The translations under genes were made by a program, and so were the position numbers. Positions 1 through 64,000 of a stretch of 64,000 nucleotides of DNA are shown here, one piece after another; within the stretch, counting starts at the first letter, position 1, and each line of letters begins with the position of its first letter. The DNA is from Candidatus Kryptobacter tengchongensis (GTDB lineage: Bacteria > Bacteroidota > Ignavibacteria > Kryptoniales > Kryptoniaceae), in the NCBI GenBank assembly GCA_001485605.1, contig FAON01000012.1:1-64000 (forward strand). Reading direction: 5' to 3'. The notes under the pieces are model-generated. The model worked only from the letters and a program-made list of their open reading frames with translations. It had not been told where the DNA came from and made no database searches.

Positions 1-1
1 T

Positions 2-100
2 GTTTCTAACGGTCAGATAAGCGTTGACAACGATCCAGCGCCAGCTTCTTCAAAAGCTGTCGTTGTTGTCCTCGGTTATGCTAATAGGGAGACACTTTAG
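2..100 (+). CDS. C-terminal end of an unknown protein, possibly a phage virion protein
   Basis: An open frame enters from the left edge and ends at TAG 98-100, giving the last 32 residues of a protein that cannot be identified. The tail is hydrophobic (Val-rich) and ends in a short charged segment. A strong intrinsic terminator follows ten bases later, then an adaptor-like gene. In T7-like phages a terminator separates the major capsid gene from the first tail/neck gene, so a capsid-like identity is possible, but that is only a positional analogy. Confidence 0.5.
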   Translation, partial: VSNGQISVDNDPAPASSKAVVVVLGYANRETL

Positions 101-109
101 TTTATTTTA

Positions 110-135
110 GCCCGTCTCTTTGAGACGGGCTTTTC
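110..135 (+). terminator. Rho-independent terminator
   Basis: A perfect 9-bp stem (GCCCGTCTC, 110-118, pairing with GAGACGGGC, 122-130) encloses a TTT loop and is followed by TTTTC. It sits ten bases after the stop of the partial gene at the left edge and ends that transcript before the next gene at 165. Confidence 0.9.
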
Positions 136-164
136 TTGCGATTTAAAACACAGGTATAAAACGG

Positions 165-773
165 ATGTATCTTCTGGAAAACGAAATATACAGGATAAGG
201 GAAAGGGTAGGCGACATATACAGCTTGAACGGAAACAGGATAACGGTCAGTAATGTAAATTTAGAAGGCGAGTTTACTTACGAAGTTTATGTTGACGTAT
301 GGAACAAATCAGCAAGGGAGATATTTCAGGCGATATTAAACAGCGCAAGTCCTAAAGAGCTATCGGAGTTACTTCCTGGTTTTATTTACACGTTCGTATC
401 CAATAAAGATCAATCTGGAGGTTTTCCTATAGAATCTCAGCTTGTATCTGGCGGAGATTACAGTTTATTTAGAATAACTGGAGTCTCTCACGGTTCTAAA
501 TTGTTCAGATATTTACCTTACGAGAGCTTTAAATCTCTTTCTGCTTTCAGATTAGGAGATTTTTACACGTTAGCTGGAAATAAGATATATATCACAGATC
601 CGACTGTAAATTCAATTTTAGTAACCTGTTATAGATACGTCAGCAATGCTCCTGGATATTTCTCTCCTGTCGTAAGGGACAAGATAATAGACAGGGCAGT
701 TCAGGAGATAAACCTTTTGAGATTTCAGGGAATTACGTCTTTAAGCGGTTCTAATAACGGAGGTGAAAAATGA
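165..773 (+). CDS. Hypothetical protein, phage adaptor/neck-like
   Basis: A 202-residue soluble protein with no signal peptide or membrane segment and no catalytic motif that I recognise. The N-terminal half alternates charged and beta-rich stretches. The C-terminus is a helix with several charged residues followed by a Ser/Gly/Asn-rich tail. Size, composition, the terminator upstream and the four-base overlap with the next small gene (stop 771-773, next ATG 770) fit head-tail connector or adaptor genes of tailed phages, but I cannot name a family. The gene is on the + strand, opposite to the whole CRISPR-Cas locus to its right. It may not belong to the host chromosome at all (see the junction at 944/945). 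Confidence 0.55.
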   Translation: MYLLENEIYRIRERVGDIYSLNGNRITVSNVNLEGEFTYEVYVDVWNKSAREIFQAILNSASPKELSELLPGFIYTFVSNKDQSGGFPIESQLVSGGDYSLFRITGVSHGSKLFRYLPYESFKSLSAFRLGDFYTLAGNKIYITDPTVNSILVTCYRYVSNAPGYFSPVVRDKIIDRAVQEINLLRFQGITSLSGSNNGGEK

Positions 774-944
774 ATATGACAGGACCAACAATAAGCTCAA
801 GAGTTAAAATTTCCGAAGTTTTATCGGCTGTTAGGGAGATGTCAAAACGTTTGAGCCAGCAGGATATAACTGATGAACAACTGAAGCTTTTTTATAAGAT
901 CTCACTTCTTGAAGTAGCTTCGCTTTTAAACGGTTCTTTAAATC
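770..944 (+). pseudogene. Small phage-like gene cut off by the first CRISPR repeat
   Basis: The reading frame starts at ATG 770 with a good Shine-Dalgarno sequence (GGAGGTGAAAA) and codes for about 58 helix-rich residues. At base 945 it runs straight into a perfect CRISPR repeat. The frame stays open to 1045 only because repeat and spacer happen to lack a stop, so the last ~33 codons are repeat/spacer translation and not protein evolution. The natural C-terminus is therefore missing. Either the gene was truncated in the genome or the assembly joined phage and array sequence here. Product unknown; its coupling to the preceding gene suggests a small connector protein. Confidence 0.6.
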
Positions 945-1309
945 GTTTCAATCCCTCACAGGTTCGATTCACACGTATACATATATTCGCACAAGCAGAA
1001 AGTTTCGGGTGGTTTCAATCCCTCACAGGTTCGATTCACACTTAAAACTCTCTTCGGTAAATACACATTGAGGGACACGTTTCAATCCCTCACAGGTTCG
1101 ATTCACACATTGTAGACGGTATGACTAAAAATTTAGGTTACTATCGTTTCAATCCCTCACAGGTTCGATTCACACTCGCTCCAGAACACAGGATAAAGGT
1201 TTTCTACGATAGTTTCAATCCCTCACAGGTTCGATTCACACAACTGAGAGCGTTAGTTATAGAATTGATATCGTAAAGTGTTTCAATCCCTCACAGGTTC
1301 GATTCACAC
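945..1309 (-). CRISPR. CRISPR array, 6 repeats and 5 spacers, transcribed leftward
   Basis: Six identical 30-bp repeats lie at 945-974, 1012-1041, 1079-1108, 1146-1175, 1212-1241 and 1280-1309, with spacers of 37, 37, 37, 36 and 38 bp. On the + strand the repeat begins GTTTCAATCCC and ends GATTCACAC. On the - strand it ends ATTGAAAC, the classic 8-nt 5' handle of type I-B/III crRNAs, so the array is transcribed leftward, with the cas genes. The AT-rich leader with a promoter lies on the right, and the newest spacer is the one at 1242-1279. The leftmost repeat is undegenerated, so the true old end of the array is probably not shown. Cas6 from the type III-A operon is the only processing enzyme in the window. 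Confidence 0.98.
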
Positions 1310-1554
1310 CCACGGTAAAACAAAACTTTAAATAAACCAATTCACACACTTAAATATAATAAATTTTACCCCAAAAGTCAAGTCCTTTTGTGTTAACTTT
1401 TACCCCTGATTTTTCCGCTGACCTCCCTGACAATGTGTCAAGATTTGCGTCAGAGCAAGGGAAAGTGATTGTAAATCAATCAGATATTCAAAATCACAAA
1501 TGTTAACTTATTAACGAGGTTCTCGGAAACCGTAATAACGAATGTTAAAATGAA
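1310..1554 (-). promoter_or_regulatory. CRISPR leader
   Basis: A gene-free AT-rich stretch lies between the cas2 terminator and the first leader-proximal repeat. It holds a strong sigma-70-type promoter (1353-1381). It also holds a repeat-like octamer, GTGTGAAT on the - strand at 1340-1347, identical to the 5' end of the transcribed repeat. That copy could be a repeat relic or an anchor for spacer integration. I see no open frame here. Confidence 0.85.
1353..1381 (-). promoter_or_regulatory. CRISPR array promoter
   Basis: On the - strand TTGACT (1381-1376) and TATATT (1358-1353) are separated by exactly 17 bp, a near-consensus sigma-70 promoter. Transcription would start near 1346, about 37 nt before the first repeat. 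The array thus has a constitutive-looking promoter of its own, unlike the sigma-54-like element in front of the type I-B cas operon. Confidence 0.8.
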
Positions 1555-1581
1555 ATAAAAAAGCTGGCACAAAGCCAGCTT
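1555..1581 (-). terminator. Terminator of the type I-B cas operon
   Basis: AAGCTGGC (1561-1568) pairs with GCCAGCTT (1574-1581) around a 5-nt loop. Read leftward the stem is followed by a run of T. It lies five bases beyond the cas2 stop codon, ends the cas operon, and separates it from the independently promoted CRISPR array. Confidence 0.9.
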
Positions 1582-1585
1582 AAAA

Positions 1586-1846
1586 CTAAATTAAATTATC
1601 AACTGGATTTTTGTTTAACCCGATTACCTCCCTACCTCTCCACTTATCCCGAAGAGTATAAATTATCACAGAGTCAACCTCGGGCTCTATTATTTGCAAA
1701 AGTTTAAACCGCAACTCAGCGAACTTCCCTTCGCTCAATTCGCCCTCAAAAACAGAATTTTGAACCCAATGCAAATATCTACGCAACAGTTTGCAAACCT
1801 TATTTACCCTTTTTTCCTCAACATCGTAAACAACTATATAATACAT
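1586..1846 (-). CDS. cas2: CRISPR-associated endonuclease Cas2
   Basis: An 86-residue protein with the typical Cas2 start (MYYIVVYDVEEKRV), a ferredoxin-like beta-alpha-beta fold with the conserved Asp (residue 8) after the first strand, and normal length. Cas2 forms the integrase scaffold with Cas1 for spacer acquisition. It is the last gene of the type I-B operon, 22 bp after cas1, and is followed directly by the operon terminator. The window has no second adaptation set, so this one should serve both effector modules. Confidence 0.95.
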   Translation of the reverse strand: MYYIVVYDVEEKRVNKVCKLLRRYLHWVQNSVFEGELSEGKFAELRFKLLQIIEPEVDSVIIYTLRDKWRGREVIGLNKNPVDNLI

Positions 1847-1868
1847 CGCCCTAAAACTAATTTTATTT

Positions 1869-2945
1869 TTAATACCACCAAACCTTCAGGGGATTATATA
1901 CCTCATCGCCAAACAAGTGTTTTATTAATTTGTAGCATTCAAGTCGAATTAAACCTCTATACGATACATTTCGGTTAAGTTTTTTGTGCCTTATGCTTGA
2001 TCTCATTAATTCATCAAACTCTTTTACAAATAGCTTTCGCCCATCTTCAGATAAATAACAAAAATTTAATTCACTTATAAAATGCTCCTTTGATATCTGC
2101 CCGCGATTTATAATTTTAAAAATTAACCTATCAACGATAACTGGCTTAAAAATTTCAGCAATGTCAAGCGCAAGAGAAAATCTTCTATCGGATGGCTCAT
2201 GTAAATAACTTATAGTTGGATTTAATTGCGTCTTGTAAATTTCACTAAGCACAGTTGTGTAAAGCATTGAGTTACCAAACGATATAAGGGCATTTATAGC
2301 GTTTTCCGGAGGTTGTTTTGTTCGTCTATCAAATCCAAAAAATTCATCATCTATTATAAAGTCCCACGCATTATAATACGCGTTTCTAATATGACCTTCG
2401 CACGCCATAAGATCGTGAATATTCATACATGATTCTATCTTTGTTCTTTCACTTTCAATAGCTTCAATGTAGATATTAAGCCCCTCTGAAAAAGTATATG
2501 ACTTTAAATTTCTTAACATATTATAGCTTGCCCCTTCAACAAATTTTCTCGCAAGGAAAATCCTCAAATCATCAAAAATATAATTTTCAACCTGCTTTAC
2601 AATTAACCTCCCCGAGTTTAAAAATTCACGAGGATAAAAACTTCCAGAATAGAACCCATAATAATTGAAAACATGCAAAACGATATTATTCTGATTTAAA
2701 AAATTCAAAAACCTTGTATTAAATGTCATGTCGCCAAAGATGTAAATTGAATCCACATCTTCAACAGGTATTGGCTTACGCTTGATATCACACCCATCAA
2801 CTTCATTTTCCAATTCTGGATAACCAGCAAGACAGAGTATATCATCATCCATTACATCTTGCTTGGTATCAAAAGGCTCAAAATAAAGGGTGTTATCTTT
2901 TCTTCTCAAAATTCCAGAGGAAAATATATAATACGGTCTTGCCAC
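1869..2945 (-). CDS. cas1: CRISPR-associated integrase Cas1 (type I-B)
   Basis: A 358-residue Cas1 of normal length. The N-terminal beta domain is followed by the helical catalytic domain. The metal-binding residues are visible as Glu183 in a CEGHIRNAYY segment, His249 in SYLHEPSDRR and the acidic pair Asp261/Glu264 in LDIAEIFKP. Cas1 inserts prespacers at the leader-repeat junction with Cas2 and Cas4. The start codon is GTG at 2945 (GTG GCA AGA CCG) without a strong ribosome binding site, 31 bp after cas4, suggesting co-translation within the operon. Confidence 0.97.
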   Translation of the reverse strand: MARPYYIFSSGILRRKDNTLYFEPFDTKQDVMDDDILCLAGYPELENEVDGCDIKRKPIPVEDVDSIYIFGDMTFNTRFLNFLNQNNIVLHVFNYYGFYSGSFYPREFLNSGRLIVKQVENYIFDDLRIFLARKFVEGASYNMLRNLKSYTFSEGLNIYIEAIESERTKIESCMNIHDLMACEGHIRNAYYNAWDFIIDDEFFGFDRRTKQPPENAINALISFGNSMLYTTVLSEIYKTQLNPTISYLHEPSDRRFSLALDIAEIFKPVIVDRLIFKIINRGQISKEHFISELNFCYLSEDGRKLFVKEFDELMRSSIRHKKLNRNVSYRGLIRLECYKLIKHLFGDEVYNPLKVWWY

Positions 2946-2976
2946 GATTTTTCAGGAAAATTTGTTTTTACTGCGT

Positions 2977-3483
2977 TTAAGACCAGCATAATTCAAAATA
3001 ACTGCATCCCTTACACTTAACTTTTTCAATTCTATCTGGCAAAGTTTCACTTTTAATAATTTTAGCGATATCATTTAACAGTTCAATTATTATCTCATCA
3101 TCTCCATCTTTAAGTTCAACTTCAATTTCTTTTTTCAACCTTGGGTAATTTATTTTCCCCTTGGCTTTTACCCCTTTCTTTTTAAGGTAAAAAATATAAT
3201 ACTTCACCTGCCAAATATGTCCCTCACTAAACGAATCTGATTTTTTTACTTCATGTATTATCCCATCTTCAAACTCAAACCAATCAATTGCAATGACATT
3301 ATCAATTTGAAGTTCTTTATCCTTGTCCCTGTAAAAAGAGGCGCTTAAAATTTTGCCAAGTAAAACAAGTTCCGAATTATGTTCCATTTCAATATGATTG
3401 GCAAATAACCATAATTGTCTTTTGCAGTGGAAATAGTAATTGACCATAACCCCTGTTATCCTCGGATTCTCAAATATCATCAC
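2977..3483 (-). CDS. cas4: CRISPR-associated exonuclease Cas4
   Basis: A 168-residue Cas4, a RecB-family nuclease with a C-terminal iron-sulphur cluster that trims prespacers and selects them by PAM. The four cluster cysteines are visible: Cys20 in YFHCKRQLW and Cys157, Cys160 and Cys166 in KCKGCSYFELCW. Acidic and lysine residues in the middle (IDWFEFEDG, WQVKYYIFYL) match the nuclease core. The start overlaps the cas3 stop by four bases. Length is normal for the short type I-B Cas4. Confidence 0.93.
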   Translation of the reverse strand: MMIFENPRITGVMVNYYFHCKRQLWLFANHIEMEHNSELVLLGKILSASFYRDKDKELQIDNVIAIDWFEFEDGIIHEVKKSDSFSEGHIWQVKYYIFYLKKKGVKAKGKINYPRLKKEIEVELKDGDDEIIIELLNDIAKIIKSETLPDRIEKVKCKGCSYFELCWS

Positions 3484-5726
3484 TCAAGTATATTTGTTTC
3501 AAACTCATCAACTAAAAGACCAAGTTCTTTATCATAGCCAGCAAGGCAAAAAAGGGTATGTGAATGTTGATAAATCTGACCATTCCTGTGTAATTTGAAA
3601 AATTGAGGATATGCAAGTGGCATGAAAAATTTTACAACCTCAAAATAATTTCCACTCTCACGCATTTTTAAATAATCGTTCTCATAACACGATGGGACAA
3701 TCTCAATAGAACCAATTAATCTATGAAGATCTTCATCTGCGATTTTATTACTTAACATTGGATAAATTTCTTTCCTCAACCTCAAAAAACTTTCTCTTGT
3801 CTCGTTAAAAATCTTGCTTTGCTTTTGCGTGAACCCATCAGCATATACGCTTTCAATAAGATTTAAAATATCAACTTCATTTATTCGCTGTACCTTCAAA
3901 AGTTCTGATATAGTTCTATCAAGTAATTCCTTATCATAAATTTTCAAATCATCGTCAAGATATCCCGTAAAGATAAAAACATCTGCGTAATTTAATCTCC
4001 CCCGGCGATTTACTCGCCCAAACCTTTGAACTAATCTATCAATTGGAGCCACATCTGTAAATAAAACATCAAAGTCAATATCAAGGGATACTTCAATCGC
4101 CTGGGTTCCGACAAGGATTTGAACACTTTCATTTTTTAAACTCTTTTCAATCCTTTCTCTATCAATTAAAGCAAATCTTGAATGAATAAGCTTGCTTTCC
4201 CCCCTCGCGAATTCTTTTAAAACATTGTAAATTTCCTGGGCTTTTTTAACTGTGTTACAAACAACAAGGACCCTTTTCCCATCCTCCAAAAATTTTTTAA
4301 TCCGATCAACCCCATTTAAAATGCTATCATTTATAAGGTTAATCTTATGCCTTGAGATTTTACGCAACACCTCTTCCTCAGCAGTTATAAATGTTTCAAT
4401 TTCAAGTTCTCTCTTAAAAACTTCACACAAAAATTTTGGGAAAGTTGCCGACATTACCAAAATTCTGGCTCCAAATTCGTACTTTAAGATTTTCAACGCT
4501 TCAATTAACAATCCTATTACCCTTGCATCGTATGAATGAACCTCATCAAGTATAACAATCCCGCCAGCCATTTCAGAAATTCCCATTTCAAATCCAGGTA
4601 AACCAAAGATTTCTCTTAAAAGTTGAAAATGCGTTATAATTTTAAATTGCTTATAAATTTTCTTGCTTAAATCAACAAATGCATTTGCAAATTTTTTGGC
4701 TTCATCTGGTGTATATTCCCTATCCCTAAAACTTTGATAAATGAAATATCCAGCTCTGTGATGTTTCATTCCAACGAGATCTTCACCAAAATACCTTACA
4801 AATCTTTTGAACATATCATTTATGCTTGCGGTATAAGGCAAAATATAAAAGACCCTTTTAGTTCTCCTATCATTTTGATTTTTTTCAACCCAGAACAGAG
4901 AAGCCTCTGTTTTCCCATATCCAGTTGGAGCAACTAAGATAATATCTTTATTTTTCATATCTTCGCTTTGCATTTTCAATTGCACATCAGTGAATTTTTC
5001 AAACCTGATAATCTCTGAAATTTCATTTTTCAATAATGGGATTTCCAAATTGCCAGACGATGCAAGGTAATCACAGCCAAGCACAAAGCCACGCATAAAA
5101 ACATGTTTCAACCACACCACCCTGTCAATTCCCGATGATTTGCTATCCTCGTAAGATTTTACCGCAAAACTGAAAACATCTAAAAGTTCATCCAATGAAT
5201 TTGGAATTTTAAAATTTGTTAATTTCTTTCCGATAAATTCCTCGCTCAAATCTGGAATTAATTTCATCATTTCAACAAGTTCATTAAAATTTTCCTCAAT
5301 TTCACGCAACGCTTTTGTGTATCTTTCATAACCAGGTGAATTTTTACGATGTGTTGAATATTTACTTTTAAGTTCATCTATCTCTTTATGATGGCTTGCT
5401 ATCCCAAGTGCTATTAACTTTTTAATTTCACTTTCATATTCAAGACATGCGACAAATCCAGCTGAAATTATCTCGTGTCTGTAACCCCACCTTTTACCCA
5501 ACCTTAAACTTTCCTGAAAACCTTTTGCGGATTTGCCAAAATCATGAAGAAAAAGAGCATAAAAAACATAATCCCAAAAATTAGGCTCATTGATAAGTTT
5601 AGGAACATCGGGGAAAATTTTCATCATCTCTTTTAAGACCGTTAATACATCAAGCGTGTGCTCATAAAGTGTTTTTTCTGGCTCTGTTTTCGCAAGTATC
5701 TTCCACATGTAAGTTTCATTTCTCAT
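3480..5726 (-). CDS. cas3: CRISPR-associated helicase-nuclease Cas3 (HD plus DExH)
   Basis: A 748-residue Cas3 that unwinds and degrades target DNA recruited by Cascade. The N-terminal HD nuclease domain shows His22 (YEHTLD), His61-Asp62 (LFLHDFGKS) and ASHHKE near 110. The superfamily-2 helicase follows, with Walker A APTGYGKT (266-273), DEVH (394-397), motif III MSAT and motif VI QRFGRVNRRGR. All motifs are intact, so the enzyme should be active. The start lies inside the 3' end of the preceding signal-peptide gene (11-bp overlap), consistent with tight translational coupling. Confidence 0.97.
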   Translation of the reverse strand: MRNETYMWKILAKTEPEKTLYEHTLDVLTVLKEMMKIFPDVPKLINEPNFWDYVFYALFLHDFGKSAKGFQESLRLGKRWGYRHEIISAGFVACLEYESEIKKLIALGIASHHKEIDELKSKYSTHRKNSPGYERYTKALREIEENFNELVEMMKLIPDLSEEFIGKKLTNFKIPNSLDELLDVFSFAVKSYEDSKSSGIDRVVWLKHVFMRGFVLGCDYLASSGNLEIPLLKNEISEIIRFEKFTDVQLKMQSEDMKNKDIILVAPTGYGKTEASLFWVEKNQNDRRTKRVFYILPYTASINDMFKRFVRYFGEDLVGMKHHRAGYFIYQSFRDREYTPDEAKKFANAFVDLSKKIYKQFKIITHFQLLREIFGLPGFEMGISEMAGGIVILDEVHSYDARVIGLLIEALKILKYEFGARILVMSATFPKFLCEVFKRELEIETFITAEEEVLRKISRHKINLINDSILNGVDRIKKFLEDGKRVLVVCNTVKKAQEIYNVLKEFARGESKLIHSRFALIDRERIEKSLKNESVQILVGTQAIEVSLDIDFDVLFTDVAPIDRLVQRFGRVNRRGRLNYADVFIFTGYLDDDLKIYDKELLDRTISELLKVQRINEVDILNLIESVYADGFTQKQSKIFNETRESFLRLRKEIYPMLSNKIADEDLHRLIGSIEIVPSCYENDYLKMRESGNYFEVVKFFMPLAYPQFFKLHRNGQIYQHSHTLFCLAGYDKELGLLVDEFETNILE

Positions 5727-6180
5727 TAGGTTTTAAAATTTTTTCTATTTCTCTTAGTAACTCTTCAAATTCTGAAACAACTTTGTCCGTATTAGCTACA
5801 ATCCCCTCAGCTGCTGACTCAACAACATCACTTCCAGCAAAACCAAGTGTGCTCTTTAAGTAAATTGGAAATAGCATCCTTTCATCGTCATATAAAAGCC
5901 AAATAACAGAATACATAGTTGATATATTGTTCCGCCAATTATCTCCCTTAAATCTATCCATTGTATATATCAATATCCTAAACCTCAAACCCTTTGGAGC
6001 AATAAGAAGATTAAACATCTCCGATTTTCTAAACTTTTCCTTAACATGATAAACCAATCTACGACCGACAATATCTTCTGCATTATCAACTACTTCAACT
6101 TGAATTTGAGAGAATAATTGATCTTGAAATAAAACCAAAAAGAGCGAAAGCACAAAAAGAAGTTTAATTCTCCGTGCCAT
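5716..6180 (-). CDS. Signal-peptide protein of unknown function inside the cas operon
   Basis: A 154-residue protein. The chosen start (ATG 6180, reading MARRIKLLFV) gives a textbook signal peptide: basic N-terminus, a hydrophobic core and a likely cleavage after LFSQ. A longer frame reaches 6408 but lies wholly inside cas5 in another frame. The mature part is a mixed alpha/beta domain ending in a Glu/Lys-rich helix, without Cys or a recognised catalytic motif. It overlaps the cas5 end by about 17 bp and the cas3 start by 11 bp, so it is transcribed and probably translated with them. A secreted or periplasmic product between core interference genes is unexpected. I do not recognise the family. 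Confidence 0.75.
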   Translation of the reverse strand: MARRIKLLFVLSLFLVLFQDQLFSQIQVEVVDNAEDIVGRRLVYHVKEKFRKSEMFNLLIAPKGLRFRILIYTMDRFKGDNWRNNISTMYSVIWLLYDDERMLFPIYLKSTLGFAGSDVVESAAEGIVANTDKVVSEFEELLREIEKILKPNEK

Positions 6181-6808
6181 AGAAATATACCCCCCAATTT
6201 TTTTCTTTATCATAAAAAATTGGCTGATGTGAATACTGTATAAATTTGTTAACAATGATAAATGGTCTTCTTTGTCTCCCAACTCTTGGTCTTTCAAAGT
6301 CATATTCAAAGTAAAGTGGAAGAGACAATAACACGCCCCCAACACCTTTGAAATCAAATGGTACAACAGTGTGACCAAATCTAACTGGTTTACTCTTCTC
6401 AAGCACAACCTTTTTTATTTCTTCAACCTTTGCGAGCTCTTGTGTTCTGCCTAAAACCAGAGGAAATTCAGGATAAAGGAAATATCTTTCAAATTCGGAA
6501 TTTAGAATGTAAATGTAAAGCTCTGGAAAAGTTAAAAATTCTCTTAACACGACATTTGATTTCGCTTCGTATTTCCGTTTTAGTGTCAATTCATAAATTA
6601 ATTCAAGATCCTGACCTTTGCTTTCATAAAGAAAAACATATCCAAATTTAACCTCATCTGGAGTGACAATTTTACCACACGCGGATGAAATCAATCCTAA
6701 GACAGTGCTTGGCGGTGGAACTTCAAGTGTCGGTTGTACCCCTGAAACAAAATTTGGGTTTCTAAAAGAGGATACGATTCCACTTATTTTAACACGGATA
6801 ACTTCCAT
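6164..6808 (-). CDS. cas5: CRISPR-associated protein Cas5 (type I-B)
   Basis: A 214-residue Cas5. It carries the family's N-terminal signature, a RAMP first strand leading to SFRNPNFVSGVQPTLEV and then PPPSTVLGLISSACG. Cas5 caps the 5' handle end of the crRNA in Cascade and contacts Cas8 and Cas7. It is the first gene after the palindromic element that separates it from cas7, and no strong Shine-Dalgarno sequence precedes ATG 6808. It fits the Cas5t/Cst type that accompanies the Cst1/Cst2 genes upstream. Confidence 0.92.
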   Translation of the reverse strand: MEVIRVKISGIVSSFRNPNFVSGVQPTLEVPPPSTVLGLISSACGKIVTPDEVKFGYVFLYESKGQDLELIYELTLKRKYEAKSNVVLREFLTFPELYIYILNSEFERYFLYPEFPLVLGRTQELAKVEEIKKVVLEKSKPVRFGHTVVPFDFKGVGGVLLSLPLYFEYDFERPRVGRQRRPFIIVNKFIQYSHQPIFYDKEKNWGVYFYGTEN

Positions 6809-6846
6809 AGCTTTGTTACGAAACTTTAGTTTTTAACTTATAAAAA

Positions 6847-6956
6847 CCCGCGGGCTTCCAACTTCTATCCGACAACTTCTGCCATTGCTAACAATTAGTG
6901 AAGCAATCTAAAACCACTGTAAAGAAATGATGATAACGGATAACTGTGCCCGCGGG
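6847..6956 (-). repeat. Palindromic element between cas7 and cas5
   Basis: Three nested inverted pairs fill the cas7-cas5 gap: CCCGCGGGC (6847-6855) with GCCCGCGGG (6948-6956), TATCCG (6866-6871) with CGGATA (6937-6942), and ATTGCT (6884-6889) with AGCAAT (6902-6907). Read in the direction of the operon, the outer stem is followed at once by TTTTT (6846-6842), like an attenuator with a large structured loop. The inner ATTGC...GCAATCT arms recall a widespread class of bacterial palindromic repeats, so it may also be a small non-autonomous mobile repeat. Confidence 0.65.
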
Positions 6957-6962
6957 GGTCAA

Positions 6963-7994
6963 TCACATATTTACAACTACATCGCCAACAAGCTCAGCAA
7001 ATTTCTCAATCGCTTCTTTTGAGCTATAAATTTGAAGCCTTTTATCACCACCAAATATAAATCCACTGAACTCGCTACGGAAATTCTCATCAAATCCATC
7101 TAAAAATCCAGGCATTATCCCGACATATACATCAGATACAATTATACCCGCGTAATCAATTAATGTCTGCCTTAACCCCGCATAATTGAAATTAACTTTT
7201 CCATCTTTCTCGTAAGCAAGATTCATAAATATGTGATTCCCACCTCTTACAATTGCCATTATAATAAGCCTCGGTACGACATCCGTCAAATGTTGTGTTT
7301 GTTTCGCTCCACCAAAAAGATAAGCAAGCGAAAGAATCGTTTCCTTTGCTCTTTTAGCTCTTACATCCGATGGGAGAACATAAAGATCGCCAATTTTTCT
7401 AGCTCCTGATCTTTCAAGGGATTCTTTTAATTCCTCATCTCTTTCAAGCATATCTTCATCAAGATTCTTAAACCCAGCTTGACTTTTAACATAAAAAACC
7501 CCAACTCTTGAAAGATCAAGTGAGAAAATCCCCTGCAAAATTGTTGAATAGAATTCATGCTCATAAGGGACTGGATCGCCCTCTTGCCTTGCCATAACTC
7601 CATAATCTTGAACTGGCTCAACACTCAGCACAGATACAAGTGGTGAGCATTTCAATGGTGATACACGAGTAACCGTCTTATCTGCTCCTCGCTCCTTCAC
7701 AGCTCTCATATACCCAAAAACATCATCATCGGGATATTTGAATGGATTTGCTTTCGTAAAGGCGATTTTCTCAGCTCTTTCTACTGGCGAAAGTTCCCAG
7801 CTGAAAATTTCCTGCAATGTCATCCTCCACCAATATCTCCATGCCTGAGCTGAAACATACGGATAAATCTCCCTACCTTTTCTTATTGCTTTAACACGAA
7901 CGATATTTTCAGTTCTTTCGCTTGCATCCGTTCCAGCATTGTTTAATGCTGAATGTGGTGCGTCAATTAAAACATATCCTGCAACCATAAGCAT
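6963..7994 (-). CDS. cas7: CRISPR-associated protein Cas7 (Cst2/DevR family)
   Basis: The Cascade backbone subunit, present in several copies along the crRNA. The N-terminal region carries the DevR/Cst2 signature DAPHSALNNAGTDASERTEN, followed by VSAQAWRYWWR, and the length (about 343 residues) is typical. The frame can extend four codons to GTG 8006, but the Shine-Dalgarno AGGAGG overlaps that codon. ATG 7994 sits 11 bp downstream of it and is preferred. It lies between cas8 and the palindromic element. Greater demand for Cas7 than for later subunits makes a transcript break after this gene functionally sensible. Confidence 0.94.
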   Translation of the reverse strand: MLMVAGYVLIDAPHSALNNAGTDASERTENIVRVKAIRKGREIYPYVSAQAWRYWWRMTLQEIFSWELSPVERAEKIAFTKANPFKYPDDDVFGYMRAVKERGADKTVTRVSPLKCSPLVSVLSVEPVQDYGVMARQEGDPVPYEHEFYSTILQGIFSLDLSRVGVFYVKSQAGFKNLDEDMLERDEELKESLERSGARKIGDLYVLPSDVRAKRAKETILSLAYLFGGAKQTQHLTDVVPRLIIMAIVRGGNHIFMNLAYEKDGKVNFNYAGLRQTLIDYAGIIVSDVYVGIMPGFLDGFDENFRSEFSGFIFGGDKRLQIYSSKEAIEKFAELVGDVVVNM

Positions 7995-8031
7995 GGCTGT
8001 TTTCACCTCCTGTAAATTTTATTTTTAAGTT

Positions 8032-9324
8032 TTACTCTGTTGGTTCTTCTACTTTCCTTTCAACAAGCCAGTTATGCAAAACCTCATAAATTCTAAATAA
8101 CATCAAATCTCTAACCTCACTCCATCCCATTGCACCTTCAGGAAAAATTAAGTTGACATATTCATCAAACCTTAAAAGTGGTTCCCTTAATCCAGCCCGT
8201 ATGCCATCTTTGATCAAAAATCTTAATACATTCCTAAACTCCGCATAATCCTTCGCCCTCTCAAGTTGCTCAAGCCGTTTAACAGAGTCAAGGCTCTGGA
8301 TTAAATTTGCGATTCTGTCAGCAAATTCCCTTATTGTGTTAATTCTTTTTTCATCCATTTCTTTCACCTCCCTTAAATAAAATTTTAAAAGTTCCCAATT
8401 ACCAAAAATTTCCCTTTTATCCTTGAAAAAATACCTTACTATACTTTCACCTCTTAGCAATCTCTCATAGACTTCGTTTCTTCTTCCACCAGAAGCCTTA
8501 TTTACAATTTTTCTCCATTCATCATACGCTTCCGTTTGTTTAACATAAGCAAGAAACCTGAAGACCGGCGTTGGGACATCAAAGACTTCAACATATGGAC
8601 TTTGACCGTAATTGCTAAAGTAATAAAATCTTATGGAGACATCTTCATCAATCCAGTTCTCATCGTACCTTATTACCATATCCTCAATGCTTTGGAAAAA
8701 TGAATTCACTGGGTCATTGATATTATTTGAATAACAACCTGTAAAGTTATTCAGAGTAATTTGTTTATATAAGTTAGTCACACAATTTTTAGCCCAATAT
8801 TTCATGACTTTCTCCGAGTTTGAATGAAGAAGCAAAAATTTGCCACCGCAATAATGAAGGAAAATTGGCATAAATTGAATAGCAAATAAGCACGCAGAAC
8901 ACATCTCAAGACCAAGCGAAGCCATAGGGAAGAAATTAACAAAATCACCAGAACCCGTTAGAGGCACAAGCTCTCTACCGATTCCGTATTTTCTTTCAAC
9001 ATTGCTTTTATTCCTTCTACCACAGGCAAAACATGTCCCAGCAGGCAAAGGTGCCCCTATATCAGATATCCAGCCTTCAAGAAATTTTCTGTAATAACTT
9101 TGACTACCAGATTTTTTATGCGTCACTGGATGATTCCCAGTGAAAATTGATTCCAACATCTTTTTCCACCCCGCTGTAAAGTAAACATCAATAAGTTTTG
9201 GATATAATTTTTCTAAATCAGCGAAGTCAACATCTTTAACCTCTTTCTCTGCTAATTCAGCGATGATATAAATTCCAGCATCAACAAATGGATTCCCTGT
9301 TATATCAAAAATTTTACCCATCAT
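8032..9324 (-). CDS. cas8: Type I-B Cascade large subunit Cas8 (Cst1, CXXC-CXXC family)
   Basis: A 430-residue protein starting MMGKIFDITGNPFVDAG, the opening typical of Cst1. The family's two zinc-binding pairs are present at Cys98/Cys101 (CFAC) and Cys142/Cys145 (CSAC). Cas8 recognises the PAM and recruits Cas3. This family with Cst2 and Cas5t defines the Tneap/Thermus-like branch of type I-B. The second Met (9321) could also be the start. A separate small subunit is not visible; in this branch it is commonly supplied from within the cas8 message, which I cannot confirm here. Confidence 0.93.
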   Translation of the reverse strand: MMGKIFDITGNPFVDAGIYIIAELAEKEVKDVDFADLEKLYPKLIDVYFTAGWKKMLESIFTGNHPVTHKKSGSQSYYRKFLEGWISDIGAPLPAGTCFACGRRNKSNVERKYGIGRELVPLTGSGDFVNFFPMASLGLEMCSACLFAIQFMPIFLHYCGGKFLLLHSNSEKVMKYWAKNCVTNLYKQITLNNFTGCYSNNINDPVNSFFQSIEDMVIRYDENWIDEDVSIRFYYFSNYGQSPYVEVFDVPTPVFRFLAYVKQTEAYDEWRKIVNKASGGRRNEVYERLLRGESIVRYFFKDKREIFGNWELLKFYLREVKEMDEKRINTIREFADRIANLIQSLDSVKRLEQLERAKDYAEFRNVLRFLIKDGIRAGLREPLLRFDEYVNLIFPEGAMGWSEVRDLMLFRIYEVLHNWLVERKVEEPTE

Positions 9325-9345
9325 ATCTTTGACCTGTTTTTATTT

Positions 9346-9681
9346 TTAAAACAATTCGGAGATTTTAAATACCCGCCTTGGATATTTACCACCTTTACCT
9401 TTATCATATCTTTTCACTTTCTTTTTTATATCTTTCAAAGCGTTCCGATTTTTATACACCGTTATTATTGTGTCATCAATTGGATTCATAATTAGGACAA
9501 GCCCTTCAATTTTTTCAGCTATTTCAGGATCAACATCATCCGGGATATCTTTTTTCCTGACGAAGACAAATTTTGCACCGCCGTTGTAAATTTTGATTCC
9601 ATATTTAAGCGCCAGACCGATCAATTTTTCATTTATCCTTCTCATCTGGATTCTTTTTTGTGCATGCGTTGTAAACTTCAA
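9346..9681 (-). CDS. DUF4258-like protein
   Basis: A 111-residue basic protein. Its start FTTHAQKRIQMRRI matches the DUF4258 pattern (T-H-A-x-x-R-M-x-x-R), a RelE/ParE-like fold sometimes found as a toxin, and its C-terminus is rich in Lys and Arg. Translation starts at TTG 9681, nine bases after a perfect AAAGGAGGTGA, so it should be well expressed despite the weak codon. It is the second gene of the sigma-54-driven type I-B operon, between a 49-aa membrane peptide and cas8. Its role is unknown. No separate antitoxin with a DNA-binding domain is adjacent. Confidence 0.75.
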   Translation of the reverse strand: MKFTTHAQKRIQMRRINEKLIGLALKYGIKIYNGGAKFVFVRKKDIPDDVDPEIAEKIEGLVLIMNPIDDTIITVYKNRNALKDIKKKVKRYDKGKGGKYPRRVFKISELF

Positions 9682-9709
9682 GTTAGTTCACCTCCTTTAG
9701 TTTTTGTTT

Positions 9710-9859
9710 TTATGCATCGCACTCCTTCTTTCCAGTATCAACGACTTCATCCTCAATCTCAATGATCTTTATCTCTCCATCAAGCATCGCTACTCCAAGA
9801 AGTATAAGTATTATCGGGATTGGAAGTCCAAAAAGTGTCTTGATAACATTATTATTCAT
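9710..9859 (-). CDS. 49-aa single-pass membrane peptide leading the type I-B operon
   Basis: A short frame starts at ATG 9859 behind a clear Shine-Dalgarno AAAGGAGATGAA and ends at TAA 9710. It encodes MNNNVIKTLFG, a hydrophobic segment of about 16 residues (LPIPIILILLGVAML), then an acidic tail (GEIKIIEIEDEVVD) ending KKECDA. The good ribosome site, orderly codon use and 28-bp spacing to the next gene support a real protein. It is the first product of the operon and would place an acidic tail at the membrane. Function unknown: it could be a leader peptide, a membrane-active peptide or a partner of the DUF4258 protein. Confidence 0.7.
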   Translation of the reverse strand: MNNNVIKTLFGLPIPIILILLGVAMLDGEIKIIEIEDEVVDTGKKECDA

Positions 9860-9887
9860 TTCATCTCCTTTAATTTGTTTTTAAATA

Positions 9888-9907
9888 CCCCCACCCCCCG
9901 CCCGCCC
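9888..9907 (-). promoter_or_regulatory. Potential G-quadruplex in the 5'UTR of the type I-B operon
   Basis: On the transcribed - strand the bases read GGG-C-GGG-C-GGGGGG-T-GGGGG: four G-runs of at least three with single-base loops, the most stable intramolecular quadruplex pattern. It lies about 20-40 nt after the inferred sigma-54 transcription start and about 20 nt before the ribosome binding site of the first gene, in otherwise AT-rich sequence. Confidence 0.6.
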
Positions 9908-9934
9908 TTATTTTCGTTCCCCTTTAATTATAGA

Positions 9935-9952
9935 GGTCAAATATTGTGCCAA
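9935..9952 (-). promoter_or_regulatory. Sigma-54-like promoter of the type I-B cas operon
   Basis: The - strand reads TTGGCACAATATTTGACC. TGGCAC (9951-9946) is a perfect -24 element, and after N5 it is followed by TTGA in place of the consensus TTGC at -12, with the required GG-N10-G spacing. Transcription would begin near 9925. The adjacent upstream gene encodes a sigma-54 activator, which strongly favours this reading. A caveat is a perfect TATAAT (9932-9927) just downstream that could be a sigma-70 -10 box, although I find no good -35 at the proper distance. Confidence 0.7.
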
Positions 9953-10014
9953 TTTTTTAACCCCTTAAAAATGCAGGGATTTTAAAGAGTATTACCCCCA
10001 ATTAAAGGTTAGTG

Positions 10015-10042
10015 CCGATATATCGTCGCCGTTATATCGTCA
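10015..10042 (-). promoter_or_regulatory. Tandem 14-bp repeats, candidate enhancer for the sigma-54 activator
   Basis: Two head-to-tail 14-bp units lie at 10015-10028 (CCGATATATCGTCG) and 10029-10042 (CCGTTATATCGTCA). They differ at two positions, and the first contains the perfect palindrome CGATATATCG. They sit at about -90 to -117 from the inferred sigma-54 start, the normal distance for upstream activating sequences bound by Fis-type activators. The second unit includes the stop codon of the activator gene itself. Confidence 0.6.
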
Positions 10043-11758
10043 CCGCCTATATTTAGGCAGGATTATACCAAGTTTTTTCATCTTGCTTTGAAGGGTTGTC
10101 CTCTTAAGACCAAGAGCTTTTGCAGTCTTGGTGATATTGTAATTGTTTTCACGAAGTTTAAGCTCAATATATTTCTTCGCAAGTTCATCAAATGTTAAGT
10201 TTTTCCCGCTCGTAATTTTTTCAATTTCATCCTTAATAATTTGCTCCTGCGCTTTTATGTTTGATTCAAAATGTTCGGGCAAATTTGTTAAAATTTGTTC
10301 ATCGTCATCAGCCATTGCAATCATGGCATCTATAACTCCTTCAAGTTCCCGAACATTTCCAAAACTCCAATCATACTCCAAAAACATATCCATTATCTCA
10401 TCTGACACACCTTTGATATTTGTTTTTCCGTAAAGTTTAGAATACTTATTTATGAATTTTCCCACAAGCTCGGGTATATCATCTTTTCTCTCACGCAAAG
10501 GTGGAATTCTAACTTGATGTCTTGCTATCCTACTGTAAAAATCTCTCAAAACCTTCCCACTTTCAAGCCATTCATCAGGCTCTTGATTAAGCCCGATAAT
10601 TATTCTTACATCTACCTTTTTTGTCGCCAAGCTTCCAACAGGCTGAATTTCACCGTTTTCAATAGCTCTTAGAAGTTTCGCTTGAAAAGCAAAATCAGTT
10701 TTATTTATTTCATCAAGAAACAGAACCCCACCATCGCATTCCTCAAAAATCCCTTTCTTGTCTTTTATTGCCCCCGTGAATGCACCCTTAACATGTCCGA
10801 AAAGTTCACTTTCAATGAGAGTCTCTGGAATAGAGGCACAATTGATTGCAAGATATTTTTTATCTTTTCTACTTCCAGAACGGTGAAACTCATTTGCAAA
10901 TAATTCTTTCCCAGTTCCACTCTCACCAATGAGCAAAACAACTTTAACTTTATCGTTCTTTGCAAGTTTTCTTAACTTTTTAAGAGCTTTTTTAAATTCT
11001 TCATTTTCACCTATTATCTCAATTTCCTCTTCTCCAGGACCACTTACAACTGGTTTTTCAATGTTGGCGTAATTTTGAATTCGTTCAACAAGCTCTGTGT
11101 ACGAAATTCCTTTCGGGAAGATATTAAAATATTTCTCCCCAAGCCTAAGGAAAGGTATCTCTGCAAGTGTTATTTCAATTTCATCTGTTGAAATTTTTCT
11201 TCCATTACTAAGCTCAATTTCAACTGGAATTTCCGGCTTGTAGAAAAACTTAGGGTTTCCTTCAACTTCAGGAGGTGAAACGAGGACATGATAGAGTTTG
11301 TCCTGTTTTCTGCCGACAAGCGTCATAGCAAGCGCTGCATAAACCGACATTGTTTTCCTTCCTCCAGCAACCGAGCAATGTATCACAACTTCAGGTCTAT
11401 TTGCAAGTTTCCTTATCTCGTTGGTTATAAAATTTGCAGCGGATTCATTTTGGCTGTCATTCCTTATATCATCAACTTCGTTTCCATCCTTATCCTTTAT
11501 AACTTTGATATTTCTTTCCACGAATCTTGTTTTCAATCCAATTTCATTACAAAACTTTTCAAACAAACCATTTAAAAGTGGCGGTATTCCTTTTTTAATA
11601 TCGCCCTCACAAATTAATTTTTTCCCAAATCCTGTCGTTATAACAAAAACTTCATCAATATCCACACCTTTCTTTTTCTTCAAATACCAGAGCGTCTCGG
11701 TTAAAATTTGTGGCGTTGAACCAAGAACAGAAACAAGTATATTTTTCGGCGACCGCAT
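10040..11758 (-). CDS. CARF-domain sigma-54-dependent transcription activator
   Basis: A 572-residue fusion. Residues 1-180 match the CRISPR-associated NE0113 family of CARF-type domains ([14 protein letters not shown] 13-26; [10 protein letters not shown] 131-140; [13 protein letters not shown]). Residues 245-490 are a complete sigma-54 AAA+ module: Walker A GESGTGKE (278-285), the sigma-54-contacting GAFTGA loop (325-330), Walker B GGVLFLDE (343-350) and the arginine region [18 protein letters not shown]. Residues 525-568 are a Fis-type helix-turn-helix. It should sense cyclic oligoadenylate made by Cas10 and activate sigma-54 promoters. It resembles RtcR in logic but has a different CARF family. 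It is the last gene of the type III-A operon and lies directly before the sigma-54-like promoter of the type I-B operon, its likely target. Confidence 0.93.
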
Positions 11759-11774
11759 TATTTTTCTCCCCTCC

Positions 11775-12602
11775 TTACTGTTTTACTGAATCTAAGAAGA
11801 AAGAACCACGGTTTGTTATCCTGATTCGGTATGGTTTTCTCGTTTCCTCATCCACTTCAATCTCAATAAGACCATAGACTTGTAATCGTTCAACCTCATC
11901 TTTAAATTCCTCCACGATTTTTTCATATTCAAATCCACTCCTCGGTTTTTTATCCGATAAAATTTCAAGCAATTTAACTTCTCTTCCCTTCGGCAGGTAG
12001 AAGATCTCTGGGAGAAACACAACATTTCTAAATTCTTCATTCATGTAATAAACTTTACATCCTGTCAAAAATCCAGCAAGGGCACACGCTATAACATGAG
12101 CTTTTAAACCACCGGTTGGATTTATAAAGACTTCATATCCTTGTTTCTTCTTCTCAATCGCAAGATAAATAAACCTATCAACCATATCAGAAACACCTTT
12201 AACGAATTCATCACCCGCATATTTTTCATCATATCTGCTTGCCTCAAGAAAATATCCAGAAAATGTGGGATTATCGTAAACCAAATATCCCTGTGATTTT
12301 AAAAACCTTTGAAGTGTTCTTACGCAAATTTCATTTGAATAAGTGTTCGTCCCAGATAAATAAACTTCAATTTCCCGTGGGTTTTTACCTTCAACAACTC
12401 TCAAGAAAGTGTTCATCTCAGCTGAATTTTCCTTTGGATTTGCTCTCAAAAAATCAAAAATTTCATTCATAAAATTGACATCGTCAATTTTTTCTCTCCA
12501 GAAATCGCTATCCATCTGCGAGATTTTGCCAAATTCAGATTTGCTTCTTTGAAAATTCGTGAGAAGTGAATTGCCGACATTGATTATGTGAAATTGCTTC
12601 AT
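11775..12602 (-). CDS. CARF protein with C-terminal winged helix (APE2256-like)
   Basis: A 275-residue protein. The N-terminal 200 residues form a CARF domain with the nucleotide-binding features HIINVGNSLLTNF at the start, SGTNTYSNE near 85 and FINPTGGLKAH near 163, as in APE2256-type CRISPR proteins. The C-terminal 75 residues look like a winged helix (EKIVEEFKDEVERLQVYGLIEIE, then RIRITNRGSFF). No HEPN R-x4-6-H motif is present. Relatives include cyclic-oligoadenylate ring nucleases (Crn1 group) and CARF-HTH regulators, so it may degrade the signal, sense it for transcription, or both. It lies between csm5 and the CARF-sigma-54 gene in one operon. Confidence 0.85.
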   Translation of the reverse strand: MKQFHIINVGNSLLTNFQRSKSEFGKISQMDSDFWREKIDDVNFMNEIFDFLRANPKENSAEMNTFLRVVEGKNPREIEVYLSGTNTYSNEICVRTLQRFLKSQGYLVYDNPTFSGYFLEASRYDEKYAGDEFVKGVSDMVDRFIYLAIEKKKQGYEVFINPTGGLKAHVIACALAGFLTGCKVYYMNEEFRNVVFLPEIFYLPKGREVKLLEILSDKKPRSGFEYEKIVEEFKDEVERLQVYGLIEIEVDEETRKPYRIRITNRGSFFLDSVKQ

Positions 12603-12625
12603 ATTTTTTCACCTTTATTTATTTT

Positions 12626-13702
12626 TCATTCAAGAAATTTTACTTTAACCCAACCCATCGGATATTTCCCCTCAAATAGATTCCTTGTATTTCCCCACTT
12701 TCTGTTGTGTGGATTTCTAAAATTATTTATTGTAACCGCATAAACACCCGAAAAACGACCAACTCTAATCACGCATTCATTTTCATTTTGATTTACTCTA
12801 AATAAACTTCTCATCCTATCAATAATATCATGCATATCAAGGGCGAGTTTATAAAACTCTTGCTCTCGCTTAAATTCATCATTGTAAAACTCATTGCAAC
12901 ACTGAATTATGAAGTCTTTATTTAATTCCCTCGCTACACCTCTTACAGATGGTAGAAATTCATCAATTCTTATTTCACCTTCAAACTCAACTATTTTACC
13001 AGTATTAATTTGCCCCAAAAGCACTTCTTTTATCATTTGAATCCCAACCGTCGTAACTCTACCTTTCTTCTCGTCAACCCTTGCATTAAAAACCTCACCT
13101 ATTGCCATGACATCGTTGCTTATAAAGACATCCGAAACCTTTAAAGTCCTAAACGGATCTTTAGATATATCAGGTTTAGGTTCATCCTTTCCCTTCCTTT
13201 GCGAGAGAGCCCCCATAGCCTCAAGTTCCCAAGAATTATTCCCTGGACTTTCCGGTGGTTTATATCCCTTGCTTTGTACTATGCTATCAATTATCGCAGT
13301 TCTTATTGCTCCCTTGATTGAACTTCCAGGAATATACGGTTTAAAATCATCTGTTGTCCTAACAAAAGGCGAAATCAAAAGTTGATTGTTTATGTTATTC
13401 AGGTTTCTTTTATATTTATCCGCTATATTCGGGAAAACCTTGATTTTATACTTTGAAAACTTCTCTTCGTTAAAATTTTCCACAATCAAATTTCTTAACC
13501 CAGTTATGTTGCCATCTTCAACAAAAGTATAAAATTTCCTGAGTTGTTCCTGATTTAAACTTGAGATCAACTCATCTACAATTATCCTATGAAACATTTC
13601 ATTAACGATCACATAATCAAAGGGACTTAAATCTTGCCCCGCTCCAATGTGAACCGGTGTCAAAATTTGATACTTAACCTTATAAGTTTTCACATTGTCC
13701 AT
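12626..13702 (-). CDS. csm5: Type III-A effector subunit Csm5
   Basis: A 358-residue RAMP protein that caps the 3' end of the crRNA in the Csm complex. It has the Csm5 opening YKVKYQILTPVHIGAGQDLSPFDYV and the glycine-rich FKPYIPGSSIKGAIRTA loop near residue 125. The gene has a strong ribosome site (GGAGGTGT) and starts one base after csm4 ends. Its size matches the family, and its place after csm4 is the standard csm order. Confidence 0.92.
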   Translation of the reverse strand: MDNVKTYKVKYQILTPVHIGAGQDLSPFDYVIVNEMFHRIIVDELISSLNQEQLRKFYTFVEDGNITGLRNLIVENFNEEKFSKYKIKVFPNIADKYKRNLNNINNQLLISPFVRTTDDFKPYIPGSSIKGAIRTAIIDSIVQSKGYKPPESPGNNSWELEAMGALSQRKGKDEPKPDISKDPFRTLKVSDVFISNDVMAIGEVFNARVDEKKGRVTTVGIQMIKEVLLGQINTGKIVEFEGEIRIDEFLPSVRGVARELNKDFIIQCCNEFYNDEFKREQEFYKLALDMHDIIDRMRSLFRVNQNENECVIRVGRFSGVYAVTINNFRNPHNRKWGNTRNLFEGKYPMGWVKVKFLE

Positions 13703-13703
13703 A

Positions 13704-14648
13704 TCACACCTCCACTCTAACTTTTAAAGGAAAGGCGTAAGCAAATTGAACTATTTCTGGATTTGAATGAACATTGCTCACAATGCAACCGTAAAACTCC
13801 TTTACACTTCTTACTTTAAAAACGGAACCAGCTTTCATAAAGACAAGTGGTTTTTTAAAGGGATCAACTAAAGCAAAATAGTCACCAACTTTTGGATACT
13901 TGGTGAAAATTGAATACCATAGATTTTCAGCCTGACTTAAGTCATAATCCGTCGGGATAAAGTTTGAAATTGACATAAAAGCATTTGAATTTTCACTTTC
14001 TGGAAATTTATAATCCTCTTCAATTGATATAAATTTCAAACTTCCACGCCCCGTTGAAGCATCCGCTCCGAATCCTGTAAGTTCAATGTATGCTAAAATT
14101 TTCTCTAACTGTTCCCTGTTTAAAAAATTAGTTCTAACAGCAAACCACATCTTAAAACGCGACTCGTAGAATGTTTCTTCGGTTGCAAACAATTCTCCTG
14201 TTTCTCCAGTTGTAAAAGTTAACCGACTGATTTTGTTCCTCATTATATTGGTTGAGTGAATCCTCCCAAATTTATCTCTTTCCTTTTCTTCAGATTTAAC
14301 TTCATCACTTAAAACTTGAAATAATTCGCTCCAACTTAACTTATCTTTTACCCTTTCAAAGTTTTCAAATTTTATCAATTCTTTTTTCTTTGCCCTCTTG
14401 AAAATCTCCCTCTCTTCAACTTTTTCAGTCCTTTCAATTTCAATTATAGGTGTTGGCAGATAACCTTCGGGGAAAGCGTTTGAAACAAGTGTTGGTTCAC
14501 CATTTTTATTTGCCTCAATAAATTCTTTGCCAAATTTCTCACCCCATATACGAAAACACGCCCAAGCAAAATAGCCCCAAATTGTATCCGACTGAAGTGG
14601 GGTGATAATTGGACTTCTAATTTGAAAGTTTATTTTATATGTTTTCAT
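13704..14648 (-). CDS. csm4: Type III-A effector subunit Csm4
   Basis: A 314-residue Cas5-like RAMP protein that binds the crRNA 5' handle and Cas10. The N-terminus reads INFQIRSPIITPLQSDTIWG followed by YFAWACFR, and the C-terminal glycine-rich stretch FGADASTGRGSLKF is the typical Csm4 motif. The start overlaps the csm3 stop by four bases (ATGA), indicating coupled translation. Length is normal. Confidence 0.93.
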   Translation of the reverse strand: MKTYKINFQIRSPIITPLQSDTIWGYFAWACFRIWGEKFGKEFIEANKNGEPTLVSNAFPEGYLPTPIIEIERTEKVEEREIFKRAKKKELIKFENFERVKDKLSWSELFQVLSDEVKSEEKERDKFGRIHSTNIMRNKISRLTFTTGETGELFATEETFYESRFKMWFAVRTNFLNREQLEKILAYIELTGFGADASTGRGSLKFISIEEDYKFPESENSNAFMSISNFIPTDYDLSQAENLWYSIFTKYPKVGDYFALVDPFKKPLVFMKAGSVFKVRSVKEFYGCIVSNVHSNPEIVQFAYAFPLKVRVEV

Positions 14649-15346
14649 GACACTTCAACTTCTATTTTTAACTCTTCCGGGGAATAACTTTTTATTTCAA
14701 CATCTTCAAATTTAATTTTTCCGCTTCCCCTGCTCCCATATCCACCGAGACAATCAAGCTCAAGAAGTTTCATTCCCCGCATGATCGTCTCCTCAAAAAG
14801 TTTTTCATCCGTTTCGCCACCATCCCCAGTATCAAAGACACGATATACCACTTCAAATGCAAATTTAACCCCTGGTACAACTCTTTCAAGTTTTCTTGGA
14901 ACTGCCTTTGCCGTGATCCGATTTAAAGCATTTTCGGTTTTCTCCTCAACTATATCATAAACCGTAAGCCCCTTTTCCTGCATTTCCCTTCTGTATTCAT
15001 CATCAATAAAAGCATCTCTAAATATAACCCTTGTTGGACCACGTCTTTTAGCAACTTCCTCCTGCTTATCTGGCGAAGCGCCAAATACTCTACAAATTGG
15101 ACATTTTTCATCATCGCACTTATGAACTTCACCATTATTATTAACTTTATTAAAGGATAACTCAAGTAAACTTCTAATCTTCCCCTTTAGCGATGAACCA
15201 GGAATATATGGCTCATTTGTCAACGGATGTTTTAATACGGGATTATCCATTCCACCAATTTCAATAATATCACTGCTCCCTCCAATATGAAGCCCTGTTA
15301 AAACATTAATTTTTCCCGTTATAACTATATATTTTACAAGTTTCAT
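14645..15346 (-). CDS. csm3: Type III-A backbone subunit and target RNase Csm3
   Basis: A 233-residue Cas7-like RAMP protein. GLHIGGSSDIIEIGGMDNPV contains Asp34, which aligns by position with the catalytic aspartate that cuts target RNA in known Csm3 proteins. PYIPGSSLKGKIRSLLE follows as the crRNA-binding loop. A four-Cys cluster (CDDEKCPIC with a nearby Cys) probably binds zinc. A strong Shine-Dalgarno GGAGG precedes ATG 15346. Target RNA cleavage should be active, so Cas10 signalling would be switched off after cleavage in the usual way. Confidence 0.95.
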   Translation of the reverse strand: MKLVKYIVITGKINVLTGLHIGGSSDIIEIGGMDNPVLKHPLTNEPYIPGSSLKGKIRSLLELSFNKVNNNGEVHKCDDEKCPICRVFGASPDKQEEVAKRRGPTRVIFRDAFIDDEYRREMQEKGLTVYDIVEEKTENALNRITAKAVPRKLERVVPGVKFAFEVVYRVFDTGDGGETDEKLFEETIMRGMKLLELDCLGGYGSRGSGKIKFEDVEIKSYSPEELKIEVEVS

Positions 15347-15375
15347 GGTTTTAAACCTCCATTTTTTTGTTTTAC

Positions 15376-15780
15376 TTAATCAAATCTTTCAACTTTTCCA
15401 TAATAATAACCAACAACAGCTTCAAAATGCTTGACAAAACCCTCAAGGAAATCCGTTTCATCCTTCACCTCGTCTACACATTTAGAGATAAAATTAACAA
15501 ACTCCTGTGGAACAAGCTTGCGTCCTTTCTGGTAATGCACTTTTGCCTTAAGCATTCTAATCAAAGGTTTAACCCTTTCAAAACCCTCCCCTTCAACTCT
15601 GTCAGCAAGTCCCCTGACCTCGTTGTAAAACTTCCTTAACTGCGAACTTTTCAACTCAGGATTCTTCGGGTTATTCCCGATGAACTTCTCTGCCCATTTT
15701 TGAGCCTCATTTGTCAACATCTCTTCCTTGATCACCCACTTTCCATCGCTTGTTTTTCTCAGAAAATATCTTTCTTCCAT
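15376..15780 (-). CDS. csm2: Type III-A small subunit Csm2
   Basis: A 134-residue helical, charged protein of normal Csm2 length, with SSQLRKFYNEVRGLADR and LIRMLKAKVHYQKGRK in the central helices, the segments by which this family is usually recognised. Csm2 forms the second filament along the target RNA. It starts at ATG 15780 behind AAAGGAGGAGAT, three bases after cas10 ends. Confidence 0.9.
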   Translation of the reverse strand: MEERYFLRKTSDGKWVIKEEMLTNEAQKWAEKFIGNNPKNPELKSSQLRKFYNEVRGLADRVEGEGFERVKPLIRMLKAKVHYQKGRKLVPQEFVNFISKCVDEVKDETDFLEGFVKHFEAVVGYYYGKVERFD

Positions 15781-15782
15781 TT

Positions 15783-18341
15783 TTAATCTCCTCCTTTTAG
15801 TTTTTTACCCCTATATTTGTAGAGAACATAGAAAATTGGAATGTTAAGTGTAAGCCAAAGTTTTTTATACTCTTCCTTTAAATTATTCTCCACAAGCTCA
15901 AATAATTTTTCCATCTCTTCTCGCCCTTTAACAATTTTCCCATTTTTCCTCTCAATAAGATTTCTTGCCACATCATATTTTAAAAGGTATGTAAACCTCA
16001 AACCATTGGGGTCCCTATTTTCGTAATATTCCCTTGCCATCATCTGATATTTTAGTAATCTATGCATAAATGTCGTCTTAACCTTTGATTCCTTTGAGGT
16101 AAGCCACTTCTCAAAATAGTTTCTCCATTCCCAAAGCTTCGGCAAAAATTCCCACCTTATAGTTGTATTAAAGATCGTTAAACTATCTTTACTCTTTGCC
16201 CCATCTTTATTTTGCTTTGATTTCTCAAGAAACTCATCCGCCATTAAAATACCTCTGTTGATTGGATATTTGGGTCCGATAAGAGCAATTCCAGCACTTA
16301 AAGTTATATTTTTATTCCATGTTGTAAATTCTCTAAATTTTCCATAAACCTCCTCTGCAACTTGAATTATTTCTTTCCATTCTCCAACAAGGACGAGATC
16401 GTCTCCGCCTGAGTAAATCACATATATATTTCTATATTTTGTTTCCAGCAGGTGATTTAGATAACCAGCAAAATAAAAATCAAAACTTCGGCTTAGTGTC
16501 ACATACTTTGAAATACTTAAATTTTTCGCAAATTTCCCCGAAAAAATTTGTCCGAGATTATCAACATCTGCTTTCAAAATCCCGATCATCGCTTTGCCTT
16601 CTTTTTCAATCTTTCCATTCTCACTATAAATAACCCCAAGCTCTGCAAGCTCCCCGAATGTTTTCACCCTGCCCAGAGCGTCTTTAAATGTCTGCTCAAT
16701 CTCGTGGACATAGTCAAAGATAATCTCATCTTCCTTTCTCCATACAGGGACATAATTAGCCAAAAACTTTACAGGATAAACAAACCCTTCTTCCCTTTTA
16801 AAAAGCTCAAGATAATAATAATCGCTTGTGATGTTTATCTCTTTTATTTTATGCAGATTAAGGTAAACATTCCCAAAAAGTTTTATATTTCTTCCTGTGT
16901 TTGAAGGATTATTCGCAGTATATGAAATTGCATCTACCTCTGTTAACCATTTTCCAAGCGCTTGAAATGTTTTACATTGCTTACATATTTCCACAGCTTT
17001 ACCCGTTTCGTCTGGTATAGTTTCAACTGCTGGATTTTCACCGCAAAATTTACAATGTCCATTTTTTCTCAATTCATCGTACAATCTATCAAGAATAAAA
17101 CTCTGCCCGCTTTTGAGAACCTCAAGAAATTTCTTTCTCTTTTTTCTCTCCGCCGAAATTTGAATTGACCCAAGCACATTCTCAAAATTACCCATCATCA
17201 ACTCACTGCCCGAAACCTCAACATCATAGGTAATGTTAAGCGAAATTTTGGCGTTGAATTCATCAAATAGCCAATTGGCAATTTCAATTTCTATTTCCCT
17301 CAGCTTATATTTTACATCTTCAAGATTTGGGGCAAGAACTATAAAACGACCACCTGCATTCATAATTACCGAAACAGGCGCCAATCCAAGTTTATCAAGA
17401 ACATAATGAACCGCCGCTTCACCAATTGCTTGTAAATAAAACGACCTCGCTCTTAAAATCTTACTTGCACCCTTTACATTTGTAGCCGACAAAGAATATA
17501 TAAAATCTTGGATACCGCTCAAATCGCCAATAACAAAAAGAAACTTTTTCTCCTCACGATTTTTTATCGCTTCTGTTGAATTTAATGTGTTTTTCCCATG
17601 GTGATATAAAACAAGGGCAAGTGCGATCGCAGATGTCGTCTTCAGATGATCGTAAAGCGAAACATCGGGCAAATCACGGGTTGAACTTGGAATGCACCAA
17701 GTATATTTTTCAAGTAGTCCCAAAACTGCCCCAATCCATATATTAAAATTATTGCTCAAAACCGAGGAATTTTTAAACTCAGCAATAAATCTATCCCACA
17801 AATTTTTATACTCATCGGTTAAATCATACGATTCTCTCTCAACGACAGGAAAAACATCTTCAGTAGGTTCAAGAGAAGTTAATTTATAAACCCAATTCTC
17901 CTTGCTTTCACCTTTTTCCTTGACATAGCTAAAAATAGAAATAAGTCGCTTTTTTCTGAAAGCCCCAACTTCTTCATCCTTGATATCTTCTGCTCTTGTC
18001 CTGTCCATACCGCTACTTAACCAATCTGCTTGTTGAATTATGTAATGAAGCGGAGTTAATGGTTTGTGATGTCTTGCGGACAAATTCTTAACATTGTCAA
18101 GAGGATCAGATGTCAATTGTTCGGATACATTTATTGGGAAAACATTTCCAAACAATTCAAAAAACTCGCTTGTCCATAGAACATGCTTGTATTTGCCAAG
18201 TTCAGGGCAAAGGTCACCTTCAAGATTCAAAGTTGACGAAGATAATCCCTCGTTCCCATGGACAGCTCTTTGCCAAAATTTTCCGATATCGTGAAAAAGT
18301 GAGGCGACAATTACCGCTTTTTTAATTTTTTCTAAATCCAT
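15783..18341 (-). CDS. cas10: Type III-A large subunit Cas10/Csm1, HD nuclease and cyclic oligoadenylate synthase
   Basis: An 852-residue protein from ATG 18341, which has AGGTG just upstream and begins 13 bp after cas6. A longer frame to 18455 would overlap cas6 by 100 bp and is rejected. It has the HD motif SLFHDIGKFW (about 15-24), a first palm domain (VIGDLSGIQDFIYS near 270), zinc pairs CKFC and CKQC near 430-456, and a second palm domain with the intact cyclase signature YSGGDDLVLV (GGDD about 645-648). It should cut ssDNA and convert ATP to cyclic oligoadenylate when the complex binds target RNA. That product is the presumed ligand of the two CARF proteins in the same operon. Confidence 0.97.
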   Translation of the reverse strand: MDLEKIKKAVIVASLFHDIGKFWQRAVHGNEGLSSSTLNLEGDLCPELGKYKHVLWTSEFFELFGNVFPINVSEQLTSDPLDNVKNLSARHHKPLTPLHYIIQQADWLSSGMDRTRAEDIKDEEVGAFRKKRLISIFSYVKEKGESKENWVYKLTSLEPTEDVFPVVERESYDLTDEYKNLWDRFIAEFKNSSVLSNNFNIWIGAVLGLLEKYTWCIPSSTRDLPDVSLYDHLKTTSAIALALVLYHHGKNTLNSTEAIKNREEKKFLFVIGDLSGIQDFIYSLSATNVKGASKILRARSFYLQAIGEAAVHYVLDKLGLAPVSVIMNAGGRFIVLAPNLEDVKYKLREIEIEIANWLFDEFNAKISLNITYDVEVSGSELMMGNFENVLGSIQISAERKKRKKFLEVLKSGQSFILDRLYDELRKNGHCKFCGENPAVETIPDETGKAVEICKQCKTFQALGKWLTEVDAISYTANNPSNTGRNIKLFGNVYLNLHKIKEINITSDYYYLELFKREEGFVYPVKFLANYVPVWRKEDEIIFDYVHEIEQTFKDALGRVKTFGELAELGVIYSENGKIEKEGKAMIGILKADVDNLGQIFSGKFAKNLSISKYVTLSRSFDFYFAGYLNHLLETKYRNIYVIYSGGDDLVLVGEWKEIIQVAEEVYGKFREFTTWNKNITLSAGIALIGPKYPINRGILMADEFLEKSKQNKDGAKSKDSLTIFNTTIRWEFLPKLWEWRNYFEKWLTSKESKVKTTFMHRLLKYQMMAREYYENRDPNGLRFTYLLKYDVARNLIERKNGKIVKGREEMEKLFELVENNLKEEYKKLWLTLNIPIFYVLYKYRGKKLKGGD

Positions 18342-18354
18342 CGCACCTAATACT

Positions 18355-19206
18355 TTAATTTTCAATTGAAGTTTTGTCTCTATGGTGTAATTTTGCAATG
18401 TCCCACATTCCAAAACCCATTGAATTTCTTTCCCCAAGTCCAACATCCCACGCAAACTTTATAATTCTTTTAGTTCCCCTTAATTTGAAGGGAGCAACCA
18501 TGCAACGAATTTTTGTTTCACCCTTTTCCCCTGCTTTTATCGTTATTAACTTCCTCCAGTCATTTTTCACGATATAATCAGTTTTAAAAGCAAATTCAAA
18601 ATCATCATCAGGCTGATATTTATAAAACGCCTCAAACTTTTTAAATAAATTACTGCGAATAAGGTAAGGAACTTCACCATCAAAACATCCAAGGAAAACT
18701 CTCTTCCCAAGCGAATCAACCTTTGAAACAACAAGAGGAGAAATGAAGACACCGTCAAGCTCAATAACTTCCATCGGATTTCCATTAAATAACTCTGGTT
18801 CAAAGACAACCTCAACTGATTTTAAAGTGTAAAGATTATCCCTCCGTTCAAGCCATATGCGATTTACCTTGGTTAAACCGAAGGCAAAGTTTTCCAAAAA
18901 TTCTTCATAAGGAGATGAGATAAAAAATGAAATCTCAGAATTAGCGGGGATTAAAATATATGCACCTTCAACATGAGAGCCATCAAAATAAAAGATTTTT
19001 GAAAATGTAAACATCTTGAAAACTTTGCCGTTAAATTTAAACCCCTTGCTATGAACCCTCCGAGCAAATTTTTTAGACTGCAAGGAGATAACTCTATAAA
19101 TTAACCCCGCAACGGAATGATTGTAATTTAAACTTAAAATGTTATTCCCAACCGAAGTTAAGTTAACCTCTAAACGCATTTTAAAAACTGGGACTTTATT
19201 TTTCAC
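18355..19206 (-). CDS. cas6: CRISPR pre-crRNA endonuclease Cas6
   Basis: A 283-residue RAMP protein. The C-terminal glycine-rich loop GLGERNSMGFGMW is the hallmark of Cas6, and an N-terminal ferredoxin-like repeat contains NYNHSVAGLIYRVI with a candidate catalytic His. It cuts each repeat to leave the 8-nt ATTGAAAC handle. It is the first gene of the type III-A operon and the only cas6 in the window, so it must supply crRNA for both effector complexes. The start is GTG 19206; the purine run AGGGGAGG abuts it closely, so an internal ATG at 19179 remains possible. Confidence 0.92.
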   Translation of the reverse strand: MKNKVPVFKMRLEVNLTSVGNNILSLNYNHSVAGLIYRVISLQSKKFARRVHSKGFKFNGKVFKMFTFSKIFYFDGSHVEGAYILIPANSEISFFISSPYEEFLENFAFGLTKVNRIWLERRDNLYTLKSVEVVFEPELFNGNPMEVIELDGVFISPLVVSKVDSLGKRVFLGCFDGEVPYLIRSNLFKKFEAFYKYQPDDDFEFAFKTDYIVKNDWRKLITIKAGEKGETKIRCMVAPFKLRGTKRIIKFAWDVGLGERNSMGFGMWDIAKLHHRDKTSIEN

Positions 19207-19293
19207 CCCTCCCCTTTTTACCCCGTCTTACATATGATCTAAAGAACTTTAAAAATGCCCAGCTTCAAACCATATTTCACATTTTCAACTGGT

Positions 19294-19323
19294 AATATAA
19301 TAAATAATAAACAAAATTGCAAA
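19294..19323 (-). promoter_or_regulatory. Probable promoter of the type III-A operon
   Basis: On the - strand TTTGCA (19323-19318) and TATATT (19299-19294) are separated by 18 bp in the 141-bp gap before cas6. The -10 region shares ATTTATTATATT with the CRISPR leader promoter. It is a moderate match in AT-rich DNA. Confidence 0.5.
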
Positions 19324-19347
19324 TTTTCATCAAAACCTTTCCTGTTT

Positions 19348-20889
19348 TCATCTGATCAGCCCAATTTTACCCACGATATAAAAGAAGAAAGAAACATAAA
19401 GCCACATCATAAAGTCAAGTATAAACCCTGTTTTAATCATATCCTTCAATGTCACATAGCGAGTCCCATAGATTATTGCATTTGGCGGGGTTGCGACGGG
19501 CAACATAAAAGCCATTGATGCTGCAACTGTTGCTGGCAAAACAACAAACTGGGCTTTGATGCCAAGATCAGAACAAATTGAAATCAAAATCGGCACCATC
19601 ATTGAAGTCACAGCAGTATTTGATGTGACCTCAGTTAAAAGTTCCATAAAAATTACGATTACGAAAATGATGACAAAAAGTGATGGATGTCCGAAAAATT
19701 TTACAAATTCCGTTGAGATCACACTTGCAAGACCAGTTTTAAACAAGGCGTCGGATAAAGCTATCCCACCACCAAATAAAAGCAAAGTTCCCCAATCAAC
19801 ATATTTTGAATCACCCCAATCAAGGACGAATTTCCTTTTTGACAGGTCAACTGGAAAAACAAATAAAACAATGCTTCCAAAGACTGCAATTAAATATTCA
19901 TCAAACCAACTGAGCTTCTCGCCAATGAAAGGGATAAAGTTCCAGAATGGATTTGTAATCCAAAGAAAAACAGTTAAAGCAAAGCCAAAAAGTGTTAATT
20001 TTTCAGCTTTTGATAATTTGCCAAGTTTATTCTTTTCATTGATTAGTATTTCTCTTACCCCATCGCCATAGGAGACATCAAATTTAAAAACCACTTTTAA
20101 AACAAGCCACAATATCGGCAATGCGAATATCACAAACGGAACCCCAAAGCTCATCCATTCAATAAAATTTATCTGAGCGATTTTCTCTTTTGCAAGGATT
20201 GAAACAGCAATTCCATTTGGAGGTGTTCCAATTATAGTTCCAACCCCACCGATTGATGAAGCGAAAGCTATTCCAAGCATTACAGCCTTGCCATATTTTG
20301 AATTCAAATCAACATTTAACCTGCTCAATATCCCAAGCCCAATGGGAAGCATCATGGCAGTGGTTGCAGTATTTGAAACCCAAAGCGAGATGAAAGCGGA
20401 AGCAATTATCAGTCCAAACAAAATTCTACCTGGGCTTTTGCTGATGTTTCCACGAGTTAAAATCCAAAGAGCAATTCTCTGATCAAGACCCCACTTTTGC
20501 AACGCGCCAGCAATTAGAAAACTGGCAAGAAAAAGAAAAATTATTGGATTTGCATAGTTCAAAAAAACATTTCTACCATTTAATTCAACCAATTTGCCAT
20601 CCTGCAATCCGTATGTTTGAAAAAGTGGTAAAATAATCCCCGGCAAAAGAGATGTAATTGGGATCGGAACTGCTTCACTTATCCACCAAACTATCATCAA
20701 AACTAAAAGCGCAAGGGCGATCTTCATACTGTATGAAAGTTTTAAAACCTCAGGAGTTATGTCAGAAGTGTTAATTCTTTGACTTGCATAATAAACAAAT
20801 GCCTGAGGCACTGGGACAAGAATTATGATTATGAAAAGAAACAAACCAAGAAAAAGCCCAATAATTGCCCTAATTCTGTCAAACTCCAT
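19348..20889 (-). CDS. DASS/SLC13 family anion (dicarboxylate) symporter
   Basis: A 513-residue polytopic membrane protein with about 11-12 hydrophobic segments. Both inverted-repeat SNT motifs of the divalent-anion:sodium symporters are present (WVSNTATTAMMLP near 171 and VTSNTAVTSMMVP near 418), each followed by a Pro-containing loop (GTPPNG; ATPPNA). It probably imports succinate, malate or similar anions with sodium. It lies upstream of the type III operon on the same strand, 141 bp away, but is functionally unrelated. Exact substrate cannot be read from the sequence. Confidence 0.9.
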   Translation of the reverse strand: MEFDRIRAIIGLFLGLFLFIIIILVPVPQAFVYYASQRINTSDITPEVLKLSYSMKIALALLVLMIVWWISEAVPIPITSLLPGIILPLFQTYGLQDGKLVELNGRNVFLNYANPIIFLFLASFLIAGALQKWGLDQRIALWILTRGNISKSPGRILFGLIIASAFISLWVSNTATTAMMLPIGLGILSRLNVDLNSKYGKAVMLGIAFASSIGGVGTIIGTPPNGIAVSILAKEKIAQINFIEWMSFGVPFVIFALPILWLVLKVVFKFDVSYGDGVREILINEKNKLGKLSKAEKLTLFGFALTVFLWITNPFWNFIPFIGEKLSWFDEYLIAVFGSIVLFVFPVDLSKRKFVLDWGDSKYVDWGTLLLFGGGIALSDALFKTGLASVISTEFVKFFGHPSLFVIIFVIVIFMELLTEVTSNTAVTSMMVPILISICSDLGIKAQFVVLPATVAASMAFMLPVATPPNAIIYGTRYVTLKDMIKTGFILDFMMWLYVSFFFYIVGKIGLIR

Positions 20890-20909
20890 TTCTAATTACC
20901 TATTTATTT

Positions 20910-22142
20910 TTAGTAAATAAATTCCTGTATATCATAAAGCGTTACCCTCACCCCAGATTTGATTAAATCTTTAAGTCCCTCTTTAATCCCTTGAACTTGC
21001 TCAACGATTTCAAACTTATTTAACATTTTAGAACCGAGCTCTTCCATAATCTTCACATATTCATCGGACTCATCAACAACAAGAGGTGAGATATAAACAA
21101 TATCACCATTACCAAGTGGCATTTTTAAAATCGTTTCAACAGTATTTTCAACATGTTCATCATAAAATCTTTTCCCCCCTGCACCTGCAAGAACTATTAT
21201 CCCGATATTTATCCCAGCGCTTCTTATCGTAGAAACAACATCAATACATTCAGTTGGCGAACCTGGCTTGTTAAGATATTTAAACAAAGTTTTATCCCCC
21301 GTTTCAAGCCCAATATAAATCCTTTTCACAAGTAAATTTTTAAGCTCTACATATTCATTGTAACTTTTTCTCTCCGCTCCAAAAATGTCAAGAAAAGAAT
21401 AAATCCCGTCAAAGACATAATCAAATCCATTTTTTGAATCACCAACTGGAAATTCATCATGGATAATTTTTATAAGCTCAATCAATCTCTTCTGTGGAAT
21501 TATCAATGCATTTGCATCACCTAAAAAAATTGACTTTCTAAGCCCTATCGCTTTACCGAAAAACTCCTTAACTTTTTTAATATGATTTAAGAATTCATCA
21601 GGGTTTTTTATCCTAAATTTTCTATCCTGATAAAAACTACAAAATGTGCATTTGTTCCATGAGCAACCCTCAGCTGCTTGAAGGACAAGAGAAAAGTATT
21701 GATCTGGTGGTAAGATGCTTATCGGTTTATAAACAGAGAAAAATTTAATTCCTTCCTCTTCAAGCTTTTTATAATTCCATTTCAAAATTTCATTGATTCT
21801 ATTCAAAACCTCGCTCCCAAATCCATGCCCAACTAACTCGTTCTTTATCCTTGAGACCCTTTCAATTACATCCTCAATAATCCTTTTTTTCTCATCATCA
21901 TTAACAAAAACTTTCACCTTAAATCCGTCTTTGTCAAAAAATTTTTTCATTAACCTATTATCAAGTCCACGTCTGTAGCTTATCCCATCAAAAAATCCCC
22001 CCATAAATCTGCCCTCAGCATCAAAATAATAAATAAACTTATGTTCTTCGGAGATAGTGGTTGAATACTTCTGAAGGTTGAAATATACATTACCAACACC
22101 ATCTATAAAAATCTTAATTACATTTTCACCTACCTTTTCCAC
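20910..22142 (-). CDS. Radical SAM protein of unknown substrate
   Basis: A 410-residue protein. The cluster-binding motif CSWNKCTFC (three cysteines near 176-184) is the radical SAM signature with a C-x4-C-x2-C spacing rather than the usual C-x3-C-x2-C; a few radical SAM groups use variant spacing. The GGxKR-like VLAGAGGKRF and the GLETGD segment support an Elp3/HemN-like TIM barrel. About 170 residues precede the cluster site, an unusual N-terminal extension without a recognised motif. It is 20 bp upstream of the transporter gene, in the same direction. Reaction unknown. Confidence 0.85.
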   Translation of the reverse strand: MEKVGENVIKIFIDGVGNVYFNLQKYSTTISEEHKFIYYFDAEGRFMGGFFDGISYRRGLDNRLMKKFFDKDGFKVKVFVNDDEKKRIIEDVIERVSRIKNELVGHGFGSEVLNRINEILKWNYKKLEEEGIKFFSVYKPISILPPDQYFSLVLQAAEGCSWNKCTFCSFYQDRKFRIKNPDEFLNHIKKVKEFFGKAIGLRKSIFLGDANALIIPQKRLIELIKIIHDEFPVGDSKNGFDYVFDGIYSFLDIFGAERKSYNEYVELKNLLVKRIYIGLETGDKTLFKYLNKPGSPTECIDVVSTIRSAGINIGIIVLAGAGGKRFYDEHVENTVETILKMPLGNGDIVYISPLVVDESDEYVKIMEELGSKMLNKFEIVEQVQGIKEGLKDLIKSGVRVTLYDIQEFIY

Positions 22143-22216
22143 CTAAGATTGAAAATTGAGTTTTAAATTTATATTTTTCTCAAGATAATTTAAAAACAAA
22201 ACGAATTTTTTACCAA

Positions 22217-22504
22217 ATGCTTTACCCAATAAAAATTGAAAGAATAAATGACAAACTAAAATTCACATGGAGCGATGGACTTGAAAGCATCTTGTCAGTA
22301 AAATTTCTCCGAGACAACTGTCCGTGCGCTACTTGTTCAGCGGAAAGAGATGAAAAAGCAAACATCAAACTGCCCATATCAGGACAATATGAGATTAAGG
22401 AGATAAATTTGGTTGGTAATTATGCGATCCAGATAACTTGGGGGGATGGACATAACACAGGGATTTACAGTTTTGATTATCTGCGCGAGCTAAAAGAAGA
22501 GTAA
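22217..22504 (+). CDS. DUF971 protein
   Basis: A 95-residue protein with the DUF971 layout: an N-terminal strand pair, FLRDNCPCATC with three cysteines in the middle, and a C-terminal GDGHNTGIYSFDYLREL motif. The same domain forms the N-terminus of gamma-butyrobetaine hydroxylase. Stand-alone copies are often near iron-sulphur or Mrp-type genes and may bind zinc or a cluster. Here it is a lone rightward gene convergent with the succinate dehydrogenase operon, sharing the terminator at 22506-22525. Confidence 0.85.
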   Translation: MLYPIKIERINDKLKFTWSDGLESILSVKFLRDNCPCATCSAERDEKANIKLPISGQYEIKEINLVGNYAIQITWGDGHNTGIYSFDYLRELKEE

Positions 22505-22505
22505 G

Positions 22506-22525
22506 GGGGCGGTCAAAACCGCCCC
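22506..22525. terminator. Bidirectional terminator between DUF971 and sdhB
   Basis: GGGGCGGT (22506-22513) pairs with ACCGCCCC (22518-22525) around CAAA and is followed by a T-rich tract. It lies directly after the stop of the DUF971 gene and just beyond the sdhB stop, serving the convergent transcripts. Confidence 0.9.
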
Positions 22526-22531
22526 AAATTT

Positions 22532-23257
22532 TTAAATTTCTCTTTCAACGAGCTTCTTCTTAAGTTGAGAAATATGCCAGGTGATGTTGATTTCCTTTGG
22601 GCATGCCTGAACACAATGGAAGATCGTATGACAGCGCCAAATTCCGTCAGGGGTATCAATTATATCAAGTCGTTCATCAGTTGCTTCATCCCTTGTATCA
22701 AAGATAAATCTGTATGCCTTCAAAAGCGCAGCAGGTCCGAGATAATTATCATTTGACCATGTTGACGGACAACTTGTTGTACAACAAGCGCAAAGAATAC
22801 ACTTTGATGCCTCCATAATAAGTTCAACATCTTCAGGTCTTTGTAATCGTTCTCTTTCCGGGGGTTGGGTTTTAGTAATAAGATATGGTTTAACAGTTTC
22901 ATATTTCTTCCAAAAATCAGTAAAATCAGTTACAAGATCCTTTATAATCGGCATACCAGGTAAGGGTTCAACTACAATGGGTTTTTTATAAGTTTTGTTC
23001 GCATCAGAATAACCAAGGTCCTGCAGGAGAATTGAGCAAGCGAGCATATTTTTACCGTTTATCCTCATCCCATCTGAACCACAAATTCCATGAAGACAGG
23101 AACGACGAAATGTCAAAGTTCCATCAATTTCATTTTTTATGTAATGAAGTACATCAACAACACGATCTTTAGGGTCTGCTTCAACTTCATAATCTTTATA
23201 ATAAGGTTTGCTATCCGTTTCAGGGTTGAATCTGAAAATTCTAAAGGTTACTTTCAT
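22532..23257 (-). CDS. sdhB: Succinate dehydrogenase/fumarate reductase iron-sulphur subunit
   Basis: A 241-residue protein. The N-terminal ferredoxin domain has CLHGICGSDG plus a downstream Cys for the 2Fe-2S cluster. The C-terminal domain has CILCACCTTSCP and CVQACPKEI for the 4Fe-4S and 3Fe-4S clusters. It passes electrons between the flavoprotein and the membrane quinone site. It is the last gene of the sdhC-D-A-B operon and ends before the shared terminator. Confidence 0.96.
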   Translation of the reverse strand: MKVTFRIFRFNPETDSKPYYKDYEVEADPKDRVVDVLHYIKNEIDGTLTFRRSCLHGICGSDGMRINGKNMLACSILLQDLGYSDANKTYKKPIVVEPLPGMPIIKDLVTDFTDFWKKYETVKPYLITKTQPPERERLQRPEDVELIMEASKCILCACCTTSCPSTWSNDNYLGPAALLKAYRFIFDTRDEATDERLDIIDTPDGIWRCHTIFHCVQACPKEINITWHISQLKKKLVEREI

Positions 23258-23278
23258 GTTTAAAACCTCATTATGATT

Positions 23279-25036
23279 TTAATATTTTCTCTCCATAGGT
23301 GGAATTTTTGTTATGACAACAGGTTTGTATTTTATGATTGGCTCTTTTTCTTCATTTTTATAAATAAGCGTGTGCTTCAACCAGTTTTGATCATCACGTT
23401 TTGGATAATCTTCGCGATAATGAGCTCCCCTGCTTTCAGTTCTGTTTAAGGCACTATAAGCAATCGCCTCAGCCGTGTCAAGTAAATTACCGAGTTCAAT
23501 TGCCTCAATTAAATCTGTGTTAAATTTTTTGCCTTTGTCATCAATTTTAATCTCTTTATATCTTTCCTTCAACTCTTTTATTTTTTCAATTGCTTCTTTA
23601 ATGCTATCTCCTGTCCTAAATACGGAAACCTTATCCATCATCACATCCTGAAGTTCTTTTCTTATCCTTGAAACGCGCTCTTTCCCATTGCTGTTTAAAA
23701 TTCTTTCAATTGTTTTTCTCGTCCATTCATCGGAATCTTTTGGAAGCGGTGGGAAATCATGTTCCTTGATGTATTCAGCCATTTTCTTTCCGCCACGGCG
23801 ACCGAAAACAATTATGTCAAGAAGCGAATTTGTTCCAAGTCGGTTTGCACCATGGACTGAAACACATGCAACTTCACCGGCGGCGTAAAATCCTTCTATT
23901 TTTGTCCCCTTATCATCAATTACGACTTCAGCATCAACATTTGTTGGGATACCGCCCATTGCATAATGTGTCGTTGGCTGAACAGGTATTGGTTCCTTTA
24001 GTGGATCAACCCCAAGATAAATCCTCGCAAAACCAGTTATCTCTGGGAGTTTCTTATTTATGATTTCAGCACCAAGATGCGTCAGATCAAGCAAAAGATA
24101 ATAAGTTCCATCAGGTCCTTGAATTCCCCTGCCTTCACGAATTTCTGTATACATTGCCCTTGATATGACATCTCTTGGAGCAAGATCTTTAATTGTGGGA
24201 GCGTATTTTTCCATAAACCTTTCTCCAAACTTATTCCTTAACACTCCACCCTCACCCCTTGCTGCTTCAGAGACAAGTATCCCAAGACGCCACAGCCCTG
24301 TCGGATGAAACTGAACAAATTCCATATCCTCAAGAGGAATTCCTCTGCGATATACAATTGCGAAACCATCGCCTGTCCCAACAACGGCATTTGAAGTTAT
24401 CCTGTAAACTCTACCATATCCACCAGTTGCAAACATAACTGTTTTAGCGTGAAAGATGTGAATCTCACCTGTTGCTATTTCAATTGCTACAACACCACGA
24501 ACAATGTTATCTTGAACAATTAAATCAGTTACAAAAAATTCTGGGAAAAATTGAACACCTCTTTTTATACAATTCTCATAAAGAGTTTGAAGCATAACAT
24601 GTCCCGTTCTATCAGCTGAAAAGCAAGCTCTTTTAACAGGCACTCTCTCTCCAAATGGATTATTCGGATCTTTTGGTTTTGTATGTCCCCCAAATGGTCT
24701 TTGAGCGATTAAACCTTTTTCATTTCTTGAGAATGGCATCCCCATATGTTCAAGCTCAATTATCGCACGAATTGCATCTTGACACATTATCTCAATCGCA
24801 TCTTGATCTCCAAGGAAATCACTTCCTTTGACAGTATCAAAAAAGTGATATTCCCATGAATCCTCTTCCTCGTTTCCAAGTGCTGCACAAACACCACCTT
24901 GAGCTGTCCCTGTATGTGACCTTGTTGGATAAACCTTTGTTAAGACAGCGCAGGTATAACCTTCTGGAATTTCAAGTGCTGCACGAAGCCCAGCTCCACC
25001 TGCGCCGACTATTACTGCATCAAATTGATGAATCAT
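23279..25036 (-). CDS. sdhA: Succinate dehydrogenase/fumarate reductase flavoprotein subunit
   Basis: A 585-residue flavoprotein. It has an N-terminal GAGGAGLRAA dinucleotide-binding site, SHTGTAQGGV with His41 as the covalent FAD-linkage residue, the active-site HPTG and RGEGG stretches in the middle, and the closing ESRGAHYREDYP motif. It oxidises succinate to fumarate in the TCA cycle and respiratory chain. All expected active-site regions are intact. Confidence 0.97.
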   Translation of the reverse strand: MIHQFDAVIVGAGGAGLRAALEIPEGYTCAVLTKVYPTRSHTGTAQGGVCAALGNEEEDSWEYHFFDTVKGSDFLGDQDAIEIMCQDAIRAIIELEHMGMPFSRNEKGLIAQRPFGGHTKPKDPNNPFGERVPVKRACFSADRTGHVMLQTLYENCIKRGVQFFPEFFVTDLIVQDNIVRGVVAIEIATGEIHIFHAKTVMFATGGYGRVYRITSNAVVGTGDGFAIVYRRGIPLEDMEFVQFHPTGLWRLGILVSEAARGEGGVLRNKFGERFMEKYAPTIKDLAPRDVISRAMYTEIREGRGIQGPDGTYYLLLDLTHLGAEIINKKLPEITGFARIYLGVDPLKEPIPVQPTTHYAMGGIPTNVDAEVVIDDKGTKIEGFYAAGEVACVSVHGANRLGTNSLLDIIVFGRRGGKKMAEYIKEHDFPPLPKDSDEWTRKTIERILNSNGKERVSRIRKELQDVMMDKVSVFRTGDSIKEAIEKIKELKERYKEIKIDDKGKKFNTDLIEAIELGNLLDTAEAIAYSALNRTESRGAHYREDYPKRDDQNWLKHTLIYKNEEKEPIIKYKPVVITKIPPMERKY

Positions 25037-25072
25037 TTTTTACACCTCTTGAGATTTTGTTTTAAAAGTGCT

Positions 25073-25426
25073 TTAAAATTTTAAAGCTGTGCTTACACCA
25101 AGAACCCAAAAAGCAATCCCAGAAACAACTATTATTCCAAAAAGCGTGATCGCAACCCATGGTTTCATCTTAAAATCTCTCAAGATTGACCATACACCGT
25201 TTAATCCATGCCACAAACCTAAAGTTATAAAGGTAAGATAAAACATCTTCCAGTAAGCATTTGAAAACCTTGCAATTGACTGCTCATAGGAATGTCCTGT
25301 CTCAGGAGTATAGTGCATAAGTATATAGTGCCCAACCATTGCGAAAATCAAAAATATCCCTGTTATCCTTTGAAGAAGCCAACCGATTGATCCACTCTTC
25401 CTTGAACCATAATACTTAAATGACAT
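25073..25426 (-). CDS. sdhD: Succinate dehydrogenase membrane anchor subunit
   Basis: A 117-residue protein with three hydrophobic helices. SIGWLLQRITGIFLIFAMVGHYI carries the conserved Arg and His of the quinone/haem region. Its place between the cytochrome b gene and sdhA, and its length, match the SdhD anchor. The assignment of C versus D follows gene order only. Confidence 0.9.
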   Translation of the reverse strand: MSFKYYGSRKSGSIGWLLQRITGIFLIFAMVGHYILMHYTPETGHSYEQSIARFSNAYWKMFYLTFITLGLWHGLNGVWSILRDFKMKPWVAITLFGIIVVSGIAFWVLGVSTALKF

Positions 25427-25456
25427 TTTAAAACCTCCAAGGTTTGTTTTAGGTTT

Positions 25457-25870
25457 TTAAATTAAGCCGGCAAAAATTTGTCCTATCTCATGGCTGAATA
25501 TGAAATAACCCATGACAAGAAATGCAATGATTCCAATAATCATAAGGTAAGCAAATGCCTTTTTATGGTAATACGCCCCCCTCCCAAAATCAACAAGCAC
25601 AATTCTGATTCCATTTAAAGTATGAGCAAGAACAAAGGCAAATAACAACCATTCAAGGAGTTTAAAAAGCGGTTTTTGAAATAAAGCCATCTCCGCATCA
25701 AAAGCTTCTTTACCTTTCGTCAATGTTGATAAGGCGTAAATATGAACATAAAGATAAGCTGTTAGAGCAAGCCCAGAGATTCTGTGGATTATCCACGCCC
25801 ATCCCCCCGATTCCTTTTTGTAAGAAGCAACAAGCTTGAAATATCCCTCATGAGTTTTTTCTACCTTCAT
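25457..25870 (-). CDS. sdhC: Succinate dehydrogenase cytochrome b subunit
   Basis: A 137-residue protein with three membrane helices. WIIHRISGLALTAYLYVHIYALS contains the two conserved His residues and the RISG motif of the haem-b anchor, and AHTLNGIR follows in the second half. It is the first gene of the sdh operon, with ribosome site AAGGAG ahead of ATG 25870. Confidence 0.93.
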   Translation of the reverse strand: MKVEKTHEGYFKLVASYKKESGGWAWIIHRISGLALTAYLYVHIYALSTLTKGKEAFDAEMALFQKPLFKLLEWLLFAFVLAHTLNGIRIVLVDFGRGAYYHKKAFAYLMIIGIIAFLVMGYFIFSHEIGQIFAGLI

Positions 25871-25899
25871 GCAAGTGCTCCTTATGTTTTTATTTATTC

Positions 25900-25927
25900 A
25901 TTCTAAAGTTAAAAAAATAAAAGTCAA
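25900..25927 (-). promoter_or_regulatory. Promoter of the sdh operon
   Basis: On the - strand TTGACT (25927-25922) and TAGAAT (25905-25900) are 16 bp apart, a good sigma-70-type promoter about 30 bp upstream of sdhC. The remaining intergenic bases up to the divergent gene at 26033 are AT-rich without another clear signal. Confidence 0.7.
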
Positions 25928-26032
25928 ATATCAAAAATATCATCAAGTCCAACGCAACTGAATAGCAAATTTTGAAAAGTCACCACTTTAAGTTATTTTT
26001 TATCGCAGGCAAATTAATATCAACTAAAAAAA

Positions 26033-26986
26033 ATGCAAGTCAGAAAAAGGCAAGATAAACAGCTTATTTCAATTGTGATTCCACTTTATAATGAAGTTGA
26101 ATCACTGCCCGAACTTTATGACCAAATAAAAGAGGTCGTGAAAACAAATCGCTATAACTATGAGATAATTTTCGTTGACGACGGCTCAACCGACGGCTCG
26201 CTTGATGTTTTGAAGAAAATTCGCCAAAACGACAAAAATGTTAAAATCATAAGCTTTAGAAGAAACTATGGAAAATCCGCAGCGCTTGCCATCGGATTTG
26301 AATACGCAAAAGGTGATGTCGTGATAACTATGGACGCAGATCTTCAAGATGACCCTCACGAAATTCCAAACCTCCTCAAAAAACTTAACGAAGGATTTGA
26401 CCTTGTCTCCGGATGGAAAAAGAAAAGATATGATCCACTAACAAAAACGATACCATCAAGAATTTTTAATTTTGTCGTTTCAACCTTGTCAGGGATAAAA
26501 ATTCACGACTTCAACTGTGGCTTAAAAGCATATAAAAAATCGGTTACACAGGATATAAAAGTTTATGGTGAACTCCACCGATATCTGCCTGTCCTGGCAC
26601 ATTGGGCTGGATATAAGATTGGTGAAATCGTTGTCCAGCATCATCCGAGAAAATATGGAAAAACTAAATTTGGGGTAAGCAGATTTTTAAAAGGATTTCT
26701 TGATCTTTTAACCGTAATGTTTACAACAAGATATTTCAAACGACCGCTTCATCTTTTTGGAACCGTTGGGCTTGCCGTTTTCCTACTTGGCTTTGGAATT
26801 ACATTTTACCTTTCACTTTTAAAGCTAATTGAAAATATCTCCCTTAGCAATAGACCCTTATTTATCCTTGGCGTAATGCTCACAATTGTGGGAGTTCAAT
26901 TCATCTCAATCGGCTTACTTGGAGAAATGATAACCAAAGCCTACCAGCATCTTGAAACATACTCAATTAAGGAAATACACCTTTGA
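26033..26986 (+). CDS. Family 2 glycosyltransferase, polyprenol-phosphate sugar transferase type
   Basis: A 317-residue membrane-anchored enzyme. The GT-A domain shows SIVIPLYNEVESLP, FVDDGSTDGS and the metal-binding TMDADLQDDP, then FNCGLKAYKK. Two C-terminal hydrophobic helices anchor it, as in DPM1/GtrB-type enzymes that load a sugar on a lipid carrier. It is translated with the family 4 glycosyltransferase that starts four bases later, so both probably serve cell-envelope glycan synthesis. Confidence 0.9.
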   Translation: MQVRKRQDKQLISIVIPLYNEVESLPELYDQIKEVVKTNRYNYEIIFVDDGSTDGSLDVLKKIRQNDKNVKIISFRRNYGKSAALAIGFEYAKGDVVITMDADLQDDPHEIPNLLKKLNEGFDLVSGWKKKRYDPLTKTIPSRIFNFVVSTLSGIKIHDFNCGLKAYKKSVTQDIKVYGELHRYLPVLAHWAGYKIGEIVVQHHPRKYGKTKFGVSRFLKGFLDLLTVMFTTRYFKRPLHLFGTVGLAVFLLGFGITFYLSLLKLIENISLSNRPLFILGVMLTIVGVQFISIGLLGEMITKAYQHLETYSIKEIHL

Positions 26987-26989
26987 TCA

Positions 26990-28108
26990 ATGAAAATAAT
27001 AATCATTGGACCAGCTTATCCATATCGTGGTGGGATAGCGCATTACACAGGTTTGCTTTACAAAAACCTATTGAAGAAAGATCACAGCGTAAAAATTTTT
27101 AACTTTAAAAGATTATATCCAAAATTTCTTTTCCCCGGAAAAACACAATTTGAAACATCACCAGAGATTGAAAAAATTGAAAGCGAAAGAATAATTGATT
27201 CAATTAACCCATTAAACTGGCTAATCGCAGGTTTTAAAATCGTAAAAGAGAAACCTGATCTTGTAATCTTTAAATATTGGCTTCCGTTCTTCGCACCCTG
27301 TTTTGGATCTATTTCAGCAATAGTGAAAATTTTTTCTAAAGCGAAGATAATTTTCTTCTGTCATAACATCACCCCTCATGAAAAATTTCCACTTGGGAAC
27401 CTTCTAACAAAATTTGCATTCGCATTTTCCGACCACTTCATCGTTCAATCAAGCGTAGTTGAGGAGGATCTGCTCAAAATAAAACCAAAAGCAAAATATA
27501 AAAAAGTTTTCCACCCAATTTATGAAATTTTTGGTAAAGCTATTGATAAAAACGAAGCGAGAAAAATTCTTGGCATTAAACCTGACGAAAAACTCTTGCT
27601 GTTCTTCGGTTACATCAGAGCATACAAAGGACTTGATATCCTTTTAAGGGCAATGAAATTTATCTTAAGTGAATTTCCCGTTAAACTTCTCATCGTTGGG
27701 GAATTTTATGAAAATCCGCAAAAGTATTTCAAAATAGTTGAAGAGGATGGAATAGCTGATTTTGTAATTTTTAAAAGTGAATATGTTCCAAATGAAGATG
27801 TGAAAATTTACTTCTCTGCTTCAGATCTTGTTGTTCTACCGTATCTTTCAGCAACACAAAGCGGAATTGTTCAAATTGCTTACAATTTTAGCAAGCCCGT
27901 TATCACAACAAATGTCGGCGGTCTCCCTGAGGTTGTGCAAGATGGTATAACTGGCTTAATTGTTGACCCCTCACCAGAAAAATTAGCTCAAGCGATAGTA
28001 AAATTTTTCAATGAGAACCTCGGACCGATTTTCTCCCGAAATATTGAAGAAGAAAAAGAAAAATTTTCCTGGGAAAATCTCATCCGCACAATAGAAGAAT
28101 TAAATTGA
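26990..28108 (+). CDS. Family 4 glycosyltransferase
   Basis: A 372-residue GT-B fold protein. The N-terminal acceptor domain starts IIIIGPAYPYRGGIAHYT with the Gly-rich loop. The C-terminal nucleotide-sugar domain has LLFFGYIRAYKGLDILLRA, LLIVGEF, SEYVPNEDVKIYFSASDLVVLPY and TNVGGLPEVVQDG. It transfers a sugar from a nucleotide donor. Sugar and acceptor are unknown. It follows the family 2 enzyme directly and converges with the asparaginase gene. Confidence 0.9.
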   Translation: MKIIIIGPAYPYRGGIAHYTGLLYKNLLKKDHSVKIFNFKRLYPKFLFPGKTQFETSPEIEKIESERIIDSINPLNWLIAGFKIVKEKPDLVIFKYWLPFFAPCFGSISAIVKIFSKAKIIFFCHNITPHEKFPLGNLLTKFAFAFSDHFIVQSSVVEEDLLKIKPKAKYKKVFHPIYEIFGKAIDKNEARKILGIKPDEKLLLFFGYIRAYKGLDILLRAMKFILSEFPVKLLIVGEFYENPQKYFKIVEEDGIADFVIFKSEYVPNEDVKIYFSASDLVVLPYLSATQSGIVQIAYNFSKPVITTNVGGLPEVVQDGITGLIVDPSPEKLAQAIVKFFNENLGPIFSRNIEEEKEKFSWENLIRTIEELN

Positions 28109-28117
28109 CAACCAAAA

Positions 28118-29125
28118 TCAATCTTCCGATATCTCTCCAGCAATTGACCTGTAAAATTCATTAACAACTGCTTCAACATCATCACCGTATTTGCCAAATA
28201 GAAACATCAACTTAACAATTGCTGTTTCAGTTGTCATATCTTTACAGCTTAATGCCCCCGCATCAAGTGCATCTTTCCCACATTGGTAAAGTGTAAGATC
28301 AACCTTACCATAAACTGCCTGTGTTGAAATTGCAACTATCTTCCCCATCTTAACTGCTTCTCTAACAAACGGGATTAAAGACCTTTCCTCTATATTTGGC
28401 AAATTCCCAGAACCAAACGCTTCAATTACAAATCCTTTTATATCTGTTTCAAGCAACGATAAAAGGTAATCAAGTTTCAGCGATGGAAAAACTTTCACAC
28501 AAAAGACTTTATCAGAAAAATTTTTTGAGATAACAAGATTCTTGTTTTCACGCTTTAAAAAATTCCCCTTATAAATTTCTATCCCAACCCCAACCTCAGC
28601 AAGCGGTGGATAATTAGGTGAATCAAATGCATCAAACCCCCAGATATTAATTTTTTTAGTTCTATTTCCGCGAAACAGTTTATTATTAAAGAAAATGCAA
28701 ACCTCAGGAATTGAATAGGTTGCAAGCTCAACTGCGTTTATAAGATTGTTCCTTGCATCTGTTCTTATCTCTGAAAGCGGGCGTTGTGAGCCTGTTAAAA
28801 TAACTGGTTTTGATAGTCCATCAAGCATAAACGAAAGGGCGGAAGCAGTATAAGTCATCGTATCAGTTCCATGAGTGATCACAAACCCGTCAAATTGCTC
28901 ATAATTATCTGATATCACATCTGCAATTTTTATCCAGTGCTCAATCCCAATGTTTGAGGAATCAATGTTTGTAACTATATGTGATTCAATCTCTGCAATT
29001 TGTTTCACCTCGGGAACAAATTCAAGAATTTTTTGTATAAATGCACTCGGGGCAAGTGTGCCATTCTTCAAAGCCATACCAAAAGTTCCACCAGTGTGAA
29101 TAAGAAGAATCCTTTTCATATTCAT
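28118..29125 (-). CDS. L-asparaginase (type I, cytoplasmic)
   Basis: About 335 residues. The two active-site threonine regions are present: LIHTGGTFGM at the N-terminus and ITHGTDTMTYTASALSFML near 90, with a conserved Lys downstream in the C-terminal domain. It hydrolyses asparagine to aspartate and ammonia. No signal peptide, so cytoplasmic. The start is uncertain: TTG 29134, ATG 29125 and ATG 29119 are all possible and none has a clear ribosome site. Confidence 0.9.
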   Translation of the reverse strand: MNMKRILLIHTGGTFGMALKNGTLAPSAFIQKILEFVPEVKQIAEIESHIVTNIDSSNIGIEHWIKIADVISDNYEQFDGFVITHGTDTMTYTASALSFMLDGLSKPVILTGSQRPLSEIRTDARNNLINAVELATYSIPEVCIFFNNKLFRGNRTKKINIWGFDAFDSPNYPPLAEVGVGIEIYKGNFLKRENKNLVISKNFSDKVFCVKVFPSLKLDYLLSLLETDIKGFVIEAFGSGNLPNIEERSLIPFVREAVKMGKIVAISTQAVYGKVDLTLYQCGKDALDAGALSCKDMTTETAIVKLMFLFGKYGDDVEAVVNEFYRSIAGEISED

Positions 29126-29137
29126 TAAACTCAAATA

Positions 29138-29680
29138 TTAACGACCATATAATCCTGTTATTTTTGCTTCACCAAGAATATGTCCCTTTGCCTTTGCTTC
29201 AACTTGTTCAGCGGTTGCCCCAGAATTTAACCCGAGCGTTTCAACATCAAGCGCGTAAAGCTTAAAGATATAACGGTGTGGTTTATGCCCCCGTGGTGGA
29301 CAGGGACCTCCATATCCAATCCTGCCAAAATCATTTATCCCCTGCTTAATCTTATCGTCAACGAGACCAACTTTCTTAACATTTTCTGCAAGTCTTGTCA
29401 CATTCGCAGGGATATCGTATATAACCCAATGTATAAATGTTCTCCCAGGAGCATCTGGATCTTCACAAATTAAAGCAAAGCTTTTGGTCCCAGCAGGAGC
29501 ATTTTCCCAGCTCAACTCAGGGGAGTAATCCTGACCGTCACATGTAAATTTTTTGGGGATGGTTTCGCCGTCTTTGAAAGCGGTTGATTTAATTGAAAAC
29601 ATTTTCTTAACCCCTCCCTTTTGAAAATTTGTTTGTGTTGCAAAGAGAAAAGAAAGGAGAATTAAAAGAAGATATTTCAT
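29138..29680 (-). CDS. PEBP/YbhB family protein with signal peptide
   Basis: A 180-residue protein. It has an N-terminal signal peptide (MKYLLLILLSFLFATQTN), then a complete phosphatidylethanolamine-binding (Raf kinase inhibitor-like) domain: PELSWENAPAGTKSFALICEDPDAP, FIHWVIYDIP, YGGPCPPRGHKPHRYIFKLYALD. The bacterial YbhB/YbcL members have no settled biochemical role. It is exported here. It may be cotranscribed with the asparaginase gene 12 bp downstream. Confidence 0.92.
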   Translation of the reverse strand: MKYLLLILLSFLFATQTNFQKGGVKKMFSIKSTAFKDGETIPKKFTCDGQDYSPELSWENAPAGTKSFALICEDPDAPGRTFIHWVIYDIPANVTRLAENVKKVGLVDDKIKQGINDFGRIGYGGPCPPRGHKPHRYIFKLYALDVETLGLNSGATAEQVEAKAKGHILGEAKITGLYGR

Positions 29681-29806
29681 CGCGCACCTCGCATAACTTA
29701 TTTTTTCCGCTAATTAATTAAGCAAATTTTGGAAAATATCCAAATTTGTTACTTCTTGTTTTCTTTTTTATATTTTTACCAGTGCAACATTTAAGGATAT
29801 GTGGAA

Positions 29807-30094
29807 ATGAAAAAATTTCTCTCAAATCCTGCAAACTTAATCTTTGGTGGAATTTTAATTGCTCTGTTCATCTACCTCATATTTGCAGAAAAAGGGATTT
29901 TAAAACGGATAAATTTTGAGATTGAGAGGGCAAAATTGAAAAAAGAAATTGAGCTTATTGAAAAAGAAAATGCCTCTTTAAGGCAGAAGATTCATGAACT
30001 TGAAACGAATCCAAAAGCCGTTGAGAAGATAGCTCGCGAAAAATACGGCATGGCAAAGGAGGGAGAGGAAGTTTTCAAAATAAAAGTAAAGTAA
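29807..30094 (+). CDS. FtsB/DivIC-like septum formation protein
   Basis: About 95 residues: a short N-terminus, one membrane helix (IFGGILIALFIYLIFAEKGIL), then a coiled coil (EIELIEKENASLRQKIHELE) ending in the family motif AREKYGMAKEGEEVFKI. It acts with FtsL and FtsQ in the divisome. ATG 29807 is preferred over GTG 29801 because AAGGAT lies about ten bases ahead. RarA follows 13 bp downstream. Confidence 0.88.
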   Translation: MKKFLSNPANLIFGGILIALFIYLIFAEKGILKRINFEIERAKLKKEIELIEKENASLRQKIHELETNPKAVEKIAREKYGMAKEGEEVFKIKVK

Positions 30095-30107
30095 ATTCCT
30101 TTTTGAA

Positions 30108-31421
30108 ATGAAATTTGAAAAAGTTCTCCCACCCCTTGCAGATAGAATAAGACCAAAAACACTTGATGAGTTTGTAGGTCAAGAACATATTGTTGGTGAA
30201 GGCAAACCTCTGCGCGTGATGATTGAAACAGGGGAAATTCAATCAATGATTCTTTGGGGTCCGCCTGGTTCTGGAAAAACAACGCTTGCAAAAATCATAG
30301 CTGAGAGAGCGAATGCGGATTTTTACCAAATAAACGCAGTTTTATCAGGGACAAAAGAGGTAAAGGAAGTAATTGAGAAAGCCGAAACAAATTTAAAATA
30401 CTATTCCAAGCGGACGATTCTTTTCATAGACGAGATTCACAGGTTTAACAAGGCACAACAGAGCGTGCTTTTAAATAGCGTTGAAAATGGGACGATAATA
30501 CTAATTGGAGCGACGACGGAAAATCCATCTTTTGAGATAATCTCACCTCTTTTATCACGATGTCAAATTTTTGTGCTTGAACCACTTGGTGTTAAGGAAC
30601 TTAACACAATTCTTGAAAGAGCTCTAACCAAAGATGAGATACTTTCAAAATTTAAAATCCATATTGAGGACAGAGACCTTCTTTTTCTTTATTCTGGTGG
30701 AGATGCTCGCATTATGCTTAACGCGCTTGAGATCGCTTTAAAAATTGTTAAACCAACGCCGGAAAATGAGATATTTTTGACAAAGGAGATTATCTCCGAA
30801 GCATTTCAACGCAGATATTTCAAGTATGATAAGTCAGGCGAGGAACACTATAATTTAATTTCCGCCTTTATAAAAAGCATACGAGGAAGCGATCCAGATG
30901 CAGCGGTTTATTGGCTTGCCAGAATGTTACTTGCGGGTGAAGACCCTAAATTCATTGCGAGAAGGCTGATAATTTTAGCAAGCGAGGATATTGGAAATGC
31001 CGAACCATATGCATTAACACTTGCGACAAGCTGTTTCACCGCTGTTGACTATGTTGGCATGCCCGAGGCACGAATAATCCTTGCGCAGGTTGCAACTTAC
31101 CTCGCAAGCTGTCCGAAAAGTAATTCTGCATACATTGCAATTGAAGAAGCGATTGAAGATGCTCAAAAATATCCAGAACTTCCTGTCCCACTGCACTTGA
31201 GAAACGCACCCACAAAATTGCTGAAGGAACTCGGCTATGGCAGGGATTATAAGTATAGCCATGATTTCCCCGAGCACTTCGTTGAACAACAATTTTTACC
31301 AGATGAACTCAAAAACAAAATTTACTATAGACCTACAGAACTTGGTAGAGAAAAAATTTTAAAGGAACGGCTTGAAAACCTTTGGAGCAAAAGGAAACAA
31401 AATAAAAAAGTTAACAAATGA
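30108..31421 (+). CDS. rarA: Replication-associated recombination ATPase RarA (MgsA)
   Basis: A 437-residue clamp-loader-like AAA+ protein. It opens PLADRIRPKTLDEFVGQEHI and has Walker A GPPGSGKTTLA, Walker B ILFIDEIHRFNKAQQ, sensor 1 GATTENPSFE and sensor 2/tetramerisation sequences (RRLIILASEDIGNA; GYGRDYKYSHD). It acts at stalled replication forks. The stop overlaps the start of the ROK kinase by four bases. Confidence 0.96.
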   Translation: MKFEKVLPPLADRIRPKTLDEFVGQEHIVGEGKPLRVMIETGEIQSMILWGPPGSGKTTLAKIIAERANADFYQINAVLSGTKEVKEVIEKAETNLKYYSKRTILFIDEIHRFNKAQQSVLLNSVENGTIILIGATTENPSFEIISPLLSRCQIFVLEPLGVKELNTILERALTKDEILSKFKIHIEDRDLLFLYSGGDARIMLNALEIALKIVKPTPENEIFLTKEIISEAFQRRYFKYDKSGEEHYNLISAFIKSIRGSDPDAAVYWLARMLLAGEDPKFIARRLIILASEDIGNAEPYALTLATSCFTAVDYVGMPEARIILAQVATYLASCPKSNSAYIAIEEAIEDAQKYPELPVPLHLRNAPTKLLKELGYGRDYKYSHDFPEHFVEQQFLPDELKNKIYYRPTELGREKILKERLENLWSKRKQNKKVNK

Positions 31422-32374
31422 AGAAATTTGTAATCGGCGTTGACCTCGGCGGAACATTTATAAAAGCCGGAATAGTTGATGAAACTGGCAATATCATTAT
31501 TGAAGATTCAATCCCCACAGAAGCTGAAAAAGGACCTTCACATGTCATTGAGCAAATTTCAAAAATTGTAAACAAGCTTAATGAAAATTTTGAAAATGGA
31601 GAAATCATTGGAGTTGGAATTGGTGCACCAGGTCAAGTTGATCCGCAAGGTGGGGTCAAATATCCACCTAATTTCCCGGGATGGACAGTTGTTTACTTAG
31701 CAAAAGAAGTTGAGAAAATAACAGGTTTAAAGACAACCGTTGATAATGATGCAAATGTTGCTGCTATAGGTGAGGCAAAATTCGGCGCTGGTCAAAAACA
31801 TCCAAACTTTATAATGGTTACGCTCGGAACTGGAATTGGCGGTGGGATTATAATTAATAGAAAAATTTACCGCGGTCCAACCGGTGGAGCCGGTGAAATT
31901 GGACATGTCTCAATTAATTTTGATGGACCGAAATGTAATTGTGGGAATTATGGGTGTGTTGAAGCTTATGTTGGACAAAGATATTTATCATCCTGGGTTG
32001 CCGAAGAACTTAAAATAAATCCAAACTCAAAAATTGTTGAAATTGTAAACGGTGATCTTTCTAAAATTGAACCATACATAATCTCACTTGCAGCTGAACA
32101 AGGTGATGAATTTGCGATAAATGTATGGAAAAAAGTAGGATTCTATGTCGGTGTGATGCTTGCCTCAGTGATGAATTTGTTTGATATAAATGTTGCAATA
32201 GTTGGGGGCGGAGTTGCAAAAGCAGGGAAGATTTTATTTGACTCAATGAATGAAACTGTTAAATCAAGAGCATTAAAACCAATCGCTGAAAAAGCAATTG
32301 TAATTCCAGCACAGCTTGGGAATAAAGCTGGGATTTTAGGTGCAGGAGCGTTGGTATTTGAGGAAATAAGTTAA
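31418..32374 (+). CDS. ROK family sugar kinase (glucokinase-like)
   Basis: A 318-residue protein. It has the phosphate-binding GVDLGGTFIKAGIVD, the catalytic region TVDNDANVAAIGEAKFG, TLGTGIGGGII, and the zinc-binding ROK signature GHVSINFDGPKCNCGNYGCVEAYVG. It probably phosphorylates glucose or a similar sugar. Its stop codon overlaps the stop of the leftward gene at 32371 by four bases. Confidence 0.92.
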   Translation: MKKFVIGVDLGGTFIKAGIVDETGNIIIEDSIPTEAEKGPSHVIEQISKIVNKLNENFENGEIIGVGIGAPGQVDPQGGVKYPPNFPGWTVVYLAKEVEKITGLKTTVDNDANVAAIGEAKFGAGQKHPNFIMVTLGTGIGGGIIINRKIYRGPTGGAGEIGHVSINFDGPKCNCGNYGCVEAYVGQRYLSSWVAEELKINPNSKIVEIVNGDLSKIEPYIISLAAEQGDEFAINVWKKVGFYVGVMLASVMNLFDINVAIVGGGVAKAGKILFDSMNETVKSRALKPIAEKAIVIPAQLGNKAGILGAGALVFEEIS

Positions 32375-32868
32375 ATCTTTATAAATCCGTCACTAAAAAT
32401 TCTTATCCAATCACGAACAACCCTTTCTGCTTCCGCCCAATTCTCAAGTTCTTGCATTCCTATTCCCCCTTTTCTCTCCCAAATGAAATACGCAACTTTT
32501 GCTACAGTTTCCCGACGCATCTCATCGTTTGGGCGACCAAAAATTTTAACAATATATTTTGACTTATCAAATTTTAAAGCGACCTCTTCTATTTCCGTTT
32601 CCTTGATGAATGAAACCTCTTTTAATCCATCAATCACAAAAACGATCTCACCGATGAACTGATAATTTTTAGTGGCTCTAAATAGATAAACCTTATCTCC
32701 TCCTCCAATCTCAAGCTTACAATGAAATCCAAGAAAATAGGCATCTTCAAGGACCCTCTCCTTTTTTCTTCCAATTGAAAGTTCAACAACCATAGGCTTA
32801 AATTGATTTCTGCGTGAAAATTCAATCAAAAATTGTTCTACTTCCGATTTTTTTATCTTTCTCTCCAT
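32371..32868 (-). CDS. Hypothetical protein with a DUF2934-like C-terminus
   Basis: A 165-residue soluble protein. The N-terminal ~115 residues are beta-rich with a lysine-rich start, somewhat like DUF5335 proteins (tentative). The last 45 residues (VAKVAYFIWERKGGIGMQELENWAEAERVV) match DUF2934, a short helical motif of unknown role seen at protein ends. It lies seven bases downstream of the thioredoxin-like gene and is probably cotranscribed with it. Confidence 0.7.
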   Translation of the reverse strand: MERKIKKSEVEQFLIEFSRRNQFKPMVVELSIGRKKERVLEDAYFLGFHCKLEIGGGDKVYLFRATKNYQFIGEIVFVIDGLKEVSFIKETEIEEVALKFDKSKYIVKIFGRPNDEMRRETVAKVAYFIWERKGGIGMQELENWAEAERVVRDWIRIFSDGFIKI

Positions 32869-32875
32869 TTATAGT

Positions 32876-33925
32876 TCAAATTTCTTTTATCAATTCCCAC
32901 CTTACACTGTATGCAGAAATTGAAAACTTATATATTGTGAAACTTTCGGAATCAACATAAAGCCTCAAAATATGCTCACCAAAATCAGGATTTCTAACAA
33001 TCTCATAATATCTTGGCTCACAAACCTTAATATAACTTTGTCCGTTTTCAACTATAACATCCTCACCACGATTTCTCTCATTAATAAATTCACCATCTTG
33101 AAGGATGAGAACCTTCAAACTTCCCTTGCTCAAAGATTCCATAACTGCACCAACTCTTGTCCCAGCATATGGAAGTATGACAGAACCCAAGCCTCCCGAG
33201 GTTGGATTATATCTCAAATAATATCTTCCGTTATACCATTCCCCGTCAAGATAAAACTTTCCATTAATATAAATACCTGGATCTTCGTATTTAATAACAG
33301 ATTCGGGAGCAAAACCTTCAACATTACCAAGTGCCCCACCGGTATAGCATGTGTAAATCTCAGGGATAATTCTATAAAAAGTTGATTCATCAATTTCATA
33401 ACGAGAGCCAATTGGAAGAGGGAAATCACCATAATATCCTGCTTTTATTAAAAGTGATTGAATGAAGAATTCAACCTCCCACAAGTTTCTCACCCCAAAG
33501 TGTGAATATGAAATTAATCCATCACGATTTATGAGAAAAATCAAGGGAACCTCAGGATAGATTCCACGAACAGCAGTTGTATATCTTTTTAAATTTATCC
33601 ATTCGTTGTCAATTGCGATAGGGAAATCAATTCCAAGTCTTTTAATTTCCTTCTCAACATTTTCAAATTTGCTCTCAAATGGAAATTTCGGTATATGAAC
33701 ACCAAGGATAAAAAGCCCTTTATCTTTATATCTTTTCCACCACTCTTTAACATATTCGTAAAACTCTTTCCACTCCCCGCTTGCATAGTTAAAAAACAAG
33801 AGAAGCACAACGTTTCCCCTGAGGCTCTCAAAAAATACTGGCTCTGAGTTAAGCCAATAGTTTGCGATTATATCTATTGCTCTGTTATTTTCTTCAACGA
33901 TTTGTTTTTTATAATATCCTTGCAT
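32876..33925 (-). CDS. Thioredoxin-fold DipZ-like protein lacking the CXXC site
   Basis: A 349-residue protein without a signal peptide. Residues 25-165 form a TlpA/AhpC-type thioredoxin fold (VVLLLFFNYASGEWKEF, PLIFLINRDGLISYSHFG). The remaining ~180 residues resemble the C-terminal beta domain of DipZ (GFAPESVIKYEDPG, FYLDGEWYNGRYYLRY). In relatives the first strand leads into a Cys-x-x-Cys pair. Here the segment reads YASGEW, so the usual thiol-disulphide exchange is lost. It may be a structural or binding protein. No related redox gene is adjacent. Confidence 0.7.
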   Translation of the reverse strand: MQGYYKKQIVEENNRAIDIIANYWLNSEPVFFESLRGNVVLLLFFNYASGEWKEFYEYVKEWWKRYKDKGLFILGVHIPKFPFESKFENVEKEIKRLGIDFPIAIDNEWINLKRYTTAVRGIYPEVPLIFLINRDGLISYSHFGVRNLWEVEFFIQSLLIKAGYYGDFPLPIGSRYEIDESTFYRIIPEIYTCYTGGALGNVEGFAPESVIKYEDPGIYINGKFYLDGEWYNGRYYLRYNPTSGGLGSVILPYAGTRVGAVMESLSKGSLKVLILQDGEFINERNRGEDVIVENGQSYIKVCEPRYYEIVRNPDFGEHILRLYVDSESFTIYKFSISAYSVRWELIKEI

Positions 33926-34054
33926 ATTTCTTCGCTTTTATTTTTCAATGTCAATCTAATTAAGGAAATTTTAACTTGCAAATTTTGAGCTTTCCTTTTT
34001 TGCTTTAAACCGAAATCCTGTTTAATTTATATAAAAAATAAAACTCAAATCCCA

Positions 34055-34399
34055 ATGAAACCAGATCTAAAAACGATATTCAAGCAAATTGAAAAAATTC
34101 AAGAAGAGCTTGAAAAAGTTCAAGCGGAACTTGAAAATAAAACTGTTACTGAAGAAGTTGGAGGCGGAATGGTTAAGGTAACCGTGAACGGAAAGAAAGA
34201 AGTTATAAGTATTGAAATTGACAAAGAAGTTGTAAACCCGGATGATATAGGGATGCTTGAGGATTTACTTGTGGTAGCTGTGAATAAAGCACTTCAAAGT
34301 GCGGATAAAATGATAAGTGAAGAAATTGCCAAGGCAACTTCTGGATTACTTCCGGGATTACCTGGCTTCCCATTTAATTTCCCGGGTTTTAAAGCGTGA
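34055..34399 (+). CDS. YbaB/EbfC nucleoid-associated protein
   Basis: A 114-residue DNA-binding protein: an N-terminal helix (FKQIEKIQEELEKVQAELENKTV), the conserved GGGMVKVTVNGKKEVISIEID core, then an acidic helix and a Gly/Pro-rich C-terminus (LLPGLPGFPF). It sits 21 bp upstream of recR, the usual neighbour of this family. Confidence 0.95.
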   Translation: MKPDLKTIFKQIEKIQEELEKVQAELENKTVTEEVGGGMVKVTVNGKKEVISIEIDKEVVNPDDIGMLEDLLVVAVNKALQSADKMISEEIAKATSGLLPGLPGFPFNFPGFKA

Positions 34400-34420
34400 A
34401 ACAAAAATTTTAACACCACC

Positions 34421-35020
34421 GTGCTTTATACATCCGAAAGCCTTGAAATTCTGATAGAGGAACTCACAAAGTTTCCCGGCATCGGAAGAAAAACCGCACA
34501 ACGACTTGCACTTTACATATTAAAACAACCGAAAGAAGAGGTTGAAAAACTTGTTCGGGCTATAATTGATGTAAAAGAAAAAATTAAATATTGCTCAATT
34601 TGCTACAATATAACCGAAAGCGACCCATGCCCCATTTGCTCAAGCCCGAAGAGAGATAAAACAACTATATGCGTCGTTGAAGAACCTATGGATGTCCTGG
34701 CAATAGAAAAAACAAGTGAGTATAACGGTCTTTATCATGTCCTCGGTGGAGTCCTAAACCCACTTGAAGGGATTGGTCCAGAAGATTTGAAAGTTAAAGA
34801 ACTCATACATAGAATTTCATCAGGTGGAGTAAATGAAGTTATAATTGCATTAAATCCAAGTGTTGAGGGGGAAACAACATCAATTTACATAGCAAATCTC
34901 ATCAAACCTTTTGGAGTAAAGGTTACACGTATTGCAAGGGGTTTGCCAATTGGAACAGCTCTTGAATATGCAGATACAGCGACAATTGTCAGAGCAATTG
35001 AAAATAGAACACCAATGTAA
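34421..35020 (+). CDS. recR: Recombination protein RecR
   Basis: A 199-residue protein with helix-hairpin-helix [17 protein letters not shown], a four-Cys zinc finger ([16 protein letters not shown]), and a Toprim domain ([31 protein letters not shown]). RecR works with RecO/RecF in daughter-strand gap repair. The start codon is GTG 34421 with a weak ribosome site. The next gene starts directly after its stop. Confidence 0.96.
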
Positions 35021-35554
35021 GTGAAGAAAAACTTCCTTATAACATCTCCACCTGGAACGGGCAAAACGACAGCGATAAAAAATTTCGTAAATCTTGCAAA
35101 AGGAAAATTCAAAATCTCTGGTTTCATAACGGAAGAGATCAGAGATAAAACGGGGAAAAGAACGGGTTTCAAAATCATCACAATTGATGGGAAAACAGGG
35201 ACACTGGCTGATGTTAACTTAAAAAATTCACCAAGGGTTGGGAAATACGGTGTTAATCTGAAAGATATTGACAAAATTGCTGTCCCATCAATTGATTTAA
35301 ATTCAGATATAATCGTGATTGATGAAATTGGTAAAATGGAATGTTTTTCAAAACTTTTTATTCAAAAAGTTTTTGAAGCGCTTGATTCCCCAAAAATTGT
35401 AGTTGGAACAATAAAGGAAAAAGGGGATGAAATAATAGATAGAATCAAATCACGAAAGGATGTTGAATTGATAAAACTTACACCCGAAAATAGAAATGAG
35501 ATACCCGATTTAATTTTTAAAAATGTTTCAACCTTCCTCCAGAGCGAAATTTGA
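35021..35554 (+). CDS. THEP1-type nucleoside-triphosphatase
   Basis: A 177-residue P-loop NTPase with FLITSPPGTGKTTAIK at the N-terminus, SGFITEEIRDKTGKRTGFKI and the Walker B-like IIVIDEIGKMEC. The THEP1 family is common in archaea and thermophilic bacteria and hydrolyses NTPs, with unclear cellular role. GTG start at 35021 abuts the recR stop, so it is probably cotranslated. Confidence 0.9.
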   Translation: MKKNFLITSPPGTGKTTAIKNFVNLAKGKFKISGFITEEIRDKTGKRTGFKIITIDGKTGTLADVNLKNSPRVGKYGVNLKDIDKIAVPSIDLNSDIIVIDEIGKMECFSKLFIQKVFEALDSPKIVVGTIKEKGDEIIDRIKSRKDVELIKLTPENRNEIPDLIFKNVSTFLQSEI

Positions 35555-35590
35555 AAATTAAAACCCCAAAATGTATACCTAAAGATTGGT

Positions 35591-35621
35591 TTTGTTCTTT
35601 GCTTATTTTTTCGTATTTTTG
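35591..35621 (+). promoter_or_regulatory. Possible Bacteroidota-type promoter for rpmH
   Basis: TTTG (35591-35594) and TATTTTTG (35614-35621) fit the Bacteroidota consensus TTTG-N19-21-TAnnTTTG with a spacing of 19. It lies 75 bp upstream of rpmH. The sequence is T-rich, so a chance match is possible. Confidence 0.4.
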
Positions 35622-35695
35622 TCCAGATTTTATGATGGAATTTTTAAATGACCCGTCCCGAGATTTAACTAAAAAACAAAACAAGGGATAAAAAG

Positions 35696-35842
35696 GTGAA
35701 GAGGACATACCAACCGCATAACACAAAGAGACGTAGAACGCACGGCTTCAGAGCAAGAATGAAAACTAAAAGCGGTAGGAAAATCCTTGCAAGAAGAAGA
35801 GCAAAGGGAAGATGGAAATTAACTGTAAGCGATGAACGCTAA
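35696..35842 (+). CDS. rpmH: 50S ribosomal protein L34
   Basis: A 48-residue, extremely basic protein. From GTG 35696 it reads [18 protein letters not shown], then [21 protein letters not shown], the canonical L34 sequence. AAGGGATAAAAAG precedes the start. Its last 11 bases overlap the start of rnpA (ATG 35832), a common arrangement. The order rpmH-rnpA-yidD-yidC is the conserved cluster. Confidence 0.97.
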
Positions 35843-36233
35843 AAGATACACACTGCCAAAGAAAGAAATCATCAAAAAATCAAGAGAGATAACGCAGATA
35901 ATCAAAACTTCAAATTCAATTTCTGGAGATTTAGTTAAAATTTATTTTCGCATACTGCCTGAACGTGATATCATCACAAGAGTAGCTTTTGCAGTGTCAA
36001 AAAAGGTAAAGCCAATCGTTTTAAAAAACAGAGCGAAAAGATTATTAAGAGAGGTCTATCGGCTAAATAAACACAAGCTGATAGACCTTCTCTCTTTAAA
36101 AAATAGGTCAATTGACATGGTTATGTTATTTATCGGCGATAGGGAAATCATTAAGAGGCTAAAATACGCCGATGTTGAAAAAGATTTTTTACAATCTGTG
36201 GAAAAAATTTCAAAGTTGATAAATGAAAGCTGA
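35832..36233 (+). CDS. rnpA: Ribonuclease P protein component
   Basis: A 133-residue basic protein. The RNA-binding RNR motif region is [24 protein letters not shown] near the middle, and the N-terminus shows the expected [12 protein letters not shown]. It assists the RNase P RNA in trimming tRNA precursors. It overlaps rpmH at its start and yidD at its end. Confidence 0.93.
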
Positions 36234-36447
36234 TATTTTAACACAATTTGCGGTGACGCTTGTTAAAATTTACAAAATGTTTATCTCTCCTATCTTTCCG
36301 CCAAGTTGTAGATTTTATCCTTCGTGTTCAGACTACTCAATTCAGGCGTTTTTGAAATATGGGTTTTTAAAAGGTCTTTGGCTTTCAGTAAAAAGAATAA
36401 TAAGGTGTAATCCATTTAATCCAGGCGGAATTGATGAGGTTCCTTAA
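36223..36447 (+). CDS. yidD: Membrane protein insertion efficiency factor YidD
   Basis: A 74-residue protein with the hallmark [18 protein letters not shown], then [24 protein letters not shown]. It helps YidC insert membrane proteins. It overlaps rnpA by 11 bases and precedes yidC by 27 bp. Confidence 0.96.
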
Positions 36448-36474
36448 AAAGTAAAACAAAAGGATGTGAAAGTA

Positions 36475-38274
36475 ATGGATAGAAACTCGGTTCTTGGAAT
36501 AATTTTAATTACACTTGTGCTTTTGATCTGGATGTGGTACAACGCTCCAAGGGTTCCGCAAAGAGGTGTAAATGTTCAAGACACACTTAAAACAGAAAAA
36601 CATCAAGAAACATTAAATGTTGCAGAGGCAAAGGGTGACACATTTGGATCTTATTTTTCACATCTTTCAAAAGGGATTGAGAAAAAGATACTTATTGAAA
36701 CAGATTTATATACATGCGTTATCTCATCAAAGGGGGCAGTCGTTGAAAAATTTGAGTTAAAAAAATTCAAAACATGGAATGGTTATCCCGTTCAACTAAT
36801 TGACATGAACAAAGGCGGCGATTTTTCACTTCTTTTCATGACAACGGATGGCAAAATAATCAACACGAGAAACCTTTACTTTGATACAAAAGCAAAGCAC
36901 TGGGAAAATTTTATCCTCAAGGATAAAAACGAAAAAATAGAAATTGAGTTTACTCTTAATGTCAATGATTCAAGCAAGATAGTGAAAAAATTCATCTTTG
37001 AAAACGGTAGATATTCGTTTGATACCGAGGTTGAATTAATCAAGATGGATAAAATAATTGCCAATTTTGAATATCAAGTTGTTTGGGAGAATGGGATAAA
37101 TCTCACAGAAGAAAACAGCGTTGAAGAGTCATATTTTGCAAGTGCGTATGCTAAAGTTGGGGATGTATATGAAACAATAGATGCCAGCAAATTTGGAATA
37201 AAAGTTTCCCGTTCATACTCTGGGACTACAAGATGGGTTGGGACACACAATAAATACTTTGCCATTGCAGTTATATCAAATGATTATTCAGATGGTGCAT
37301 ACCTTGAGGGTGAGCGAATTCCCTTGCCAGATAACGGAGTTAAAGAAAATTACCTTGTCGCATTAAAAATTCCATTTCGTGGCGGAAATTATCAAAAAAA
37401 TTACTTTACAGTTTACCTTGGACCTCTTGATTATAAAATTTTGAAGTCTTACGGTGTTGGACTTGAAGAGATGATAAGTTTAGGGTTGAGATGGCTTATA
37501 AGACCAATAGCTGAATATGTACTTCTCCCATTTTTCACATTTTTGCACTCATTCATACCAAATTATGGAATTGTGATAATAATTTTCTCAATTGTGATCA
37601 AAATCCTTCTCACACCACTGACATTAACCCAGATGAAGTCAATCAAGAAGATGCAGGCAATTGCTCCAATTTTAAAAGAATTACAGGAAAAATATAAAGA
37701 TAATCCGCAGAAGTTAAATCAAGAAGTTATGCGTGTATATCGTGAATATGGGGTTAATCCATTCAGTGGATGTTGGCCCTTGCTTCTACAGTTGCCAATC
37801 CTTTACGCCTTATTCTCATTATTCCGTGTCACAATTGAATTAAGACAAGCTGGATTTATCCTTTGGATAAAAGATCTTTCGGTTCCAGATACAATTCTAA
37901 AACTGCCATTTTATATTCCAATCTTTGGGGTTCACCAGATAAGTGGGCTTGCGCTTTTAATGGCTATTACGATGTTTATTCAACAGTGGATGTCATCAGC
38001 TACAGCTGATAAAAGACAGAGAACAACAGCAACAATCATGACGATTCTATTTTTCTTGATATTCAATAACCTCCCATCCGGGCTTAATTTATACTATTTC
38101 ACATTCAATGTGCTTTCAATACTTCATCAATGGTATATAAATAAATACACAAAGGTTGAGCTTAAGCCTGCACAAGATAAGAAAAGACCTTTTAAAGGCG
38201 GAATCTTTAGAAAATTTGATATTCCGACAATGAGCGAATTAACAGGTGCAAAAAAGAGAAAAGCAAAAAAATGA
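36475..38274 (+). CDS. yidC: Membrane protein insertase YidC
   Basis: About 599 residues. It has an N-terminal membrane helix (SVLGIILITLVLLIWMW), a large periplasmic beta domain (about 60-330) and the C-terminal five-helix 60KD_IMP core: IIFSIVIKILLTPLTLTQMKSIKKMQ, then NPFSGCWPLLLQLPILYALF. The Arg needed inside the hydrophilic groove is probably supplied in this core. ATG 36475 is chosen because AGGA lies ten bases ahead; GTG 36466 is too close to it. A four-base overlap links it to the next gene. Confidence 0.96.
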   Translation: MDRNSVLGIILITLVLLIWMWYNAPRVPQRGVNVQDTLKTEKHQETLNVAEAKGDTFGSYFSHLSKGIEKKILIETDLYTCVISSKGAVVEKFELKKFKTWNGYPVQLIDMNKGGDFSLLFMTTDGKIINTRNLYFDTKAKHWENFILKDKNEKIEIEFTLNVNDSSKIVKKFIFENGRYSFDTEVELIKMDKIIANFEYQVVWENGINLTEENSVEESYFASAYAKVGDVYETIDASKFGIKVSRSYSGTTRWVGTHNKYFAIAVISNDYSDGAYLEGERIPLPDNGVKENYLVALKIPFRGGNYQKNYFTVYLGPLDYKILKSYGVGLEEMISLGLRWLIRPIAEYVLLPFFTFLHSFIPNYGIVIIIFSIVIKILLTPLTLTQMKSIKKMQAIAPILKELQEKYKDNPQKLNQEVMRVYREYGVNPFSGCWPLLLQLPILYALFSLFRVTIELRQAGFILWIKDLSVPDTILKLPFYIPIFGVHQISGLALLMAITMFIQQWMSSATADKRQRTTATIMTILFFLIFNNLPSGLNLYYFTFNVLSILHQWYINKYTKVELKPAQDKKRPFKGGIFRKFDIPTMSELTGAKKRKAKK

Positions 38275-38909
38275 AAGTGAAGTTTTCGTTACTTTTAATT
38301 TTCTCTCTTCTCCTTACAAAAAATTTGCTTGCGCAATTTTCACATGAAGATACAATCCTCGTTGATATTCAGAAAATCAACCCGAGAATAAAAATTGATA
38401 TAAAATACGCAACTGAGGACAATTTCACTGGGAGAAAACTTTACAGCGTTCCTAAATGTTTTTTGCGAAGATTCGTTGCACTCAAGCTTGATTCGGTTCA
38501 GAAAGAACTTGAAAAAATCGGACTTGGGTTAAAGGTTTGGGATTGCTACCGTCCTCTTTCAGTTCAGGAAATTTTATGGTCTATTGTCCCAGATGAAAGA
38601 TATGTTGCAAACCCAGCGAAAGGCTCAAGGCATAATCGTGGATGTGCAGTTGATCTGACACTTGTTGATTCACTTGGGAATGAATTACCAATGCCGACAA
38701 AATACGACGATTTCACTGAAAAAGCCCACAGAAATTACAAAGACCTACCTGATACAGTTGTAAAAAATCGGAAGCTCCTTGAGGATGTGATGAAAAAATA
38801 TGGTTTTATCCCTTTACCCAGTGAATGGTGGCACTTTGATTTTGAAGGATGGGAAAAATTTTCAATTCTTGACATCCCACTGGAAAAACTTATAAACGAA
38901 AAGAAATAA
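38271..38909 (+). CDS. Secreted D-Ala-D-Ala dipeptidase (VanX/DdpX, peptidase M15D)
   Basis: A 212-residue protein with a signal peptide (KFSLLLIFSLLLTKNLLAQ). The M15 zinc ligands are visible: SRHNRGCAVDLTLVD (His and Asp) and EWWHFDFEGW (Glu and third His), preceded by IKYATEDNFTGRKLY. It cleaves D-Ala-D-Ala, probably in cell-wall turnover or recycling. There are no vanH/vanA partners, so glycopeptide resistance is not implied. It overlaps the yidC stop by four bases. Confidence 0.9.
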   Translation: MKVKFSLLLIFSLLLTKNLLAQFSHEDTILVDIQKINPRIKIDIKYATEDNFTGRKLYSVPKCFLRRFVALKLDSVQKELEKIGLGLKVWDCYRPLSVQEILWSIVPDERYVANPAKGSRHNRGCAVDLTLVDSLGNELPMPTKYDDFTEKAHRNYKDLPDTVVKNRKLLEDVMKKYGFIPLPSEWWHFDFEGWEKFSILDIPLEKLINEKK

Positions 38910-38917
38910 TAAAAGCC

Positions 38918-38966
38918 GAACCAAGCTCAGCGAGGTAATTGTAATTTTTCGCGCTGAACTTGGTTC
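38918..38966 (-). terminator. Long hairpin terminator of the ahcY operon
   Basis: A 15-bp stem with one mismatch (38918-38932 with 38952-38966) surrounds a 19-nt loop. Read leftward it is followed by a T-rich tract (GGCTTTTATTATTT), so it ends the ahcY transcript. The convergent dipeptidase gene ends only nine bases before it and may use the same stem. Confidence 0.8.
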
Positions 38967-38984
38967 AATGTAAAAAATGTAAAA

Positions 38985-40262
38985 TTAAGTTCCAGCGCTA
39001 TAATCTTTAATATATTTTCTTTGCTCTTTTGTAAGCTTGTCAATTTTAATTCCCATCGTTTTCAATTTAAGTTCAGCAATTTCTTCATCTTGCTCTGGTG
39101 GGATATCATATACTTTCGGTTCAAGCTTTTTCCCCTTTTTAAACAACTCAACGAGCCGAAGTTGAGCCATAAATTGGTTTGCAAATGACATATCCATAAC
39201 CTCCGACGGATGTCCTTCAGCTGCTACGAGATTTACAAGGCGACCTTTCGCAAGGACAAAAATCCTTTTCCCATCTTTCAAAATGTATTCTTCAACATGA
39301 TTTCTTATCTCCTTTATACTTTTTGCCATCTTTTTCAATTGAACAAGGTTTATCTCAACATCATAATGTCCCGTGTTGCAAACGATAGCCCCATCTTTCA
39401 TAACTTTAAAATGTTCTTCAGTTATAACATCCTTGACACCTGTTGCTGTTATAAAAACATCCCCGATCTTTGCAGCTTCCTTCATTGGCATAACTGTAAA
39501 CCCATCAAGCACGGCTTTTAGTGCAGCAATTGGTCTAACTTCGGTTACGATCACATTTGCACCAAGTCCTCTTGCTCTCATCGCAACGCCCTTACCACAG
39601 TGTCCATATCCAGCAACGACGACATTTTTCCCAGCAATTAAAATACTTGTTGCTCTTAAAATCCCATCAAGTGTTGATTGTCCAGTCCCATAGACATTAT
39701 CAAAATCCCATTTTGTTTCGGCATCGTTAACAGCTATAATTGGATATTTTAAAGCCCCAGCCTCAGCCATCGCTCTTAATCTCTTTACCCCTGTTGTTGT
39801 CTCTTCGGTTCCACCTATTATGTCTGGGATAAGTTCAGGATGTTTGCTGTGAATTGTAAAAATTAAATCAGCGCCATCATCAAGTGTTAAATTTGGTTTT
39901 ATATGAAGTGTTTGCTCAATTGCCCAATAAAATTCATCAACGCTCATCCCATTCCATGCAAAAATTGAGATCCCTTGTTTTGCAAGTGCTGCAGCTATTG
40001 TATCTTGAGTTGAAAGTGGATTACATCCGCTCCAGCTAACTTCCGCTCCGCATTCAACGAATGTTTTAACCAATACAGCAGTTTCTTTGGTGACATGAAG
40101 ACATCCCGCAATCCTAAATCCCTTAAAAGGTTTCGTTTTGCTGTATTTTTCTCTTAAAGCCATTAAGACGGGCATTCTGCTTTCAGCCCATCGTATTTGC
40201 TTGAGTCCTTCATCCGCAAGTGAAAGATCCCTTACTTTATATACGCCTTTTACTTCATCCAT
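38985..40262 (-). CDS. ahcY: Adenosylhomocysteinase
   Basis: A 425-residue protein. It has GCLHVTKETAVLVKTFVECGAEV in the substrate domain, SCNPLSTQD-like SGCNPLSTQDTIAAAL, and the NAD-binding VVAGYGHCGKGVAMRARGLGA with GNTGH-like CNTGHYDVEI. The closing KLKTMGIKIDKLTKEQRKYI is typical. It splits S-adenosylhomocysteine to adenosine and homocysteine. It is 32 bp downstream of metK, forming an activated-methyl-cycle operon. Confidence 0.96.
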   Translation of the reverse strand: MDEVKGVYKVRDLSLADEGLKQIRWAESRMPVLMALREKYSKTKPFKGFRIAGCLHVTKETAVLVKTFVECGAEVSWSGCNPLSTQDTIAAALAKQGISIFAWNGMSVDEFYWAIEQTLHIKPNLTLDDGADLIFTIHSKHPELIPDIIGGTEETTTGVKRLRAMAEAGALKYPIIAVNDAETKWDFDNVYGTGQSTLDGILRATSILIAGKNVVVAGYGHCGKGVAMRARGLGANVIVTEVRPIAALKAVLDGFTVMPMKEAAKIGDVFITATGVKDVITEEHFKVMKDGAIVCNTGHYDVEINLVQLKKMAKSIKEIRNHVEEYILKDGKRIFVLAKGRLVNLVAAEGHPSEVMDMSFANQFMAQLRLVELFKKGKKLEPKVYDIPPEQDEEIAELKLKTMGIKIDKLTKEQRKYIKDYSAGT

Positions 40263-40294
40263 CTAAAAATGTTCTCCTTTTTATTTTTAAATTT

Positions 40295-41464
40295 TCATTT
40301 TAAAAGTTCTTTGAACATTGGAACATAGTCAAGTTTTTCCCATGTAAATTCGGGTTCATTCCTTCCGAAATGACCATAAACAGCTGTCTTCCGATAAATA
40401 GGTCTGCGAAGTTTTAATCTATCAATTATCCCCAGCGGTGAAAGGTCAAGGTTTTTCATTATGAAATCAGCTATCAAATTATCGGGAACTTTTCCAGTTC
40501 CTTTCGTATCCACATAAATTGCAACTGGCTTTGAAACACCTATTGCATAAGCAACTTGAATTAAACATTCATCAGCAAGCCCAGAGGCGACGATGTTCTT
40601 TGCAATATGCCTCATCTCATAAGCTGCACTTCTATCAACCTTAGTTGGGTCTTTTCCAGAGAAGCACCCTCCACCATGTGGCGCTCTACCGCCATATGTA
40701 TCAACTATGATCTTTCGCCCAGTCAATCCCGTATCTCCATGTGGACCTCCAATCACAAAAGAGCCCGTCGGGTTTATGTAATATTTAGTTTTTTTATCAA
40801 GATATTCTTCGGGGATAACTTCTTTTATCACAAACTCTTTAAGGTCTTCAGCGATATCCTTTGATGTTAATTTCTTACCTTTATACCTTTCATCATGCTG
40901 AACTGAAAAAACGATCGTATCAACTCTAACAGGCTTGCCTGTGTCATCATATTCAATTGTAACCTGACATTTGCCATCAGGTCTTAGATAAGGCATAAAA
41001 TCTGTTTTCTTTCTCACATAGGCAAGTCTTTTCATCAATTTATGTGCAAACATAATTGGCATCGGCATAAGCTCGGGAGTTTCCCTACATGCATAACCGA
41101 ACATCATTCCCTGATCCCCTGCCCCACCTTTATCAACCCCCTTTGCTATATCAGGGGATTGAGATTTAACGGTAACTATAACGCCACAAGAACGATAATC
41201 AAATTGATATTCTGACTTATCATAGCCGATATCTTTAATAACATCTCTTGCGAGCTGGTCAAAGTCAACTTTTGCTCTTACATCCTCAGGGGCTTTGATC
41301 TCCCCACCAATTACAACAAGTCCAGTTGTGACAAACACTTCACACGCAACCCTTGCTTCAGGATAATATGTCAAAAAGGCATCAAGAACAGCATCAGAGA
41401 TCTGGTCGCAAATTTTATCTGGATGTCCTTCGGCAACTGATTCAGAGGTGAATAGCCTTCCCAT
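40295..41464 (-). CDS. metK: S-adenosylmethionine synthetase
   Basis: A 389-residue protein of normal length. [23 protein letters not shown] at the N-terminus binds [15 protein letters not shown] carries the central active-site loop, and [25 protein letters not shown] is the phosphate-binding signature. It makes SAM from methionine and ATP. The upstream gap to the nucleotidyltransferase is only 37 bp, so there is no room for a SAM riboswitch. Confidence 0.97.
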
Positions 41465-41501
41465 TTAGCCTCCTTTTTATTTTTAAGTTTTATGTTTTGT
41501 T

Positions 41502-42497
41502 TCAGTAAAACTCAACTTCGGATGAATCTCCAATGTTAACCCTTTTATAATCACCCTTAACAACAGCCCCGCTCCCAACAATTGATGATTCAAGAAGTGC
41601 ATTTTGAATCTTTGCGTCATCACCTATAATTGAGTTTCTTATAATTGAATATGAAATTTCAACCCCATCCGAGACCGTCGTATATGGTCCGATGATTGAA
41701 TTTTCAATTTTACTCGTTGGAGATATATAAACAGGCGGGATGAGCAAAACATTTTCAAGCTTTCCAAGTCTTCTAAAGTTCATCCCATTTTTTTCAAGCA
41801 AAAATTTATTTGTATCAAGGAGGGTTTCTGGTTTACCACAGTCGTACCATCCATCAATTTCAAAAACCTTTATCTTTTCCCCTTTGTTCAGCATAATTTG
41901 AAGCGCATCTGTAAGCTGATATTCACCCCTTGTTTTAATCTCACCCTCAACAACCTCCTCAAGCGATTCTTTTAAAAGTTTTGGATTTTTAATCAGATAA
42001 ATCCCAACGATAGCAAGATTGCTTTCGGGTTGAGTTGGCTTTTCAACGAGCTTTTTAGCAAAATTATCTCCATCAAGAAGCACAACCCCAAATCTTCTCG
42101 GGTCATCAACAGGTTTCACACCGATCGTTGTAAATTTGCTTTTCAAAAATTTTGAAAGATCAAAATCAAAGATTGTATCTCCAAGAATTATCAAAACTTC
42201 GTCATCCTTCTCAAAGAATTCCCTTGCAAGATAAACAGCATGTCCAAGCCCAAGTGGTTCTTTTTGCTCAATAAACTCAAAATTTACATCTGGATAACTT
42301 GATACAGTATAACTTTTTATCTTTTCACCCAAATGACCGATTACAAGCAAGATATCTTTTATTGAATTTTCAACAAGCTTGTCAATTATATGACCAAGTA
42401 TTGGTTTGCCTGCGACATTTAATAAAACTTTTGGTTGAGTATAAGTATGGGGACGCAATCTCGTCCCTATCCCTGCAACTGGGATAATCGCTTTCAT
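41502..42497 (-). CDS. Sugar-phosphate nucleotidyltransferase with left-handed beta-helix
   Basis: A 331-residue protein. The N-terminal nucleotidyltransferase domain starts KAIIPVAGIGTRLRPHTYTQPKVLLNVAGKP, with ILGDTIFD as the metal site. The C-terminal third contains hexapeptide repeats (ENSIIGPYTTVSDGVEISYSIIRNSII) that form a beta-helix. It activates a sugar-1-phosphate, probably for cell-surface glycans. Nucleotide and sugar cannot be fixed from sequence alone. Confidence 0.9.
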   Translation of the reverse strand: MKAIIPVAGIGTRLRPHTYTQPKVLLNVAGKPILGHIIDKLVENSIKDILLVIGHLGEKIKSYTVSSYPDVNFEFIEQKEPLGLGHAVYLAREFFEKDDEVLIILGDTIFDFDLSKFLKSKFTTIGVKPVDDPRRFGVVLLDGDNFAKKLVEKPTQPESNLAIVGIYLIKNPKLLKESLEEVVEGEIKTRGEYQLTDALQIMLNKGEKIKVFEIDGWYDCGKPETLLDTNKFLLEKNGMNFRRLGKLENVLLIPPVYISPTSKIENSIIGPYTTVSDGVEISYSIIRNSIIGDDAKIQNALLESSIVGSGAVVKGDYKRVNIGDSSEVEFY

Positions 42498-42558
42498 TGT
42501 TAAAGACCCATTTAGTTTATGTTCGCTTTAATATAAAAAATCAATCCGTTATTTTCAA

Positions 42559-43101
42559 TTACTTATATGCAATTAATCTCTGTGCCATATACTTAACAAT
42601 TTCATCTATGTTGTTCATAACCCTGATGAATTCAGCAACATCTTCTCGTGATTCATACCTTAACTGCTCGGAGATGATTTCAATAACTGGGCTCCAGAAA
42701 CTAACAGCAATAAATGGTTTTGGATTTATCAAACCCTTATTCATCAGCTCCCACACGAGCGAAATTTCAACTAAGGTTCCCGTTCCTCCTTTCAAAACCA
42801 CATAGCCATCGCCTTTCCCAATTAAAATTTTCAATCTCTCAAACAAATCCCTTGCTTTTATCTCCTCATCTATCCATTTATTTGCTGAGCCTCCGAAAGT
42901 TGCAACTGTGATTCCAATTGTTTTAGCTCCTGCCTCTTTTGCGCCCCTTGCTGTTGCTTCCATTATTCCACCATATCCACCATTGCAAATCGTGAAACCA
43001 ACCTTTCCAAGTTCATATCCAAGTTTTCTTGCAAATTCATATTCAATTTCGCCTTCAACTGGTTTTGAGCTTCCGAATATAGTTATGATTTTTTCGCCCA
43101 T
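42559..43101 (-). CDS. LOG-family (SLOG) nucleotide-binding protein
   Basis: A 180-residue Rossmann-like protein. ITIFGSSKP opens it, CNGGYGGIMEATARGAKEAG binds phosphate, and VLKGGTGTLVEISLVWEL is the LOG-type glycine motif with its catalytic Glu. Members are lysine-decarboxylase-like or cytokinin-type phosphoribohydrolases. It may cleave nucleoside monophosphates. It lies three bases downstream of the ABC permease gene. Confidence 0.85.
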   Translation of the reverse strand: MGEKIITIFGSSKPVEGEIEYEFARKLGYELGKVGFTICNGGYGGIMEATARGAKEAGAKTIGITVATFGGSANKWIDEEIKARDLFERLKILIGKGDGYVVLKGGTGTLVEISLVWELMNKGLINPKPFIAVSFWSPVIEIISEQLRYESREDVAEFIRVMNNIDEIVKYMAQRLIAYK

Positions 43102-43104
43102 CTT

Positions 43105-44106
43105 TCAACTTGATTTTTCTTTTTTCAAAAGATAAACAAAAAACGGGGCACCGAAAAGCGCTGTAATTGAACCCACGGGAAGTTCATTTGGATATAAAAT
43201 AACACGCACAATTGTATCAGCAAGGAGCAAAGTTATTCCGCCAGCGAAAAAAGATGTCGGTATCAAAATTCTATAATCAACACTGAAAATTTTACGACAC
43301 ACATGTGGAACAACAAGCCCTATGAAACCAATTACGCCGGTGATTGAGACAATTACGGCTGTTAAGACAGAGGCAACAAAATAAGATGCCCTTTTTGTAA
43401 ATTCAGCATCAATTCCAAGCTGTTTGGCGATCTCCTCCCCCATCGCAAGTAAATTGAGCCGGTATGAATGAATAAAAGTTAACACAAAAGAAATTAACAC
43501 AACTATACATATCAAAATTGATTGTTTCAAATTCACACTTGAAAGATTTCCCAATAGCCAAAAGAGCACATTTTTCAGTGATTCATTTGAAATGGTTATT
43601 ATGATTAAAATCAATGCAGAGAAGAATGCACCGGTCATTATCCCACTTAACAGCATTGTGTTTATGTCAATAACCCCTCTTCTTTTCCCAAGGAAATAAA
43701 CTAAAATTGTGACAAGAAGAGAGCCGGCAAGAGCTAAAATTGGTGTAAAAGCAAATGAAAATGAACCTATGAGGGCTATTGACACCACTGCACCAAAAGC
43801 AGAGCCACTTGAGATGCCAAGTATGTATGGTTCAGCCAGCGGGTTTCGTATAATTGCCTGCAAAATTGCACCGGCAACCGCAAGCCCACCTCCAGCGAAA
43901 ATAGAGGTCAAAATCCTTGGAAAACGAATCTGAAGAATTATAATTTTATCAATTTCATCTGCATGACCGAGCAAAAAGCTTAAAACCCTGCCCAACTCAA
44001 TTTTAATCCCACTTTCAGAACCCCCAATTGAAATTGAAAATAGAGACATAGAAAGGAGTAAAGAAACGAGAACGAAGGTATAAAAAATTAATTTTCTTAG
44101 CTTCAA
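43105..44106 (-). CDS. FecCD family ABC permease (iron-siderophore or cobalamin)
   Basis: A 333-residue membrane protein with about nine to ten helices. It has RFPRILTSIFAGGGLAVAGAILQAIIRNPLAEPYILGISSGSAFGA and the closing GFIGLVVPHVCRKIFSVDYRILIPTSFFAGG, both hallmarks of BtuC/FecCD. The matching ATPase and binding protein are not next to it in this window, so substrate and partners are unknown. Sixteen bases separate it from upp. Confidence 0.93.
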   Translation of the reverse strand: MKLRKLIFYTFVLVSLLLSMSLFSISIGGSESGIKIELGRVLSFLLGHADEIDKIIILQIRFPRILTSIFAGGGLAVAGAILQAIIRNPLAEPYILGISSGSAFGAVVSIALIGSFSFAFTPILALAGSLLVTILVYFLGKRRGVIDINTMLLSGIMTGAFFSALILIIITISNESLKNVLFWLLGNLSSVNLKQSILICIVVLISFVLTFIHSYRLNLLAMGEEIAKQLGIDAEFTKRASYFVASVLTAVIVSITGVIGFIGLVVPHVCRKIFSVDYRILIPTSFFAGGITLLLADTIVRVILYPNELPVGSITALFGAPFFVYLLKKEKSS

Positions 44107-44122
44107 CTCTCAAACTTTAAAC

Positions 44123-44767
44123 TTAGTTTTCCGTTCCAAAAATTCTGTCACCGGCATCGCCAAGTCCTGGGAGGATGAAACCTTTATGATTTAACTGTCT
44201 ATCAAGGACAGCGACATAAATTTGGACATCTGGATGTTCAGTTGTTAACTTGGTAATTCCCTCCGGCGCAGCAATCAAACTAACAACTTTTATTCTTGAT
44301 GCGCCCCTTTCTTTAAGGTAAGAAACGGCAGCACAAATGCTCCCACCCGTTGCAAGCATCGGGTCAAGAATTATGATTATGCTTTTATCAAGATTTTTGG
44401 GGAATTTGAAATAATAATCAACTGGTTTTAAAGTTTCCTCATCCCGATAAAGCCCAATGTGACCAACCCTTGCCTCGGGGATCAAATCAAGAAATGCATC
44501 AACCATTCCAAGCCCAGCTCTCAAAATTGGAACAAGAACAATTTCATCTCTTAAAACATGACCCTGCGTAACCTCAAGCGGAGTCTCAACCTCCCTGCTG
44601 AGAAGCTCAAGATCTTTTGTCACCTCAAAAGCCATAAGAGATGTCAACCTGCGCAAAATATTTCTAAATGTTGAACTTGGTGTGTTCTTATCCCGAAGAT
44701 ATGTTAAATCCCTCTTGATGAGCGGGTGATCAATGATCAATAAATTATTGCCCATCAGCGCTTGCAA
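44123..44767 (-). CDS. upp: Uracil phosphoribosyltransferase
   Basis: A 214-residue protein. It shows VPILRAGLGMVDAFLDLIPEARVGHIGLYRDEET, the PRPP-binding IILDPMLATGGSICAAV, and the C-terminal uracil-binding GFILPGLGDAGDRIFGT. It salvages uracil to UMP. It is the first gene of a leftward group with the permease and LOG-family genes. Confidence 0.96.
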   Translation of the reverse strand: MQALMGNNLLIIDHPLIKRDLTYLRDKNTPSSTFRNILRRLTSLMAFEVTKDLELLSREVETPLEVTQGHVLRDEIVLVPILRAGLGMVDAFLDLIPEARVGHIGLYRDEETLKPVDYYFKFPKNLDKSIIIILDPMLATGGSICAAVSYLKERGASRIKVVSLIAAPEGITKLTTEHPDVQIYVAVLDRQLNHKGFILPGLGDAGDRIFGTEN

Positions 44768-45004
44768 TTTTTATTTTAAGTTAAAAATTTGAATTTGAAA
44801 ATGCAATTTTTAGCAAAGTTGAATGTTAAATTTGAATTCACTATATTTTTGAATGAGAAATTTCAAGGATACTTTCACATGGAAAATAAAAGCAAGATAA
44901 AAAACGAAAACCGCTTAAATAACTTTGGCAACTTTTACTTCTCTATTCAAATTTTAGAACGGGGCACTACCTTTTCTATACAAAACTAACCTGTGGAGGG
45001 ATTT

Positions 45005-46183
45005 ATGAAAGAAGTTGTAATAGCAAGCGCATGTCGCACACCTATCGGTTCATTTAATGGGGCATTAAGTCCCCTACCAGCACCTAAACTTGGGGCAATT
45101 GTAATTGAAGAAGCCTTAAGAAGAGCCAATGTTCCAAAAGAGATGGTTGATGAGGTTATAATGGGTTGCGTTTTAACAGCAGGAGTTGGTCAAGCGCCAG
45201 CTCGTCAAGCTGCTATATTTGCGGGATTGCCAACAAAAGTTGAATGTATGACAATTAACAAAGTCTGTGGTTCTGGTCTTAAAGCAGTTATGCTTGCAAC
45301 TCAAGCAATAAAACTTGGCGATGCTGATATAATTGTAGCTGGGGGGATGGAAAGTATGTCAAATGCTCCTTATTTACTTGAGAAAGCAAGAACTGGCTAC
45401 AGGATGGGACATGGGCAGTTAATTGATTCTATGATAAAAGATGGACTTTGGGATGTTTATAATGACTTTCACATGGGAAACGCTGGGGAACTATGCGCAA
45501 GGGAATGTAACATTTCAAGAGAAGAGCAAGATGAGTTTGCTATGTTAAGTTATAAACGAGCCCTTGAGGCGATTGAAAAAGGTTATTTTAAAGATGAAAT
45601 TGTCCCAGTTCCAGTACCTCAACCAAAAGGAGAAACCACAATCGTTTCGGAAGATGAAGAACCTAAAAAAGTAATTTTTGAAAAAATACCTAAATTAAAA
45701 CCGGCTTTTGACCCGAATGGTACCATAACCCCTGCGAACGCCTCAAAGATAAACGATGGCGCAGCAGCGCTTGTTTTAATGTCAAAAGAAAAAGCAGATG
45801 AACTCGGGATAAAACCAATTGCGAGAATTGTCGCCTATACTTCCGCTGCAAAAGATCCCGCCTGGTTTACAACGGCACCAGTTGATGCAATTGAGAAAGT
45901 TTTGAGAAAAGCAAATATGAAAAAGGAAGACATAGACCTTTTTGAAGTAAATGAAGCCTTTGCGGTTGTCGCTTTGGCAACCTCAAAACTTGGAGGAATA
46001 CCAATTGAAAAAATGAATATTCACGGTGGGGCAGTTGCACTCGGACACCCAATCGGTGCAAGTGGCGCAAGAATTTTGACAACACTTTTGTATGCAATGA
46101 AAAGAAAAGAAGCAAAATTTGGGCTCGCTGCAATTTGCATCGGCGGTGGCGAAGCAAGCGCTGTAATAGTTGAAAGACTTTAA
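45005..46183 (+). CDS. Acetyl-CoA C-acetyltransferase (thiolase)
   Basis: A 392-residue thiolase. The nucleophile is in INKVCGSGLKAVMLA (Cys near 88), and the C-terminal GGAVALGHPIGASGAR and CIGGGEASAVIVE motifs carry the catalytic His and Cys. It condenses or splits acetoacetyl-CoA. ATG 45005 is chosen over GTG 44993 because the ribosome site GGAGGG lies just before it. It starts a three-gene set with the hydroxyacyl-CoA and acyl-CoA dehydrogenases. The 237 bp upstream hold no supported gene. Confidence 0.95.
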   Translation: MKEVVIASACRTPIGSFNGALSPLPAPKLGAIVIEEALRRANVPKEMVDEVIMGCVLTAGVGQAPARQAAIFAGLPTKVECMTINKVCGSGLKAVMLATQAIKLGDADIIVAGGMESMSNAPYLLEKARTGYRMGHGQLIDSMIKDGLWDVYNDFHMGNAGELCARECNISREEQDEFAMLSYKRALEAIEKGYFKDEIVPVPVPQPKGETTIVSEDEEPKKVIFEKIPKLKPAFDPNGTITPANASKINDGAAALVLMSKEKADELGIKPIARIVAYTSAAKDPAWFTTAPVDAIEKVLRKANMKKEDIDLFEVNEAFAVVALATSKLGGIPIEKMNIHGGAVALGHPIGASGARILTTLLYAMKRKEAKFGLAAICIGGGEASAVIVERL

Positions 46184-46266
46184 AATTAAATACTGAGTGC
46201 GATATAGGTAAATTGAAATTGTGAAGTAGAAACTAAATAAAAACAAAAAAAATGGGAGCACATACT

Positions 46267-47148
46267 ATGGAGATCAAAAAAATTACCGTCGTTGGTGCTG
46301 GGACAATGGGAAGTGGGATTGCTCATGTTCTTTCTCAAAACGGCTATCTTGTAAATTTAATTGACATTAACAAGAGCGTCCTTGAAAAAGCTATAAATGT
46401 GATAAGACAGAATATGGACAGGCAAATTAAAAAAGGCTTGATGACCGAGGAAGAGAAAGAACAGGCAATAGCAAGAATTAACACACTAACTTCACTTGAA
46501 AGCGGGGCAAAGGACGCTGACTTTGTAATTGAAGCAGCAACCGAGAATGTAAAAATCAAAAAAGATATCTTCAAATCCCTTGATCTTGTATGCAAACCCG
46601 AAACGATCCTTGCAACAAACACATCATCAATTTCAATAACAGAGATTGCTTCTGCTACAAATCGCCCCGATAAGGTCATAGGAATGCATTTCTTCAACCC
46701 TGTCCCCGTCATGAAACTTGTTGAAATAATCCGAGGACATGATACCTCCGATGAAACATTTAGAATTACAAAAGAACTTGCAGAAAGGCTCGGCAAAACA
46801 ACAGTTGAGGTTAAAGATTATCCAGGCTTTGTCTCAAATCGCATTTTAATGCCTATGATAAACGAGGCGATTTACTGCTTAATGGAAGGCGTCGCATCAG
46901 CCGAAGATATTGACACAGTTATGAAGCTTGGGATGAATCATCCAATGGGACCACTTGCTCTTGCGGACTTAATCGGTCTTGATGTGTGTCTCTCAATTAT
47001 GAATGTTCTTTATGAAGGATTTGGAGATCCCAAATACAGACCATGTCCATTACTTAAAAAGATGGTTGCAGCTGGATATCTTGGCAGGAAAACAGGTAAA
47101 GGATTTTATGATTATACTCAACAACAAAATAATAAAACACAGCAATGA
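46267..47148 (+). CDS. 3-hydroxyacyl-CoA (3-hydroxybutyryl-CoA) dehydrogenase
   Basis: A 293-residue NAD(P)-dependent enzyme. It has [20 protein letters not shown] for the dinucleotide, [19 protein letters not shown] with the catalytic His, and [24 protein letters not shown] 46267 has GGGAG nine bases ahead; the upstream ATG 46252 lacks a site. It is the short, single-function form used for butyryl-CoA synthesis or beta-oxidation. It overlaps the next gene by four bases. Confidence 0.95.
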
Positions 47149-48293
47149 ACTTCCAATTTACAGAAGAACAGTTAATGATTAAGGAAACCGCAAGAAAATT
47201 TGCGGTTGAAGAATTAGCGCCAAAAGCCTCTGAAAGAGACGAAAAAGAAGAATTCCCTCACGAAGAAATTAAAAAGCTTGCGGAACTCGGCTTCATGGGA
47301 ATGATGACATCAGAAAAATATGGCGGTGCAGGTCTTGATACAATTAGTTATGTCCTCGCAATGGAAGAAATCTCAAAAGTTGATGCATCAGTTGGAGTGA
47401 TAATGTCCGTAAATAATTCGCTTGTGTGTTGGCCAATTGAAACATTTGGAACAGAGGAACAAAAACTTAAATACCTCCCACGACTTGCCCGCGGAGAATT
47501 GCTTGGTGCATTTTGCCTTTCAGAGCCCGAAGCTGGAAGTGATGCCTCAAATCAAAGAACAACAGCCACAAGAGATGGTAATTTTTATATCTTGAATGGG
47601 ACTAAAAATTTCATCACAAACGGCGTTTACGCAAACATCTTGATCGTTTTCGCCCAAACTGATAAAGAAAAGGGCTCAAAAGGAATTTCCGCTTTCATAG
47701 TTGAGAAAGATCTCCCAGGTGTTATAGTCACAAAAAAAGAAAAGAAACTTGGAATTAGGAGCTCTGATACCGCACAAATTGTCTTTGAGGATTGTAAAGT
47801 CCCCGCAGTTAATCGGCTCGGCGATGAAGGAATGGGCTTTAAAATCGCAATGACAACCTTAAATGGAGGAAGGATTGGAATCGCTGCACAAGCACTTGGC
47901 ATCGCACAAGCATCACTTGAGGCATCAATAAAATATGCAAAGGAAAGGAAAACATTTGGAAAATTTCTCGCCGAGCACCAAGCAATTCAGTTCAAAATCG
48001 CGGATATGGCAACAAAAATTGAAGCTGCAAGGTTATTAACACTCCTTGCTGCATGGAAAAAAGACAGAGGCGAAAGATATGTCAAGGAAGCTTCAATGGC
48101 TAAATTATTCGCCTCCCAAATTGCCGTTGAAGCAGCGCTTGAAGCCGTACAAATACATGGTGGCTATGGCTACATCAAAGACTTCCCAGTTGAAAGATAT
48201 CTTCGCGACTCAAAAATTACGGAAATCTATGAGGGAACATCAGAAATCCAACGCATCATCATCGCAAGAGAACTACTTGAGATGAAAGTATAA
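47145..48293 (+). CDS. Acyl-CoA dehydrogenase (butyryl-CoA type)
   Basis: A 382-residue flavoenzyme. It has [62 protein letters not shown] and [38 protein letters not shown], which carries the catalytic Glu. It reduces FAD with an acyl-CoA and hands electrons to an electron-transfer flavoprotein. No etfA/etfB gene is adjacent. A terminator at 48349 ends the operon. Confidence 0.95.
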
Positions 48294-48348
48294 CCTTTGG
48301 ATTTAAAGTTTCATTTGGCTATATTATGCCAAATAAAATCTAATTTCC

Positions 48349-48374
48349 GCCCTGGGATAACCAGGGCACTTTTT
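48349..48374 (+). terminator. Terminator after the thiolase operon
   Basis: GCCCTGG (48349-48355) and CCAGGGC (48361-48367) pair around GATAA and are followed by ACTTTTTAATTT. It lies about 55 bp after the acyl-CoA dehydrogenase stop and before gltX. Confidence 0.88.
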
Positions 48375-48408
48375 AATTTAAAAATCAAAGTGATGTGATT
48401 TCCAAACC

Positions 48409-49860
48409 GTGTCTGTAAGAACTCGCTTTGCCCCAAGCCCGACTGGATTTCTGCATGTTGGCGGTTTAAGAACCGCGCTCTATAATTATCTTTTTGCGAA
48501 AAAACATAATGGTCAATTCATCCTCCGCATAGAAGACACCGACCAAACACGCATTGTCCCAGGGGCTATTGAAAATCTTATAGAAACATTAAAATGGGCA
48601 GGAATTGAATTTGACGAAGGACCAGGTAAAGGCGGTCCCTATGGTCCGTATATTCAATCGCAAAGATTGGAACTTTACCATAAACACGCTTACGAACTCG
48701 TTGAAAAGGGATATGCCTATTACTGTTTCTGTTCCCCGGAGAGACTTGAAAAGATGAGAGAAGAACAGATAAAACTCAAACAAGCACCAAGATACGATGG
48801 CACTTGCAGAAGATTATCTCAAGATGAAGTTAAGAGAAAACTTAGTGAGGGAATCCCAAAAACAATAAGAATGAAAATCCCAGAATGGGGCGAACTAACA
48901 TTTCATGATTTGATCCGTGGCGATGTAACGATAAATTTTAAGGTTCTTGATGACCAGATAATTTTAAAATCAGACGGTTTCCCCACATATCATCTTGCTG
49001 TTGTGGTTGATGATCATTATATGAAGATATCTCATGTAATTCGTGGCGAAGAATGGTTACCAAGCACACCGAAACATATCTTACTTTACGAATACTTAAA
49101 CTGGGAAAAGCCACAATTTGCACATTTACCACTGCTCCTAAACCCCGATAGAACTAAGCTAAGCAAAAGACAGGGAGATGTCGCCGTTGAGGATTATAGA
49201 GCAAAAGGATATCTACCTGAAGCAATTGTAAACTTCATCGCATTGCTCGGTTGGAATCCCGGCGATGAGAGAGAATTCTTTACACTTGATGAACTTATAA
49301 AAGAATTTTCACTTGAAAGAGTTAATAAAGCTGGTGCAATTTTTGACATAAAGAAGCTCAACTGGATGAATTCCCACTACATCAAAAATTCCGACCTTGA
49401 CAGGATAACCAAACTTGCGATCCCATTTTTAGAGGGAAAAGGATATGATGTATCAAACTTTCAAAAAGTTAGAATAATCGTTGAAGCAGTAAGGACACAT
49501 CTTGAATATCTCGCACAAATCGTTGATTATGTTGATATCTTCTTCTCTGAAGAAGTTCGGATTGAAAATGGCGAGGCACAAGAAATGATGAGGCTTGAAA
49601 CCAGTAAAATCGTCATTGAAACTTTTATCCATAAATTGAAAAACCTTGCCACAGAAATAGACAGAGATAAATTCAAACAACTCGCGAAAGAAATACAAAG
49701 TGAAACAGGTATAAAAGGCAAAAACCTTTTCATGCCGATAAGAATAGCCCTCACCGGGAAAACACACGGTCCAGAACTCCCGCTTATAATTGAGTATTTC
49801 GGAAAAGAAAAAGTAAAACAAAGATTGGAGGATTTTCTTAAAACATGGGTGGTCGTTTGA
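48409..49860 (+). CDS. gltX: Glutamyl-tRNA synthetase
   Basis: A 483-residue class I synthetase. The HIGH-type motif is FAPSPTGFLHVGGLRTALYNYLF at the N-terminus. A Cys-containing insert YYCFCSPERLEKM follows, and the KMSKS-type motif is LSKRQGDVAVEDY. The start is GTG 48409; no strong ribosome site is visible. No second glutamyl-tRNA synthetase is seen here, so discriminating type cannot be judged. The next gene starts 16 bases before its stop. Confidence 0.96.
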   Translation: MSVRTRFAPSPTGFLHVGGLRTALYNYLFAKKHNGQFILRIEDTDQTRIVPGAIENLIETLKWAGIEFDEGPGKGGPYGPYIQSQRLELYHKHAYELVEKGYAYYCFCSPERLEKMREEQIKLKQAPRYDGTCRRLSQDEVKRKLSEGIPKTIRMKIPEWGELTFHDLIRGDVTINFKVLDDQIILKSDGFPTYHLAVVVDDHYMKISHVIRGEEWLPSTPKHILLYEYLNWEKPQFAHLPLLLNPDRTKLSKRQGDVAVEDYRAKGYLPEAIVNFIALLGWNPGDEREFFTLDELIKEFSLERVNKAGAIFDIKKLNWMNSHYIKNSDLDRITKLAIPFLEGKGYDVSNFQKVRIIVEAVRTHLEYLAQIVDYVDIFFSEEVRIENGEAQEMMRLETSKIVIETFIHKLKNLATEIDRDKFKQLAKEIQSETGIKGKNLFMPIRIALTGKTHGPELPLIIEYFGKEKVKQRLEDFLKTWVVV

Positions 49861-50987
49861 GGTTTATTGATGTATTTCGTGGACTTGCGATAATCTTAAT
49901 GTTGCATGGACATACAGCAGATGCTCTTTTAAGCCCAAATGAAAAAGCAAGCACAATATTTCAAATCTACACAATTTTCCGTGGCTTTACAGCCCCAATG
50001 TTTCTTTTTATTTCAGGATTTGCCTTCTCAATCACAACTCTTAAAAATGCTGACGAATACCTGAAACTTTCTCCAAAATTCTTAAAACGAATCAGAAAAT
50101 TCCTATTCATCACCTCACTTGGATACTTTCTTCATCTTCCTTATCTATCCTTAAAAAAATTATTAAACGAGTCAAGTTTTGAAGTTCTTTCAGCCCTTTT
50201 TTCCTCTGATGTTCTGCAAGTTATAGGCATTTCACTTTTAACATTGCAGATTATGTTATTTCTATCAAAAGACCCTGTTAAGTTTTCAAAGATATCACTT
50301 TATGCTGGAATTATTGTGTTTTTAATTTCGCCATTTCTTTTCATGTTTGATTTTTCAAATTTTCTCCCTTTATTCCTTTCTCAATATCTTAACACTTTCC
50401 ACGGTTCAAAATTTCCTCTCTTCCCATGGATGGGCTATATCCTATTTGGCAATTATATCGGTTATAAATTCACGAGCAACTTAAAACTTGGACATGCTGA
50501 AACTTTCATGAGCAAAATTTTTAAACTTTCAACTTTAACCTTCCCTGTCGCATTTGCCCTTGAATTTGGATATGAGATGATCATAAATTCAAATCAATTC
50601 CTAATCTATTCAAGTCCATTCCTTTCGCTTTCCCGGCTTTCGTTTGTGATGATTGTTTTCTATCTTATATGGAAACTTGAAAAAGCGATAAGTTTAAAAT
50701 TTCATCCCTTGCAAATTTTCGGAATGGAATCGCTTTTTGCGTATGTCTTTCATCTCATGGTCATATACGGAAGCCCATTGAACCCCACCATTTCTTTTTC
50801 TGCGTTATGGAGAGAATCTTTAGGTTATCATCATGTATTTATTCTCTTCCTAAGCCTTGCTGTAATTGTATTCTTAACTTCGTATCTTTTACAAATGATA
50901 AAGCTACAAAACCACCGAACTATTGATTATCTAAAATACGCCATTGTTAACATAGTTCTCTTGGTATTCTTTTTAAATCCACATTAA
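49845..50987 (+). CDS. HGSNAT/DUF1624-like membrane acyltransferase
   Basis: A 380-residue protein with about ten hydrophobic segments. It starts RLRFIDVFRGLAIILMLHGHTADALL, the signature of the heparan-alpha-glucosaminide N-acetyltransferase-like family (RxxxIDxxRG and a conserved His). It probably acetylates a surface sugar across the membrane. It overlaps gltX, so is cotranscribed with it, but no functional link is apparent. Confidence 0.8.
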   Translation: MGGRLRFIDVFRGLAIILMLHGHTADALLSPNEKASTIFQIYTIFRGFTAPMFLFISGFAFSITTLKNADEYLKLSPKFLKRIRKFLFITSLGYFLHLPYLSLKKLLNESSFEVLSALFSSDVLQVIGISLLTLQIMLFLSKDPVKFSKISLYAGIIVFLISPFLFMFDFSNFLPLFLSQYLNTFHGSKFPLFPWMGYILFGNYIGYKFTSNLKLGHAETFMSKIFKLSTLTFPVAFALEFGYEMIINSNQFLIYSSPFLSLSRLSFVMIVFYLIWKLEKAISLKFHPLQIFGMESLFAYVFHLMVIYGSPLNPTISFSALWRESLGYHHVFILFLSLAVIVFLTSYLLQMIKLQNHRTIDYLKYAIVNIVLLVFFLNPH

Positions 50988-51001
50988 ATAAAGAGTAAAA
51001 A

Positions 51002-52024
51002 ATGAGAGCAATCGCAATTACAGAATTTGGTGGACGTGACAAACTTAAACTTATGACTTTACCCGAGCCTAAACCAAAAGCTGGAGAAGTTCTCATTCAA
51101 CTAAAAGCAGCAAGTTTAAACCATCTTGATATCTGGGTTAGAAATGGGCTCTACAAAATTCCATTCCCACATATACTTGGTGCAGATGGCGCTGGTATAA
51201 TAGCTGAAGTTGGGGAGGGAGTTACTCACTTAAAAATCGGGGAAAAAGTTTTAATCTCGCCTGGAATCGGTTGCGGTGTTTGCCAGGAATGCACTTCTGG
51301 AAGGGAAAACTTTTGTAAGCTATATCATATTCTTGGGGTTCAAAAAGACGGAACATACGCTGAATATGTCGCATTGCCAGCTCAAAATGTTTTGCCAATG
51401 CCGGCAAACCTTGATTTTGAATCAGCTTCTTCCATTCCTCTTGTGTTTTTAACCGCTTGGCATGCGCTTGTAACTCGTGGCGGGATAAAACCTGGGATGA
51501 AGGTTTTAATTCATGCTGCGGGAAGTGGCGTTGGAATTGCCGCAATTCAAATCGCAAAGCTATTTAACGCAATCGTTTTTACAACCGCAGGAAGTGATGA
51601 AAAACTTGAAAAAGCAAAATCTCTTGGAGCTGATGTTTTGATAAATTATAAACAGGAGGACTTTCAAGAAAGATTAAAAATAGAAACACAAGGTGAGGGA
51701 ATTGACTTAATCCTTGACCATGTTGGATTTGATACAGTTATGAAAGGATTGAAATCATTGAAAAAAGGAGGTAAACTAATAACGCTTGGTGCAACAAGCG
51801 GAAGTGAGGTCCCCATTGAGTTAAGGTTTGTCTACGGCAAGAATTTATCAATAGAAGGGATTTACATGGGAAGCAAAGGGGAATTGATGGAAGTGTTAAA
51901 ATTTTTCCAGAGTGGAAAATTAAAACCGGTGATACATAAAGTTCTACCACTTGAAGAAGCTCAAGAGGCACACAGAATACTTGAAGATAGAGAGGTTTTC
52001 GGAAAGGTCGTTTTGAAAATTTAA
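51002..52024 (+). CDS. Zinc-type alcohol dehydrogenase / quinone oxidoreductase family protein
   Basis: A 340-residue medium-chain dehydrogenase. It has the catalytic-domain GADGAGIIAEVGEGVTHLKIGEKV, the structural zinc lobe GCGVCQECTSGRENFC, and the NAD(P)-binding VLIHAAGSGVGIAAIQIAKLF. A Cys and His set for catalytic zinc is not clearly complete, so it may be a quinone reductase type with a structural zinc only. Substrate unknown. Confidence 0.88.
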   Translation: MRAIAITEFGGRDKLKLMTLPEPKPKAGEVLIQLKAASLNHLDIWVRNGLYKIPFPHILGADGAGIIAEVGEGVTHLKIGEKVLISPGIGCGVCQECTSGRENFCKLYHILGVQKDGTYAEYVALPAQNVLPMPANLDFESASSIPLVFLTAWHALVTRGGIKPGMKVLIHAAGSGVGIAAIQIAKLFNAIVFTTAGSDEKLEKAKSLGADVLINYKQEDFQERLKIETQGEGIDLILDHVGFDTVMKGLKSLKKGGKLITLGATSGSEVPIELRFVYGKNLSIEGIYMGSKGELMEVLKFFQSGKLKPVIHKVLPLEEAQEAHRILEDREVFGKVVLKI

Positions 52025-52027
52025 TCA

Positions 52028-52129
52028 ATGATAGATGTTCTCTCGCCATTCATCAAGCGAAAAGGGGAAACAAAATCCATCTTTTACATTTTTAATGCTT
52101 TAATTGATTTTGTCAAACAGAATGAGTAA
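52028..52129 (+). CDS. Candidate 33-aa small protein
   Basis: A short frame starts at ATG 52028, four bases after the previous stop. It encodes MIDVLSPFIKRKGE, then a mildly amphipathic helix (IFYIFNALIDFVKQ), and ends NE. No clear ribosome site is seen, but it begins immediately after a gene and could be coupled to it. It may be noise. Confidence 0.3.
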   Translation: MIDVLSPFIKRKGETKSIFYIFNALIDFVKQNE

Positions 52130-52163
52130 TTTTTAAACTGTTGGAAACAAAACACGAAAGAAT

Positions 52164-52940
52164 ATGTTTAATCAGATCATTTATGAAACGAACGACAGGA
52201 TCGCAACGATAACGCTGAACAGACCTGAAAAAAGAAATGCACTTAACGCTGAACTCATTGATGAACTCCTGAAAGCGTTTGAACTTGCAACGGATGAAAA
52301 GATAAGATGTATCATTTTAACTGGGACTGGGAATTCATTTTGTGCTGGCGCAGATCTTGAGTATATTCAAAATCTTTCAAATTTGAACTCTTATGAAAAT
52401 TATCTTGATGCCGAAAAACTTGCACAACTTTATCTTAAAATTTTCACCCATCCAAAATTGACAATTGCAATGGTAAATGGTTATGCGCTTGCTGGCGGAT
52501 GTGGGCTTGCAAGTGTTTGTGATTTTGTGATCGCATCAAAAGAAAACGCTAAATTTGGGTATACCGAGCCAAAAATTGGCTTCATCCCTTCAATCGTGAT
52601 GACATTTTTAATAAGAAGAATTTCATCTGGAAAGGCACGGGAACTTCTTTTAAGCGGAAACATAATTGACGCGGAAGAGGCAGTAAAAATCGGGCTTGCA
52701 AACTATTCAATACCTGACGCAGAGCTTAGAAATTTTACATTTAAATTTGCGGAAAACCTTATCATTGAAACAAGCTCTGAATCAATTAAATTTGTAAAAG
52801 AGATGCTTTCAAATATATATTCTATGGGATTACAGCAAGCGATTGAATACGCAAAAGCGATGAATTCAATTTCAAGGTTAACGCAGGATTGTAAAAAAGG
52901 TATAAACGCATTTTTAAAAAAAGAAAAGATCAAATGGTAA
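52164..52940 (+). CDS. Enoyl-CoA hydratase/isomerase family protein
   Basis: A 258-residue crotonase-fold protein. ITLNRPEKRNALNAELIDELLKAF, TGTGNSFCAGADLEYI and AMVNGYALAGGCGLASVCDFVIASKENAKFGYTEPKIGFIPS carry the oxyanion hole and the catalytic Glu. It probably completes the route with the thiolase, hydroxyacyl- and acyl-CoA dehydrogenases 4 kb away, though it is not in their operon. Two bases separate it from apt. Confidence 0.93.
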   Translation: MFNQIIYETNDRIATITLNRPEKRNALNAELIDELLKAFELATDEKIRCIILTGTGNSFCAGADLEYIQNLSNLNSYENYLDAEKLAQLYLKIFTHPKLTIAMVNGYALAGGCGLASVCDFVIASKENAKFGYTEPKIGFIPSIVMTFLIRRISSGKARELLLSGNIIDAEEAVKIGLANYSIPDAELRNFTFKFAENLIIETSSESIKFVKEMLSNIYSMGLQQAIEYAKAMNSISRLTQDCKKGINAFLKKEKIKW

Positions 52941-52941
52941 A

Positions 52942-53502
52942 ATGAACGAAATTCAACTAACCGAGGTCAGCAAGAAACTTAAAAGTATAATCAGAAGTGT
53001 TCCCAACTTCCCGAAGGATGGCATCGTCTTCAGAGATATCACAACCCTTTTAAAGGATAAGGAAGCCTTTAAACTTGCTGTTGACACATTTTATCAAAAA
53101 TACAAAGATATAAAAATTGACAAGGTTGTAAGCGTTGAATCCCGAGGTTTTATTTTTGGTTCAATTCTTGCATATCTTCTCGGCGCTGGATTTGTGCCGA
53201 TACGAAAACCTGGAAAACTACCTGCTGAAAAGATAAGACAAGAATATCAACTTGAATATGGAACCGATGCTATGGAAGTTCATGCTGATGCGATTAAACC
53301 TGGCGAAAAAGTCCTTGTCCATGATGATCTACTTGCAACTGGTGGAACTGTCTCAGCAGCATGCAAATTAATAGAACGACTTGGTGGCGAGGTTGTCGGG
53401 ATTTGCTTTTTAATTGAACTAAGCTTTTTGAATGGGCGAGAGCGCCTGAAAAATTATGACATATTTTCAATCATTCAGTATAACAGTGAACAAGAGATGT
53501 GA
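52942..53502 (+). CDS. apt: Adenine phosphoribosyltransferase
   Basis: A 186-residue protein. It has IRSVPNFPKDGIVFRDITTLLKD, VVSVESRGFIFGSILAYLLGAGFVPIRKPGKLP and the PRPP motif VLVHDDLLATGGTVSAACKLIERLGG. It salvages adenine to AMP. Its stop overlaps the start of the DUF2721 gene. Confidence 0.95.
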   Translation: MNEIQLTEVSKKLKSIIRSVPNFPKDGIVFRDITTLLKDKEAFKLAVDTFYQKYKDIKIDKVVSVESRGFIFGSILAYLLGAGFVPIRKPGKLPAEKIRQEYQLEYGTDAMEVHADAIKPGEKVLVHDDLLATGGTVSAACKLIERLGGEVVGICFLIELSFLNGRERLKNYDIFSIIQYNSEQEM

Positions 53503-53990
53503 TGAATAACGAATTTGTCTTAACAGCGACTCAAGCAATTCAGGCAATTCTGTCACCAGCAGTTATGATATCATCAAGCGCATTCTTTCTGTCAGGTTTG
53601 AATGCAAGACATTCAACACTTGTTAACAGGGTAAGACTGCTAAATGACGAAAAGCGAAAACTTATAAAAGAGCTTATAAAACAAGGTGAACTTGAATATA
53701 CGGAAAATGTCCGTTTCTTGAGCATAAAAAATCAAATTGACATACTTGTTAAGCGAATTTGGTATATAAGAAATGCGATGCTTTGCCACATAACAGCTGC
53801 TATGTTTTTTGTTCTAACATCATTTGCAATTGGGTTAAATATATTTTTCTCAACCGCATTTATTCGGGAAATTCCACTTTATTTATTCATTGTTGGATTG
53901 TTACTTGTCCTCTGTGGTGTTTGCTTTCTTGGAATTGATGTTTTAATTTCGTATCGGGTTGTTTTAATTGAGGTAAAAAGCGAAGAATAA
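53502..53990 (+). CDS. DUF2721 membrane protein
   Basis: A 162-residue protein with an N-terminal hydrophobic stretch (AIQAILSPAVMISSSAFFLSGLNAR), a charged, coiled-coil-like middle and two C-terminal membrane helices. This is the usual DUF2721 layout, with no assigned function. GTG 53499 and ATG 53502 are both possible starts; the apt stop overlaps them. Confidence 0.85.
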   Translation: MNNEFVLTATQAIQAILSPAVMISSSAFFLSGLNARHSTLVNRVRLLNDEKRKLIKELIKQGELEYTENVRFLSIKNQIDILVKRIWYIRNAMLCHITAAMFFVLTSFAIGLNIFFSTAFIREIPLYLFIVGLLLVLCGVCFLGIDVLISYRVVLIEVKSEE

Positions 53991-54003
53991 AAACTAATTA
54001 CAA

Positions 54004-54468
54004 ATGCAAGAAAAAATCAAAGTAGTAACGACAAATCGCAAAGCACATCACGATTATGAAATTCTTGAAACAATTGAGGCTGGAATCGTCTTGAAAGGAA
54101 CGGAAGTTAAATCACTTCGCCAAGGGAAAGTGAGCATACAGGATAGTTATGCGATAATCAAAGATGGTGAGGTATGGCTTTTAAATATGCACATCAGTCC
54201 ATACGAGTATGGAAACATTCACAATCACGACCCGCTTCGGGATAAAAAATTACTCTTACATAAACACGAAATTATACGGCTTGCGACCAAAGTTAAAGAG
54301 CGTGGCTTGACTTTGATACCTTTGAAGGTTTACTTTAAAAATGGAAAAGCAAAAGTTGAACTTGCCCTCGTGCGTGGAAAGAGAAAGTATGAGAAGAAAG
54401 AAGATATAGCAGAAAGAGATTTGCAAAGGGAATTAAAACGAAGATATGCAGATAAATATCGTGAATAG
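54004..54468 (+). CDS. smpB: SsrA-binding protein SmpB
   Basis: A 154-residue protein. It has TTNRKAHHDYEILETIEAGIVLKGTEVKSLRQGKVSIQDSYA, the HDPLRDKKLLLHKHEI segment and the C-terminal KRKYEKKEDIAERDLQRELKRRY tail that mimics an mRNA-filled decoding site. It delivers tmRNA to stalled ribosomes. No tmRNA gene is visible in this window. Confidence 0.97.
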   Translation: MQEKIKVVTTNRKAHHDYEILETIEAGIVLKGTEVKSLRQGKVSIQDSYAIIKDGEVWLLNMHISPYEYGNIHNHDPLRDKKLLLHKHEIIRLATKVKERGLTLIPLKVYFKNGKAKVELALVRGKRKYEKKEDIAERDLQRELKRRYADKYRE

Positions 54469-54483
54469 ATTTTAAAAACAAAT

Positions 54484-55728
54484 GTGAAAATTGATGAGTT
54501 GAAATTTCCAAGCGTAAACGAACAAATGGATTTAATTAAACACGGAGCTGTGGAGATAATCCCTGAGGAGGAGCTCGTCAGAAAAATTGAAAACTCAATA
54601 AAAACTGGAAAACCCCTTAAAGTTAAGCTTGGATGTGACCCCACAAAACCAGACCTTCACCTGGGGCACTCAGTTGTGTTAAGAAAGTTAAGACATTTCC
54701 AAGAACTTGGGCATATAGCAGTTTTAATAATTGGCGATTTCACCGCAATGATCGGAGACCCATCAGGGCGAAGCAAAACAAGACCACAATTATCTTTTGA
54801 AGAAACAAGAATAAACGGACAAACTTATTTTGAACAAGCGAAAAAAATTTTACTTCCAGAAAGAGTTGAAATAAGATATAACTCCGAATGGCTTGGTAAA
54901 ATGACTTTTGAAGATGTAATACGACTTGCCAGCAAATATACCGTCGCACGAATGCTTGAAAGAGACGACTTCAGCAAAAGATATAAATCGGGCGAACCAA
55001 TAAGCATCCATGAACTTTTATACCCGCTTGCACAAGCAATGGATTCAGTCGCTATTGAAGCGGATGTTGAACTTGGGGGAACAGATCAAAAATTTAACCT
55101 CCTTGTTGGGAGAGATATCCAAAGAGAATTTGGGCAAGAGCCCCAAGTGATAATAACAATGCCACTTCTTCTCGGCACCGACGGTGTTGAAAAAATGAGC
55201 AAGTCTCTTGACAATTATATCGCCCTAAACGATCCGCCTTCGGAAATGTATGGTAAAACCATGTCAATACCTGACGAATTGATCTATGATTATTTTCTTC
55301 TAACAACAGATTTACCACCGAAGGAAATTGAAGAGATACGAAAAAAACTTCAAGATCCAAATGTTAACCCAAGAGATTTAAAAAGACGCCTGGCTTGGGA
55401 ACTTGTGAGAATGTATCATGGAACCGAATCAGCAAACAAAGCACAAGAAGAATTTGATAAAATTTTCGTCCGAAAAGAAATCCCAGAAGAAATTGAAGAA
55501 TTTGAGCTTGAAACCAATGATCAAAAACTTAGAGTTGTTGAGCTCCTTGTTCAGACAAAATTGGCAAGTTCAAAAAGCGAGGCAAAAAGATTAATTCAAC
55601 TTGGTGGTGTAAGCATTAACGGCAGTAAAATCAACGATATTGATGCGGTGGTTGAACTTGAAAAATCATTTGTCATAAAAGTTGGAAAACGTAAGTTTCT
55701 GAGAATAAAACCAAAAATTAAAAACTAA
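54484..55728 (+). CDS. tyrS: Tyrosyl-tRNA synthetase (TyrZ-like)
   Basis: A 414-residue class I synthetase. It has the HIGH-type motif [18 protein letters not shown], the KMSKS motif [14 protein letters not shown] and a C-terminal S4 RNA-binding domain ([26 protein letters not shown]). The perfect KMSKS form and insert pattern fit the second bacterial TyrRS type. GTG start at 54484. Confidence 0.96.
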
Positions 55729-55749
55729 ATTAAAGGAGGAAGATTAAAA

Positions 55750-56295
55750 TTGTATGTCCCAACAAAAATGTTTTTGACCAAGGGGGTCGGCCGTCATAGG
55801 GAAAAACTTACAAGCTTTGAAATGGCTTTAAGAGATGCAGGAATCGCGCAATTTAATCTCGTCCGCGTCTCAAGCATATTTCCCCCTGGGTGTAAAATAA
55901 TCCCTAAAAACAAAGGGCTTGAATATTTAAAACCGGGTCAAATCGTCCATGTTGTCATAAGCCAGGAGTCAAGCAACGAGCCAAATAGGTTAATCGCAGC
56001 CTCAATTGGTGTTGCTATACCAGCTGACTCTGAACAATTCGGATATCTTTCAGAACATCACGCCTTCGGTCAAACTGATGATAAAGCTGGTGAATACGCT
56101 GAAGACCTCGCAGCAACGATGCTCGCAACAACTCTTGGTCTTGAATTTGACCCGAACACAAGCTGGGACGAAAGAGAACAAGTATGGAAAATGAGCGGGA
56201 AAATTGTAAGGACATTTAATATAACTCAATCTGCGATAGTTGATAAAACAGGATTATGGACAACAGTTGTTGCAGCTGCGGTTTTAATTCCATAA
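55750..56295 (+). CDS. pdaD: Pyruvoyl-dependent arginine decarboxylase
   Basis: A 181-residue proenzyme. It self-cleaves at a Ser-Ser pair ([12 protein letters not shown], near residue 38) to form the pyruvoyl group. [23 protein letters not shown] and the later [26 protein letters not shown] are typical of the family. It makes agmatine for polyamines. The start is TTG 55750, ten bases after a strong AAAGGAGGAAG. The family is frequent in archaea and in some FCB-group bacteria. Confidence 0.95.
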
Positions 56296-56311
56296 AAAGG
56301 TAAGAAGGAAA

Positions 56312-56380
56312 GGGCAGGCGGGGGGAACCTGCCCTGCGGGGGAACCCAGGGCGGGGGATACCCTGGGTGAGGGAAACTCA
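56312..56380 (+). other. Array of three hairpins, two with matched G-rich loops
   Basis: Hairpin 1 pairs GGGCAGG (56312-56318) with CCTGCCC (56328-56334). Hairpin 2 pairs CCCAGGG (56345-56351) with CCCTGGG (56361-56367). Both have 9-nt loops starting CGGGGG (56319-56327; 56352-56360), and a third CGGGGGAA lies between them. A small third hairpin TGAG-GGAAA-CTCA ends the block (56368-56380). No T-run follows, so a simple terminator is not supported. In this AT-rich neighbourhood the block is conspicuous. Confidence 0.6.
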
Positions 56381-56442
56381 TTCTAACTTAACCTGATATA
56401 AATATAATACATCCCTCAATAAAAGTCAAGTTTCATCAAAAA

Positions 56443-57345
56443 GTGCAAAACGAAATAAGAAAATTCCTTGAATATCTTGACGCAGAGCGAAACTATTCTA
56501 ACAGAACTATTGAAGCATATCATGATGCTTTATACGAATTTTACTCCTTCATCGTAAATCAAACAAAACAAAAAGCAGATGTATCAAAAATTGACAGAGC
56601 TTTGATAAGAGATTACCTTTCTTACTTACATTCCCGGGGATTGAAAAAAACAAGCATATCTTTGAAACTATCAGCGATCAAATCTTTCTTTAAATTCCTA
56701 AGCAGGTTTAAAATCATCTCATCAAATCCAACCGTGGGATTTTCACTCAAAACCGAAAGATCATTGCCGGTTTTCCTTGAAGAAAGCAAAATTGAAAAGC
56801 TGATGAATCTACCCGATTTAAAAACTAACGAAGGAATAAGAGACAGAGCAATTCTTGAAACACTTTATAGCACAGGCGTAAGGGTAAGTGAGCTCTGCGG
56901 AATGAACATTGATGATGTTGACTTCACAAATGGAACCATCAAAGTCCTCGGTAAAGGAGCAAAGGTTAGGTTTGTTCCTTTCGGTAAAAAAGCAAAGGAA
57001 GCACTAAAAGAATATCTCAACATAAGGGGAAATTTTACAACATCACAACAAACAAATGATGATAAAAAAGCCTTATTCTTATCAAAAAATGGAAAAAGAA
57101 TCACAAGTGCTGAGGTTTATCAAATCGTTAGCAAATATATATCCGCGATCTCAGACATTGAAAAAAAAGGACCTCATGTTCTAAGGCATTCATTTGCAAC
57201 ACATCTTTTGAATCATGGTGCTGATATAATGGCTGTGAAGGAACTCCTCGGACATTCAAGTTTATCAACAACTCAAAGATACACTCATGTTACAGTTGAG
57301 CATCTCAAGAAAACTTATAAACTCGCCCATCCACGATCTGAATAA
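56443..57345 (+). CDS. Tyrosine recombinase XerC/XerD
   Basis: A 300-residue integrase-family protein. The N-terminal SAM-like core-binding domain (LEYLDAERNYSNRTIEAY) is followed by the catalytic domain with Arg in STGVRVSELCGM, the Lys region VLGKGAKVRFVPF, HVLRHSFATHLLNHG and the nucleophile Tyr in STTQRYTHV. Length and lack of mobile-element neighbours favour chromosome-dimer resolution over a phage integrase. GTG start 56443. XerC versus XerD is not resolved. Confidence 0.93.
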   Translation: MQNEIRKFLEYLDAERNYSNRTIEAYHDALYEFYSFIVNQTKQKADVSKIDRALIRDYLSYLHSRGLKKTSISLKLSAIKSFFKFLSRFKIISSNPTVGFSLKTERSLPVFLEESKIEKLMNLPDLKTNEGIRDRAILETLYSTGVRVSELCGMNIDDVDFTNGTIKVLGKGAKVRFVPFGKKAKEALKEYLNIRGNFTTSQQTNDDKKALFLSKNGKRITSAEVYQIVSKYISAISDIEKKGPHVLRHSFATHLLNHGADIMAVKELLGHSSLSTTQRYTHVTVEHLKKTYKLAHPRSE

Positions 57346-57349
57346 ATTC

Positions 57350-59506
57350 TCACATAAGTCCCATTTTTTTTCTCATAAACCATTCAACTGAGAGAAAAAT
57401 TATAACCATTATGAGAGGTTCAAATCTTGACCACAGGAAATATTCTCTTTTCTTTTCAATAATTGACGGCTTAAAATCAGATATAGAAGCTATTAGTTTA
57501 CCCAGTGCATCAATTTCATCACTGCTTAAAAAAACACCGTTTGTTTTTGAAGCAATTTCGCGGAGAAGTTTTGAGTCCACTCGCGTGTTTAGATACTCAA
57601 TTTCAGCTTCTCCAACTGTAAAACGACCCACAAAATTTTTCAAAACTTTCCCGCTCCTTGATGAAACATTCACCTCATACCTATAATCACCTTTTGAAAG
57701 ATAAACGCCCCCAGAATAAACCCCTGGGCTTATCTGTTCAAGTTTAATTTCACGAATAACCTCTTCATCCAACTGATTTAAAATTTTAACCCTGACCTCT
57801 GCCTCACTTATAGGCGAATAATCTTCGCTGTAAACCTGAGCTGAAAATTCTATTTTTTCATCTTCAGTGAAAAAATCTTTAGCAATTTTAAATTTTACAA
57901 ATTCCTCTTCAACAGGTGCGATAAGCCAACGAACTAAATTATTAACAAAGTTTTCAAAAATTCCCTCAAATTCTTTATTTGGTGCTGTCATAAGTTTCCA
58001 TCGCCAGATTCCATAACAGAGAATCGCGACTGATTTTCTACCGTCAAGTTGATTCGCAATTATCAACGGTTCATCAGTTTCAACATTTTGATACCTCGCC
58101 TTAGCAAGAACAATTGATCCGGCAGATGGACTAAAACTACCACGAAGTTTAAAAATCGGTGGCAAAATGTTCCAAACATAGTTCTTGTCTTTCAAATCCA
58201 TAATTGCATGATTTCTTCCGTCCTCAGTTATAATTAAATTCACAATATCTTCATCACCGAAAAGTCTTGAAAACTTAAACGGCAAAATTTCTGAAAGCAG
58301 TCTTAATTTATTAAACTCAATTGTTCTACTCATAACGAATAGAAACGGCTTGTTCTGTGACTCAATTACATTTTTCAATTTATTGATTATGTCAATATCA
58401 GATGTTTTAACTGGGTATCCAACAAATACAATTGCATCGGCTGTTTCGGCTTTTTTAAAATCAAAATTGCCTTCTATAAATTCCACGCCTTGTTTTTCAG
58501 TATATGAGACAACCTCATAATTTTTGTTCTCAGAAATAACCCTTTTAATGAAAGCAAGATCAGGGCTTGGGGCTCCGCTAATAAATAAAATTTTATGTTT
58601 ACCCTTTAATACTTTGATATAAAATGACTTTTGATTGTTTTGGTATGTTACCTCGCCCGGAAGATGTTGAACCTTAACTGTAAATTTCTTTATACCCTCT
58701 TCTTTGGGAATAAATTTGAGATTAACAACATATTCATTGATTCCGGACCCCAAACTTACCTTAGTCCTCGCTACCTCACCCTTCTCATCATAAAGAGAAA
58801 GGATAACATCATTCCCACCGAGTTCTGAGCTCTCAACTCTCACGATGACTGGGGTCTCAAGCCCCGCATAAGCTATTTCATTTGCCAAAACATCAACAAC
58901 TTTTAAATCCTTTTGAACATTTGAGTCACCAACCCCAATTGTAAAAACTGGCATCCCGAGCTTTTCGGAAAAATAAACAGGATTCTCACCAGCGTTATAA
59001 ACACCGTCCGAAACAAGAACAATTGCTTTTATATTCTCTTGGGCTGAAATTTCTTGAACTTTCCTCAAAGCTTCTGCGATGTTCGTCACTCCACCAGAAA
59101 ATGAAAGTGACTCCGGATTAAAGTTTTTCTTTTCCTCAACATCCCTGGAGAAAATAAAAAACCTTTTATCACCTGGAATTTCAATTTGTTTTAATTTCTC
59201 GGCGATTTCTTTAACCAACTTCTTTCTATCCCCTATCCTGTCTTTTATACCCATACTTTTTGAGTTATCTATTAAAATTGCAACTGAAGGTGGATTTGTT
59301 GACTTTAAAATAAAGGTTAAAATTGGTTCTGAGATTAAAAGGAAGATTATAAAAATCGCAAGGGTTCTCAAAATAAAAAGAAAAATTAATTTCCTGCGTC
59401 CATCGGGAACAAAAACACGATAATATGAAATCAAAGCAATACCAATTGAGACAACGAGCGCAATTAAAATCATAAAAAAATTTGCACTTAAAGAAAGTGA
59501 TCTCAT
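57350..59506 (-). CDS. Membrane protein with von Willebrand A-like domain
   Basis: A 718-residue protein. It has two N-terminal membrane helices with a short basic loop (FFMILIALVVSIGIALISYY; FLFILRTLAIFIIFLLIS), then a VWA-like domain with the metal-site motif VAILIDNSKSMGIKD, a Rossmann-like middle part around residue 300-400 and a C-terminal membrane helix (FEPLIMVIIFLSVEWFM). It resembles uncharacterised BatA-type glutamine-amidotransferase-like membrane proteins of the FCB group. Function unknown. It converges with the recombinase gene with four bases between them. Confidence 0.8.
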   Translation of the reverse strand: MRSLSLSANFFMILIALVVSIGIALISYYRVFVPDGRRKLIFLFILRTLAIFIIFLLISEPILTFILKSTNPPSVAILIDNSKSMGIKDRIGDRKKLVKEIAEKLKQIEIPGDKRFFIFSRDVEEKKNFNPESLSFSGGVTNIAEALRKVQEISAQENIKAIVLVSDGVYNAGENPVYFSEKLGMPVFTIGVGDSNVQKDLKVVDVLANEIAYAGLETPVIVRVESSELGGNDVILSLYDEKGEVARTKVSLGSGINEYVVNLKFIPKEEGIKKFTVKVQHLPGEVTYQNNQKSFYIKVLKGKHKILFISGAPSPDLAFIKRVISENKNYEVVSYTEKQGVEFIEGNFDFKKAETADAIVFVGYPVKTSDIDIINKLKNVIESQNKPFLFVMSRTIEFNKLRLLSEILPFKFSRLFGDEDIVNLIITEDGRNHAIMDLKDKNYVWNILPPIFKLRGSFSPSAGSIVLAKARYQNVETDEPLIIANQLDGRKSVAILCYGIWRWKLMTAPNKEFEGIFENFVNNLVRWLIAPVEEEFVKFKIAKDFFTEDEKIEFSAQVYSEDYSPISEAEVRVKILNQLDEEVIREIKLEQISPGVYSGGVYLSKGDYRYEVNVSSRSGKVLKNFVGRFTVGEAEIEYLNTRVDSKLLREIASKTNGVFLSSDEIDALGKLIASISDFKPSIIEKKREYFLWSRFEPLIMVIIFLSVEWFMRKKMGLM

Positions 59507-59597
59507 CGGCTGCGTTTTTTATTTTGAATTTAAAAATTTCGTTTCTCAAACAAAATTTTTTAACTTTGTATAAAAGAAAACAAAATTTCTTTGTTCC

Positions 59598-60449
59598 ATG
59601 CAAATAAAAGAGAAACGACCAGACTGGCTCAAGATAAAACTTCAGGTTAACGACTCATTTACACATGTGCGAAATATTGTCAATAACTATAGATTGCACA
59701 CAGTTTGTGAAGAAGCGAGATGCCCAAACATGTCAGAATGCTGGTCAAGGGGAACTGCAACTTTTATGATCCTTGGGGACACATGTACAAGAAGCTGTGG
59801 ATTTTGTGCGGTTAAAACTGGAAAACCAACCTGGTTTGACCTTGATGAGCCCAAAAGGGTTGCCCAAGCAGTTAAACTTATGGGAATAAAACACGCTGTT
59901 ATAACCTCGGTTAATAGAGATGACCTTAAAGATGGGGGTGCTGGTATATTTGCGGAAACGATAAGGCAAATAAGAAAAGTTAATCCAGAGTGTAGAGTTG
60001 AAATTTTAATTCCGGACTTCAAAGGAGATGAATCTGCACTTGACCTTGTGATTGAAGCAAAACCGGATATCTTAAACCATAATGTTGAAACAGTTCCACG
60101 ACTTTACAAAATTGTTCGCCCACAGGCAAAATATGAAAGAAGCCTAAAAGTTCTTGATTACTGTAAAAGACATGGGCTTGTCACAAAAACCGGCATGATG
60201 CTTGGGCTTGGTGAAACCACTGAAGAAGTTATTGAGGTTATGAAAGATTTAAGAAAAATTGATGTTGATATATTAACACTTGGACAGTATCTTCAGCCAA
60301 CAAAGATGCATCTACCTGTTGATAGATATGTCACCCCAGAAGAATTTGAAATGCTAAAAAGAATTGGTCTTGAAATGGGCTTTAAATATGTTGAATCAGG
60401 TCCTCTTGTTAGAAGTTCATACCATGCGGAATCGCACATAATATGGTGA
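59598..60449 (+). CDS. lipA: Lipoyl synthase
   Basis: A 283-residue radical SAM enzyme. The auxiliary-cluster motif CEEARCPNMSEC (C-x4-C-x5-C) and the radical SAM motif CTRSCGFC (C-x3-C-x2-C) are intact, and the C-terminal GPLVRSSYHAE holds the Ser ligand (RSSYHA) of the auxiliary cluster. It inserts sulphur at C6 and C8 of octanoyl-lipoyl domains. Confidence 0.97.
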   Translation: MQIKEKRPDWLKIKLQVNDSFTHVRNIVNNYRLHTVCEEARCPNMSECWSRGTATFMILGDTCTRSCGFCAVKTGKPTWFDLDEPKRVAQAVKLMGIKHAVITSVNRDDLKDGGAGIFAETIRQIRKVNPECRVEILIPDFKGDESALDLVIEAKPDILNHNVETVPRLYKIVRPQAKYERSLKVLDYCKRHGLVTKTGMMLGLGETTEEVIEVMKDLRKIDVDILTLGQYLQPTKMHLPVDRYVTPEEFEMLKRIGLEMGFKYVESGPLVRSSYHAESHIIW

Positions 60450-60467
60450 AAGTAAAAACTTGAATTA

Positions 60468-61898
60468 ATGTTCCCCCAAATAAAACAACTTGGGAAAGAA
60501 ACCGCTATATATGGCGTAAGCACGATCATCGGGAGATTTTTAAATTTTATTCTTGTCCCATTTTACACAAATGTTTTAAAACCAGAACAATATGGGATAG
60601 TTACTACGATTTACGCTTATATAGCCTTTTTGAATATAATTTATTCCTACGGCATGGAATCGGCATATTTAAGGTTCGCTTCATCGCTTGAGTTTGGAGG
60701 TAAGAAAGAAAATTTTAGCACACCCTTTATATCAATTTTTTCTACATCACTGCTATTCTCAATTTTGATTCATCTTTTCTCAAACGAAATTGCAAAGTTA
60801 ATTGATATTCCACAAAAATATGCAATATGTATAAAATACTCGGCCTGGATTCTATTCTTTGATGCCATTTCCATAATTCCACTTGCTTATCTACGACTTG
60901 AAAGCAAAGCGTTAGTTTTTTCAACCATTAAAGTGGTAAGTATAGTCGTAAATGTTATATTTAATATCTTTCTTCTTTTGAAGTTAAAACTTGAAATTTA
61001 CGGAATTTTCATTAGTGGTCTTATTTCATCCTGTTTGACATTTGGTATGCTCTTACCCGTGGTATTTCAAAACTTTTCGTTTAAATTTTTAAAAAATCTT
61101 TACATTGAACTTTTGAAATTTGGCTTGCCGTATATACCCTCAGGATTATCAGCGATGATAATTCAGGTAATTGATCGCCCAATTCTTAAAGCTTTAACTA
61201 ATGATATGACGGTTGGAATTTATCAAGCGAATTACAGGCTTGGTATTTTTATGATGCTTTTCGTTTCAATGTTTGATTATGCTTGGAGACCATTTTTTTT
61301 GAAAAACGCAAACCGTCCAGATGCAAAAGCTCTATTTTCAAAAGTTATGACTTACTTTGTTCTATCAGCATCATTTCTATTTTTACTTGTCTCTTTTTTC
61401 ATAGATGATTTTGTTAAAATGAAAATTTTGGGGAAACACATAATACATCCAGATTATTGGGGTGGGCTCGGGATTGTGCCAATTATTTTAATCGGATATC
61501 TCTTCAACGGAATTTATGTTAATTTGATAGCGGGAATCTATATAGAGAAAAAAACAAAATATCTTCCTTACATCACTGGACTTGGCGCAGTTGCAAACAT
61601 AATTGGAAACTATACGCTTATACCGATTTTGGGAATTTATGGATCTGCTTGGGCAACATTCATAAGTTATTTTGTGATGGCGATTTCACTTTTCATAATA
61701 GTTCAAAAAATTTATCCCGTAAAATATGAATATGCAAACTTAGCAAAAATTGGCATCTCAACCCTTATTTGCTTCGCTCTCTACAAACTCATCAATCTAA
61801 GTTTGATACAACTCACACCTGCAATTTTAAAGTTGATATTTTTAGGTTTATTTTTTATCTTAACTTTAAACTTGAAGGTTCTTTCCCGTGGAAAATAG
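60468..61898 (+). CDS. Polysaccharide flippase (MOP superfamily, Wzx-like)
   Basis: A 476-residue polytopic protein with about 12-14 hydrophobic helices. It starts LGKETAIYGVSTIIGRFLNFILVPFYTNVLKPEQYGIV, the typical opening of oligosaccharide translocases, and includes GLPYIPSGLSAMIIQVIDRPIL in the middle. It probably flips a lipid-linked glycan across the inner membrane, fitting the envelope-glycan glycosyltransferases elsewhere in the window. Confidence 0.92.
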   Translation: MFPQIKQLGKETAIYGVSTIIGRFLNFILVPFYTNVLKPEQYGIVTTIYAYIAFLNIIYSYGMESAYLRFASSLEFGGKKENFSTPFISIFSTSLLFSILIHLFSNEIAKLIDIPQKYAICIKYSAWILFFDAISIIPLAYLRLESKALVFSTIKVVSIVVNVIFNIFLLLKLKLEIYGIFISGLISSCLTFGMLLPVVFQNFSFKFLKNLYIELLKFGLPYIPSGLSAMIIQVIDRPILKALTNDMTVGIYQANYRLGIFMMLFVSMFDYAWRPFFLKNANRPDAKALFSKVMTYFVLSASFLFLLVSFFIDDFVKMKILGKHIIHPDYWGGLGIVPIILIGYLFNGIYVNLIAGIYIEKKTKYLPYITGLGAVANIIGNYTLIPILGIYGSAWATFISYFVMAISLFIIVQKIYPVKYEYANLAKIGISTLICFALYKLINLSLIQLTPAILKLIFLGLFFILTLNLKVLSRGK

Positions 61899-61939
61899 CA
61901 CTGGCGTAAAACATAAAAAACATGGATGAAAAGGCTGAA

Positions 61940-62239
61940 ATGCGATTTCTTTTTTCATTTCTTATTTTGATATTTGGATGTTATGCGATATCTTCCCGCT
62001 CTGAAGGTGGATTCAATGTTAAAGGGAAAATTTATACTACTGGCAATGAACCATTTGTTGAGCTTGCGATTCAAACTGATGATGGCAAAATTTTTATCAT
62101 TTCAAAAAATTCACCCGTGTATAAAGAGCTTTGGAAAAATCAGGGAGCTTTAGTTATCCTTGAGGTTGAAAAAAGAGAAACAAAGGGAATGGAAAAAGGC
62201 AAGATAGTTGTTAAAGATTTTAAAATTTTATCAAAATAA
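61940..62239 (+). CDS. Small exported protein, possible lipoprotein
   Basis: About 99 residues. From ATG 61940, behind AAAAGG, it starts MRFLFSFLILIFGCYAISSRSEGG, a hydrophobic signal with LIFGC that approximates a lipobox. The mature part is a short beta-rich domain with an alternating pattern (FNVKGKIYTTGNEPFVELAIQ). A longer start at 61922 lacks a ribosome site. Family unknown. It precedes the secreted peptidase gene by 17 bp. Confidence 0.65.
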   Translation: MRFLFSFLILIFGCYAISSRSEGGFNVKGKIYTTGNEPFVELAIQTDDGKIFIISKNSPVYKELWKNQGALVILEVEKRETKGMEKGKIVVKDFKILSK

Positions 62240-62256
62240 ACTCAAGGAGGGTCAAA

Positions 62257-64000
62257 ATGAAGTTGAAAATTTTCTTATTTTTTACTCTTTTTGCTCTCAT
62301 AAATTTCTCTGCACTTGGGCAAAACCCACTTAAAAGCCAAGGAATAAATAAAGCAACACTTGAGAATATAAGCGATGAACCTGGGATACCAATATGCGCG
62401 ACAATTTTCCTCAATGATGAAATAGCGAAACAAGCAGTTGAAAATACAAAAATTTATAATCCTGAAGTTTATGCGTTGATGCAAAAGGCGATGCTTGAAA
62501 AAACATTGCCATTAAAAACTGCCGATACCGTTGGAACACGGAGAAACTTTTTCGTTTACAATCTCGTGACAAACCAATTTGATAATATTGTCGCAGAATT
62601 AAGAGCGATTGGGAATTTAACTCAAGTTTGGGTGGATACAGTAGAACTTTACAATCAACATGTCACGCAGGTAGAAGTTAACGCAATTTTAAATGCTCTT
62701 GAGAATCAAACCCCACCAGCTTCACGAAATCCCAACCTTGGGATAGTTGCACTTGACCATCAGTACTTCGGGAATCCGCCAAATAAAGATGGCGATGGGA
62801 AAACAGATTTTCTAATAACCGATATAAAAGACGGATGGCAACCTGGTGGAAGTTATGTGGCTGGATTTTTCTTCTCTTGGGATCAAACAAATAACCAAGG
62901 AAGCAACCAAAGGGACATACTTTATATTGATTCGTATCCTGGGATTTATTACAATAACACGAGAGATCCTCAAAGACCATTAAGCACCCTTGCCCATGAA
63001 TATCAACATTTAATCCATTACAACTATGATAAAGATGAAGCAACTTTTGTAAACGAAGGATTATCAGAAGTCGCAGAATATATCTGCGGGTATCCGCTCA
63101 GAAGTCCATCAAGATATTTCGCCAAGACAGATGTTCCTCTCTTTGATTGGAATAACATAAGCGGAGATGTTCTGGCTGATTATTCAAGAGCTGCCCTTTT
63201 CACACTTTATTACACAGAACAACTTGGAGATGATGTTTTAAAACTTGTTGTGCAAGAGCCCGGGAACGGGACTGCTGGTTTGAACAATGTCTTCATGAGT
63301 AAGGGAACAAATTTCACACAAATTTTAACAAATTGGTTCATTGCAAATTATCTAAATGATAAAACTGTTAACCCAAGATATGGATATACATATCAAATTT
63401 CTGGTAAACCGAAAGAAGCAAACTACCACACAGACCCAAATGTTAATGTTTTAAATCAAACTGTCTATGGTTATGCTGTTGATTACATTGCCTTTGCCTA
63501 TGGCGAGTCACTAAAGGTAACATTCACAACAAGTTCTTCACTTGTAAATATAAAAGCCATAAAACTTGGTTCATCAATTAAACAAGTTGTTGATGTAACC
63601 CCCGGGGTACAATTTGAGGTCCCAGAATTTGGTTCAACTGTGCAAATAGTTGTTTTCGTTGTGATAAATACAGGCTCAACATCTGCAACTTATTCTTACA
63701 GCTCCCAAGGGAGGCAAGTTGCTTTTTATGTTGAAACAGCCTACGATGATGGAATACCTGATAGATTCGCAGGTAACGCGAATTTTCTTGGTTTTGGAAA
63801 TAACAGGGCTGGGTTTGGTTGGGCTGTGAAATTTATCCCAGAAGTTAACACTAACCAACTCGTTTCTGCTAAAATACTTGCTGCATTTGCTCAGGAATTT
63901 TCAGGTTCAAACATCCCTGCTGATGCCCCAAAGGATTTCTACTTCCATATTTGGGCTGATAATAATGGTCTTCCAGGAAATGACATCATAACACCATTCA
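62257..64000 (+). CDS. Secreted zinc metallopeptidase, 3' end outside the window
   Basis: At least 581 residues; the frame is open to the right edge. It starts at ATG 62257 behind AAGGAGG with a signal peptide (KIFLFFTLFALINFSALGQ). The catalytic region reads LAHEYQHLIHYNYDKDEATFVNEGLSEVAEY: HExxH begins at His247 and the downstream NEGLSE supplies the third ligand in a gluzincin-like arrangement. The N-terminal 240 residues look like a propeptide plus domain start, and the part after 420 is beta-rich. It resembles secreted peptidases of the FCB group that may carry a C-terminal sorting domain, which is not visible here. Confidence 0.85.
   Translation, partial: MKLKIFLFFTLFALINFSALGQNPLKSQGINKATLENISDEPGIPICATIFLNDEIAKQAVENTKIYNPEVYALMQKAMLEKTLPLKTADTVGTRRNFFVYNLVTNQFDNIVAELRAIGNLTQVWVDTVELYNQHVTQVEVNAILNALENQTPPASRNPNLGIVALDHQYFGNPPNKDGDGKTDFLITDIKDGWQPGGSYVAGFFFSWDQTNNQGSNQRDILYIDSYPGIYYNNTRDPQRPLSTLAHEYQHLIHYNYDKDEATFVNEGLSEVAEYICGYPLRSPSRYFAKTDVPLFDWNNISGDVLADYSRAALFTLYYTEQLGDDVLKLVVQEPGNGTAGLNNVFMSKGTNFTQILTNWFIANYLNDKTVNPRYGYTYQISGKPKEANYHTDPNVNVLNQTVYGYAVDYIAFAYGESLKVTFTTSSSLVNIKAIKLGSSIKQVVDVTPGVQFEVPEFGSTVQIVVFVVINTGSTSATYSYSSQGRQVAFYVETAYDDGIPDRFAGNANFLGFGNNRAGFGWAVKFIPEVNTNQLVSAKILAAFAQEFSGSNIPADAPKDFYFHIWADNNGLPGNDIITPF

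Follow-up and report, generated by a model that had tools for sequence, protein, structure and literature searches.

Does the type I-B cas operon in this 64,000-nucleotide window (i.e., the whole stretch of DNA analyzed) have a sigma-54 promoter and, if so, which activator and which signal would switch it on? An earlier note had pointed to a near-consensus -24/-12 element next to a gene for a sigma-54 activator. The gene is indeed there (11758-10040, minus strand; AAA+ domain with GAFTGA) and rpoN is present in the genome (PF04552, 1.1e-55), but the note had overlooked the activator's CRISPR CARF domain and its place in a III-A operon. It is for these two properties that the site is of interest.

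Two cas operons and a CARF-sigma-54 activator

The III-A operon runs on the minus strand from 19206 to 10040, and its last gene, immediately upstream of the promoter, encodes the activator:

18355 to 19206, minus strand: cas6 (profile match)
15783 to 18455, minus strand: csm1/cas10 with HD and GGDD motifs, the presumed cyclic oligoadenylate (cOA) synthase (motifs, profile)
15376 to 15780, minus strand: csm2 (by position)
14645 to 15346, minus strand: csm3 (by sequence and position)
13704 to 14648, minus strand: csm4 (profile match)
12626 to 13702, minus strand: csm5 (profile match)
11775 to 12602, minus strand: CARF7/Cas_APE2256 ring-nuclease-like protein, a probable signal off-switch (profile matches)
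10040 to 11758, minus strand: activator of 572 amino acids, CARF (Cas_NE0113/CARF5), sigma-54 AAA+ (GAFTGA) and Fis HTH (profile matches)

The GGDD motif of the Cas10 palm is intact. In the activator, residues 15-223 match the Cas_NE0113 CARF (1.6e-40), residues 248-416 match Sigma54_activat and residues 528-563 match HTH_8 (Fis HTH). The GAFTGA motif is intact in the alignment and, with the Walker motifs and the Fis-type HTH, places the protein among the NtrC-class bacterial enhancer-binding proteins. The CARF motifs LGSTP and GGRKTMSV are intact as well and align with LGxxP and GGRKxMSV of the structures of the cA4 ring nuclease SSO2081. CARF classes were taken from the PADLOC models, which assign this CARF to CARF5; a CARF5/NE0113 domain with GGRK, located within a type III locus, is what would be expected by sequence of a type III CARF sensor. 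NE0113-type CARFs carry a ring nuclease name in NCBIfam. An AlphaFold model of the activator (two sequences; pLDDT 42) was too poor to judge the ligand pocket.

Two assignments to known families were rejected. Models for RtcR-type CARF-AAA-HTH proteins match only the AAA+/HTH half, from residues 244-248 on, and cover no CARF, while the neighbors are csm and I-B cas genes, with no rtcBA. The protein also falls outside the Csa3 family, having an AAA+ domain and HTH_8 in place of a winged HTH without ATPase.

The I-B operon lies downstream of the promoter and is followed by a CRISPR array:

9710 to 9859, minus strand: 49-amino-acid single-TM protein with LPxPIILIL..KE(F/C)DA, first gene of the sigma-54 operon (reading frame, conservation)
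9346 to 9681, minus strand: DUF4258-like protein of 111 amino acids, second gene (profile match)
8032 to 9324, minus strand: cas8b1/Cst1 (profile match)
6963 to 8006, minus strand: cas7 (Cst2/DevR) (profile matches)
6164 to 6808, minus strand: cas5 (profile match)
5716 to 6180, minus strand: small protein with a signal-peptide-like N-terminus (conserved)
3480 to 5726, minus strand: cas3 (profile matches)
2977 to 3483, minus strand: cas4 (profile match)
1869 to 2945, minus strand: cas1 (profile match)
1586 to 1846, minus strand: cas2 (by sequence and position)
927 to 1309, no strand assigned: CRISPR array with repeat GTTTCAATCCCTCACAGGTTCGATTCACAC or its complement (repeat search)

The promoter had been described as standing in front of cas8; it is upstream of the cas8b1 operon, but the genes for the 49-amino-acid and the DUF4258-like proteins come first. 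The former protein is unannotated; it is conserved across four genomes, and one relative (G407) lacks it. No significant remote relatives of the DUF4258-like protein were found in the PDB; it offers a possible parallel to the BrnT-like genes reported beside RtcR-linked CoCoNuTs (PMC11090510). The small protein encoded between cas5 and cas3 is conserved in the window genome (G000), G410, G409 and G407.

Promoter core and enhancer dyads

The gap between the activator gene and the gene for the 49-amino-acid protein (about 180-187 bp, gene-free on the minus strand) and the adjoining 5' leader contain the following elements:

10030 to 10039, minus strand: UAS dyad 1, CGATATAACG, 14 bp upstream of dyad 2 and right behind the activator stop codon
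10016 to 10025, minus strand: UAS dyad 2, CGATATATCG, with its center about -94 from the predicted start
9937 to 9951, minus strand: -24/-12 sigma-54 promoter core, TGGCACAATATTTGA (sequence match, shuffles, conservation in relatives)
9888 to 9907, minus strand: G-rich, quadruplex-type tract, GGGCGGGCGGGGGGTGGGGG, in the 5' leader of the sigma-54 operon

The TGGCAC-N5-TTGA element claimed for the minus strand was found at 9951-9937, where it matches TGGCACN5TTGC at 9 of 10 positions with the GG-N10-G spacing exact. The note had taken TTGA as a departure from consensus; GA does replace GC, but this is no defect; the full consensus, TTGCA, stands at this position in two sister genomes. Four sites with GG-N10-G spacing and a 9/10 match, TGGCACAATATTTGA among them, occur in the window. 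Dinucleotide shuffling of the gap, repeated 5000 times, never produced the strict element TGGCA[CT]N5TTG[AC]. Across the genome, TGGCACN5TTGA occurs 14 times (0 for the reversed control) and TGGCAYN5TTGM 54 times (6 for the reversed control). Of 30 genome-wide matches inspected, however, the majority fall within genes; these counts were thus dropped as proof, and the -24/-12 element alone is weak evidence. The case for a promoter rests instead on conservation and on the enhancer. G-rich tracts like the one in the leader are also present in G410, G409 and G406, in an AT-rich genome.

The two dyads stand in tandem, with centers near -108 and -94 relative to a start expected at about 9926, which is a normal enhancer distance in sigma-54 systems. 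Even when 3 mismatches are allowed, the genome has no second copy of the 29-bp double dyad. With up to 1 mismatch, the single UAS site is confined to this promoter in the window genome, G410 and G409. We therefore predict, from conservation and uniqueness, that the tandem dyads are the enhancer of the cognate activator, i.e., that the CARF-sigma-54 protein binds them and that the core is presumably used by sigma-54.

Conservation among relatives

The locus was compared with those of four Kryptonium sister genomes (G410, G409, G407 and G406) and of one genome from another genus (G401), whose activators are 78%, 69%, 68%, 62% and 39% identical to that of the window, respectively. The earlier note had proposed a comparison of the same interval and would have taken it as a refutation if relatives with the activator were found to lack the element. 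No such loss was seen: activator, dyads and GG-N10-G element are kept in all five, with the -12 weakened in G407. The cores read TGGCATAGTGTTTGC (G410), TGGCATAATATTTGC (G409), TGGCACAGTTTTGGA (G407), TGGCACAGTTTTTGA (G406) and CGGCATATCATTTGA (G401; CGGCAT..TTGA at -24/-12). Within Kryptonium, core identity to the window is 73-87%, as compared to 41-59% for the upstream spacer and 27-43% for the downstream sequence. The distance from dyad 2 to -24 is 74 bp in the window, 74, 73, 75 and 65 bp in the other Kryptonium genomes and 73 bp in G401; the 65-bp spacing departs from the others by about one helical turn. Across the Kryptonium genomes, the site plus dyads at the observed spacing were recovered in 1 to 20 of 3000 shuffles. 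In G406, both the recognition helix and the dyad (TCGGAATACCGA) are altered, as would be expected of a co-evolving activator-enhancer pair. Overall, these comparisons make a sigma-54 promoter, and its tie to the adjoining activator, well supported at the sequence level.

A coincidental -24/-12 match, with the I-B genes expressed from a TATAAT hexamer or by read-through of III-A transcripts and the activator working elsewhere, seems to us to have a very slim chance of being correct. Similar matches do lie within many genes, and no terminator was found between the III-A and I-B genes, which share a strand, so that basal read-through into the I-B operon is possible. The TATAAT at 9932-9927 (minus strand), on which the earlier note had built a dual sigma-70/sigma-54 promoter, is not backed by the sequence: at spacings of 16-18 bp, the upstream sequence agrees with a -35 hexamer at 0-1 of 6 positions, a promoter scan found no sigma-70-like promoter in the region, and the hexamer is not kept in the same interval of the relatives. 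The dual promoter was thus rejected as unsupported. Coincidence is also at odds with the core, dyads and spacing conserved in five other genomes and with a UAS found nowhere else in the genome.

Downstream of the activator, G401 has an operon unrelated to that of the window; the arrangement of activator, dyads and -24/-12 element is nevertheless kept, beside a III-B locus with RT-Cas1. At the strict dyad definition this genome did not pass the dyad-plus-site shuffle test, and P was 0.18 for the -24/-12 element alone; G401 was therefore judged on spacing and position. Several other features of its III-B island were observed. Adjoining the CARF-sigma-54 activator is a NE0113 CARF (PF09623, 2.2e-22) fused to a RelA/SpoT synthetase (PF04607, 4.5e-17; L057:5612-7042, C116), a candidate cOA-gated alarmone-type effector. 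A protein with a match to the Lon protease C-terminal domain and a weak Csx3 match, located after two unassigned genes (L057:4543-5715, C116), may be a CalpL-like protease module. The reverse transcriptase-Cas1 fusion of the III-B locus is encoded at L127:14128-16410 (C116).

Full-length CARF-sigma-54 fusions were found in 7 of 391 genomes of the class, 5 of these 7 also having Cas10; no plasmid carried a fusion covering 80% of the activator protein. G407 (97% complete) has no Cas10 palm match, no longer has the gene for the 49-amino-acid protein and has its -12 degraded to TGGA, while the activator and UAS are kept. This could look as if the switch decays after the signal source is lost, in a single case for which the assembly may be incomplete; it also counts against a relay from III-A to I-B, as the parts can evidently be separated. 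G409 has no csm genes beside the activator, where the contig ends, and has a GGDD-bearing Cas10 elsewhere in the genome. A chimera of the cas10 and csm5 C-terminal parts lies beside its activator (L054:11246-11779); the csm genes there are either deleted or collapsed in the assembly. The fusion in G014, which has no Cas10, has GGFTGA replacing GAFTGA and no comparable downstream promoter, and is probably something else. In G406, a second NE0113-CARF protein is encoded upstream of cas10 (L056:9713-10972), adjoining a Csx1-HEPN-type gene that is truncated where the contig stops.

A proposed relay from III-A to I-B

We consider it probable that, in these hot-spring Kryptonium bacteria, a cOA signal from the III-A system is relayed through the CARF-sigma-54 activator to switch on the I-B operon. 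The III-A Cas10 complex would sense invader RNA and make a cOA, probably cA4, which would bind the activator CARF and release the AAA+ domain from repression by this CARF. The activator at the two dyads would then loop to RNA polymerase-sigma-54 poised at the -24/-12 element and remodel the polymerase, with transcription starting at about 9926 and running through the genes for the small membrane and DUF4258-like proteins into those for I-B interference and adaptation. The adjoining ring-nuclease-like CARF protein would clear the signal and so reset the switch. The parts of this relay, their order, the conserved spacing and the uniqueness of the UAS can be read from the genomes; the use of sigma-54, the binding of this activator to this UAS, the CARF ligand and the induction of I-B on infection are what we infer. 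A search for one effector class, the Csx1-type HEPN effectors, found none in the window genome or G410, and transcription may therefore be the main signal output there.

We take the repression logic by analogy from RtcR, in which the CARF represses and its deletion leads to constitutive activity (PMC9650030); ligand-relieved repression is therefore the logic to be expected here. This precedent also speaks against a reversed sign, in which the activator would work constitutively until cOA, or the cleavage of cOA by the CARF, turned the I-B operon off, with type III taking over from type I. The ring nuclease name of NE0113-type CARFs would suit such a handover, as would Csa3, which illustrates that a CARF regulator need not be activated by its ligand; we nonetheless judge it quite unlikely.

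Two reports count against the relay, i.e., RtcR was not activated by cOA in vitro (PMC9650030) and cA4 left the DNA binding of Csa3 unaltered (PMC8844856). As RtcR has the same overall layout as the window activator, and two fusion carriers (G407 and G014) are without a Cas10 palm match, the activator might run the sigma-54 promoter in response to another CARF ligand, e.g., RNA fragments ending in a cyclic phosphate, as proposed for RtcR. We find this unlikely: the CARF here is not of the RtcR family, being CARF5/NE0113 with an intact GGRK motif, whose basic residue is mostly missing from RtcR CARFs (Makarova et al. 2014, PMC4012209), and the activator gene ends a III-A operon next to a ring-nuclease-like gene.

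Several known systems resemble parts of the proposed relay. In Saccharolobus, type III signaling is thought to be coupled to type I cas control by Csa3, a cA4-binding transcription factor with a CARF domain (PMC8844856, PMC8699464). Csa3 is archaeal, however, with a winged HTH, no ATPase, no sigma-54 and cA4-independent DNA binding, whereas the window activator is a bacterial sigma-54 AAA+ protein that has an enhancer and a -24/-12 promoter of its own. RtcR and the RtcR/PspF-like activators (of rtcBA and associated with CoCoNuTs) share the order CARF, sigma-54 AAA+ and HTH (PMC9650030, PMC4012209, PMC11090510), a UAS upstream of a -24/-12 promoter and a tie to stress or defense operons; RtcR differs in its RtcR-family CARF, unresponsive to cOA in vitro and without a CRISPR link in the 2014 survey, whereas the activator here has its CARF5/NE0113 CARF inside a type III operon and is proposed to drive cas genes. 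The type III CalpL-CalpT-CalpS system also turns a cOA signal into a transcription response via a sigma factor (PMC11229360), but by anti-sigma factor proteolysis and with no bacterial enhancer-binding protein. In Salmonella, a sigma-54-dependent transcript arises within the cas operon from a promoter upstream of cas1 (PMC3844500), which, unlike the one described here, is intragenic and weak (1.6-fold), was seen with an artificial activator and has no dedicated CRISPR activator. A I-B/III-A CRISPR-Cas "fusion" locus, evidently of the same type, was reported as novel for the same lineage, Kryptonia, in 2016 without mention of sigma factors or a regulator (PMC4737851); the proposed regulatory bridge is a new addition to it.

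The open-access literature searched held no description of a fusion between a cOA/CRISPR-type CARF and a sigma-54 activator, or of a sigma-54 promoter bridging type III to type I. We know of no earlier cOA-controlled enhancer-binding protein, and this one would be the first known to us if the relay is correct. On balance, we lean towards a cOA-responsive sigma-54 activator that turns on a complete I-B operon and that, given the III-B locus and different operon in G401, is part of a portable CARF-sigma-54 module. A sigma-54 transcription switch would then join the known outputs of cOA signaling, and one bacterial CRISPR system would arm another by converting an RNA-sensing second messenger into tight, ATP-dependent sigma-54 transcription. 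The DNA-targeting and spacer-acquisition genes could stay silent without the signal, which would provide a functional reason for the I-B/III-A "fusion" of Kryptonia.
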